From the IMG/VR virus record IMGVR_UViG_3300048839_001048, positions 1 to 34,967 of that record: 34,967 nucleotides of DNA. The stretch is one strand, 5' to 3'. The position numbers were made by a program, and so were the translations under genes. Below the pieces are notes generated by a model. That model saw only the letters and a list, made by a program, of their open reading frames with translations, was not told the origin of the DNA and made no database searches. Shown piece by piece: positions 1 to 34,967 of the stretch; the stretch's first letter is position 1, and each line of letters begins with the position of its first letter. This DNA comes from a virus.

Positions 1-207
1 GTCGTCCTCCGACGCCATCGGCACCAGCACGGTAGATCGGTCCACCGCATCAGCCGCCTTCACCAGCCGGTCGAGGACGGCGAGGAGGGCGCGGCGGTCG
101 GCGATGGCTTGTATCACCGTGTCGGGCCGCGATGCGGCGTCGCGCTCGCGGATCGTGGTCATCTCGTCGCGGCGGATCGTGGTCATCTCGTCGCGGATTG
201 TCGTCAT
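1..207 (-). CDS. Partial hypothetical protein with N-terminal MTTIRRDE repeats
   Basis: This frame is open from an ATG at 207 to the left edge, so the C-terminus lies outside the window (69 codons visible). The start overlaps the stop of the upstream gene as ATGA. The first 24 residues are three near-copies of MTTIRRDE, encoded by two exact copies of a 23-24 bp unit starting at 150 and 174 plus a degenerate third, so there are three in-frame ATGs and the true start could be any of them. The rest is a charged, probably helical segment (about residues 30-60). I do not recognise the family. Its position at the distal end of the replication operon is the only functional clue. Confidence 0.6.
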   Translation of the reverse strand, partial: MTTIRDEMTTIRRDEMTTIRERDAASRPDTVIQAIADRRALLAVLDRLVKAADAVDRSTVLVPMASEDD

Positions 208-470
208 CGGCCCTCCTCCTTCGGGAACAGGGCGAGAACTTGCTGGCGGGTGATGCCTTGATGCCAGCCGACCATGAGCGACGGTAGCCTCCCCACCGCC
301 TCCCGCAGCCGATCGTGCTCGGCGGCGATGGCCTCGGCCTCGATGTCGGCGATGGCGTCGGCCAGCCCGTCCGCGTCGAACGTCGCCATGCCGCTCTCGT
401 CGTCGATGAACTCTGCCAACAGGCGCTGCCCGGCCTCGGTGGTCGGCAGGAGCGGGCGGGTGTCAGTCAT
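204..470 (-). CDS. Small acidic helical hypothetical protein
   Basis: This encodes an 88-residue acidic protein beginning MTDTRPLLP. The start at 470 lies inside the end of the preceding gene (ATGACTGA, 8-nt overlap), and the stop overlaps the next start. Residues 35-65 are a run of Ala/Glu/Asp/Ile with the look of an amphipathic helix or coiled coil, followed by a short GITRQQVLALF segment that could be part of a helix-turn-helix. No family is recognised and no function is claimed. Confidence 0.6.
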   Translation of the reverse strand: MTDTRPLLPTTEAGQRLLAEFIDDESGMATFDADGLADAIADIEAEAIAAEHDRLREAVGRLPSLMVGWHQGITRQQVLALFPKEEGR

Positions 471-894
471 CGGTCGAGCCCTCCGTGCTCGTGTCGGGGA
501 GGGCCGGCAGGGTCGCCGGCCAGGTGACGGTGACGCGCAGGACGCCGACGGCGGGGTCGTCCAGGACGGCGAAGCTACGGCGGTCGAGGTCCACGACGCG
601 CCCGCCGGGGCAGGCACACCAGTCGGAGAGTACGACCACCGTGGAGCTTGACCCGGCGGTGACGCGAACGGTCGACCCGCGCCAGTCGGAGCCGAGCGCG
701 GCGCGGAGCTCAGGCCCGGCCGCGGCGTGACCCGGCCGGTAGTCGTACCAGGTCGCGATCCCGCGTAGCTCGGCGGCCGCGACCTCGCCGGGTCGGACCA
801 GGAGCGCATCTGTCCCGCCGAGCGTGGCGCCGACGATCAGCCCGACGAGCGCGCCGACCATGAAGCCCTGGAGCGAGGCGAGGATGCGCGTCAT
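463..894 (-). CDS. Membrane-anchored RlpA-like double-psi beta-barrel protein
   Basis: The 143-residue product starts with a hydrophobic segment (about residues 9-30, with VGALVGLIVG) that should act as signal anchor, followed by a domain from about 45 to 125 that aligns with RlpA/expansin-type double-psi beta-barrels: GIATWYDYRPG, then STVRVTAG, VVVLSDWCACPGGRVVDLDRRSF and GVLRVTVTW. The two acidic positions (D91 in SDW and the DLD at 102-104) match conserved RlpA positions, but the AAH histidine of RlpA is replaced (AALGSDWRG). RlpA-type proteins bind or cleave peptidoglycan glycan strands, so a role in lysis or cell-wall passage is possible. It sits in the replication operon, not with the tail genes, and overlaps both neighbours by a few nucleotides. 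The fold call is fairly firm, the activity is not. Confidence 0.65.
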   Translation of the reverse strand: MTRILASLQGFMVGALVGLIVGATLGGTDALLVRPGEVAAAELRGIATWYDYRPGHAAAGPELRAALGSDWRGSTVRVTAGSSSTVVVLSDWCACPGGRVVDLDRRSFAVLDDPAVGVLRVTVTWPATLPALPDTSTEGSTDD

Positions 895-1145
895 GCCGGC
901 ACCCAGGGCGTCGCCTGCACGGGCCCGTACTCGGTGATCCGGAACGTCGCCGACCAGCCATCGATGACGACCGCGGCCGTCGGCTCGGGCACCCGACGCA
1001 GCACTCGGTAGATCGTCCTGGTCGTGACGCCGTAGGCGACGGCGAGGTCGTGAACGCGGGCCCCGTGGGCCCGAGCCCGGGCGATCGCCACGTCCTGCGC
1101 CGGCGTGGTGGCCCGGGAGATCCGGTAGCCGATGATCGGGCTCAC
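891..1145 (-). CDS. Small helix-turn-helix protein
   Basis: This encodes 84 residues from a GTG at 1145 that overlaps the previous stop as GTGA. Residues 14-52 contain a helix-turn-helix of the resolvase/sigma-region-4 type: a helix VAIARARAHG, a second helix with HDLAVAYGV and a recognition helix TTRTIYRVLRR. The C-terminal 30 residues are a short beta-like tail without recognised motif. It is probably a DNA-binding accessory protein or transcription regulator of the phage; a target cannot be named. Both ends overlap neighbours, so it is co-translated with the RuvC-like and RlpA-like genes. Confidence 0.65.
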   Translation of the reverse strand: MSPIIGYRISRATTPAQDVAIARARAHGARVHDLAVAYGVTTRTIYRVLRRVPEPTAAVVIDGWSATFRITEYGPVQATPWVPA

Positions 1146-1780
1146 GGCTCCACCGCCTCGGCGAGCTCGGGCGCCTCGCGGAACGTGACGCCGACGGCGA
1201 GGGCCTGCCACTGGTCGGCGACGATCCCGTAGAGCGGGCCCGGTGACGCCTTCCGGCCGACCGCGGACTCGCCGCCGTAGCGGTCGATGAGCGCCGCCCG
1301 GACGCCCGAGTCAGCCGAGCCTCCCGCTACGCCCAGGTGGCGCAGGATCGCCGACCGCCGGAGCAGGTGGACCGGGACCGGCCGGGCGACCTCGATGAAG
1401 CGGCCGACCCACTCGCAGGTGACGAGCGTCTCCATGCCGATCTGCCGGCCATAGCGGGGCTCGATCCGCTCGATGACGACGGCGGACAGCCAGCCGTTGC
1501 GGTTGATCTCGAGGAGGCGGCGGAGCTCCTCGTTGGGGATCTTGCCGCGGAAGGTCGTGTCGGGGACGCCGGTGGACCACAGGACGACGTAGGCGCTCTC
1601 GACGGTGCCGGGGTCAATCGCGAGGATGACGCCGGGGGACCGACTGGGGGATCCCGAGGCCCCATTCCCGACCCGCAAAAGCTCGGCAGGGCTGCGGTCC
1701 TGGGCCTCGAGCTCGCCGAAGTCTTCGACCACCCCCTGGGCCCGTCGCTGCCGCTTGACCTCGCTCCATCGGGTGGTCAT
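1142..1780 (-). CDS. RuvC-like Holliday-junction resolvase
   Basis: The 212-residue protein has an RNase H-like/RuvC fold signature. VILAIDPGTVESAYVVL at 51-67 is the first strand with the catalytic Asp (D56). VVIERIEP at 101-108 supplies the second acidic residue (E104). A C-terminal helix carries ADQWQALAVG (D189), the position of the final acidic residue. The first 48 residues are basic and low-complexity, an extension not seen in bacterial RuvC. Phage RuvC-like enzymes resolve branched intermediates before packaging. The gene follows a Cas4/RecB-like nuclease with an ATGA overlap, fitting a recombination module. An alternative is another RNase H-fold nuclease, since only three acidic positions can be placed by eye. 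Confidence 0.7.
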   Translation of the reverse strand: MTTRWSEVKRQRRAQGVVEDFGELEAQDRSPAELLRVGNGASGSPSRSPGVILAIDPGTVESAYVVLWSTGVPDTTFRGKIPNEELRRLLEINRNGWLSAVVIERIEPRYGRQIGMETLVTCEWVGRFIEVARPVPVHLLRRSAILRHLGVAGGSADSGVRAALIDRYGGESAVGRKASPGPLYGIVADQWQALAVGVTFREAPELAEAVEP

Positions 1781-2544
1781 GCCGACTTCGCCTTCCTCCA
1801 GCCGTACAGCCAGAGGCACGCCCGGAAGGCAGTCCAGTCGGCGTCGGTCACGTCGACCGGATAGAGCCTGGTCCCGCCGTCGGTGACGTGGAGGATGCCG
1901 TGACGGGTGATGGCGGGCAGCTCGTACCGCGCGGCGTCGCCTGGCCTGGCGATGAACTCGGCGTGGGCGTAGGCGGCGAGCTGGAGGCGCATCTCGTCGT
2001 ACACGGCCCCCGACGGCCAGGCGACGGACTTGGAGCTCTTCCAGTCGAGCAGCCAGACCTCGCCATCGATCTCGGCGATGAGGTCGCACGTCCCGCCGAA
2101 CCCCAGCGTCTCGTTGATGAGGTAGGCCTCCACCTCGATCGGCCTGACCCTGTGCTCGTTGAGCCAGGTGCGCGCGCCGACGATCGCGGGCATGTCCCGG
2201 TCCTCGACCTCGACCGGCCGGCGCAGGAGGATCCGCTCGAGCGACGAGTGAATGCGCGTCCCTCGCTCCCGGCTGTTGGTCCCCTCGTTGCGGACCCGGA
2301 GCAGGTACTCGACCGCGGCTTCGGTGTTGCCGGCGAGACGGTCCTCGGCGAGTCGCTCGGCTGCCGCGATGGCAGCCTCCGCCACCTGGCGCTTGTGCCA
2401 CGTCGTGAGCGCTGGCTTGTCGAGCACGTCGGTGACAGTGGTCACGCCCGGCCAGGGGCCGGCCCCGTTGAAGTAGTAGAGGTGGCGCGGCGTCCGGACG
2501 ACACCCACGGATGCGGTCGCGGTGCGAGCCCTGGCGGTGGTCAT
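1777..2544 (-). CDS. PD-(D/E)XK nuclease, Cas4/RecB-like
   Basis: This encodes 255 residues from the ATG at 2544, which overlaps the primase-helicase stop. Motifs of the RecB/Cas4 nuclease family are in order: RGTRIHSSLE (H99), GFGGTCDLIAEIDG (D154), WLLDWKSSKS (D167, K169) and the helix with MRLQLAAYA (Q188). The N-terminus has the YYFNGAGPWPGVTTVTDVLDKP element often found before this domain in phage exonucleases. There are no cysteines placed for a Cas4 iron-sulfur cluster, so a RecB-type single-domain exonuclease is likelier. It is a second PD-(D/E)XK enzyme in the operon besides the YqaJ-type protein at 8331-9284, and the two probably act at different steps of replication or recombination. 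Confidence 0.8.
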   Translation of the reverse strand: MTTARARTATASVGVVRTPRHLYYFNGAGPWPGVTTVTDVLDKPALTTWHKRQVAEAAIAAAERLAEDRLAGNTEAAVEYLLRVRNEGTNSRERGTRIHSSLERILLRRPVEVEDRDMPAIVGARTWLNEHRVRPIEVEAYLINETLGFGGTCDLIAEIDGEVWLLDWKSSKSVAWPSGAVYDEMRLQLAAYAHAEFIARPGDAARYELPAITRHGILHVTDGGTRLYPVDVTDADWTAFRACLWLYGWRKAKSA

Positions 2545-4601
2545 GCGGGTCCCTCCTCGGGATGGCAGGCGTCGCACGTCCAGCCGGACGGCGTCTGGCG
2601 GTGACGGGACTGGTGGTCGCGGTAGCGATTGCAGGTGTTGAGCCAACCGGTCGGGTCGGTGGGGATGACACGGAGAGCGGGTCCCTCGCGCGCGGGCGCG
2701 CCCTCGCGTGCGTGCGTGCGGGCGGGCGCCCGCGATACCTCTCCCCGATTGCTCTGATTGCTGGATGAGAAAGAAGAGAAACGGGGGGTATTAAGGGCAA
2801 TCTGGTCATTCGTGCTCGGCGCGATGGTCACCCCGGCGACGACGTAGCCCTTCGCCGTCTGGGCCACGGCCCCCGATTCGACGAGCTTCCCGACCATCGC
2901 CTGAACGCTCTGGCGGATGAGCCCGAGCTCGTCGGCAATCGCCTTCGGGAAGATCGGGCCGCGTCGTTCGATGACCTCGTACACCTCGGATCGCTGGAAG
3001 GAGGCGTCGGGCAGCGCAGCCGGCGCCGGCAGCCAACGGCCGTCCACGAACTGGACCGGGACCTCGGCGTCGGCGATGTCCCGCCCGGTCGTGTAGACCG
3101 TGCCGAAGCGCTCGAGGCGCTTCCTCCGGAGGGCCAGGATCGTGTCGGCCGAGCCGGTGATCCCGTAGGTCCCAGACACGGTCGCCAGGAAGTCGTCTGA
3201 CGCTTCCTTGCGGGCGTGGTGGACGATCACGAGCGCCACGGGTCGGTCGCGAAACAGGTCCTGGAGGGCGGCGAGGTCCTGGACGTCGACCTCGTATGCG
3301 CCCTGCTTGCCGGTCGAGCGCGGCCGGACCTTGCCCAGCGTGTCGACGGCCACCATCGCGGCGTCCGGGTGCTCGTCGAGCCAAACCCGGATGTCGTCCT
3401 CGAGGCCGGCACCGATCCGGTTGGCGTCCCAGCGGACCTCGAGGCGGCCGTGAGGCATGGTGCGTCCAGCCAGGGCCACCAGGAGCCGGTCGCGCCCTCG
3501 CCTCTTGCCGTCCTCGAGGGCGAGGTACAGAACGCTGCCGGGAGTCACCCGGCGGCCCAGGAGCTCGCCCCCGATCGCAGCCTCGACGGCGACCTGGTAG
3601 ATGAGGCAGCTCTTGCCGACCTTGGGCGGGGCGGCAAGGATCGTCGTCCCCTCGGGGATCAGGTCCGGCACGATCCAGCGCAGCGGCTGCAGGTCGAGTG
3701 CCAGGAGGTCGGCGGCGTCCATGCCCGGGCCGAGGGCGCGGCGCGGTGCTGCGTCGGGCGGCCCGGGCGGTCCGAGGCGCTCCGGCGTCCCCTTCCATGC
3801 CCGCTCGAACCGACTTCGAAGGTCGGCGTCGGACAGCGGATCGGCGAACCGGGGAGCCAGCACGGTGAGGACGCCGGCCAGGATCTCGTCGCGGGTGACG
3901 CCGCGCTTGTACCTGCTGGCGATGTAGTCGCGGATGGCCTCGTACCGCGAGCCGGTGTAGCCGACCGGCGGCAGCTCGTACCCGCCGTGGATCTCGATCA
4001 CGTCGGTGCTCGTGGCCGGCGTCGGGGCCAGCACGTCGTGGGCCCACGATTCGGGGAGCTCGGAGATCTCGAACACGGAGCCGGGTGTGTAGACGGCCCC
4101 CGTGGCGTGGACGCTGCGCGGCCCGATGACGTACCCGGCCCCCTGGCCGGATCCCCAGCGGGTCACGAACCCCCACAGCTGCCCGATGGGCCGAGGGGAC
4201 CCGGCCGGCCAGCGCAGGAACACGTGCTCCCCGTTGGCCGTCCGGGTGCGAAGGGTCGGCGGGAGCGGCCCGAGACGACGCTCCAGCTCGGCGAGGTGGG
4301 CGACCCCGTCGCCGTCCACGTCGAGCGTGAACACCCCCTCCGGGCAGACGAGGCCGTAGTTGGGCTCCGAGCCAGCGGACAGGAGGGTCCTGATCCGCTT
4401 CTCGTCGGTGGTGGCGTCCTGGAAGCCGTGCTGCGTGACCGGGTGCTTGCCGGCGTTGTCGCAGTCGCGGCCCTTCGGGCAGCGGCAGCGGCCGGCGGCA
4501 TCGGTGCTCCAGACCGTGAACACACCGAAGCCGCGCTCGGCGAACCACAGGGCGGCGCGGATGCGGTCTTCCGGGCTCGGCCGGGCGGCCGGTGCGGCCA
4601 T
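2541..4601 (-). CDS. Primase-polymerase / RepA-like helicase fusion
   Basis: The 686-residue protein combines two replication domains. Residues 10-185 are a Prim-Pol (AEP) domain with a cysteine cluster CRCPKGRDCDNAGKHP (39-54), the catalytic LDVDGDG (93-99) and GAGYVIGPRSVHATGAVY (155-171). Residues about 300-520 are a RecA-like AAA_25 ATPase with Walker A AAPPKVGKS (323-331), ALED (361-364), Walker B MVAVD (416-420) and VIVHHARK (458-465). A winged-helix-like segment (about 545-590) follows, then a low-complexity linker and a short terminal WTCDACHP module. It should prime and unwind phage DNA. The ATG at 4601 overlaps the HNH gene stop (TGATG); a GTG at 4604 is an alternative. The DNA for the linker (2740-2815) is notably AT-richer than its surroundings. 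Confidence 0.9.
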   Translation of the reverse strand: MAAPAARPSPEDRIRAALWFAERGFGVFTVWSTDAAGRCRCPKGRDCDNAGKHPVTQHGFQDATTDEKRIRTLLSAGSEPNYGLVCPEGVFTLDVDGDGVAHLAELERRLGPLPPTLRTRTANGEHVFLRWPAGSPRPIGQLWGFVTRWGSGQGAGYVIGPRSVHATGAVYTPGSVFEISELPESWAHDVLAPTPATSTDVIEIHGGYELPPVGYTGSRYEAIRDYIASRYKRGVTRDEILAGVLTVLAPRFADPLSDADLRSRFERAWKGTPERLGPPGPPDAAPRRALGPGMDAADLLALDLQPLRWIVPDLIPEGTTILAAPPKVGKSCLIYQVAVEAAIGGELLGRRVTPGSVLYLALEDGKRRGRDRLLVALAGRTMPHGRLEVRWDANRIGAGLEDDIRVWLDEHPDAAMVAVDTLGKVRPRSTGKQGAYEVDVQDLAALQDLFRDRPVALVIVHHARKEASDDFLATVSGTYGITGSADTILALRRKRLERFGTVYTTGRDIADAEVPVQFVDGRWLPAPAALPDASFQRSEVYEVIERRGPIFPKAIADELGLIRQSVQAMVGKLVESGAVAQTAKGYVVAGVTIAPSTNDQIALNTPRFSSFSSSNQSNRGEVSRAPARTHAREGAPAREGPALRVIPTDPTGWLNTCNRYRDHQSRHRQTPSGWTCDACHPEEGPA

Positions 4602-5020
4602 CACGCCGCACCGCGCCGGGGCCGGTTGAGCCAGGGCGTGACGCGTTCGCCCCACTCCTGGTGATGCTCGCGGCACAGGGCCATCAGCCCCCACCGATCG
4701 GCGTCGTCGCCGAAGATGGCGACGGGGGCGATGTGGTGCCACTCGACCTCGTACGAGCTGCAGCCGCGCACGATGCACCGGCCGTACAGGCCGGCGTAGT
4801 CCTCGACGATCGGCAGCTCGCGGATGTTCACCCCTGCCCGACCGAGCAGGTGGTGGGGCACCGGCGTCGTCTTCTGGCCGCACCAGTTGCAGGTCCAGAT
4901 GACCTGCAAGGCACCGTTGGAGACGCGCCGGATGCCCCAACACCCGTCGGCCGCGGCGGGGAACGTCCACTCCCCGCCGGCGGACCGAACGTGCAGGTGC
5001 GGGAGCGATCGTTCACCCAT
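4601..5020 (-). CDS. HNH endonuclease
   Basis: The 139-residue protein has an N-terminal CNWCGQKT knuckle (about residues 45-52), then the HNH core: VEWHHIAPVAIFGDDADRWGL and LMALCREHHQEW, with CIVRGC before it. These give the His-Asn/Asp-His metal site and structural cysteines of the HNH fold. Such enzymes are found in replication modules as nicking or homing enzymes, or near the terminase to aid packaging. Here it lies between the SSB-like and primase genes, so replication or homing is likelier. The ATG at 5020 comes 7 nt after the upstream stop and has no strong Shine-Dalgarno, suggesting coupling. Confidence 0.85.
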   Translation of the reverse strand: MGERSLPHLHVRSAGGEWTFPAAADGCWGIRRVSNGALQVIWTCNWCGQKTTPVPHHLLGRAGVNIRELPIVEDYAGLYGRCIVRGCSSYEVEWHHIAPVAIFGDDADRWGLMALCREHHQEWGERVTPWLNRPRRGAA

Positions 5021-5027
5021 CGGGCCG

Positions 5028-5549
5028 TCAGAAGGGCAGGTCGGCGGCGTTGGCCTGTGCGACCGGCTGAGCCACCGGCCTGGCCTGGGCAGCAGGCGGA
5101 GCGGCGACCGGGGCAGCCGTCGGGGCAGCGGCGACTGCGCCGGCCGGGACGCCTCCGGTGACCATGCTCGCGGGCAGAGCCGAGAGGTTGGCGATCTTCG
5201 GCCAGCCGCCCTCGTCGACGGAGATCGTGGCCAGGGCCATCCTGCCGACGAGCTGGGTGCGCGGATAGGACTGACCCACCTGCGGCGGCTGTCCGCCGAG
5301 GAGGGCCGTCAGCCACGCGAACGTCTTGGACTTCGGCCCCGACGCCGTCGAGGCCGAGCCGCGGACCTCGCTCCCGTCCTCGAGCGCGAAGGTCCAGTCC
5401 CGGAGGGTCACCTCCTTGCCGGCGTTGACGCCGGTCTGCGGGAGGATCGTGCGGGGCTCGCTGATGTCCGTGAGGGTCACGACGTAGACGCCGGGTGCGA
5501 TATCGGACTGCGGGGCGCCGGCGGTGATGGTGATGAGGTCGTCGGTCAT
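5028..5549 (-). CDS. Single-stranded DNA-binding-like protein with DLPF tip
   Basis: The 173-residue product has a beta-rich N-terminal two thirds (GVYVVTLTDISEP, LRDWTFALEDGSEVRG, ALATISVDEGGWPKIANL), consistent with an OB fold. An Ala/Pro/Gln-rich disordered linker (about 130-160) follows, ending with ANAADLPF. Bacterial and phage SSBs end in an acidic-hydrophobic tip (DDDIPF in E. coli) that recruits partners, and this terminus has the same form. The operon encodes primase, nucleases and an annealing protein, which fits an SSB role. The start ATG at 5549 has GAAAGG upstream. The OB-fold assignment is by pattern only; the tip is seen directly. Confidence 0.6.
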   Translation of the reverse strand: MTDDLITITAGAPQSDIAPGVYVVTLTDISEPRTILPQTGVNAGKEVTLRDWTFALEDGSEVRGSASTASGPKSKTFAWLTALLGGQPPQVGQSYPRTQLVGRMALATISVDEGGWPKIANLSALPASMVTGGVPAGAVAAAPTAAPVAAPPAAQARPVAQPVAQANAADLPF

Positions 5550-5587
5550 TGCGGTGTCGCCTTTCGGTGTGGTGAGGGAGTCGTGGG

Positions 5588-5770
5588 TCAGCTGGCCTTG
5601 CGTCTCGTCTCCACCTCCTCCGCTTGGCGGCAGGCCGGGCACCGGGATGCCATCGGGTAGTCGAAGCGCTCCGGCTGGTTCCGTGCCCCACAGGGCGCCT
5701 CGGGATGCCGGGGCAGGAAGACATGGGCGACGCCGTCGGGAGACGTGGCACGCCAGGCGCGGTGGCTCAT
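5588..5770 (-). CDS. Small zinc-binding hypothetical protein
   Basis: This encodes 60 residues, with an ATG at 5770 overlapping the upstream stop (ATGA). It has GVAHVFLPRHPEAPCG near residues 13-28 and a second knuckle CPACRQAEE near residues 44-52, a layout (His...Cys...CxxC) common in small actinophage proteins of unknown function. The protein at 9281-9508 has a similar layout. It probably folds around one zinc ion; the role is unknown. Confidence 0.6.
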   Translation of the reverse strand: MSHRAWRATSPDGVAHVFLPRHPEAPCGARNQPERFDYPMASRCPACRQAEEVETRRKAS

Positions 5771-5976
5771 TCCCGCACCGCGAGCTCGACGACCCAGGTC
5801 AGCCGCTCGCGCCCGCTGTCGGTGTACGCTTGGCCCTCGACCAGCTGCACGCTGCACACGGTGCGCAGGCGATACCCGCGGTCGCGGGCGTAGGCCTTCG
5901 CGCGCTCGATCGCGTCGGTCGAGCCGATGGCGGTGATCGGCACCACGATGTGCCGCGGACCGGTGTCGATGGTCAT
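5767..5976 (-). CDS. Small hypothetical protein
   Basis: The 69-residue product starts at the ATG at 5976, which overlaps the upstream stop; a longer reading from 6006 would run deep into the previous gene and is not preferred. The pattern is strand (HIVVPITAIGS), helix (DAIERAKAYARDRGY), then strands (TVCSVQLVEG, LTWVVELAV), a compact alpha/beta protein reminiscent of small phage proteins with a ferredoxin-like arrangement. No family is recognised. Confidence 0.55.
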   Translation of the reverse strand: MTIDTGPRHIVVPITAIGSTDAIERAKAYARDRGYRLRTVCSVQLVEGQAYTDSGRERLTWVVELAVRE

Positions 5977-6119
5977 GCCGCACCTGCCTGCGCTCGAGCA
6001 GCGCACGTCGGGTGGTACAGCGCGCCATCGACCATCCGAGTCTCGCCGGTGATCGCCTTGCCGCAGGCGCGGCAGACGAGCATCGGACGCCCGTAGCGGC
6101 GCATCGGACGCGGGCTCAC
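5973..6119 (-). CDS. Tiny zinc-ribbon-like protein
   Basis: This encodes 48 residues from a GTG at 6119 overlapping the stop of the membrane protein gene (GTGA). It contains LVCRACGKAITGETRM (CxxC) and ALYHPTCAAR, giving a C-C-H-C site like half of a LIM domain. The basic N-terminus (SPRPMRRYGRP) could contact nucleic acid. It is short and supported mainly by the overlap pattern and the zinc motif. An internal ATG in this frame would give a 43-residue version. Confidence 0.5.
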   Translation of the reverse strand: MSPRPMRRYGRPMLVCRACGKAITGETRMVDGALYHPTCAARAQAGAA

Positions 6120-6307
6120 AACGGCACCGCCTTCCCGGCCAGGATCGGGAGCAGGACGAACAGGACGGCGGCCAGCCACACGAGCATCGCGATCGCGACC
6201 AGCAGCGTCGCGAGCGAGTCGGACGACGGCAGGTCGCGCGCGTCCCGGTCCCCGATGCGACACAGCCGGCAGCCGGGCCGGTCGCAGTGGCGCAGCGGGC
6301 CAGTCAT
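6116..6307 (-). CDS. Small single-span membrane protein
   Basis: The 63-residue protein has a cysteine-bearing basic N-terminus (CDRPGCRLCRIGDRDARD) and one long hydrophobic stretch, residues about 32-58 (LATLLVAIAMLVWLAAVLFVLLPIL). It is probably a type II or III single-span membrane protein. It overlaps both neighbours by 4 nt. Its first 15 nt are identical to those of the next upstream gene (6511-6525). The function is unknown; a lysis or superinfection-exclusion role would be guesswork. Confidence 0.6.
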   Translation of the reverse strand: MTGPLRHCDRPGCRLCRIGDRDARDLPSSDSLATLLVAIAMLVWLAAVLFVLLPILAGKAVPL

Positions 6308-6525
6308 TGGAGTCTCCGGACCCGGGCGGCTGCCTTCCGCCGGCGCCGCGTGTCGGCGCCTCGCTCGACGATCCTCATGGCCCGGCGGATGGCCCGCGGG
6401 ACGCCGCTCGTGTCGTGCGCCACGATGGATCTGATCGGCTGCTCACGCAGCTTCTCTTCCTTCGCGGCCTTCCGCTCGGCACGCCGCTGCGCCACGTACT
6501 CGTCCCTGGACAGCGGGCCAGTCAT
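6304..6525 (-). CDS. Small basic hypothetical protein
   Basis: The 73-residue protein is very rich in Arg and Lys (RDEYVAQRRAERKAAKEEKL, then RRAMRIVERGADTRRRRKAAARVRRLQ). It is predicted helical and highly positive, and probably binds nucleic acid. The start ATG at 6525 overlaps the upstream stop and shares the same first 15 nt with the following gene. No family is recognised. Confidence 0.5.
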   Translation of the reverse strand: MTGPLSRDEYVAQRRAERKAAKEEKLREQPIRSIVAHDTSGVPRAIRRAMRIVERGADTRRRRKAAARVRRLQ

Positions 6526-6875
6526 GCCGTGGCCTGCCAGAGCGTCTGCGGCTGGGCCATCGCCTCGGCCGCCTCCCGGAGTGCCCGGGCAGTGAGGAGC
6601 TGCTCGATCGCCCGACGCCGGAGGCCGCGAGCGCAGGCGGCGACCTCGGCCGCGTCGGTGCCCAGGCGCGTTCCGAAGTCACCGGTGACGACCGGCCAGC
6701 GGGCGAGGCGCAGCTCCTGCGTCGCGGCCTGCACCCGGCGGGTCCCGTTGTGGCCCGGGCCCCACAGCCCATACGCGATGTCGCGCTGGGTGCGCGTGTC
6801 ACCGCACGCCAGGACGGCCAGCAGGTCCTGCGCGTCCTCCGACAGCCCGGCGAGGGACGGTGGGCGGGCGCTCAT
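6522..6875 (-). CDS. Winged-helix-like hypothetical protein
   Basis: The 117-residue protein begins with LSEDAQDLLAVLACGDTRTQRDIAYGLWG. This resembles a winged-helix N-terminus in which the second helix holds 'TQRDIAYGL'. A further helix (RRVQAATQELRLARWPV) and a beta-hairpin-like VVTGDFGTRLGT follow. The C-terminal half is Arg/Ala helical. Small winged-helix proteins of this type are common in actinophage early operons, but this one cannot be tied to a target. Starts and stops overlap neighbours as ATGA. Confidence 0.55.
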   Translation of the reverse strand: MSARPPSLAGLSEDAQDLLAVLACGDTRTQRDIAYGLWGPGHNGTRRVQAATQELRLARWPVVTGDFGTRLGTDAAEVAACARGLRRRAIEQLLTARALREAAEAMAQPQTLWQATA

Positions 6876-7456
6876 GGCTTGCCGTCCGGTGTGTCGTCGA
6901 CCGCGGTGATGTGCGCGCCCTGGTGGCCGGCCTCCCCTTCGCAGCCCGGCCAGGGGCAGGACTCGGGGTCACTTTCCGCGTCCGTCTCGTCGACGATGTC
7001 AGCCAGGTCGAAGCTCTCTTGGCCCTCGACCTGCGGGGCCGAGGGGATCGTCAGCTGGCCGCAGACGTGCGTGCGGGCCTTGGCCTTGGCCTTCACCCGG
7101 AGCTCGCCGCCGGCATCGTCGACGCGCAGCTCGGGCTCGATCGTCACGAGGATGGGACCCGCGATCTTGCACCGCGGGCAGACGGCCCAGACGGTGATCG
7201 TCGCGTGGGTGATGACCTCGGCCGCATGGTCCGACACCGGCGGGAGCGGCTCGCTCGTGAGTCCGCTGAGCAGGCTCGACCAGGCAGCGTGCGTGACGAC
7301 GGCGACGCCGTCCATCGGCCCGCCTACGACGTCCACCTCGGCCTCGAGGAGGCCGTCCCGCAGGCGATCCTCGAGGCCCCGCCGGAACTGGCTCCGGCTC
7401 TCCCAATGCGTGTCGCTCTCGGGGATCGTGATGACGGGTGCGTTGTCGGTGGTCAC
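6872..7456 (-). CDS. Hypothetical protein with cysteine knuckles
   Basis: The 194-residue product starts at a GTG at 7456 overlapping the RecT-like stop. The middle (about residues 75-135) is beta-rich with VWAVCPRCKIAG and a distant HVCGQLTIP, which could form one zinc site. The C-terminal 40 residues are acidic with CPWPGCEGEAGHQGAHI, a CxxxxC..H..H arrangement that could form a second small zinc site. The position directly after the annealing protein suggests an accessory recombination factor, but no family is recognised. Confidence 0.5.
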   Translation of the reverse strand: MTTDNAPVITIPESDTHWESRSQFRRGLEDRLRDGLLEAEVDVVGGPMDGVAVVTHAAWSSLLSGLTSEPLPPVSDHAAEVITHATITVWAVCPRCKIAGPILVTIEPELRVDDAGGELRVKAKAKARTHVCGQLTIPSAPQVEGQESFDLADIVDETDAESDPESCPWPGCEGEAGHQGAHITAVDDTPDGKP

Positions 7457-8334
7457 GGTGCGGGCCTCCAGTCCAGGTTGAGTGCGTCCGCGAGCTGACC
7501 GCGCTCGGCGTCGGTCATGGCCTTGACGACGGCGGTGACATCGGTCGGCGCCGGGACGGGCTTCCCGAGCGACCCGATCGCGACCGCGATCTCGCCCTTG
7601 GTCTTCCCGGCCTGCACCGCGAGCGCCCCGAGGGCCGCAGCCGAAAGGCCGGACGCAGGGGTGGTGGCCGGGGCAGCCTGGGCTTGCGGCTCCGTCGGCA
7701 GGGGCGGCTCTTCGGCGGGAGCCTCGACGAACGTGCCTTCGACCTCGGCTGCGTCGGTCGTCGTGTCGGGGCTCGGGTCGGACGCGGGGTCGAGGGCCGC
7801 AGCACGTTCGGCGACCCGCTCGGCGAGCGTCTTCCGGGCCGGCGGCTCTTCGGCCGGCGGGATGTCCTCGACCTCTTCCTCGGTCGGGAAGCCGAGCCCC
7901 ACGAGCGAGAGCGTCAGCCGGCGCTTCGCCTTCGTCTCGGCCTTCATCATCGCGTTGGCGAGGGCCTCGCCGGCGAGGCCGCGAACCGACACGGCGCCCG
8001 TCGCCGCATCCTCGCGTCCGTCCGGGGTCCTGCCGTAGGCCGTGACGACCAGGAGATCGCCGACCTGCTCCTTGTCAAGGCCGGTGATGGTGACCTTCGC
8101 GCCGCGTCGCAGCTGGTCGGCGGCGTCGCGCTTCGCGTACAGCGTGAGCTTCCCGTTGAGGGTGATGAACTCGAACGGGCGAGTGAGCGGGTTGAGTCCG
8201 AGCGACCGGCAGAGGGCCGTGTAGTAGGCCATCTTCTCGGGCTCGGTCAGCTTCGCCAGGTCGCCCTTCACGACGACCTGCGCGGCGATCTCCGCGTTCC
8301 GGTCCTCGGCCGGGATGACGGCGGTCTCGGTCAC
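7453..8334 (-). CDS. RecT-like single-strand annealing protein
   Basis: The 293-residue protein contains, at residues 44-77, the conserved segment LGLNPLTRPFEFITLNG followed by KLTLYAKRDAADQLRR. This is characteristic of a large phage family related to RecT-type single-strand annealing proteins. A second conserved region (about 115-150) has AVSVRGLAGEALANAMMKAETKAKRRL, also typical. The C-terminal 140 residues are Pro/Ala/Glu-rich and probably disordered, ending in a short helical module. The gene directly follows the YqaJ-type exonuclease with a GTGA overlap, the usual exonuclease-annealase pairing. The GTG start at 8334 is supported by this overlap. The assignment to the RecT superfamily rests on family memory and context, not on a profile search. 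Confidence 0.75.
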   Translation of the reverse strand: MTETAVIPAEDRNAEIAAQVVVKGDLAKLTEPEKMAYYTALCRSLGLNPLTRPFEFITLNGKLTLYAKRDAADQLRRGAKVTITGLDKEQVGDLLVVTAYGRTPDGREDAATGAVSVRGLAGEALANAMMKAETKAKRRLTLSLVGLGFPTEEEVEDIPPAEEPPARKTLAERVAERAAALDPASDPSPDTTTDAAEVEGTFVEAPAEEPPLPTEPQAQAAPATTPASGLSAAALGALAVQAGKTKGEIAVAIGSLGKPVPAPTDVTAVVKAMTDAERGQLADALNLDWRPAP

Positions 8335-9284
8335 GATGCGTCCTCCTTCTCGGTCGTGACGCGGAAGTAGCGAGCGCCCTCCCGGACCGTCACGAACGGC
8401 CCGACGACCGCGGCGCGGTCCGTCTCGGGCATCGGTGCCAACAGGTGCTCGGCGAGGGCCTTCCAGTCCGTGGCCTCGCCGTCCTTCGATCGCTTCCAGC
8501 TGACCCGGAAGCCGTCGCCGCGCAGCAGCGCGACCTCGCCCATGCGGCTCTTGATCGACGCCTCAAGCCGTTCCTCGGCCTCGGCCAGGTCCTTCCGCTG
8601 GGAGCGGAGGGTCACGAGCTCCCGGACCCAACCCGCGAGCTCGGCGTCGGCCGTCATCTCGGCCCCGTTGTCACGCGGGTAGCGGCGCCGGACGCTCTCG
8701 TTGGACTCTTCGAACGGGCCTCCGGCGGCCAGGCGTCGGCGGAAGTCGGCGGCGATCTCGATCAGTCCGCGCTCGGTCGCTTCGTCGCGCTCGACCGTGA
8801 ACGTGCGAATGTCGTCGTCGCCGACGGTGAGCGTCACGACCTCGACGGCGGGCACGTCCCCCACCAGGGCCTGCCACCTTGCCTGAGCTTCGACGTCCTG
8901 CGGCAGCCCGTCCGCGAAGCGCGACCGGGAGCCGGTCCACTTGATCTCGAGGAGGGTCTTCCGGGCCTGCGCGTCCGGGCTGGCGCCGGCCCACTCGATC
9001 TCGGCGCTGCGCCAGAGGCCGCGGACCCGGCGGACCTTCACCCCGCGCGACTCCGCGTACAGGTCGGCGATCAGGTCCTCGAGGGCCGACCCGACGCGCA
9101 TCCGTGTGTTCGACTCGACGGGCTCGCGCAGGCCGAGCTTCTCTTCGGCGAGGTCAGCCTCGGAGCGGTACGGCGAGAGGCCCAGCAGGACCGGGATGTC
9201 GGTCGCCGTGATGAGTTCGCGCCGGGCAGCGTGCCACTCGGGCGAGCCTTGCAGGACGCGGATGCGGATGGGCGCGGCCATCAT
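8331..9284 (-). CDS. YqaJ-type viral recombinase exonuclease
   Basis: The 317-residue protein shows the YqaJ/lambda-exonuclease PD-(D/E)XK motifs. These are VLQGSPEWHAARRELITATD (10-29), LLGLSPYRSEADLAEEKLG, GSALEDLIADLY (E69), ASPDA (D104), LLEIKWTG (E113, K115) and DVEAQARWQAL (Q134). The C-terminal half (about 220-317) is a helical region with a coiled-coil stretch. The enzyme should resect double-stranded DNA ends to feed the annealing protein encoded immediately downstream. The start is ATGATG at 9284/9281, overlapping the stop of the zinc-binding gene. Confidence 0.85.
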   Translation of the reverse strand: MMAAPIRIRVLQGSPEWHAARRELITATDIPVLLGLSPYRSEADLAEEKLGLREPVESNTRMRVGSALEDLIADLYAESRGVKVRRVRGLWRSAEIEWAGASPDAQARKTLLEIKWTGSRSRFADGLPQDVEAQARWQALVGDVPAVEVVTLTVGDDDIRTFTVERDEATERGLIEIAADFRRRLAAGGPFEESNESVRRRYPRDNGAEMTADAELAGWVRELVTLRSQRKDLAEAEERLEASIKSRMGEVALLRGDGFRVSWKRSKDGEATDWKALAEHLLAPMPETDRAAVVGPFVTVREGARYFRVTTEKEDAS

Positions 9285-9508
9285 CGACCCCACGCCATCG
9301 CAGCCTCGCCCTCGCTCATAGCGGGCTCCGGGATCGTCCCGGCGAGGACGGCGGCGAGGCAGTCCGGGCAGCGCGGGGTGCGCGGCGTGGCGTGCCCGAG
9401 GCGGGCCGTCCAGTTGACCTCCCGGCAAGCGGACCGGGACCAACCCGGCTGCCCGACGGGGAACGCGTGCGCCAACCCCTTGTCGGGGTCCTGCCACCAC
9501 TCGTACAT
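9281..9508 (-). CDS. Small zinc-binding hypothetical protein
   Basis: This encodes 75 residues starting MYEWWQDPDKGLAHAFP, with SACREVNWTARL and a CPDCLAAV knuckle, giving a His/Cys/CxxC arrangement like the protein at 5588-5770. GGGAG lies 7-8 nt upstream of the ATG at 9508, a good ribosome-binding site, so this gene can be initiated independently after the 41-nt gap. Such proteins are frequent in actinophage early regions and lack known function. Confidence 0.6.
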   Translation of the reverse strand: MYEWWQDPDKGLAHAFPVGQPGWSRSACREVNWTARLGHATPRTPRCPDCLAAVLAGTIPEPAMSEGEAAMAWGR

Positions 9509-9549
9509 GACGTGCTCCCTTCCCGGCCTGCCCGCGGCCGGTTGTCGTG

Positions 9550-10167
9550 TCAGGCCGAGGCCGCAGCCGGGGCGATGCGGTCGTTGAGCAGCGCGGCCAG
9601 GTCGATCGCCTGACGCGGTCGGGGGAACGCGGGCCCGGCGGGGTGGTCGAGCCGTCCGCCGCCGAGCCCGAACACGACGCGGTATCCGTCATCGCGGACC
9701 ACGACGTAGGCGCGTGCCGGGCCGTACTCGTCGACGGGGGTGGCGATCCCCTCAGCGATGGCCGCCAGCGTTGCCGGGGAGGCCGGACGGCCTACCGTGG
9801 CGGCTTGCGAGGGGTCATCCCGGTGTCCCAGTCCGCGGGGAGTTTCGTGACATGCCCGCGAGACGGCCTTGCGGCAGGCATCCGAGCACGTCGTCCGGGG
9901 TCGGCCGGTGCGCGACGGGAACATGGCCGTTCCGCACACGGCGCAGCGATGTGGCCCGGAGGGGATGGGGTCCGGGCCACCCCTGCCGACGCGGGCCCCA
10001 TCCCGATCGTCGACAGGGGGAACGGCAAGGGAGATAGCCGGGGCGGTCACCCCGGTCTGCCGCGGGCCGGTGGAGCCCTGTGCTCCTCCCAGCAGTTGAC
10101 GGCCGGCGGCAGACCGGGCGAGACGGCCCTCTGTTCGGGCGGTGGCGGCGCGCTGGCGGGGGGTCAC
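9550..10167 (-). CDS. Hypothetical protein with treble-clef-like zinc finger
   Basis: The 205-residue product is read from a GTG at 10167 that overlaps the upstream stop (GTGA); a later GTG around residue 43 is possible because the first 40 residues are low-complexity. The recognisable part is a finger: HRCAVCGTAMFPS then TCSDACRKAVSR (CxxC...CxxxC), similar in layout to the finger at the N-terminus of the terminase at 33260-34924. The C-terminal 90 residues contain ARAYVVVRDDGYRVVFGLGG and a helix with AIDLAALLNDRI. The function is unknown. Confidence 0.55.
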   Translation of the reverse strand: MTPRQRAATARTEGRLARSAAGRQLLGGAQGSTGPRQTGVTAPAISLAVPPVDDRDGARVGRGGPDPIPSGPHRCAVCGTAMFPSRTGRPRTTCSDACRKAVSRACHETPRGLGHRDDPSQAATVGRPASPATLAAIAEGIATPVDEYGPARAYVVVRDDGYRVVFGLGGGRLDHPAGPAFPRPRQAIDLAALLNDRIAPAAASA

Positions 10168-10382
10168 GGGTGCAGGACCTCGCCCGTCGTGTCGCGGGCG
10201 GTGAGGCGCCGGCGCCACTCGGGGACGAACGGCTCCGGGGCCTCGGTCACGTTGGCGCCCATCGCCCGCCAGACGGCGATGCACTCCGGGCACAGGCGCG
10301 CCTCGTTCGTGCCCACCCGGACGACGACGAGGGCGGTGTCGGTGCAGCGGGTGGTCCGACCACGGCACGTCACGCCGCTCAT
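10164..10382 (-). CDS. Small hypothetical protein with zinc knuckles
   Basis: The 72-residue protein contains TCRGRTTRC near the N-terminus and LCPECIAVW in the middle, which together could bind one zinc. The ATG at 10382 overlaps the previous stop (TGATG); a TTG one codon upstream is the alternative. The C-terminal half (FVPEWRRRLTARDTTGEVLHP) is basic. No family is recognised. Confidence 0.5.
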   Translation of the reverse strand: MSGVTCRGRTTRCTDTALVVVRVGTNEARLCPECIAVWRAMGANVTEAPEPFVPEWRRRLTARDTTGEVLHP

Positions 10383-10633
10383 CAAGCCGCCCGCCCGTGG
10401 CCCGGCTCGAGGATCCCGTCGGCGCAGGTGGCGTCGACGCGGCCGGCCATGCGCTTCGCGACACGATCGGCCACGCGGAGCAGCTGGTCGAGCGCCTTGG
10501 CGTCCGACATCTGGCCCCAGTCGCCGGACGCGATGGCGGCCTGCCAGAGCGGGACGCCCTGGCGCCGGCGCAGGTCGCGCACGCCGACTTGGAACTCGAC
10601 GGCGGCTTCGTCCAGCGCGATCGGGCGGGGCAT
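10382..10633 (-). CDS. Small helical hypothetical protein
   Basis: This encodes 83 residues from ATG 10633 (TGATG overlap; a GTG at 10636 would add one residue). The N-terminal half (AAVEFQVGVRDLRRRQGVPLWQ) looks helical and basic. The second half has a helix with AKALDQLLRVADRVAKRMAG. It may be a DNA-binding or adaptor protein. It is second in the operon behind the HTH gene, which is compatible with a regulatory role, but this is inference. Confidence 0.5.
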   Translation of the reverse strand: MPRPIALDEAAVEFQVGVRDLRRRQGVPLWQAAIASGDWGQMSDAKALDQLLRVADRVAKRMAGRVDATCADGILEPGHGRAA

Positions 10634-10863
10634 CACGCGACCCTCGCCCGCTGCCCAGGGAACCGCGCCTCGATGTCGAGCCGGCGCATCCAGTGGTGGA
10701 TCGTCGACTCCGAGACGCCGAGCGCGGCGCCGACCTGGGCCATCGTCTGGCCGCGGGTCACGTAGCGATCGCGGAGCTCCGCCTCGAGCGACCGGCCCAG
10801 GCGCGCCTCGACGCGCCGCATCGGGCCGGTGAGACGAGGATCGTTGGTGCGGGCGTCATCCAT
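10633..10863 (-). CDS. Homeodomain-like helix-turn-helix protein, first gene of operon
   Basis: The 76-residue protein consists largely of one helix-turn-helix unit: AELRDRYVTRGQTMAQVGAALGVSESTIHHWMRRLDI (about 28-65), where TMAQVGAALG is the first helix of the motif and ESTIHHWMRRL the recognition helix. It is the promoter-proximal gene of the replication operon and faces the only long intergenic region of the window, so it could regulate its own operon or the divergent plus-strand gene. The ATG at 10863 has no clear Shine-Dalgarno (CTACCGGC upstream), suggesting a weak or short leader. Confidence 0.7.
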   Translation of the reverse strand: MDDARTNDPRLTGPMRRVEARLGRSLEAELRDRYVTRGQTMAQVGAALGVSESTIHHWMRRLDIEARFPGQRARVA

Positions 10864-11116
10864 GCCGGTAGACTGGCATAAATGACGGAAGAGGTCAAGA
10901 GGGTAAAATCACGAGCAGCCCAGCGGCGACCCGTCAGAACATGGTGTGGCTCCCGGCACGGCCGACGCATAGCGTCCCGCTTGCCATGGACGATCAGCGA
11001 CGCGACTACGCTGCCAGCCTTGCGGGCGTGATCATGGAGCGCCGAGCGGACGCGCCAACTAGGATGGCACGGCGAGACGCCCCAGGACCTTCGTGCGGTG
11101 ACAGGAGGCAACGGCA
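10864..11116. other. Divergent intergenic control region
   Basis: This is the longest non-coding stretch (253 bp), lying between the minus-strand replication operon and the plus-strand membrane-protein gene. 10873-10912 is richer in A/T than the surroundings and on the minus strand carries TTGACC (10898-10893), but no -10 at standard spacing is convincing. On the plus strand TAGGAT at 11060-11065 has no matching -35. A Shine-Dalgarno AGGAGG lies at 11103-11108 for the gene at 11117. Promoters for both directions must lie here or be read through; I cannot place them. Plus-strand frames of 49 and 59 codons here look non-coding. Confidence 0.5.
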
Positions 11117-11290
11117 ATGACCCCCGGCAACGTCCTCATGCTCGCGGCGATCGCCGGCATCATCGCGCTCGTCGGCTGGGCGCTCCTCCGAGGCAACTCG
11201 GCGCGCGACCGACGAATGGTCCTCTGGATGGCGGCCGTCGCGGTCGGCATCTTCGTGATCGCGGGGTTCGCGATCGCACGGATGATGTAG
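11117..11290 (+). CDS. Two-helix small membrane protein, holin candidate
   Basis: The 57-residue gene is the only one on the plus strand. AGGAGG lies 8 nt before the ATG and codon third positions are almost all G/C, so it is real despite its size. The product has two hydrophobic helices, residues about 5-23 (NVLMLAAIAGIIALVGWALL) and 34-54 (MVLWMAAVAVGIFVIAGFAIA). They are joined by a charged turn RGNSARDRR. The topology resembles small class II-type holins, but two-span phage proteins can also be superinfection-exclusion factors. It ends 14 nt before the end of the convergent tail operon. Its isolation and opposite orientation imply its own promoter and timing. Confidence 0.75.
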   Translation: MTPGNVLMLAAIAGIIALVGWALLRGNSARDRRMVLWMAAVAVGIFVIAGFAIARMM

Positions 11291-11304
11291 GCGCGAGTCA
11301 GCGG

Positions 11305-11565
11305 TCAGCCCCAGCCGTAGATCCGCGTTCCGCCCCCACCGCCGGGCTCGGGATCCGGGCAGCCGCCAGGCTCGCCGTGCGAGCCGTCCGGGTTGAATGC
11401 GATCACGGCCTCGATGACGTGCTGCGTGACCCTCGCGGCACCAGGTGCGGAGATCACGGCCTCCAGGACATGCTGCGTGACGCCCGCCCCGGTCGGAGTG
11501 GCCGGGCTTCGCGTGATGACGGGCAGCAGCACCTCGATGACGTGCTGCGTGACGCGAGCGGCCAT
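11305..11565 (-). CDS. Small tail-region protein with three VTQHV(I/L)E repeats
   Basis: This encodes 86 residues, last gene of the structural operon. Three repeats, ARVTQHVIEVLL, AGVTQHVLEAVI and ARVTQHVIEAVI, occur at about residues 3-14, 27-38 and 44-55, each followed by a short spacer. The tail is Gly/Pro-rich and ends GGTRIYGWG. Related RV[ST]Qxx[VL]E(V/A)L repeats occur in small virion-associated phage proteins, probably as beta-strand interaction elements. The ATG at 11565 sits one nucleotide after the fibre gene stop (TGACATG). A partner or accessory of the tail tip is likely. Confidence 0.65.
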   Translation of the reverse strand: MAARVTQHVIEVLLPVITRSPATPTGAGVTQHVLEAVISAPGAARVTQHVIEAVIAFNPDGSHGEPGGCPDPEPGGGGGTRIYGWG

Positions 11566-11566
11566 G

Positions 11567-12583
11567 TCAGCTCACAAGCTCGTAGCCGCTCTCCATGCCG
11601 TCCACCTCCGCGACCGACCAGGCGGAACTCGTCGCCGGACTCGTGTCGCGGTACTCGCTGAACATCTGGTAGCTGCCCGACGTGTTGACGTTCGCCCCGC
11701 TGTAGTCGGTCCCGCTGATGCGGATCTTCTGCCGGATGGTCCGGGCACCGCCGCCGTCCTGGGCCGCGACTGTGTGCTGGGCGATGGCGAACACGGACCC
11801 GGCGGCCGCGGGGAGATCCTGCATCGTGAACGTGTCGATGTGCCCGGCCGTGGCCGACTGGTTGAATGACCCGTCGCCGTCCTCGAACATCTCGGAGACG
11901 CAGCCCATGTTCGACCCGCCGTTGGGCGTCCAGTCGGAGGCGTTGCCGTTCCCGTCCGGGTAGCGGGCCGTCACGATGACCGGGCCGAGGAAGTTGGTGT
12001 TGGTCCCGCTCGAGGGGTCCAGCACGTAGAGATCGTCGTAAGTGCCCTGGCCGGCCGCACCCGAGTTCGTCGAGCCGAATCGCAGCCCGTTCCAATACGC
12101 ATTCGCCGTGTTCGTCGTATCGAGGCTGGAGGTCGACGCGATCTCGGCGGCCCCGTTGAGCTTCAACTCCACCACGCCGGCCGAGTTGTGGATCGTGAAC
12201 TTGAGTTCGATGTAGTACCAAACGCCGGCCGAAAGGACGGTCGAGCCGGTCGCGAGCACCGTTCCGTTACGGGTCACGGTCAGGACCGACGACGAGTTGG
12301 TCCGAACGCTGATCTGTTCGGTCGTCCCGTCGAGCACGACGATGATGCCGGACTTGTTAGCGCCCGCCCCGCGGTAGGCGACCCCGATGCAGCCGGTGGT
12401 GTAGTTGGCCCCGAAGGACTTGGAGAGCGGGGCATTGTTCGACCCGCTCACGTAGACGCCCTGGCCGGACGGCGACCGCGCGTTGGTAGGGCTGATCGTT
12501 GCCTGACCGATGCCGGTCGTCCATCGCTTCTCGATATCCGCCGTCAGATACCAGTCGAAGCCGTCGCAGAAGATCAGGGCCAT
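11567..12583 (-). CDS. LamG/concanavalin-like tail fibre protein
   Basis: The 338-residue protein begins MALIFCDGFDWY and shows the beta-sandwich features of phage LamG-like proteins. These are CIGVAYRGAG, an ISVRTNSSSVLTVTRNG strand pair, WYYIELKFTIHNSAGVVELKLNG (about 122-144) and YDDLYVLDPSSG. A second half starts with FLGPVIVTARYPDGNG. This layout is widespread in siphophage tail-tip and fibre proteins and probably binds carbohydrate on the host surface. It is preceded by AAAGGA 10 nt upstream of the ATG and follows the large tail protein by 4 nt. Low-complexity Asn/Thr/Ser content contrasts with the rest of the window, as is common in fibres. Confidence 0.75.
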   Translation of the reverse strand: MALIFCDGFDWYLTADIEKRWTTGIGQATISPTNARSPSGQGVYVSGSNNAPLSKSFGANYTTGCIGVAYRGAGANKSGIIVVLDGTTEQISVRTNSSSVLTVTRNGTVLATGSTVLSAGVWYYIELKFTIHNSAGVVELKLNGAAEIASTSSLDTTNTANAYWNGLRFGSTNSGAAGQGTYDDLYVLDPSSGTNTNFLGPVIVTARYPDGNGNASDWTPNGGSNMGCVSEMFEDGDGSFNQSATAGHIDTFTMQDLPAAAGSVFAIAQHTVAAQDGGGARTIRQKIRISGTDYSGANVNTSGSYQMFSEYRDTSPATSSAWSVAEVDGMESGYELVS

Positions 12584-12587
12584 CGGG

Positions 12588-15002
12588 TCAAGTCCTTTCG
12601 AGGGTGAGCGTCACGTGCTCGACGGCCGACGCCGACTCGACGACGACGCGGAGCACGTCGCCCGCGGAGTAGGCGGGGGTCCAGCCCGACAGGGTCGAGT
12701 CGGTAGCCTTGACCCCGGCCGAGAGCGCCGGCGGGGCGGCGCCGACGATGGAGTCGCCCGACGTGGGCGGGTAGTCGGCATAACCGTCGACCTGCAGATC
12801 GAACTCGATCGAGCCGGTCTGGTCTGCGACGATCGTCCACGCGGTGAACGCGCCCGAGGTCGTGAGCGGGATGGACACTGCGGCCCCTGCGGCGATCGCT
12901 TCGCCGCCGCCGTCGACGACGATGACGACAGGTGGGGCCGGCACGACCGCTGTCCCAACGAAGCTGACCAGGGCCACGCCGCTGCCCTCATCGCTCACGG
13001 CGAAGTCATCCGCATCGAACTGGAGCAGGGTGACGGGGTCGACGGTGACAGCCTCGGCGTCGTCCTCGACGGCGAGCGGCAGCGGGGCCGACACCCAGAC
13101 GGCCGCGCCGACGGTGTTGTCGATCAGCGTCCACTGGGCCCCGGTGGTCTCGTTGACCCAGACGTGCGGCACCGCGTAGCCCTCGCCCGCGTCGTCGTCG
13201 ACGGTGGGGTCCGAGGCGGCGACCGTGAACGCTGGCTGGTACTGCTCGTGGACGTGGATGCCCGGCGTCGTCGTGCCGCTCGAGCCGGAGCTCCCGCCGC
13301 CGCCAACCGCGCCGCCGGTGGACGGCGTGAACGGCTGCGGAGAGCCGTCGGCGTCGACCGGGAACGGCGCGTTGAGCTCGACGATCGGGATGGCCAGGTC
13401 GCCCGTCTCATCCTCGTACAGCGTGATCGCGTAGACCCGCTGGGTGGCGTTGTCGTAGTCGAAGTCGCCGTCGCCCGTGTGGAGCGTGACGAGGTCGCCC
13501 ACCCAGTACAGCCCGTGGTCAGACCACGCCGGGCCCGGCAGGTAGAGCCCCGTCGCCTCGTCGGCTTCCTGGTCGTCGGACGGTGAGAGGACGCCGAGCA
13601 GGAGCGCCTCACTGGCGTCCTCGCGCGACCCGAGCGCGGTCTGCCCAGCGCGCGTCATGACGGTCGCGTTCTTCGACTGGACCTCGACGCCGACCTCCGC
13701 GATGTACGGGTACGAGGCGAGGTTCGTGCGCGCGTAGCTGCCGTCCGAGCCCCGGACGATGGCGTGGGAGGCGAACACGGAGCCGGACATTCGGCGGGCC
13801 AGGTCGGAGACGATGTTCACGCCCTTGACGAACCGCACGACGCCGGATCCGAACGCTTCGCCGGTGAGGTCGCGCCCGATAGTCTGGTACGCGTTGAGCA
13901 CGTAGCCCGGCGTCATCTCAATCTGGAGATTGCCGGCGGCCACCAGGCGCATGACCTCGACGTACAGGTTCGAGAGGATCGGCGCGGTCCAGTGCCCGAG
14001 CGGCGTCCACGCGACCTCGTTCGAGTCCTCGGCGCCGTCGAAGGTCCGCGTGACACCGGCGAGCACGCCGCGGTTCTGGGCCTCGTCGATCAGCCTCCGA
14101 ATGATGTTGCCGGCCTCCTGGTCGAGCCATTCCCAGACGCCCTTCGTGCGGAACGCGACGATCGTCGGCTCCTGCGTGGGCTCCGGGTCGATGATCGCCC
14201 GCTCGAGCAGGGCGAGCGTCCCGCGTCCGCCGAACCGGTACTCCTGCCCGCCCTCCTCGTCCTCGGCGACTAGGTCGAAGTCGCCCTCCTCCAGGATGAA
14301 CTCGAAAAGCACGCCATCGTGGATCGACGGGAACTGCGCCTGGATGACGTTGCCCCTGGCCAGGTTCTCGGCAGTCGCCTGCGGGTCGCCAGCCGCGATG
14401 ACGAAGTGCCCCTCACCCGTCCCGTTGAGCTCGACGCGTATCCGCTTCTCGAGCAGGTTGTCGAGCGTCACCCCGTCCTTGACGCCGAAAGTGACCGGCG
14501 GCGTCGGCGTCGGAACCGTCAGGTCGCCCCACACCTTGAGCGACGGGTTCCATATGCCGCCGACCTTGCGGTAGTACGGGTTCCATCCGGTGACCGCGAC
14601 GGTGACATAGATCACGTCGCCGTACTCGACCGCCACGTCCTCGGCCAGCAGGTACGTACCCTGGGCCGCGCCGTTCAGGCCGGGGCGATCCTCGGTCCAT
14701 GTGTCGGACGCAACCACGGTGCTCCCGGCGACAATGGCCCACGTGATTGACGCGCCCTCTGGCGCGACCCCCGCGAAAGCGCCGTAGTGCTCGATGTTCA
14801 CGGTGCCCGAGCCGAGCGCGATGATGCCGACGTACCCGGCACCGACATCGCACTCCTGGAAGGTGAGCAGGCCGAACTTGGGATAGTTGGACCATCCGCC
14901 GGGCGGTGCGTCGCCCGTGTGCGTGAACAGGAGGGTTCGCGGGAAGTCCCCGCCCCCGCACCCCGTGTCGCTGTAGAGCAGGGCCGCACCGGACGCGACC
15001 AT
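12588..15002 (-). CDS. Large tail-tip protein with receptor-binding C-terminus
   Basis: The 804-residue protein has at least three parts. Residues 1-165 are a beta-rich N-terminal domain (TWAIVAGSTVVASDTW, VEYGDVIYVTVAVTGWNPYY). Residues about 170-540 resemble siphovirus Gp37-like tail proteins (LEKRIRVELNGTGEGHFVI, YRFGGRGTLALLERAIID, TPGYVLNAYQTIGRDLTG). A Gly/Ser linker (about 555-580) leads to a fibre-like stretch (VNETTGAQWTLIDNT). The final domain is of the type IEFDLQVDGYADYPP...LSGWTPAYSAGDVLRVVV, seen at the ends of phage adsorption proteins. It should form the baseplate hub or tip and contact the receptor. It starts at ATG 15002 overlapping the Dit gene (TGATG). Confidence 0.75.
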   Translation of the reverse strand: MVASGAALLYSDTGCGGGDFPRTLLFTHTGDAPPGGWSNYPKFGLLTFQECDVGAGYVGIIALGSGTVNIEHYGAFAGVAPEGASITWAIVAGSTVVASDTWTEDRPGLNGAAQGTYLLAEDVAVEYGDVIYVTVAVTGWNPYYRKVGGIWNPSLKVWGDLTVPTPTPPVTFGVKDGVTLDNLLEKRIRVELNGTGEGHFVIAAGDPQATAENLARGNVIQAQFPSIHDGVLFEFILEEGDFDLVAEDEEGGQEYRFGGRGTLALLERAIIDPEPTQEPTIVAFRTKGVWEWLDQEAGNIIRRLIDEAQNRGVLAGVTRTFDGAEDSNEVAWTPLGHWTAPILSNLYVEVMRLVAAGNLQIEMTPGYVLNAYQTIGRDLTGEAFGSGVVRFVKGVNIVSDLARRMSGSVFASHAIVRGSDGSYARTNLASYPYIAEVGVEVQSKNATVMTRAGQTALGSREDASEALLLGVLSPSDDQEADEATGLYLPGPAWSDHGLYWVGDLVTLHTGDGDFDYDNATQRVYAITLYEDETGDLAIPIVELNAPFPVDADGSPQPFTPSTGGAVGGGGSSGSSGTTTPGIHVHEQYQPAFTVAASDPTVDDDAGEGYAVPHVWVNETTGAQWTLIDNTVGAAVWVSAPLPLAVEDDAEAVTVDPVTLLQFDADDFAVSDEGSGVALVSFVGTAVVPAPPVVIVVDGGGEAIAAGAAVSIPLTTSGAFTAWTIVADQTGSIEFDLQVDGYADYPPTSGDSIVGAAPPALSAGVKATDSTLSGWTPAYSAGDVLRVVVESASAVEHVTLTLERT

Positions 15003-15475
15003 CAGGAGCCTGACCCTTCGATCGGATCGTAGGCCCAGTCGGGGCCGACGCTCAGGAGCTCCACCGAGACACGCGCGAACTCGGACGGCACCTGCTCAGC
15101 GATGACGATGCTCAGCGGCCGAGCTGCGATCGTCGCCGCGAGCCCGAACTCCAAGGCCGCGACGAGATCGGCCGGATCGCGGTCGAGCGCGAAGAGCTCA
15201 TCGGACAGGTAACGCATGATCGAGCGGAAGGTCCCGCGCGCCTCCTCGGTCGTCGCGGCCACGCCCATGACGTGCCCGGTGAGGACCAGGCGCCGCGTGT
15301 CGACTCGGCGCGGCCTGGACCACTGGCCGTCCCTGTACGGGATCACGATGTCCTTGCCGCGGACCTCGAGGCCGTCGGACAGCCCCTGGGTGATCTCGAG
15401 GAAGAGCGAGAGGTCGGCGGCCTGCAGGTCGGCGCCATCGTAGGTGAGCGGGATCGCCGCGACGCCGGTGGTCAT
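15002..15475 (-). CDS. Distal tail (Dit-like) protein
   Basis: This encodes 157 residues, located directly after the tape-measure gene, the standard position of Dit. Features typical of the N-terminal belt domain are seen: FLEITQGLSDGLEVRGKDIVIPYRDGQW then RRVDTRRLVLTGHVMG, and a helix ARGTFRSIMRYLSDELFALD. Strands RPLSIVIAEQV and ARVSVELLSVGPDW follow. Dit forms the hexameric ring between tail tube and tip proteins. The start ATG at 15475 and the stop overlap both neighbours. Confidence 0.75.
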   Translation of the reverse strand: MTTGVAAIPLTYDGADLQAADLSLFLEITQGLSDGLEVRGKDIVIPYRDGQWSRPRRVDTRRLVLTGHVMGVAATTEEARGTFRSIMRYLSDELFALDRDPADLVAALEFGLAATIAARPLSIVIAEQVPSEFARVSVELLSVGPDWAYDPIEGSGS

Positions 15476-18024
15476 GTCCGCCTCCCTCGCACGTGATACC
15501 TGGGCGCGGCGGTCGCGGACGGGAGCAGGCCCATCTCGCCGAGCCGGCGCATCTCCGTGCTGATGTCCCGGATGGTCTGGACCGGCAGTCGGCCCTCGAG
15601 CGTCACGGGGATGTTGTACGTCGGCCCGCCCCCGCCCCCAGCCGGAACGATGCCGGCCGCGGTGACGGCAGCGGCCCCGGCGCGGATCGCGGCGGCGGGG
15701 GCGGCGGGGATGATCATCTCGCGTCGGTGGACGACGGCGATCTGGTCGTGCGGGATCGACCAGGACCCCGCCGCGAACCCGGTGACACCCATCTTCGCGA
15801 GCTGCGTCCGGAGGATCTGCTGCACGAACGTCGGCAGGCGCGAGAGGATGCCCCTGACGAACGCGATCCCGGCGTTCGCCCCCGCGTTCCGGGCCGGCGC
15901 CTGGGCCTTGCGCAGCTCGCTCGTGACCGCGTCCTTCGCCGCCCGGGCGGCCGCGCGCACGGCCGGGTTCTTCGACCGGATGCCAGCGTTCAGCTCGGCC
16001 ATCGCCTTCTTGCCGAGGGGCTGCCCGGACCGGGCGAGCTCGCGCAGCCGTTCGATGATCAGGAGCTTCGTCGCCTCGGCCTGGGCGCGGACCGCTGGGT
16101 CCTTGCTCTTGAGCCCCTTCGCGAGCTCGGCGCTGGTCAGCTGGCCGGCTAGGCGGGCGGCTTCCTTCGTCGACGTCATCTGGTGCTTGAGCATCGCCTT
16201 CAGGCGATCGAACGCCGACAGCGGCTTGTCGCGTGCGTCGGTGATCCCCTGGGCGAGCGCCTCCATCGCGTCGCCGCCCTTCGTCTTCGCGGCGGCGACG
16301 ACGCTGTCGAGCGATGTCTGGAGTGCCGTACCCATCGCGTCGGCGGCCGCCTCCCAGGACCCGCCGCCCGATGTGCGTGCCACCCCCGCGGCGACGCCGT
16401 CGGCGATCGCGGTCCCGACCGATGCCCCGGAGGATGACGCGCGCTTGGCGAGCTCGGCATCGATCGCCGCCAGCTGGCGCTCGAGCGCCGCGCGCTGCTC
16501 ATTCGTGAAGATGCCGAGGTCCAGGACCCCGCCGAGGTCCTCGATCCCCTGGGCGACCGCGGCGCGGCTCGCCTGCAGGCTCTCGGTCGTGCCCTTCGCG
16601 ATCTGGTTCCCGATGTCCGTCCCGATCTGCTCGGCCTGCTCGTTGAGCCCGGCGCGGATCTGGTTGTACGTGTTGATCACCTCGACGACGGCGATCGCCG
16701 CGAAGGCGAGGGACATCGCCTTGCCAATCGTGCTGCCGAGCACCTTCCCGAGCGCGCCCGACGCGGACTTGACGGGCGCGGCGTTCCCGGCGCGCGTCAG
16801 CGTCGAGGCGATGCCCTGCGAGACAGCGGTCACGGCGGACGTGCTGGCGATGCCCTTGACAATGCTGGCCACCGCCTTCGGCCCGAGCATGGCGAGCGCC
16901 CCGGCGAACCTGAGGATCGTCCCGACCTTCATCTTCGCGAGCAGGCGACCGATGCCTCCGCTCAGCAGCGGCAGGCTGTAGAGCAGCGGGCCCATCGTGG
17001 AAGCCAGGTCGCCGAACCCCGAGGCCATGGGGCCGATGACGGAGCCGATGCGGTTGCCGAGGATCTTGATCCAGTCGCCCGCGTCGCGCGTCTCGTCGGT
17101 CAGGCCCGCGATGGTGTCGGTGCCATTGTTCATGACCTCGACGAGGTCCTCGGTCGCGAACCGGCCCTCGAGGATGGCGGCCGCGAGGTCCGGCCCGGCG
17201 CGCAGGCCGAAGAGCTTGATCGACTCCCCGACCGGGTCTGCCGACTTGCCGATCGCCTCGATCTTCCCGCGGAGCGCCTCGCCCATGTCGGCGGCCGCCA
17301 CGCCTTCGCGGGCGAGCGTCTTCACTCCGAACTTCAGGCCGGAGAGCATCGTGCCGGTGTTGACGCCTTCCTTCTCCCACTTGGCGAGCAGGGCGGCTGC
17401 CTCCTCGAACTCGAACCCGAGCAGCCGCATCGGCGCGCCGAAGTCCACGACCGTGGTCATGAGCTCGTCCATGCCGATGCCCGTGGCCTGGCCGACGCGG
17501 AGCAGCTTGTCCATCGTCTCGGCCTGGTTCTCGGTGGCGATCGACCAGTCGCCGAAGAGGCGCGTCGCGCTGCGCACGTTGGCGACGGCGTCCGTCTTCG
17601 TGATCCGGCTGAAGTCGAGGATCGTCTGCGACAGGCTGACCAGCCCATCGCCGGTCTGCCCGGTCCGGGTGTTCAGATCGGCGAGCACCTGGGCCGCGAG
17701 CCGGGCGTCGTCGGGGACCGACCCGATGAGGTTGCCGAAGTCTCCCTTGAGCGCCTCGAATGCCTCACCGGTGGCGCCCGTTCCCGTGCGGATGATGTCG
17801 AACGCCTCGTCGTATGCCTCGCCCATCTTCAGGGCGCCGATCGCCAGCGTGCCGGTGGCCGCACCGATCCCGGCGAACACGTTCTCCTTCGTGAGCCCGG
17901 CCTTCAGGCGCTGGCCGAGCGTCTTGGCCCCGGCGTCCCCGGCCTTCTTCGCCGCGGCGACTACCTGCGGCTCGAGCTTCGCGCCGTCGGCAGCCAGCTG
18001 GAGAAAGATCGACCCGATGTTCAT
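15472..18024 (-). CDS. Tape measure protein
   Basis: The 850-residue protein is rich in Ala/Lys helices. Residues 60-330 match the TP901-type tape-measure core (GEAYDEAFDIIRTGTGATG, LSQTILDFSRITKTDAVANV, GIGMDELMTTVVDFGAPMRL and LLAKWEKEGVNTGTM). Hydrophobic segments near residues 345-365 and 435-455 (MSLAFAAIAVVEVI) probably insert into the host membrane during DNA delivery. At about 1.5 A per residue the length corresponds to a tail of roughly 125 nm. The C-terminus has a Gly/Pro-rich GGGGGPTYNIPVTLEG segment. ATGA overlaps occur at both ends. Confidence 0.9.
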   Translation of the reverse strand: MNIGSIFLQLAADGAKLEPQVVAAAKKAGDAGAKTLGQRLKAGLTKENVFAGIGAATGTLAIGALKMGEAYDEAFDIIRTGTGATGEAFEALKGDFGNLIGSVPDDARLAAQVLADLNTRTGQTGDGLVSLSQTILDFSRITKTDAVANVRSATRLFGDWSIATENQAETMDKLLRVGQATGIGMDELMTTVVDFGAPMRLLGFEFEEAAALLAKWEKEGVNTGTMLSGLKFGVKTLAREGVAAADMGEALRGKIEAIGKSADPVGESIKLFGLRAGPDLAAAILEGRFATEDLVEVMNNGTDTIAGLTDETRDAGDWIKILGNRIGSVIGPMASGFGDLASTMGPLLYSLPLLSGGIGRLLAKMKVGTILRFAGALAMLGPKAVASIVKGIASTSAVTAVSQGIASTLTRAGNAAPVKSASGALGKVLGSTIGKAMSLAFAAIAVVEVINTYNQIRAGLNEQAEQIGTDIGNQIAKGTTESLQASRAAVAQGIEDLGGVLDLGIFTNEQRAALERQLAAIDAELAKRASSSGASVGTAIADGVAAGVARTSGGGSWEAAADAMGTALQTSLDSVVAAAKTKGGDAMEALAQGITDARDKPLSAFDRLKAMLKHQMTSTKEAARLAGQLTSAELAKGLKSKDPAVRAQAEATKLLIIERLRELARSGQPLGKKAMAELNAGIRSKNPAVRAAARAAKDAVTSELRKAQAPARNAGANAGIAFVRGILSRLPTFVQQILRTQLAKMGVTGFAAGSWSIPHDQIAVVHRREMIIPAAPAAAIRAGAAAVTAAGIVPAGGGGGPTYNIPVTLEGRLPVQTIRDISTEMRRLGEMGLLPSATAAPRYHVRGRRT

Positions 18025-18536
18025 GCGTCACCTGCCTGGCGGGCTGCACGAGCCGCACGCGCTGCAGAGATCCGCGCGCCGATCTCGGCGCTCTTCGGAT
18101 CGCGCTCGCCACGGAGGCGGCGCTGCATCGCGGTCGACAGCAGGACCTGGGCCTCCGACCCGACGACCTCCGAGGCGGCCGGGGTGAGGAATGGCTGGGC
18201 CCCGTGGTGGACCGTTCCGAACTCCTGGAACATGCCCGGGAACCCGAAGCCGACGATGGCCAGGACCCGGCCCTCCTGCAGCCGGTCCGAGCCGCGCGGC
18301 TTCTTGACCGTGGCGCCGTCGCCATCGCCGCGCCGCTGGAACACCCGCTTCTTGCCGACGAAGGTGATCGCCGCGTTGCGGCGCACGAGGCCCTCGCCCA
18401 TGGCCGGCGCATCCGGCGCCTTCAGGACGGCGCGCAGGAGGATGCGCGACGCGATGGCCGAGACGCCGTCGGCCAGCCCGCCCATGACCGCGTCGAGCCC
18501 CGCCCGGTTGATCTCGACGCGGCTTCGCCTGGCCAT
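18021..18536 (-). CDS. HK97 gp10-like tail-completion protein
   Basis: The 171-residue protein ends its conserved region with the hallmark of the HK97 gp10 family: VGFGFPGMFQEFGTVHHGAQPFLTPAASEV (given as two pieces, GFGFPGMFQEFGT and AQPFLTPA, about residues 106-131). An upstream segment has KAPDAPAMGEGLVRRNAAI (the usual AP..tG.L..si). These proteins complete the head-tail neck or tail tube. The family is normally encoded between head-closure and tail-terminator genes; here it lies between the tail-assembly chaperones and the tape measure. The start ATG at 18536 overlaps the chaperone stop (TGATG). Confidence 0.75.
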   Translation of the reverse strand: MARRSRVEINRAGLDAVMGGLADGVSAIASRILLRAVLKAPDAPAMGEGLVRRNAAITFVGKKRVFQRRGDGDGATVKKPRGSDRLQEGRVLAIVGFGFPGMFQEFGTVHHGAQPFLTPAASEVVGSEAQVLLSTAMQRRLRGERDPKSAEIGARISAARAARAARQAGDA

Positions 18537-18928
18537 CACCCACCACCCATCACGATGTACTCCGGATGGCGGTTTGCCAGGCCACGCACAGCCCGCTCGA
18601 GGGCGGAGCCAGTGAGGGCCGTGGCGCGCGTGCCGGAGGCGATGCGCTGGCGAGCGCGGCTCTGCCAACGCGACCACTGGCGCTGGTCGTGGGCGAAGAT
18701 AGTGGCGGCCCGGACGGCGTTCACCATCATGTCGAACTCCGCCGAGCTCGTGTCCTCGAGGCGGTCCTGGGCCGCGTCCGCATAGGCGACGAGCTGCTCA
18801 TCGGTCAGCCTCTCGAGGTGCTCGGGATCCCAGCCGTAGGTCGCTGCGAGGAACTCGGCTCCTCGGACGGCTCCGACGTCGTCGTACTCTGGGCGAGGGT
18901 GGCGGCTAAAGGGTTCGCGGCTCGCCAC
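18536..18928 (-). CDS. Tail assembly chaperone, frameshifted GT extension
   Basis: This frame overlaps the end of the upstream chaperone gene by 124 nt in the -1 frame. The GTG at 18928 has no useful ribosome-binding site, so expression is most likely by a -1 frameshift at the C CCT TTA heptamer (18913-18907). That would give a fusion of 164 residues of the upstream protein plus 123 encoded here (287 in total). The unique part includes TYGWDPEHLERLTDEQLVAYADAAQ and a long helical, Arg/Trp-containing C-terminus (HDQRQWSRWQSRARQR), as expected for the T domain that binds the tape measure. It lies between major tail protein and tape measure, as in lambda gpG/gpGT. Confidence 0.8.
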   Translation of the reverse strand: MASREPFSRHPRPEYDDVGAVRGAEFLAATYGWDPEHLERLTDEQLVAYADAAQDRLEDTSSAEFDMMVNAVRAATIFAHDQRQWSRWQSRARQRIASGTRATALTGSALERAVRGLANRHPEYIVMGGG

Positions 18929-19398
18929 ACCTCCAGGACGGCGCGCAGGATCTCGGTGTCGGTCGCGAACTCGTCGACCTGGTCGGCGGGAGGCAGGGCC
19001 CCCGCCTGGTCGTATGAACGGAGCAGCTCGTACAGGCCATCGGTCTCCGCGAGCAGGCGGTTCATGATCTCTGGCACGTCGTCGCCGGCGGCCTCGAGGT
19101 CATCGCCGAGCGTCGCGAACCGGAGGTCCATCTGTTCGATCCACCGCCGCGACGCGGCGCGGGGCAGTATCGGTAGGTCATACGTTGACCCGCCCAGGAC
19201 GACCCGTACCCGACCGGCGAGGATGTCCGTCGCGCTTCGCGCGGGCAGCTCGGCCGGCCAGAAGCGGGCCATCCGGGCGTTGAGCCCGGCGACGTGCCGC
19301 CGGCGCTCGGCAATGGCGAAGGCGCGCGCCGCGCCGACGCCGAGACCCACGACGAGTCCCAGCGCCAGCGCGAACGCATAGCCCACGATGTCCTGCAT
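18805..19398 (-). CDS. Tail assembly chaperone G-like protein with membrane anchor
   Basis: The 197-residue protein carries a chaperone-like core from about residue 60: GRVRVVLGGSTYDLPILPR followed by helices, and a Ser/Thr/Glu-rich tail after the frameshift point. The N-terminus is odd. Residues 5-30 (VGYAFALALGLVVGLGVGAARAF) form a clear hydrophobic segment followed by ERRR, unlike known gpG-type chaperones. The ATG at 19398 overlaps the major tail protein stop (TGATG), supporting this start, but an internal start near residue 43 (ATG) would remove the segment. Codon third positions are G/C-rich throughout, so the extension is coding. Confidence 0.75.
   Translation of the reverse strand: MQDIVGYAFALALGLVVGLGVGAARAFAIAERRRHVAGLNARMARFWPAELPARSATDILAGRVRVVLGGSTYDLPILPRAASRRWIEQMDLRFATLGDDLEAAGDDVPEIMNRLLAETDGLYELLRSYDQAGALPPADQVDEFATDTEILRAVLEVWRAANPLAATLAQSTTTSEPSEEPSSSQRPTAGIPSTSRG
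18907..18913 (-). promoter_or_regulatory. -1 ribosomal slippery heptamer C CCT TTA
   Basis: On the minus strand CCCTTTA is in register with the upstream chaperone frame as C CCT TTA, matching the X XXY YYZ pattern. Slippage of both tRNAs by one base (CCT to CCC, TTA to TTT) shifts into the frame of the 18536-18928 extension without meeting a stop. Downstream GC-rich sequence could form a stimulatory structure, which I did not fold. Confidence 0.75.
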
Positions 19399-19922
19399 CA
19401 GGACGCGACGTCGAGGATGCGGATCCGGTGCGGGGAGGCGGTCAGGTCCGCCGGATCCCAGCGGGAGTGGAGTTCGAGCCGCGGTGCCGCCAGCGCATCA
19501 TCGGAGAGCGTGGCCTCCGTGTTCGCCAGGTTGATCGCGCTGTCGACCTCGAACTGGAACTCGCCGCCGCCGAGCCGCTCGATCTGCAGCTCGTAATCGT
19601 GGTAGGCCGTGGTCGGGATGCGCCGGGTGTTGTCCTCATCGATCGTGACCGTGCCGCTGCCGGACGCGGCGCTGCCGGGCCACGCTGCCTCGAGGATCGT
19701 CTCCCCGAACTCCGGCACGCTCATCTCGAGGATGCCCTCGGAGCGCGTGATGTAGTCCGTGCCGAGGAGGGCGCCCTTGACCCCGTTCAGGTCGGGGGTG
19801 AAGAGCTCCCGCTCGATCCGGAACACGTTCGCGTCGGTCGTCGCGCCGACGTCATCGTTGTCGATGTACGCCTCGCCGGCCCCGACGACGAGATTGGTAG
19901 GGGTGTCGGTGGTGACGCTCAA
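19398..19922 (-). CDS. Major tail (tube) protein
   Basis: The 174-residue protein lies directly before the chaperone pair and shows a beta-rich composition of tube proteins (NLVVGAGEAYIDNDDVG, GILEMSVPEFGETILEAAWPG, YHDYELQIERLGGGEFQFEVD). It starts at an unusual TTG (19922), supported by a perfect AGGAGG 8 nt upstream (19931-19936), the strongest ribosome-binding site in the tail module, as expected for an abundant protein. Assignment as tube protein rests on size, position and the chaperone/tape-measure context. Confidence 0.75.
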   Translation of the reverse strand: MSVTTDTPTNLVVGAGEAYIDNDDVGATTDANVFRIERELFTPDLNGVKGALLGTDYITRSEGILEMSVPEFGETILEAAWPGSAASGSGTVTIDEDNTRRIPTTAYHDYELQIERLGGGEFQFEVDSAINLANTEATLSDDALAAPRLELHSRWDPADLTASPHRIRILDVAS

Positions 19923-19930
19923 GGCTGGAA

Positions 19931-19936
19931 CCTCCT
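19931..19936 (-). promoter_or_regulatory. Shine-Dalgarno deciding the TTG start of the major tail protein
   Basis: AGGAGG on the minus strand sits 8 nt before TTG at 19922. No ATG or GTG lies at a suitable distance, so the TTG start is chosen. The 103-bp gap 19923-20025 before it also holds a weak 6-bp inverted repeat (CGGCCC 19960-19965 / GGGCCG 19979-19984); no promoter is recognised. Confidence 0.6.
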
Positions 19937-20025
19937 GCGAGTACGGGGATCACCCTGGTCGGCCCTCACTCGCATCTCGGGCCGGGGCTAGCGCGGTCGT
20001 GGCTCGTGTCTGGTTGGCCCTCCCC

Positions 20026-20439
20026 TCACGTGTACTGGCGCTGGTTCCGGCGCGCGCCGGTGTACCAGCCGAGGATCAGGTCGCGCCGGCGCGGCGCCAG
20101 GGTCGGCGTCCGCCGTGGGCCGATGCCGGCCTGGTCGACCAGGCGATCGACTGTCACGTCGCGGACGCAGACCGACTCGCAGTCGGCGCAGATGAGGAGT
20201 CGCAGGGTCCGGCGCTCGAGGTCGGGCCCGCGGTATCGGCCCTCGGCGAATGGCACGAGCCGGTGGTCCTGCTCGCCGCAGGCCGATCGCCATCCAGACA
20301 CGCGGACCGGGAAGCGACGCATCCCCGGCGTCGCGAGGAGGGCGTCGAGCCGCTGAGGCAGGGGCGGCCGGCGATCGATGACGAGGACCCTGCGGCCCTC
20401 GATCACCGTCACCCGCGGCGCTTGCGCCCGATGGTGCAT
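20026..20439 (-). CDS. Hypothetical protein between tail terminator and tube genes
   Basis: The 137-residue basic protein starts at ATG 20439 with AAGGAG 5-6 nt upstream. It contains strands near VTVIEGRRVLVIDRRPP, a cysteine set CGEQ and LLICADCESVCVRDV that could hold a metal, and ends in a basic segment with LILGWYTGARRNQRQYT. I do not recognise a family. Its location between tail terminator and major tail protein suggests a virion or tail-assembly role. Gaps on both sides (78 and 103 bp) contrast with the overlapping genes elsewhere, so this gene may have been inserted. Confidence 0.55.
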   Translation of the reverse strand: MHHRAQAPRVTVIEGRRVLVIDRRPPLPQRLDALLATPGMRRFPVRVSGWRSACGEQDHRLVPFAEGRYRGPDLERRTLRLLICADCESVCVRDVTVDRLVDQAGIGPRRTPTLAPRRRDLILGWYTGARRNQRQYT

Positions 20440-20517
20440 CCGTTCTCCTTCGCCTGGGCCACCGGCGTGCCGGCGGCGAGCTGGTAGCGTCCCGACCTGG
20501 GCCGGGGCGCAGAGGAC

Positions 20518-20961
20518 CTATGAGCCGGCGGCCACCTCCGAGGCCGTGGCGATCACCCGGAGCGTCCCGAGGACGACGGGCTGGTTCGTGTCGGGGTCGG
20601 AGCTCTGCTCGCCCCCGGAGGTCGACGTGCGGTAGATGCCGAGGCCGTTGGACTCGCGCACTCGCGGGCCGGCGCCATGGAATGCCTTGACGAAGGCGCC
20701 CCACACGGCCCACGCGTTCTGGTGGGTCGTCCCGTAGCACCGGACCCCGTACTCGGCGAACGTCACCGGGACGGTGGGCATGACCGGGACGGTCAGGGCG
20801 GTCACGACGACGAACGCCTGCCAGCCCCCCGGGCCATCCGCATCGCCGGGCGCCGGCTCGACGCCGCGGACGCGGACGCCGACCAGGCTGGCGAGGTCCG
20901 CGTCGTTGCGCGCCTCGACGATGATCGAGCCGAGGGGATCGAGCTGGGGATCGGTCAGCAT
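20518..20961 (-). CDS. Tail terminator-like protein
   Basis: The 147-residue protein begins MLTDPQLDPLGSIIVEARNDADLASLVGVRVRG. It then has a central VPVTFAEYGVRCYGTTHQNAWAVWGAFVKAFHG segment, similar to the strand-helix arrangement of siphophage tail terminators. These cap the tail tube before head joining. It lies at the head of the tail module, as expected. GTGATG at 20964/20961 overlaps the aminotransferase stop, so either GTG or ATG may start it. The assignment is by size, motif impression and position. Confidence 0.55.
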   Translation of the reverse strand: MLTDPQLDPLGSIIVEARNDADLASLVGVRVRGVEPAPGDADGPGGWQAFVVVTALTVPVMPTVPVTFAEYGVRCYGTTHQNAWAVWGAFVKAFHGAGPRVRESNGLGIYRTSTSGGEQSSDPDTNQPVVLGTLRVIATASEVAAGS

Positions 20962-21569
20962 CACGTCGCACTCCGGAAGGCCGGGAGCCCGCGCAGGTCC
21001 GGGTAGGCGAGGTCCAGGTCCGGCGCGTCGTCCGGGTGGGCCTCGAGCAGCTGCAGCCCGCGCGCGGCCTGCTCCGGGGTCAGGTAGGCATTGAAGCCGT
21101 GCTCGGTGATCCCCTGGTCGCGGAGGAAGGGCACGGACCCGTCGCGGCCGTCGAAGCGCATCCGGCGCAGCCAGGCCGCCGCGTCGACGTCATCGGTCAG
21201 CACCATGCCGCCGCGCCCGATCTTGATGTGCTTGCGGGCATGGAACGAGACGCAGTGCAGCCCCCCGGCGTACATGCCGCGGCGCATCCGGAGCGCGCCG
21301 TCCACGATCTCGAGGGGCCGCAGCAGGTAGGCCCCGGTCCACACGACGTCTTCGAACCGCACCCGGCCACCGGCGTGGATGATCGCGTTCGGCACCGAGA
21401 TGTAGGTCCGCGCCGGGATCGTCACCTCGATGCCGGCGGCGCCCGACCGGAGGCATGAGAGGAAGAGGGCGGTCGTGCAGGAGTCGACCGCTACGCCGTA
21501 GCGCGACCCAGCGAACTCGGCCACCGCCTCCTCGAACATCTCGACGACCCGAAACGCGCGGCTCGTCAT
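20961..21569 (-). CDS. Compact DegT/DnrJ/EryC1-type aminotransferase
   Basis: The 202-residue protein keeps the core of PLP-dependent sugar aminotransferases. It has VAVDSCTTALFLSCLRSGA (27-45), VTIPARTYISVPNAIIHAGG (49-68), a PLP-ring Asp in LEIVDGALR (D90), and SFHARKHIKIGRGG with the Schiff-base Lys candidate K113. It also has HGFNAYLTPEQAARGLQLLE (157-176). Usual members have 360-400 residues with the lysine near 180-190, so this one lacks an internal block before D90 and the C-terminal domain. It would transaminate a keto-sugar nucleotide; activity of the short form is unproven. It is the last gene of the glycan cassette. Confidence 0.8.
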   Translation of the reverse strand: MTSRAFRVVEMFEEAVAEFAGSRYGVAVDSCTTALFLSCLRSGAAGIEVTIPARTYISVPNAIIHAGGRVRFEDVVWTGAYLLRPLEIVDGALRMRRGMYAGGLHCVSFHARKHIKIGRGGMVLTDDVDAAAWLRRMRFDGRDGSVPFLRDQGITEHGFNAYLTPEQAARGLQLLEAHPDDAPDLDLAYPDLRGLPAFRSAT

Positions 21570-22042
21570 CGGTCGATCCTCCTGGCCGGCACGCCCACCC
21601 AGGTCTCGCCGGCCGGGATGCTCTTCGTCACGACGGCGCCGGCCCCGACCACCGCCCCGTCGCCGATGACTACACCGGCAACCACGATGGCGCCGGCCCC
21701 GATCGAGCACCCCCGCCGGAGGAGCGTCGGCGACACGGTCCAGTCGCCGGCCATCGCCAGCCCCCCATCCGGGCGGGTGGCGACTGGATGACGGTCATTC
21801 GTGAGGATCGCGCCCGGACCGATGAACACCTCGTCCTCGATCGTGACGCCGGCGAACACCTGGGCCAGGTTCTCGAGCTTGACCCGGTCGCCGATGACGA
21901 CGCCCACGTCGACGTAGGCGCCTCGCCCGATGACGCAGTCGGACCCGATCCGGCAGCCCGCGCGAAGGTGGGCGCCGTGCCACACCGCGGTGCGGCCGCC
22001 CACGATGACCCCCGGCTCGACGTGCGCCTGCGGGTGGATCAT
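21566..22042 (-). CDS. WbpD-like left-handed beta-helix sugar N-acetyltransferase
   Basis: The 158-residue protein is built of hexapeptide repeats forming a left-handed beta-helix (VIVGGRTAVWHGAHLRAG, IGSDCVIGRGAYV, IGDRVKLENLAQVFAGV). It then has IEDEVFIGPGAILTNDRHP (68-86), IGAGAIVVAGVVIGDGAVVG and WVGVPARRID. The WHGAHL, VKLENLAQV and FIGPGAILTND pieces are characteristic of WbpD/WlbB-type acetyltransferases, which acetylate the 3-amino group of UDP-2-acetamido-3-amino sugars. It lies between the epimerase and aminotransferase genes with ATGA overlaps, which fits aminosugar synthesis. Confidence 0.8.
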   Translation of the reverse strand: MIHPQAHVEPGVIVGGRTAVWHGAHLRAGCRIGSDCVIGRGAYVDVGVVIGDRVKLENLAQVFAGVTIEDEVFIGPGAILTNDRHPVATRPDGGLAMAGDWTVSPTLLRRGCSIGAGAIVVAGVVIGDGAVVGAGAVVTKSIPAGETWVGVPARRIDR

Positions 22043-22908
22043 GCCGCCACCTTCAACGCCCGTGCCTGGGCCATGTCGAGGAGGCCCGCCGCGAAGCTGT
22101 ACTCGGCGGTGAACCCGAGCATCCGCGACGCCTTCGACGTGTCGTACACGAAGCGAGCGGCGTCGACCTCGCGGCCACGCTCGACGGCGACCTCGCCGTC
22201 GTACCCGAAGGCATCGCACACGAGCCGCCCCGCCTGCGTCGCGGTGAGCTCCTCGCCGGTCCCGATGTTGTACACGTGCCGCCAGCAGTCCCACGAGGCG
22301 GACACGGCCAGCAGGTTCGCCCGGGCGACGTCCCGGATGTAGGTGAAGTCGTTCGACTGCTGCCCGCCGTAGAGGACGGGTGCCATGCCCCGGTTGATCC
22401 GGTCGAGGAACCCGCCGACCAGGCCATGGCCCCGCTTCTCGGGGCCGTAGAGGTGGGCGTAGCGCAGGATGATCCACGGGCTGGCGGACTCCTGGACGAG
22501 CAGCTCGCCGAGATACTTCGTGCAGCCGTAGAGCGAGTTCCCCGAGGCGCGGAAGGTCTCGCGGATCGGCGGGTCCTCGTCGATCGGCATGTACACCGAT
22601 CCGGTGGACGCGTAGACCAGCGGCACCCGCAGGTCGGAGGCGATGCGGGCGACGACGCGCGTGCCCTCGACGTTCGTGGACAGCGCCACCAGCGGGGCCG
22701 CGTCGGCGTCGGCGAACCGCGCGATCGCCGCCAGGTGCAGGATCCGGTCGGGCTCGCGCTCCTCCACCACCCGGCGGAGCGCGCCCTCGTCCCGGACGTC
22801 CAGGCGATCCATGATGTCGAACCCGACGACCTCATGGCCGGCGTTCTCGAACACGGCGCGCGTCGCCGCTCCGACGAACCCCCTGTCGCCCGTGATCAGG
22901 ACCCGCAT
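22039..22908 (-). CDS. NAD-dependent sugar epimerase/dehydratase
   Basis: The 289-residue protein is an extended short-chain dehydrogenase. It has a Rossmann glycine motif ITGDRGFVG (5-13), DVRDEGAL for the Asp-containing nucleotide loop, and ILHLAAIARF. The catalytic S101-T102 lie in VYASTGSVY, with Y127xxxK131 in LYGCTKYLGE and WIILRYAHLYGP. FTYIRDVARANLLA and HVYNIGTGE follow. Substrate is probably a UDP-, GDP- or dTDP-hexose, but epimerase, dehydratase and reductase cannot be told apart by eye. It is part of the cassette, starting at ATG 22908 (TGATG overlap). Confidence 0.85.
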   Translation of the reverse strand: MRVLITGDRGFVGAATRAVFENAGHEVVGFDIMDRLDVRDEGALRRVVEEREPDRILHLAAIARFADADAAPLVALSTNVEGTRVVARIASDLRVPLVYASTGSVYMPIDEDPPIRETFRASGNSLYGCTKYLGELLVQESASPWIILRYAHLYGPEKRGHGLVGGFLDRINRGMAPVLYGGQQSNDFTYIRDVARANLLAVSASWDCWRHVYNIGTGEELTATQAGRLVCDAFGYDGEVAVERGREVDAARFVYDTSKASRMLGFTAEYSFAAGLLDMAQARALKVAA

Positions 22909-23933
22909 CAGGCTGCCTCCTCGATCTCGATCGCCGCCCAGTCGAGCAGGACCTCGGCGGCTCGTCGCGCGGCTCCATCGCGGTGCGCGTAGACGAGCTC
23001 GAGCGCCCGCTCCCGCTCGGCTGCCACCTGGGGCGGGTCCCCGAGGGCCCGCTCGACGGCAGCCTCGAGGTCGGCCGCATGTCCGACGTTGATCCCGACG
23101 CCGGCCGCATCCCAGAAGCGGAGCCCATGGCTGACGTTGGGCCGATAGCCCCGCCCGACGGTGCGTCCGACCGGATCGTTCAGCACCACCACCGGCCGGC
23201 CGGTCGCGGCGAACTCGAACCCCGCGCTCGTGTTGTCGAACACGAGCAGGTCGGCTCGCCGGCAGACGTCCTCGAAGTCCTCGACGAGCTCGATCCCGAG
23301 CCTCCTGTATTCGCGCCGAAGGTCCGGCGGGCCGTCGAGCGCACGCGGGTGGGCGTGTCCGATGACCGCCCAGCGCGCCGCCAGGTCGGGCAGCGCCGCA
23401 CGGAATGCGTAGTACGCGGTGCGGGTCTCCTGGACGAGCCTGCAGTCCCAGTGGAACGTCACCGCGACGACCGGCCCGGGGCCCGGCTCGCGCGCGGGGA
23501 GCAGGTCCAGCTTCGGGCAGCCGACGACATCCACCCTGGCCCGGGGATAGGCCGCCCGCCACATCGCGGCGGAGTACTCGTTCGGCATCAGGAAGAGGCC
23601 GACGTCGCCGCGGTCGCGGCCGCCGGCATAGGACGAGTGGGTCGCGCCCTTGCGATCCCCTGGGTAGCTCTGACCGGCGCCGTGCTCGATGTAGGCGATC
23701 CGGGTGTACCCGTCCCGTCGCATCCTCTTCGTGTCGCCATAGGAAGCGACCAGGACCGGGCGCGAGGGGTCGGGCGCGACGTTCGTGGTCGGGGTGATGC
23801 CGCGCGCCCGGGCGCGCTCCTCCATCGGGCGATACACGTGGAACCGCCCCCGCGCCTCGGTCGGCAGCGCGTGCCACACGGCCGCCAGGTGGTCGACGAA
23901 CTGGACCTCGTGGGCGTACATGTCGATCGTCAT
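22908..23933 (-). CDS. TagF-like glycosyl/glycerophosphotransferase
   Basis: The 341-residue protein has features of the CDP-glycerol glycerophosphotransferase/GT-B superfamily. These are YIEHGAGQSYPG (81-92), VVGCPKLDLL (137-145), GPVVAVTFHWDC, WAVIGHAHPRALDG (188-201) and LLVFDNTSAGFEFAATGRPV (229-248), the last like the acidic/Ser-rich 'DYSS..f.....pv' motif. It would transfer a polyol phosphate or sugar from an activated donor. It directly follows a HxGH nucleotidyltransferase, the combination seen in teichoic-acid (TagD/TagF) pathways. The product and acceptor are unknown. The ATG at 23933 overlaps the preceding stop. Confidence 0.65.
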   Translation of the reverse strand: MTIDMYAHEVQFVDHLAAVWHALPTEARGRFHVYRPMEERARARGITPTTNVAPDPSRPVLVASYGDTKRMRRDGYTRIAYIEHGAGQSYPGDRKGATHSSYAGGRDRGDVGLFLMPNEYSAAMWRAAYPRARVDVVGCPKLDLLPAREPGPGPVVAVTFHWDCRLVQETRTAYYAFRAALPDLAARWAVIGHAHPRALDGPPDLRREYRRLGIELVEDFEDVCRRADLLVFDNTSAGFEFAATGRPVVVLNDPVGRTVGRGYRPNVSHGLRFWDAAGVGINVGHAADLEAAVERALGDPPQVAAERERALELVYAHRDGAARRAAEVLLDWAAIEIEEAA

Positions 23934-24334
23934 GGCCGGCACCGCCGAGCGATCTCCGTCGAGCTGATGCCGGCCGGGCGCACCGGCACGTAGGCGATGG
24001 TGATCCCGAGTGCGTCGAGGCGGTCCTGCGTGACGTCGATCTGGGCCAGGTAGTCCCGTCGCGCCCAGTCGGTCCCGATGGTGATGACGTCCGGGCGCAG
24101 CGCTTCGATGACCTCCCGACCGGGCCCATCGTTCAGCACGACGGGGTAGCCGAGTGCCGCCACGATGGCGAGCCGCTCGTCCTCCGTGAACGGTGGCCGA
24201 CTCCCTTTGTACCGCTCCACGAAGGCATCGGAGTTGATCGCGACGGTCAGCTGTCCGAACGCCTCCGACCGGCGCAGGAAGGCGGCGTGGCCCATGTGGG
24301 GTACGCCGAACGTGCCGAGAGTCAGGACGCGCAT
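23930..24334 (-). CDS. HxGH nucleotidyltransferase, TagD/RfaE-like
   Basis: The 134-residue protein is a complete single-domain cytidylyltransferase-like enzyme. TLGTFGVPHMGHAAFLRRS (5-23) contains the HxGH signature (13-16), and AINSDAFVERYKGSRPPFTE carries the RYKG motif. EALRPDVITIGTDWA and AGISSTEI (121-128) replace the usual RTxGISTT. Glycerol-3-phosphate cytidylyltransferases (TagD) and RfaE adenylyltransferases have this length and motif set. It probably activates a polyol- or heptose-phosphate for the next gene's transferase. The start overlaps the upstream gene by 13 nt. Confidence 0.85.
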   Translation of the reverse strand: MRVLTLGTFGVPHMGHAAFLRRSEAFGQLTVAINSDAFVERYKGSRPPFTEDERLAIVAALGYPVVLNDGPGREVIEALRPDVITIGTDWARRDYLAQIDVTQDRLDALGITIAYVPVRPAGISSTEIARRCRP

Positions 24335-25206
24335 CCGACCGCCTCCCGGTCCAGCGCAGCTGCGTAGATCCGTTCCCATCGCGCGACGACGAGCCGCGCA
24401 TCGTGGACCTCGTTGACGCAGGCCCAGCCGCGCGCGGCGACCTCGGCGCGCAGGTTCGCGTCGGCGAGGATCTCGACGAGGCGCTCGCGAAGGTCGTCCG
24501 GGGTCGCGCGCAGGTAGGGCAGATAGCCGATCGCCTTGACGATCTGGTCCTCGATCGCCTGATGCGACACGCCGGACACCGTCGGGATGCCCATGCCCCA
24601 CGCCTCGAGCGAGGTGTTCCCATACCCGAAGGCGAACGAGTCGAACACGACGTCGGCCCGGGCCTTCGCCGCCAGCGAGCTCGCCCAGGGCAGGCCCTCG
24701 AGGAGCTCGTGCGGCAGGCCGGCCGCCGCGGCGAGGAACACGTCCGTCTGTTTCATGTGGCGCTTCGTTGGCGCCTGGACGACGAACGGGACGCCCGGGC
24801 TGTAGTGAGCTTGGCGGATGGCCTGGAGCTCGTCGATCAGCACCGGGTTCGGCACCCAGGGGATGCCCTCTACGGCGAGGTCGTGCGTCGAGCCGACCAC
24901 CGGCACGCCGGTCCGGTGACCCGGCCCGTCGACCCAGTATCGGGTGCCGTGGTGGTGCAACACGCGCGGACGATCCTCGGCCGCGGGAACGTGGGCATCG
25001 ATCATGTGGACCACGTCTGCCCTGGCGATGAGGTCCGCGACGAGCGCGGGGTCGTCGCGCCACACGATGTCGGCCGGGTAGCTGAGCCAGTTGGGCTGGC
25101 GCTTGACGAAGCGCACCTCGTGGGCGGTGTATCTGTCGAATGCCCGCTTGAGCGTGATCCCGACCCCGGCCGGATCACCATAGGGGCTGACGATCACGAT
25201 CCTCAT
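24322..25206 (-). CDS. GT-B glycosyltransferase (group 1-like)
   Basis: The 294-residue protein starts MRIVIVSPYGDPAGVG, a typical N-terminal Rossmann strand and glycine loop of GT-B enzymes. It has VHMIDAHVP and HHHGTRYWVDG in the acceptor-side domain. The donor side carries FAFGYGNTSLEAWGMGIPTV (191-210), which resembles the E(x7)E-type nucleotide-sugar motif region of group 1 transferases. The usual length is 350-400, so it is somewhat short. Donor and acceptor are unknown. The gene is coupled by ATGA overlap to its neighbours in the cassette. Confidence 0.75.
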   Translation of the reverse strand: MRIVIVSPYGDPAGVGITLKRAFDRYTAHEVRFVKRQPNWLSYPADIVWRDDPALVADLIARADVVHMIDAHVPAAEDRPRVLHHHGTRYWVDGPGHRTGVPVVGSTHDLAVEGIPWVPNPVLIDELQAIRQAHYSPGVPFVVQAPTKRHMKQTDVFLAAAAGLPHELLEGLPWASSLAAKARADVVFDSFAFGYGNTSLEAWGMGIPTVSGVSHQAIEDQIVKAIGYLPYLRATPDDLRERLVEILADANLRAEVAARGWACVNEVHDARLVVARWERIYAAALDREAVGCAS

Positions 25207-25904
25207 GGCGTCGCCCCCATCACGGCTCGGGCGCGGTCGACCAGGTCAGCCGGATAGTGGGCGGCAAGCTGGTCCCAGGGATCGGTCCGTTCGGCGACTC
25301 CCCATCGGGTCCATAGCCGGTCGTACTGGGTGATGAACGGCGGGTGACGGAACCCGATGTACTGGTACGGGTGCAGGTCGCGCCATTCCCAGCGCGGCGG
25401 CCGGCGCAGGCCGCGGACGGTGTTGTGATCGGTATTGCGGTTGATCTCGTCGGGCGCTGGCCGGAACCTGACCGGCTCCATCAGCGAACGGTGGAACATG
25501 TGCGGGCCGGCGCCGACCTGGCCGACCCGGAGCTCCGCGATCCGCCCGGGCTCCACCGGGGCGTACATATGCGATGTCCGGGTCTGGCGGATCGATGGCA
25601 GCGGGAAGAGGTAGGCAGGATCGATCCACGAGTCGCTGCCGATCGGCACGATCCATTCGGCACCGTGGCGGCCGGCGTACTCCTGGCCGTCGTTGAATCT
25701 TCGCCCGAGCCACTCGTTGTCACGCTCGACGGTGTCGAAGCCGAGGCCGCGCGCGATGTCGAGGTTCTCGTCATCGGCGACGACGACCTGGCGCGCCTCC
25801 AGCCCGACCTTCGCCAGCTCGTCAATCACCCGACGGCGCTGCTCAAGGCAGATGGCGGTCAGCGTGAACCGTCCCCAGGCCGGGGTCACGAACCACACGC
25901 TCAT
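25203..25904 (-). CDS. GT-A-like glycosyltransferase
   Basis: The 233-residue protein has an N-terminal strand-helix like family 2 transferases (SVWFVTPAWGRFTLTAICLE), then VVVADDENLDIARGLG and EWIVPIGSDSWIDPAYLF (83-100). The SDSW takes the place of the metal-binding DxD. The C-terminal third has many aromatic residues (RWEWRDLHPYQYIGF). It probably transfers a sugar from a nucleotide donor. Divergence from well-known family 2 members makes donor prediction unsafe. The stop overlaps the next start in the cassette. Confidence 0.7.
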   Translation of the reverse strand: MSVWFVTPAWGRFTLTAICLEQRRRVIDELAKVGLEARQVVVADDENLDIARGLGFDTVERDNEWLGRRFNDGQEYAGRHGAEWIVPIGSDSWIDPAYLFPLPSIRQTRTSHMYAPVEPGRIAELRVGQVGAGPHMFHRSLMEPVRFRPAPDEINRNTDHNTVRGLRRPPRWEWRDLHPYQYIGFRHPPFITQYDRLWTRWGVAERTDPWDQLAAHYPADLVDRARAVMGATP

Positions 25905-26554
25905 GCCGCCACCGCCTCGATCAGGTCCCAGTCGACGTCGAACGTCGCCCGGACGCCAGCCGTGATCGGATCACGGGCCATGCGGAACGGCGTGAGCGTG
26001 TCGGGGTGCCGGACCCAGAGGAACGCCGGCCGGTCGTCGACGATCCGGACCGGGGCGAGCTCCCACGTCCGGCGGTGCTGCCGCATCCGGATGTGAGTCC
26101 GGTCGCCGGCCGGGGCCCAGAGCGAGGCCCATGCGTTCTTCCGGTTGACGACCGGCACCTGGCGCAGGCCGTTGACGCGGTAGCCGACCGGAAGCATGAG
26201 CACCGTTCGCTCCGTGAGCGTCGCGGCACAGGCGGTGATCCGGAGGAAGGCGTCCCGGGCGAACGCATCGTCGTCATCGATCCGGGTCGTGAGCACCGGC
26301 TCGGTCCAGTCGATGTATGCCTCGGGCCCGGCGCCCATCATGGGCACGACCGGCTGGCCGGCCGATCGGAACGCGTCGAGCCGTTCCTCGAGCAGGGGGT
26401 CGTCCGGGTGCACGTAGACCAGCCAGGTGAACGGCGTCCCCTGCGCCCGGAGCGAGCGCGCCGTGACGCCGCGGGCGATCGCGATGCGCCGCCGGTTCGC
26501 ATCCAGCGGGTACGCCGGCCCGCGCGAGGATGCGGTCAGGATGTAGTGCCTCAT
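25901..26554 (-). CDS. Putative rhamnosyltransferase-type glycosyltransferase
   Basis: The 217-residue protein has TWLVYVHPDDPLLEERLDAF and TTRIDDDDAFARDAFLRI (89-106). The last is the signature of the 'putative rhamnosyl transferase' family, where the RxDxDD motif binds the metal-nucleotide. ERTVLMLPVGYRVNG and KNAWASLW follow, as usual in the family. Start ATG 26554 and stop overlap both neighbours (ATGA). The rhamnose specificity is the family label, not something shown by sequence here. Confidence 0.75.
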   Translation of the reverse strand: MRHYILTASSRGPAYPLDANRRRIAIARGVTARSLRAQGTPFTWLVYVHPDDPLLEERLDAFRSAGQPVVPMMGAGPEAYIDWTEPVLTTRIDDDDAFARDAFLRITACAATLTERTVLMLPVGYRVNGLRQVPVVNRKNAWASLWAPAGDRTHIRMRQHRRTWELAPVRIVDDRPAFLWVRHPDTLTPFRMARDPITAGVRATFDVDWDLIEAVAA

Positions 26555-27363
26555 GCTGCCACCGCCTGGCGCCCGAGCAGCGACCGGAGGCCGTCCACGC
26601 GCTCGGCGAGCTCGGCCGCCAGCGCGGGTGGCACGAGACCGTCGCGGAAGGTCCTGACCCGGGCCGCCTTCGCCGGGCGGTTCGCCCGGACCGGCGGGGA
26701 GGCGGCGATGTCCTCGCAGCGCGCGACGATCGCCCGGTTGCGCCGGCGCATCTCCGTCCGGGCCGGGGACCGGATGTCCGTCGCCGGGTCCGTGCAGAGC
26801 GACCCAGCGCGGCCGAGCCGGTTGTACGTCGGGACCGTCGAGGCGCCGACCGGCGCGACGATCCGCATGACCTTGAGGGTGAGCGAGTCCTGGCCCAGCC
26901 GCTCGCCTGGATTGTGGGCTCCGATCTCGCGATAGCGCTCGGTGCGATAGATCCCGACCTCGTATGCCTTGCGGACGACGGTTCCCCGGCATGCCGCGTG
27001 CTCGGGATCCCCCGGGCAGAAGTGCTCGTTGTGGTAGCGGAGCGCGCCGCACGCGACGTCGGCCTCGTGGGCGAGCAGGCTCTCGATGTGATCCGGGTCC
27101 ACCCAGTCATCCGCGGCCACCGGCGCGTACCACTCGAACGGGCTCGCCCAGATCGCGACGTCCTGGGCGAAGTACGCGCCTCGGTTCGTCGGGTAGCTGT
27201 AGACGACCAGGCGGTCGTCGCGGATGCCGTCCAGCGGTGGTGCCTCGCCGTCGCCGATGACGGCACAGACGAGGTCGCGGTGCGTCTGGGCCAGGACCGA
27301 ACGCACGGCCCGCTCGATCCACGGGCCGCACCGCCAGTACGGGATCGCGACGAGCACGGTCAC
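26551..27363 (-). CDS. Family 2 glycosyltransferase, first gene of glycan cassette
   Basis: The 270-residue protein starts TVLVAIPYWRCGPWIERAVRSVL, the classical GT2 N-terminus, followed by VIGDGE, PTNRGAYFAQDVAI and APVAADDWVDPDH (80-92). The ADDW acts as the DxD-type metal site. A C-terminal helical tail is Arg-rich. It starts at a GTG (27363) that overlaps the stop of the head-closure gene as GTGA, so the cassette is translationally coupled to virion assembly genes. Confidence 0.8.
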   Translation of the reverse strand: MTVLVAIPYWRCGPWIERAVRSVLAQTHRDLVCAVIGDGEAPPLDGIRDDRLVVYSYPTNRGAYFAQDVAIWASPFEWYAPVAADDWVDPDHIESLLAHEADVACGALRYHNEHFCPGDPEHAACRGTVVRKAYEVGIYRTERYREIGAHNPGERLGQDSLTLKVMRIVAPVGASTVPTYNRLGRAGSLCTDPATDIRSPARTEMRRRNRAIVARCEDIAASPPVRANRPAKAARVRTFRDGLVPPALAAELAERVDGLRSLLGRQAVAA

Positions 27364-27728
27364 GACGCCTCCAGCGGGAGGGCCGCGGACGTGATCCGCC
27401 GGCAGTCGACCTCGAGGTGATCGCTCGCGGTGCCGAACTCGAACCGCCGGATCCCGACGATGTCATAGCGGACCCCGTCGTCCGGCTCGAACCGGACGAA
27501 CGCCGCCGTCGAGTGGTCGCCGAGCGGCAGGAAGATGACGTGGTCGCCGATCTCGGCGCCGGCCTGGTGGGCGAGCGCGATCTCCTGGACCTTCTTCGGC
27601 TGCACGAGCCCGTCCACGAGCTCGACGATCGGCGTCCCGGCGACCGGGTGCCCGTACTCGTCGAGGGTGGAATCGGTCGTCGGGCTGACGATCGCCAGCT
27701 CGTGCACGAAGCGGTCGGCGATGGGCAT
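27360..27728 (-). CDS. Head closure / head-tail joining protein
   Basis: The 122-residue beta-rich protein (VSPTTDSTLDEYGHPVAGTP, VQEIALAHQAGAEIGDHVIF, VRYDIVGIRRFEFGTASDH) resembles the SPP1 gp16/HK97-type head-closure family. In these a 'DxyG' N-terminus, a loop and a C-terminal strand pair form a ring plug below the connector. It follows the connector gene by TGATG overlap. The next gene downstream is the first glycan-cassette gene. Confidence 0.65.
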   Translation of the reverse strand: MPIADRFVHELAIVSPTTDSTLDEYGHPVAGTPIVELVDGLVQPKKVQEIALAHQAGAEIGDHVIFLPLGDHSTAAFVRFEPDDGVRYDIVGIRRFEFGTASDHLEVDCRRITSAALPLEAS

Positions 27729-28279
27729 CAGAAGATCACCGCCGGCTCGCCGCCGAGAGCCGCGAGGATGCCCTCACGCTGCTCTGCGTAGGGCTTGCCG
27801 GTCGTGTACTGCTCCGTCCACGACCCGATGACCTGCATCGCGAGCGCCGGGCTGAACGCGATCTCGAGCCGGATGAGCTGGAGCTGCACGGCGCCACGCG
27901 ACGCGGCGTCCGTGTACGGGGTATAGGTCACGTCGACCGCGGGCCGCCAGCTGGTGGCCGGGTTCGTGCCACTGCGCAGCCGGCGCAGGAGGTTGCCCGA
28001 GGACGAGAGGGCATGGTCATCCGCAGCGAGCGTCGTCGGGTCGGCCTGGTGGGCGTACTCGACGACCGCGACCACGTCGGTCGCTCGACGGCCGAGCATG
28101 ATGACGTCGCCGCGCGGCATGAACCGCTGCGTGACGTCGGTGACGATGTAGTCGTCGAGCGCCGGGCCGGCCCGTTCGACGATCGCCTCCTCGGCGGCAT
28201 CGGCCAGGCGCATCAGCGCATCGCTGACCAGCGACGTCGTGATGTGCTCGCGGATCTCGGCCTCGGTGAGGATCGCCAC
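27728..28279 (-). CDS. Head-tail connector (adaptor) protein
   Basis: The 183-residue protein, from a GTG at 28279 with GGAGG upstream, has the helical N-terminus of connector proteins (LTEAEIREHITTSLVSDALM, AAEEAIVERAGPAL). A strand-rich middle (VVAVVEYAHQADPTTL, WRPAVDVTYTPYTD) and a C-terminal helix follow (VQLQLIRLEIAFSPALAMQV). This order is typical of gp6/gp15-type adaptors binding the portal. It sits between the capsid region and the head-closure gene. Confidence 0.7.
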   Translation of the reverse strand: MAILTEAEIREHITTSLVSDALMRLADAAEEAIVERAGPALDDYIVTDVTQRFMPRGDVIMLGRRATDVVAVVEYAHQADPTTLAADDHALSSSGNLLRRLRSGTNPATSWRPAVDVTYTPYTDAASRGAVQLQLIRLEIAFSPALAMQVIGSWTEQYTTGKPYAEQREGILAALGGEPAVIF

Positions 28280-28282
28280 GGG

Positions 28283-28486
28283 TCACGCCTCCGTGCGGGG
28301 CTCGGGAGTGGCCGGGCCGAACGAAAGGGCCTCGAACGCGTCCGGGCGGGCGCGGAGCAGGGGATGATCGGGCGGGAACGTCTGCCCGACCCTGTATCGG
28401 TGGAGCACACCCTTGATCTTGAACACGCCGGACGAGCGCGCGACGAACACGCCGGTCGGGCTGGTCGGGGGAGAGTAGCGAGCCAT
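28283..28486 (-). CDS. Small protein after capsid gene
   Basis: This encodes 67 residues from ATG 28486, with GAGG about 10 nt upstream. The sequence (TGVFVARSSGVFKIKGVLHRYRVGQTFPPDHPLLRARPDAFEAL) has two short strands and a 'G.tf...hpl....p..f' pattern common to small siphophage proteins encoded just downstream of capsid genes, of unknown structural role. It lies downstream of the hairpin at 28512-28552, so its translation may be set by read-through. Confidence 0.6.
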   Translation of the reverse strand: MARYSPPTSPTGVFVARSSGVFKIKGVLHRYRVGQTFPPDHPLLRARPDAFEALSFGPATPEPRTEA

Positions 28487-28511
28487 TCGAGCAGTACCTC
28501 TGGCCTCGTGT

Positions 28512-28552
28512 GGCCCCGCCTCCCCGGAGGCCAGTCGCGGGGAGGCGGGGCC
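28512..28552 (-). terminator. 14-bp perfect stem-loop downstream of the capsid gene
   Basis: GGCCCCGCCTCCCC (28512-28525) and GGGGAGGCGGGGCC (28539-28552) form a perfect 14-bp stem with a 13-nt loop, 17 nt past the capsid stop. No T-tract follows on the minus strand, so a classical intrinsic terminator is not proven; attenuation or 3'-end protection of capsid mRNA is likelier. A second pairing (28500-28507 with 28527-28534) is interleaved with it, but the loops are too short for both complete stems together. Confidence 0.6.
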
Positions 28553-28568
28553 GGTGTTCATGGAGGGA

Positions 28569-30068
28569 TTAGACGCCGCTGGTGACGACGCCGACGGTGA
28601 GGACACGGAAGGCGCTGTCGACCAGCACCTCAGCGCTGTTCCGCCAGTAGGCGAACAGGCCGCGCTCCCCGGTCGGGTTGCCGTCGCCGTTGACCATGTG
28701 GGGGATGAGCTCGATCGTGAGGCCGATCTTGTCGACGATCACGAACTGGCCGAAGTCGCCGAAGATGGCGATCCGGTTCGTCGCGGTCGCGAAGTCGGAC
28801 TCCATCGCCGAGCTGTTGTGGCGCGGGTAGCCGAGCAGCGCCTGGGGCTCGCCGGCCACGAGCGGCCGGTAGTTCGGGTTCACGCCGGCCACCCGATCGA
28901 GGCGCTCGGCCTCGGTGTAGACCGCGCGGTGGGCGAGCCAGCGGGCTCGCGGCTCCCAGCGGTCCGGGAGGCGCGTCGTGATCCGGCCGAGGTCCTCCGT
29001 GTCGAAGCCGTCCCCGGTCGTGCCGACGTTGTACGTCGACGCGATGCCGTACAGGACGCCCTCCGGCTCGTTGGTCCCGGTGCCGTTGACGAACTTGTCC
29101 GCCTCGAGGGTGTCCTTCGCGTCCTGGAGCAGACGCGCCATCTCGCCCTGGAGTCGCGGCCAGTCGCCGTCCGACTCGATGCTGAACTTGATCAGCGCCT
29201 TCGCCTTGCGGACCGTGATGTCCGGCCGGGCGATCGTCGGCGCGCCGTCGGTGACCGCGACGGCCTCGGTGCCGTAGCTCGCCGTGACCCCGGCCGACGT
29301 GATGGCCTGCCAGGTGTTGCCCACGTTGAGCTGCTCGATCCGGGCGATCTGCCGGAGCGGGTTCACCGCGCCGTCGGACGTCAGGATGATGGTCGGGTCG
29401 AGGGTCGCCGGGACCGCGTAGCCGCCGGTCGTGGTCGTGCCGACGGTGGCGATCGCGGCACGCTCGCCCTCGCCGAGCGGGAGGCCGGCGAGCGTCTTCG
29501 CGAACGCCCGCTGGTACTCCGGCGACGTCGTCGCCAGGAAGTGCCGCGCGAAGGCCCCTGGGTCGAAGCCGTTCTCGATCGGCCTCTCGGGGACCGGCAT
29601 CGCGAGCAGCTTGTGGATCCGCGCGACCGACTTCTCGGGCGTCGCGTTCTCGTGGGGGTAGAACGCCTGCTCGGCCGCCTTGTGAGCGCCGTCGATCATC
29701 AGGGAGCGCATCGCCCCCTCGGACGACGTGCGACCGCGGTACTCGGAGAGGTCGAACAGGTTCTCGGGGAGCCGGGTGACGGCCCGGGGACCGCGCGGGG
29801 CGAGGTCCGTGCCGGAGCGCTCGACGCGGCGCTCGTCGGTGGCGAGGTCGGCGATCCACTTGGCGCGGGCTTCGAACTCGGCCTTGCGCTCGTCGGCGGC
29901 GAGCTTGAGCTCGCGGAGGCCCGCGAACTCGTCCTGGGCGGACTCGTCGAAGGTTCGGCCCTGCCACTCCGCCTCGAGCTCGGTGGAGCGCGTCTTGATC
30001 TGGGCAAGGAACTGGTCGATCTCGGCGACGTTCTTCGTCGCCTCGAGGTCTGCGAGCGAGAGCTTCAT
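28569..30068 (-). CDS. HK97-fold major capsid protein
   Basis: The 499-residue protein has an N-terminal helical, coiled-coil delta/scaffold region (about 1-95: IDQFLAQIKTRSTELEAEWQ, DERKAEFEARAKWIADLATDE) and an HK97-fold shell domain from about 190 on. The shell domain includes TTTTGGYAVPATLDPTIILT, NPLRQIARIEQLNVGNTW, KALIKFSIESDGDWPRLQ, ADKFVNGTGTNEPEGVLYG and IAIFGDFGQFVIVDKIGL. It ends in a strand with VDSAFRVLTVG. The scaffold part is presumably removed by the protease encoded just upstream. ATG 30068 overlaps that gene's stop (TGATG). It is followed by a strong hairpin. Confidence 0.9.
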   Translation of the reverse strand: MKLSLADLEATKNVAEIDQFLAQIKTRSTELEAEWQGRTFDESAQDEFAGLRELKLAADERKAEFEARAKWIADLATDERRVERSGTDLAPRGPRAVTRLPENLFDLSEYRGRTSSEGAMRSLMIDGAHKAAEQAFYPHENATPEKSVARIHKLLAMPVPERPIENGFDPGAFARHFLATTSPEYQRAFAKTLAGLPLGEGERAAIATVGTTTTGGYAVPATLDPTIILTSDGAVNPLRQIARIEQLNVGNTWQAITSAGVTASYGTEAVAVTDGAPTIARPDITVRKAKALIKFSIESDGDWPRLQGEMARLLQDAKDTLEADKFVNGTGTNEPEGVLYGIASTYNVGTTGDGFDTEDLGRITTRLPDRWEPRARWLAHRAVYTEAERLDRVAGVNPNYRPLVAGEPQALLGYPRHNSSAMESDFATATNRIAIFGDFGQFVIVDKIGLTIELIPHMVNGDGNPTGERGLFAYWRNSAEVLVDSAFRVLTVGVVTSGV

Positions 30069-31267
30069 CAGCTGGTGATCTCCTGGACGTAGCGGGCCCA
30101 GTCCTCACGGGACCGGAACCGACGGGCCTGCGCCGGCAGAGCCGGCGGGACGATGACCGGCGGAGGCGGCTGGACCGGCTCAGCGGGTGCGGGCGGCGGG
30201 TCGTCCGCCGTCAGGAGGGTGGAGAGCGCGCTGTGGATGGGCCGCAGCGCGTTCAGGTGGTTCTCGGAGAGCAGGGGTCGAAGTGCGCGACCGTCCTCGG
30301 CACGCTTCGCGTTCTCCTTTGATCGGAGCCCGATGCGGACCTGCGCGTGCTCCACGAGGTGCTCGAGCTCCTCGGCGACGGTCTCGAGGCGAGCCGTGAA
30401 TGGCAGCTCTACCTCTTCAGGATCTGGGCCTTCGCCCTCGGCCCGCGCGGACGCCGGCGGACGGTTCGCGAGGCGCAGGGCGTCCTCGAGGGTGCCGATG
30501 CCGTCGACCAAGCCAGCCTCGAGCGCCTGGGGGGCGAGCAGGACGGAGCCCTGGCCATAGTCGGCGAGGACCTTCGCGGCGTTCGTCCGGCGGCCCTTGG
30601 CGACGTCGCCGACGAACTGGGCGTAGAACGTGTCGACGCGGCGCTGCATCTCGGCCCGGGCCTCGTCCGAGAGCGGCTCGAACTCGTTCCCGTCGGCCTT
30701 GTGCTCGCCGGCGCTGATGATCGTGGGGGTGATGCCCTCCGCGTCGAGGGCTCGGCTGACGTCGACGTGAACGGCGTAGACGCCGATTGAGCCGACCTGG
30801 CCGGACGGGGATACGAGGAACTGGTCGGCCTGCGAGCCGAGCCAGTAGGCGGCGCTCGCGGCGGTCGTGTTGGCAACCGCGACGATGCGCTTCTGCGCTC
30901 GGGCCGCCCGGATGTCCGAGGCGAGCTCCGTGACCCCGGCGACGCCGCCGCCGGGTGAGTCGATGTCGAGGACGATCGACGTGACCTGCTGGTCGGCGAG
31001 GGCCGCGCGGAGCATCCCCCGGATGTCCTCGACGGACGTGCCGCCGAAGAGCTCGAGGAGCCAGGACGAGCGGTGCTCGATGACTCCGTGGATCGGGATG
31101 ATCGCGACGGCGCCGGCGTTGCGGGAGGGCTGCGGGCTGCGGGCGGCGGCGGTGATCGGCTCGCCGCGCTGCGCCTGGGCGATGAGCTGGGCGAGGACCG
31201 CGCGCTCCAGCGCCCACGGCACCTCCGCCAGGCCGTCAAGAGTGAGGGCGGGGATCGTGCGGAGCAA
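30068..31267 (-). CDS. S49-family (SppA-like) capsid maturation protease
   Basis: The 399-residue protein carries an S49 serine-protease domain: VAIIPIHGVIEHR, SIVLDIDSPGGGVAG (97-111, oxyanion region), ANTTAASAAYWLGSQAD (132-148, nucleophile candidate Ser138), PSGQVGSIGVY and ISAGEHKADGNEFEPLSDEA (184-203, general base Lys190). A proline-rich linker and a C-terminal module (RRFRSREDWARYVQEITS) follow, perhaps a scaffold or capsid-binding tail. The start is TTG 31267 with AGGAGG 8 nt upstream, but that site lies inside a strong hairpin, suggesting control of protease dose. Confidence 0.85.
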   Translation of the reverse strand: MLRTIPALTLDGLAEVPWALERAVLAQLIAQAQRGEPITAAARSPQPSRNAGAVAIIPIHGVIEHRSSWLLELFGGTSVEDIRGMLRAALADQQVTSIVLDIDSPGGGVAGVTELASDIRAARAQKRIVAVANTTAASAAYWLGSQADQFLVSPSGQVGSIGVYAVHVDVSRALDAEGITPTIISAGEHKADGNEFEPLSDEARAEMQRRVDTFYAQFVGDVAKGRRTNAAKVLADYGQGSVLLAPQALEAGLVDGIGTLEDALRLANRPPASARAEGEGPDPEEVELPFTARLETVAEELEHLVEHAQVRIGLRSKENAKRAEDGRALRPLLSENHLNALRPIHSALSTLLTADDPPPAPAEPVQPPPPVIVPPALPAQARRFRSREDWARYVQEITS

Positions 31268-31398
31268 GGAAGGGACCTCCTGAGCTACGGGGGCTCAGAG
31301 GTCCCTCTGGTGATGTCCGGTCAGTTGACCCGTCGAGCGGGTTCGGGGCCGGCACGTCTTCGGTTGTGCGTATCGTAGGCCGGCTCACCCGGCCCGTG
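31268..31398 (-). promoter_or_regulatory. Leader of the protease gene with SD-sequestering hairpin
   Basis: The 131-bp gap between portal stop and protease start is the largest within the head module. On the minus strand AGGGACCTCTGAGC (31306-31293) pairs with GCTCAGGAGGTCCCT (31285-31271), 14 bp with one bulged base and a 7-nt loop. The Shine-Dalgarno AGGAGG and its flank fall within the 3' arm. The remaining 90 nt hold no coding frame or recognised promoter; a tRNA-like stretch in the hairpin is discussed under rejections. Confidence 0.65.
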
Positions 31399-33087
31399 TC
31401 AAGCCGCTACCAGTGCTCCACAGACGCGGCACTTCGTCTCGAACCCGCCGCCGGCCGCGGTGCGCCGCCCGGCGAGCTTGTTGCATGACGGACAGCGGAT
31501 GTCCTGCGGCGACGGGAGCTGCAGCGCCGTGCCTTCGATCACCGACGCGCGCTCGAACATCGTGGGGAATGCGCGGACCAGGTAGTGGTCGCCGTCGAGG
31601 ACAAGGCCCTCGTCGACCTCGAGCCCCGCGGCAGGTCCGGTGACGGGCCAGAAAGCCTCGCGGGCGGCGTACTGGCCGCCGATCGAGATCGGCAGCATCG
31701 GCCGCCGGATCGGCTCGGCCGCCCGGACGTAGGTGAGGGTCGTAGCCGCGGCCGCCACGTCCTGCTCCTCCTCCTCGCTGTCGACCCCGCGGATCGGCTG
31801 GACCTGGACCGGCAGGTAGCCGGCGTGCTCGAGGAGCCGGATGTCCCGGGCCGCGGCGGCATTGACGACCGAGGCCGGAATGTAGCCGCCGTCGGTGAGG
31901 CTCCGAACCGCGACCGCGTCCTTCGCGAACACCTCGGCGGCGTCCTTCAGGTCCTCAGCCAGGAACGGGATGTGCTTGTCGTCGTACCAGAGCCGGGCGC
32001 CCCGCGGCGGCGGGAGGATCGCCTGGAGCGAGCCGGCCATGTTCTGCCAGAGCGGGCGGATCGTGCCGTCGCCGAACTGCCGCTTGATCGTCGCGTAGTT
32101 GCCGGCGTTGAGGCTCGACCCCTGCATCCCCTCGGACAGGCCGACGATGACGGGGTGAACCCTGGCCGCGGCCGCGATGATCGTCTCGTCGACTCCCTGG
32201 ACGGCCTTGAGGTCCACGTCGCCGAGGTTCGATCCGATGGGCGTTGCGTCGGCGCCGGCACCGAGGTAGGCCGTGCGGAATGCGTTGAGGGCGCCGGAGT
32301 GCTCCTGCTCGAAGATCTCGATCCACTCCTGGGCCTTCTCCTTCAGGAGCGTCGGCGGGAACTTGATCAGGAGGTTCGGGGTCGCCGCATTGGCGAAGTA
32401 TTTCTCCTTAAACGTGGACGCGGAGTTGTGGCTTCGGATGTTGCGGATGACCGGCGTCAGCCAGCTCATGCCCCGATACTGCGCGAGCGGGTCGGGGATG
32501 GGCGCGAAGTGCGCGAACTCACCGACGAAGAACGTCTGCGGCTCGGCGTCGGAATAGGGCCCGCCGGCCTGGTAGACGAGGCCGACGACCTCGGCGTCGA
32601 CATCGTTCGGGTCGTTCGCCGTGTCGCGGTCGTGGGAGCCCAGGACGAGGTAGCACCAGTCTGGCCGGAGCCGCTTGATCCGCTCGGGGCGGCGGACGCT
32701 GAACCAGTTGCCGGCGAGGTCCGCGTCGCCGATCACGCGGGTCAGGAGGTCACCCGTCGTCTTGGTCGGCTCGGGCTGCTCGATGATCGAGAGCGCCGCG
32801 GTGCCGAAGAGGTCACCCGGGGCCACGCCGCGCACCTGCTGCCACTGAAAGTAAGCCTGGTTGAAGAGGTGCATCCGGGCGACCATGCAGGCGAACACGA
32901 TGCCGTTGGTGCGGTAGGCGCTCTGGACGAGGTTCTGGTAGTCGCCGCCGATCTCCTCGTGCTCGGGGTTCATGGTCATCTGCAGCGACAGGCCGGCGTT
33001 GCGGAGCATCTCGACGTAGTCGTCGAGCGTGTACGACTGGGCGCGCTCCGAAGGGCGCGAGAACAGGGAGCTGATGAGGCTGCTCAC
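31399..33087 (-). CDS. Portal protein with C-terminal zinc ribbon
   Basis: The 562-residue protein is an HK97-type portal: YQNLVQSAYRTNGIVFACMVARMHLF, DLLTRVIGDADLAGNWF, LVLGSHDRDTANDPNDV, EFAHFAPIPDPLAQYRGMSWL and SAWTP-like stem helices (KEKYFANAATPNLLIKFPPTL), with PVIVGLSEGMQGSSLNAGNYATI. The last 34 residues are separate: IRCPSCNKLAGRRTAAGGG then FETKCRVCG (C532, C535, C553, C556). This four-cysteine ribbon has the same layout as the Mu Com protein. It starts at a GTG (33087) overlapping the stop of the small membrane protein. The portal forms the dodecameric packaging vertex. Confidence 0.85.
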   Translation of the reverse strand: MSSLISSLFSRPSERAQSYTLDDYVEMLRNAGLSLQMTMNPEHEEIGGDYQNLVQSAYRTNGIVFACMVARMHLFNQAYFQWQQVRGVAPGDLFGTAALSIIEQPEPTKTTGDLLTRVIGDADLAGNWFSVRRPERIKRLRPDWCYLVLGSHDRDTANDPNDVDAEVVGLVYQAGGPYSDAEPQTFFVGEFAHFAPIPDPLAQYRGMSWLTPVIRNIRSHNSASTFKEKYFANAATPNLLIKFPPTLLKEKAQEWIEIFEQEHSGALNAFRTAYLGAGADATPIGSNLGDVDLKAVQGVDETIIAAAARVHPVIVGLSEGMQGSSLNAGNYATIKRQFGDGTIRPLWQNMAGSLQAILPPPRGARLWYDDKHIPFLAEDLKDAAEVFAKDAVAVRSLTDGGYIPASVVNAAAARDIRLLEHAGYLPVQVQPIRGVDSEEEEQDVAAAATTLTYVRAAEPIRRPMLPISIGGQYAAREAFWPVTGPAAGLEVDEGLVLDGDHYLVRAFPTMFERASVIEGTALQLPSPQDIRCPSCNKLAGRRTAAGGGFETKCRVCGALVAA

Positions 33088-33263
33088 CGCCGTCTACCTC
33101 CGGGGAGGCGGGCGAAGTCGACCGCCGAAAGGATGAGTCCGATGCCGAGTAGCGCGCCGGCCAGGCGCAGATCGACGGCCGCGAGCGACGCGACGATCAG
33201 GAGGAAGCCGGCGACCAGGATCGCGAGCTCGAGCCGCCGGTTGGGCCGCGGCCGGGCGGTCAT
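33084..33263 (-). CDS. Two-helix small membrane protein between terminase and portal
   Basis: The 59-residue gene starts at ATG 33263 (ATGA overlap with the terminase stop) and ends at 33084 (GTGA overlap with the portal start). The product has a basic N-terminus (TARPRPNRRLE), two hydrophobic helices LAILVAGFLLIVASLAAV (13-30) and LAGALLGIGLILSAV (34-48), and a basic tail LPGGRRR. It is too small for routine gene calling but bounded by perfect coupling signals. The function is unknown; membrane association of packaging or lysis timing are possibilities. Confidence 0.7.
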   Translation of the reverse strand: MTARPRPNRRLELAILVAGFLLIVASLAAVDLRLAGALLGIGLILSAVDFARLPGGRRR

Positions 33264-34924
33264 CGGGCCTTCCCGAAGAGAAGGAACGGCTCGGGGTCCG
33301 GCTCGTCCGGCTCCCCGGCCCGCGCCTGCGAGTGGACCATCGATGCGGCCGTGAGGGCATCGATGACCCGCCGGTCCTGGTCGGACATCCGGCTCGCGTT
33401 CGAGCGGTCGAAGCGAGCGTCGCCGCCGGGCAGGAGGCGAGCGACGGCGTTCAGGGCGTGCTGAGTCAGTCCCTCGTCACCGGCGTGGTGGAGCCAGCCG
33501 TTCCGCAGCCCTTCCATGAACATCGCGAAGTCGTGCGCCGCGAGCGGGTTCGTCTGTGGCCGATCGATGACGGCCGCCCCGATCTCCTCCTCGATCCAGG
33601 CGGCGATGTCCTCGGCCCTGCTGACGTCCATCACGACGGTGTGGATCGTGTTCCGGGCGTGGATCCGGCGCAGGGCGCGCTTCACCTCGTCCGGGTGGAG
33701 CGTGGACCCGTCGCGTGGCGGCGTGAGGACCTCGGCCGGTCCGAAGAGGCGGTACTTCGGGTCGCGCTCCCAGTACGGCACTGCAGCCGTCGTGTCGTAT
33801 TTCCATGCGACGTCGAGGCCCAGCCAGACCGGCTCGCCCTCCGGGATCGTCTCATCGGTCCGGGCGGCCTCCCACTCGGCCTCCGTGATCGCCGCGTCGT
33901 CGCTCCGGGTCGGCAGGTTGCAGACGAACCGGCGCCAGTGGGCGAGCGTCATCGTCGGGCTCGCGAACTTGTCGCGCAGGGTGTCGATGGTTATCCGGCT
34001 GAATGGGTTGGCCCGCTTGACGACCGCCATGTCCTCGACGTCCGCATCCTCGGCGACGGCGTACTCGTGCAGCACGACGGACCCGGACACGTAGCGCGCG
34101 TGGCCGGGCTCGCGTTCGATGATCGTCGCGGTCTGCCGGATCCGCTCGCGGGTCAGCTCGAACTCCGAGCCAGGCTCGCCGGCCGTCGAGATCGCGACGA
34201 GCTGGCCGCCGCGCTTGCGGAGCTTGCCGGCCCACGTCCGATACAGGGCCAGGTCGCGATGGCGGTGGAGCTCCTCCAGGATGGCGAGCGTCGGGAGTTG
34301 CCCGTCGCCCGTCCGGTCGTCGGCGGCGAAGATCTGGATACGCCCGCCTCGGTAGTGGTTGATCCGGCGATAGCCCTCGAGGCAGACGAAGCGCGGGACC
34401 TCCGTCTTCCGCTTGCCCTTGACCAGCTGGAGCTCCGAGTGCACCGGGGCGTGCAGCGGGCCCGACCGCAGGACGAACCCCTCGGCCTGGCGGTAGAGGA
34501 CCTCGGCCTGGTCGCGCGAGCTCGCGGCTACCGGCACCGCCGCCAGCTGCCGGAACTCCGAGTGGTACAGCGCGAGGGCGCCGACGAGCGTCGTCTTCCC
34601 GTTCTCCTCCGGGACGACCAGCCAGACCTCCGGGTAGCCGGCGAAGACGTCGGCGAGGAACGCCTCCTGGAACCCCTCCGGATCGAGGCGCTCGCCGCTG
34701 TCGAGCTGGAGCTGGGCCGCCCAGCCGCGGAAGTGCGGGATCGTGAACGGAGCCGCGGCGGCTCCGGCCTTCCGTGAGGCGATCCCGCACGCCTTCGTGC
34801 AGTACAGCCTCCGGGGCGACGTGGTGACGAACGGCATCCCGCAGCGCGAGCATTCACCGCGGCGGATGGCGTGCTCGGCAGCCAGCTTGACCGGAGGGAG
34901 GACGGGCGCGGCCATGGCAGCCAT
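33260..34924 (-). CDS. Terminase large subunit with N-terminal zinc finger
   Basis: The 554-residue protein is a packaging ATPase-nuclease: Walker A-like VVPEENGKTT (103-112), Walker B LAILEELH (213-220), and STAGEPGSEFELTRE. Nuclease-domain acidic motifs are LGLDVAWKYDTTA, VVMDVSRAED and the C-terminal DALTAASM. Unusually, residues 25-46 form a C-x2-C...C-x3-C finger (CSRCGMPF then YCTKACG), like the one at 9550-10167. Only two early ATGs (34924, 34915) precede it, so the finger is part of the protein. No clear Shine-Dalgarno is seen; the start directly follows an in-frame TAG (TAGATG), implying an upstream gene. Confidence 0.9.
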   Translation of the reverse strand: MAAMAAPVLPPVKLAAEHAIRRGECSRCGMPFVTTSPRRLYCTKACGIASRKAGAAAAPFTIPHFRGWAAQLQLDSGERLDPEGFQEAFLADVFAGYPEVWLVVPEENGKTTLVGALALYHSEFRQLAAVPVAASSRDQAEVLYRQAEGFVLRSGPLHAPVHSELQLVKGKRKTEVPRFVCLEGYRRINHYRGGRIQIFAADDRTGDGQLPTLAILEELHRHRDLALYRTWAGKLRKRGGQLVAISTAGEPGSEFELTRERIRQTATIIEREPGHARYVSGSVVLHEYAVAEDADVEDMAVVKRANPFSRITIDTLRDKFASPTMTLAHWRRFVCNLPTRSDDAAITEAEWEAARTDETIPEGEPVWLGLDVAWKYDTTAAVPYWERDPKYRLFGPAEVLTPPRDGSTLHPDEVKRALRRIHARNTIHTVVMDVSRAEDIAAWIEEEIGAAVIDRPQTNPLAAHDFAMFMEGLRNGWLHHAGDEGLTQHALNAVARLLPGGDARFDRSNASRMSDQDRRVIDALTAASMVHSQARAGEPDEPDPEPFLLFGKAR

Positions 34925-34966
34925 CTAGGCGGACCCGGCGCGAGGGCGAATATAACTCGCGAGGAG
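34925..34966 (-). CDS. Possible C-terminal fragment of the upstream gene
   Basis: The frame from the right edge reads 13 residues (LLASYIRPRAGSA) and stops with TAG immediately before the terminase ATG. The tight junction matches the other gene junctions, and a small terminase or HNH gene would be expected here. Alternatively the AT-rich TATATT (34954-34949) is a promoter element and this is leader sequence; the window is too short to decide. Confidence 0.3.
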   Translation of the reverse strand, partial: LLASYIRPRAGSA

Positions 34967-34967
34967 G

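Follow-up and report, generated by a model that had tools for sequence, protein, structure and literature searches.

A nine-gene glycan cassette between the head and tail genes of a bacterial virus, probably dedicated to the decoration of virion proteins

To our knowledge, glycosylation of the virion has so far been demonstrated in no more than a few cultured mycobacteriophages, and elsewhere it has been regarded as rare. In the mycobacteriophages Che8, Corndog and Myrna, phage-encoded glycosyltransferases glycosylate the capsid and tail-tube proteins at their C-termini (Freeman et al. 2023, Cell Host Microbe; as reviewed in PMC12363180, PMC12619734 and PMC11600133), and PMC12619734 also cites cases of phage glycosyltransferases that act on DNA. 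In Firecracker, a relative of Corndog, the cassette is located in the structural operon in the order portal-OMT-GT-GT-GT-protease. Among the cultured phages compared here, a C-terminal serine is present in Che8, Firecracker and Brujita and absent in TM4. The preliminary description of the locus reported here had considered a previously undescribed capsid/tail decoration system, which is too strong a claim given the precedent of Che8, Corndog and Myrna.

The analysed stretch of 34,967 bases, hereafter the window, is a single whole IMG/VR record; its source is a soil-type bacterial virus. Positions 20961-27363 of the minus strand are filled by nine complete open reading frames, the sugar genes gA to gI, which extend from the head-closure gene to the tail-terminator gene (Table 1). 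At each junction the adjoining genes share 1-13 nt, and the ends of the cassette also overlap the flanking genes, at 27360-27363, where the GTG start codon of the GT2 gene gA overlaps the head-closure stop, and at 20961-20964 between the DegT gene gI and the tail-terminator gene. All nine genes were also called by a codon model trained only on the other genes of the phage, and the genes on both flanks proved to be head and tail genes of the HK97 type. Open reading frames, overlaps, codon model and Pfam matches thus bear out that nine same-strand glycan genes lie inside the morphogenesis operon, and the two terminal overlaps that they are coupled to virion genes at both ends.

Table 1. Cassette genes and selected virion genes of the window (L numbers denote individual related loci)
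Feature	Coordinates	Strand	Evidence
major tail (tube) protein, predicted glycan acceptor	19398..19922	-	phrog_885; C-terminus ...RILDVAS
tail terminator, downstream flank	20518..20964	-	relatives in L012 (67%), L008 (41%), L002 record (43%)
gI, miniature DegT sugar aminotransferase, 202 aa	20961..21569	-	PF01041 E 3.5e-22, two pieces
gH, left-handed beta-helix (hexapeptide) acyltransferase, 158 aa	21566..22042	-	PF00132 E 1.2e-23
gG, NAD-dependent nucleotide-sugar epimerase/dehydratase, 289 aa	22039..22908	-	PF01370 E 1.9e-36
gF, TagF-like GT-B, 337-341 aa	22908..23933	-	PF04464, TagF-type C-terminal half
gE, glycerol-3-phosphate cytidylyltransferase-like (TagD type), 134 aa	23930..24334	-	PF01467 E 1e-11
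gD, GT-B enzyme, C-terminal half GT4-like, 294 aa	24322..25206	-	profile match to PimB 3okc
gC, probable GT-A-type transferase, 233 aa	25203..25904	-	weak tblastn similarity to gA relatives
gB, rhamnosyltransferase-type GT, 217 aa	25901..26554	-	PF11316 E 4.5e-6
gA, GT2 glycosyltransferase, 270 aa	26551..27363	-	PF00535 E 1.8e-7
head closure protein, upstream flank	27360..27728	-	synteny with L008, L022, L024; C-terminus ...LPLEAS
major capsid protein, possible acceptor	28569..30068	-	phrog_10 E 3.7e-32; C-terminus ...GVVTSGV, no C-terminal Ser

The genes gE and gF form a TagD/TagF-like pair. The family profile of gE matches 1coz over its full length (E 1.8e-23), which refines the HxGH nucleotidyltransferase recognized earlier to a glycerol-3-phosphate-cytidylyltransferase-like enzyme, and it also matches ethanolamine-phosphate cytidylyltransferase. 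Both the HxGH and the RPxGxSST motif are present, with H13, G15, H16, R119 and G122 being invariant, and matches to the gE HMM adjoin gF in a dozen loci. The assignment of gF as a TagF-like transferase is supported by a score of 24.8 bits against PF04464, above the curated cut-off of 22.1, and by profile matches to Cps3D (E 0.003) and TarL (E 0.027). In a fold search, its structure model (pLDDT 91.8) matched UDP-GlcNAc 2-epimerases (Z up to 21.8) as well as TagF (Z 20.1).

The types assigned at first to the four remaining transferases hold for gA (GT2), gB (rhamnosyltransferase-type) and gD (GT-B) by Pfam or profile matches, and for the GT-A-like gC by weak similarity only. Relatives of gA are found in L002 (63%), L022, L006, L051 and L082. 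In gB, R91 and D93-D96 of the TRIDDDD motif are invariant in a 12-member alignment, and a profile search against solved structures gave no match. For gC, no Pfam match was obtained and a profile search of the solved structures in the PDB gave nothing credible; its GSDS motif is invariant, and relatives occur in L002 (70%) and L022 (53%). The protein gD has no Pfam match, and its profile matches the C-terminal half of GT4 enzymes among solved structures, best PimB 3okc (E 1.3e-4). As sole query against viral contigs gD found no match; its relatives in L022 (two copies), L051 and L086 surfaced only via gF loci. No match was found in isolated phages, neither in protein searches with gA, gB and gC nor in a nucleotide search.

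The three genes next to the tail terminator point to amino-sugar synthesis. The epimerase gG, confirmed by its PF01370 match, contains a YxxxK motif and matches the UDP-glucose 4-epimerase 4zrm (E 2e-26). The acetyltransferase-type annotation of gH agrees with the hexapeptide transferase fold of PF00132, and gH adjoins gI in L011 and L012. The description of gI as a DegT-type aminotransferase is right as regards the PF01041 match, the PLP lysine K113 and the aspartate D90 at its expected place, both invariant among five members; compared with the full two-domain DegT/DnrJ/EryC1/StrS enzyme (about 370 aa), however, gI lacks the C-terminal domain and a segment in the interior. A gI family of about 200 aa is found in L011-L015. 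The protein is perosamine-synthase-like and reaches a TM of about 0.6 in a fold search with a model whose loops are of low confidence; given the missing domain, it may be inactive.

Using gF as query, 84 loci were collected, which form 71 non-redundant clusters at 80% identity. When morphogenesis genes were scored within 7 kb, they were found on both sides of gF in 43 of the 71 clusters, on one side in 23 and on neither side in five, and none was on the opposite strand; where at least 7 kb was available on each side, both flanks carried them at 27 of 32 loci. The comparison of related phages proposed for the insertion point revealed that it recurs: the head closure/tail terminator interval is occupied, with shuffled gene content, in at least ten phages (L022, L023-L028, L030, L035 and L041), to which the records L002 and L012 can be added. 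In L022, the order is headclosure-gA-gB-gD-gE-gG-gD'-gC-gF-tailterm. An exception is L081, in which gF lies beside DNA-metabolism genes. The gene is present in only one of 50,697 deposited phage records, and among 84,980 bacterial and archaeal genomes hardly any carries a member of the gF subfamily. A gF-like gene marks a phage-specific cassette family. The relatives of the cassette also connect to Firecracker, as the profile of their glycosyltransferase GT7C scores 124 bits against Firecracker gp35 and their methyltransferase genes are homologous to gp33, whereas a window-type gA profile reaches only 6 bits.

The cassettes are linked almost perfectly to a C-terminal serine on capsid and tail-tube proteins. 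In gF loci, serine is the last residue of 76 of 78 major capsid and tail-tube proteins and of 13 of 197 other virion proteins; several serine codons and all three stop codons are in use. Che8 and Firecracker conform to this pattern. Within a single capsid family, the residue is found in 17/17 records with a glycosyltransferase gene and in 1/29 without. Exceptions are L143, L110 and REQ1, whose capsid proteins end in serine with no glycosyltransferase detected, and L005, whose capsid protein ends in -VT in the presence of a cassette. A nucleotide-overlap artefact (TCGTGA) was ruled out as the cause for capsid proteins, since none of 37 overlaps a start; it may explain the terminal serine of head-closure proteins, 13 of 19 of which do. 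In the window, the tail-tube protein ends in DVAS, with the serine invariant among 12 relatives, and the head-closure protein in -AS. The capsid protein ends in VTSGV (VTTGV and VTTGI in its nearest relatives, L022 and L002), so the serine signature is missing from the capsid of the window phage.

We consider it probable, at roughly 80%, that the cassette synthesizes a glycan with which the phage decorates its own virion proteins during particle building. This function, a dedicated virion glycan as proposed in the preliminary description, is best supported because the insertion point recurs in related phages, a position inside the morphogenesis operon is the rule across the family, the documented virion-glycosylating phages show the same arrangement and a glycosyltransferase homologous to that of the cassette's relatives, and the serine signature tracks the cassettes; what fits less well is the acceptor, which we infer for the window phage and which its own capsid protein, having no C-terminal serine, does not match. 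Further points against it are the gF fold, which agrees with UDP-GlcNAc 2-epimerases as well as with TagF, the missing domain of gI, and the exceptional loci L081, L143, L110, REQ1 and L005. The resemblance of gE and gF to the wall teichoic acid enzymes TagD and TagF could also suggest that the host surface is modified, with cell wall or capsule glycans such as teichoic acid-like polymers being altered to block superinfection or to free progeny from receptors, and phages do encode O-antigen-modifying enzymes. This is unlikely, however, given that dozens of diverse phages carry the cassette co-linear with their virion genes, and in view of the lack of an accompanying flippase or polymerase, the scarcity of the gF subfamily in cellular genomes, and a C-terminal serine on virion proteins that tracks the cassette. 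Even less likely is a glycan on a separate fibre or decoration protein rather than the capsid or tail tube, with the serine having another role: a collagen-like/Gp10_C fibre gene directly follows the cassette in L008, repeat-rich proteins are encoded near the same site in L002, and the window's capsid protein without a C-terminal serine would fit, but the other cassettes showed no fibre gene of this kind, and among virion proteins the serine is specific to the capsid and tail tube and follows glycosyltransferase presence. That the transferases glycosylate phage DNA, as phage glycosyltransferases often do, is highly improbable and was rejected because the window proteins scanned include no nucleotide-modification gene (pyrimidine-hydroxylase, aGPT-type or thymidylate-synthase-like); moreover, the cassette sits among head and tail genes, and its relatives' enzymes are linked to Corndog-type virion glycosyltransferases.

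For glycosylation of the virion, we infer all of the catalytic steps as well as the structure of the sugar and the residue that accepts it. The gE protein would produce CDP-glycerol or a similar CDP-polyol, and gG, gI and gH would provide an N-acylated amino sugar nucleotide. A short O-linked oligosaccharide would be built by gA, gB, gC and gD on the C-terminal serine of the tail-tube protein, perhaps also on the head closure protein or the tail of the capsid protein, and gF would add a glycerol-phosphate-type group or cap the chain with it; the decoration is probably of the glycerol-phosphate type. It is tempting to speculate, though this is rather tentative, that a large population of uncultured, mostly high-GC tailed phages builds a teichoic acid-like glycan bearing glycerol phosphate and links it to the serine with which their capsid and tail-tube subunits end, a terminal -GS or -AS being an acceptor code by which glycosylated virions could be predicted from the sequence alone.

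The relatives in dozens of uncultured viruses, 71 non-redundant members with the gF marker alone, together with the terminal serine of their capsid and tail-tube proteins, suggest that sugar-coating of virions is far more common than isolated phages had indicated. The serine rule allows simple, falsifiable predictions from sequence as to which phages carry glycosylated particles and at which site. If true, it bears on how soil and water phages escape losses to immunity, predation or adsorption, and it gives access to unusual transferases that are specific to phages.

Compared with known systems, gE and gF share motifs and profile matches with TagD, TagF and TarL, teichoic acid enzymes of the CDP-glycerol and CDP-ribitol type; however, gF belongs to a small, single-domain, phage-specific subfamily, and the window cassette is devoid of linkage enzymes, flippase or primase genes. 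The order of gI, gH and gG resembles modules with sugar aminotransferase/N-acyltransferase pairs of the perosamine synthase, WbpE/WbpD and QdtB/QdtC type, and gI shares the PLP lysine and the aspartate with perosamine synthase, WbpE and QdtB-type aminotransferases, but it is about half their normal length and lacks the C-terminal domain. With Che8, Corndog and Myrna, the window has phage-encoded glycosyltransferases in common (gA, gB and gD; gC weakly), and with Corndog-type phages the position within the structural operon. In contrast, its glycosyltransferases show no detectable homology to those of Firecracker beyond generic GT2 similarity, the insertion lies between head closure and tail terminator instead of portal and protease, and its capsid protein lacks the C-terminal serine of Che8 and Firecracker, whose capsid and tail-tube proteins end in -GS or -DS. 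The CDP-glycerol (TagD/TagF-like) chemistry, the synthesis genes and a large uncultured distribution look new here; compared with Che8, Corndog and Myrna, the window holds nine genes, including its own sugar-nucleotide synthesis and the TagD/TagF-like pair.

The nine sugar genes that the preliminary description noticed in the morphogenesis operon (gA, beside head closure, to gI, beside the tail terminator) form a real cassette: overlaps of 1-13 bases connect them with each other and with both flanking virion genes, and a codon model trained without these genes calls all nine. With 34,967 bases and a GC content around 71%, the window makes up one complete IMG/VR record. Nearly all coding is on the minus strand, where the large terminase is followed by portal, protease, HK97-type major capsid protein (MCP), connector, head closure, the sugar genes, tail terminator, major tail protein (MTP), neck, tape measure and more tail genes. 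Pfam identifies gA as a glycosyltransferase (GT) of family GT2, gB as a rhamnosyltransferase-type enzyme and gH as a hexapeptide acyltransferase, and Pfam and profile searches identify gG as a nucleotide-sugar epimerase. No Pfam match was obtained for gC, which is related to gA relatives by one tblastn match, and the C-terminal half of gD is GT4-like in a profile comparison with solved structures. The TagD-like gE possesses HxGH and GxSST motifs, and its family profile matches 1coz over the full length (E 1.8e-23). gF is TagF-like: PF04464 scores above the cut-off, its profile matches Cps3D and TarL, and its predicted structure (pLDDT 91.8) adopts a GT-B fold, which is equally near to TagF and UDP-GlcNAc 2-epimerases in a fold comparison. 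gI is a miniature DegT protein of a family of about 200 aa, which is conserved across phages of 35% to 73% GC, retains the PLP lysine and has no C-terminal domain. Genes for these miniature proteins (gI, L011-L015), which are predicted aminotransferases, often adjoin GTs and lie near the terminase. Probable substrates of the cassette enzymes were assigned via protein families.

The insertion point is shared with related phages. It is occupied by gF-gH-gI in front of the tail terminator in L012, by gA-gB-gD-gE-gG-gD'-gC-gF in L022, flanked by head closure and tail terminator, and in L023-L028, L030, L035 and L041 the interval between head closure and neck/tail is filled with other gene mixtures, mostly gE, several GTs and gF. 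In L002, whose MCP is 76% to that of the window, head closure-gA-gB-gC-methyltransferase-GT lies at one record end and gF-neck-tail terminator at the other; because both ends carry parts of it, the cassette would be at the same site if the genome is circular. In L008, head closure, neck and tail terminator are contiguous, and the cassette is instead located between portal and protease. As site and gene content vary among these loci, the sugar island is modular and mobile among few sites, nearly all of which are within the morphogenesis operon.

When aligned gF proteins were used for a pattern search, 118 viral contigs matched, 80 of which were kept, while 84,980 prokaryotic genomes yielded one match, whose 4.5-kb contig also matches tail proteins. 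Clustering at 80% identity groups the 84 gF loci into 71 clusters; morphogenesis genes are found within 7 kb on both sides in 43 clusters, on one side in 23, many of them cut by contig ends, and on neither side in five, and no opposite-strand morphogenesis genes were found around gF loci. Among these five, L081 is the single clear exception to this positional rule, with gF beside DNA-metabolism genes. The cassettes also encode GT7C-type transferases, O-methyltransferases (PF13578, FkbM) and pyruvyltransferase-like and deacetylase-like enzymes. L005 carries an unrelated glycan cassette directly after the MCP gene (GT4, GT2, methyltransferases, epimerase and asparagine-synthase-like); its MCP ends in -VT rather than Ser despite this cassette.

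Positions of features in the window and in other phage loci
Feature	Position	Strand	Remarks
Nine sugar genes	window 20961-27363	minus	between head closure and tail terminator
gI, miniature DegT	window 20961-21569	minus	family also in L011-L015
MTP	window 19398-19922	minus	ends DVAS
Head closure	window 27360-27728	minus	ends LEAS
Opposite record end	window 463-9281		Prim-Pol/AAA protein, YqaJ recombinase, PD-(D/E)XK nuclease, weak lytic-transglycosylase-like (DPBB) gene
Additional genes	L002:12339-14377		between connector and head closure; one encodes a 430-aa protein of GTGGGV-type repeats
Collagen-like + Gp10_C fibre-type gene	L008:13816-15060		directly after the glycan cassette, portal/protease interval
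Separate cassette	L005:11842-17846		includes asparagine-synthase-like (PF00733) and rhamnosyl-O-methyltransferase-like genes
gF relative	L081:10001-11032		adjoins DNA methyltransferase and DnaC-like loader, not virion genes
Brujita gp72 + gp73	L201:33036-34630		homologous to Firecracker gp34 and gp35

In the gF loci, nearly all MCPs and MTPs end in -GS or -AS. Counted regardless of shared ancestry, a C-terminal Ser is present in 37/37 MCPs, with the capsid group of the window and L022, the known exception with a non-Ser end, labelled as another profile, and in 39/41 members of the MTP families. Only 13 of 197 other virion proteins of these loci (portal, terminase, connector, neck, tail terminator, chaperone and tape measure) end in Ser, and the background over called genes is 15%. 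Since several Ser codons and all three stop codons are used, the constraint appears to act at the protein level. Head-closure proteins end in Ser in 15/19 cases, which may reflect a nucleotide constraint, as the next start codon is overlapped in 13/19.

As a control within one capsid family, a single capsid alignment retrieved 80 loci with and without cassettes, and the 46 records that have 2 kb or more on both sides were searched evenly for GTs using custom profiles and PF00535, PF13692 and PF13524. All 17 capsid proteins of GT-bearing records end in Ser, in contrast to one of 29 (L143) in GT-less records (Fisher p around 1e-11); an earlier count, in which three of the 17 had not yet been recognised, gave p values of 5e-7 and 0.0015 for clusters at 80% and 60%, respectively. 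Eleven of the 17 carry GT families outside those defining the signature and thus serve as blind confirmations. L165, chosen for its Ser-ending capsid protein without a known GT, contains a new cassette (GT, FkbM, exostosin-like) adjoining the MCP gene. No GT was detected in L110, which also has a Ser-ending capsid protein; this stretch has no portal gene and may be incomplete.

The cassette had been proposed to produce a dedicated virion glycan, and glycosylation of virion proteins is indeed the function we favour, with a probability of about 0.8; the cassette is also more general than could be seen from the window. The tail terminator of the window ends in AAGS. The window MCP ends in TSGV and its nearest relatives in TTGV and TTGI, and the cassette-less relatives L003 and L004 end earlier, without the Thr/Ser-containing tail. 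Because the MTP, unlike the MCP, ends in Ser, the tail tube is the likeliest candidate acceptor, and the capsid is a possible one.

Some isolated phages show the same signature. MCP and MTP end in NKTGS and SDGS in Che8, LVGS and KGDS in Firecracker, and ETAS and EAGS in Brujita, whose gp72 and gp73, listed as hypothetical proteins, are homologues of the Firecracker GTs gp34 and gp35. TM4, with the C-termini APAA and VISV, has no detected relatives of the Firecracker and Brujita GTs. The capsid protein of Rhodococcus phage REQ1 ends in KAS, and no GT was found among the limited set of its proteins checked. In uncultured loci as well as in Che8, Firecracker and Brujita, capsid and tail-tube proteins with terminal -GS/-AS go together with phage GTs, a signature that makes the glycosylation idea directly testable.

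Virion glycosylation is of a kind already known, and the primary paper on Che8, Corndog and Myrna reportedly describes C-terminal O-linked glycans on both the capsid and the tail-tube protein. According to published summaries, these phages use GTs of their own to glycosylate the two proteins at their C-termini (PMC12363180, PMC12619734, PMC11600133). The Corndog relative Firecracker has the order portal-O-methyltransferase-GT-GT-GT-protease-capsid, an interval also used by nine gF clusters; its gp35 matches the GT7C profile of the cassettes with 124 bits, and gp33 matches their methyltransferase profile. Compared with these systems, the predicted CDP-glycerol-type chemistry, the inclusion of synthesis genes and the wide spread in uncultured phages look new here.
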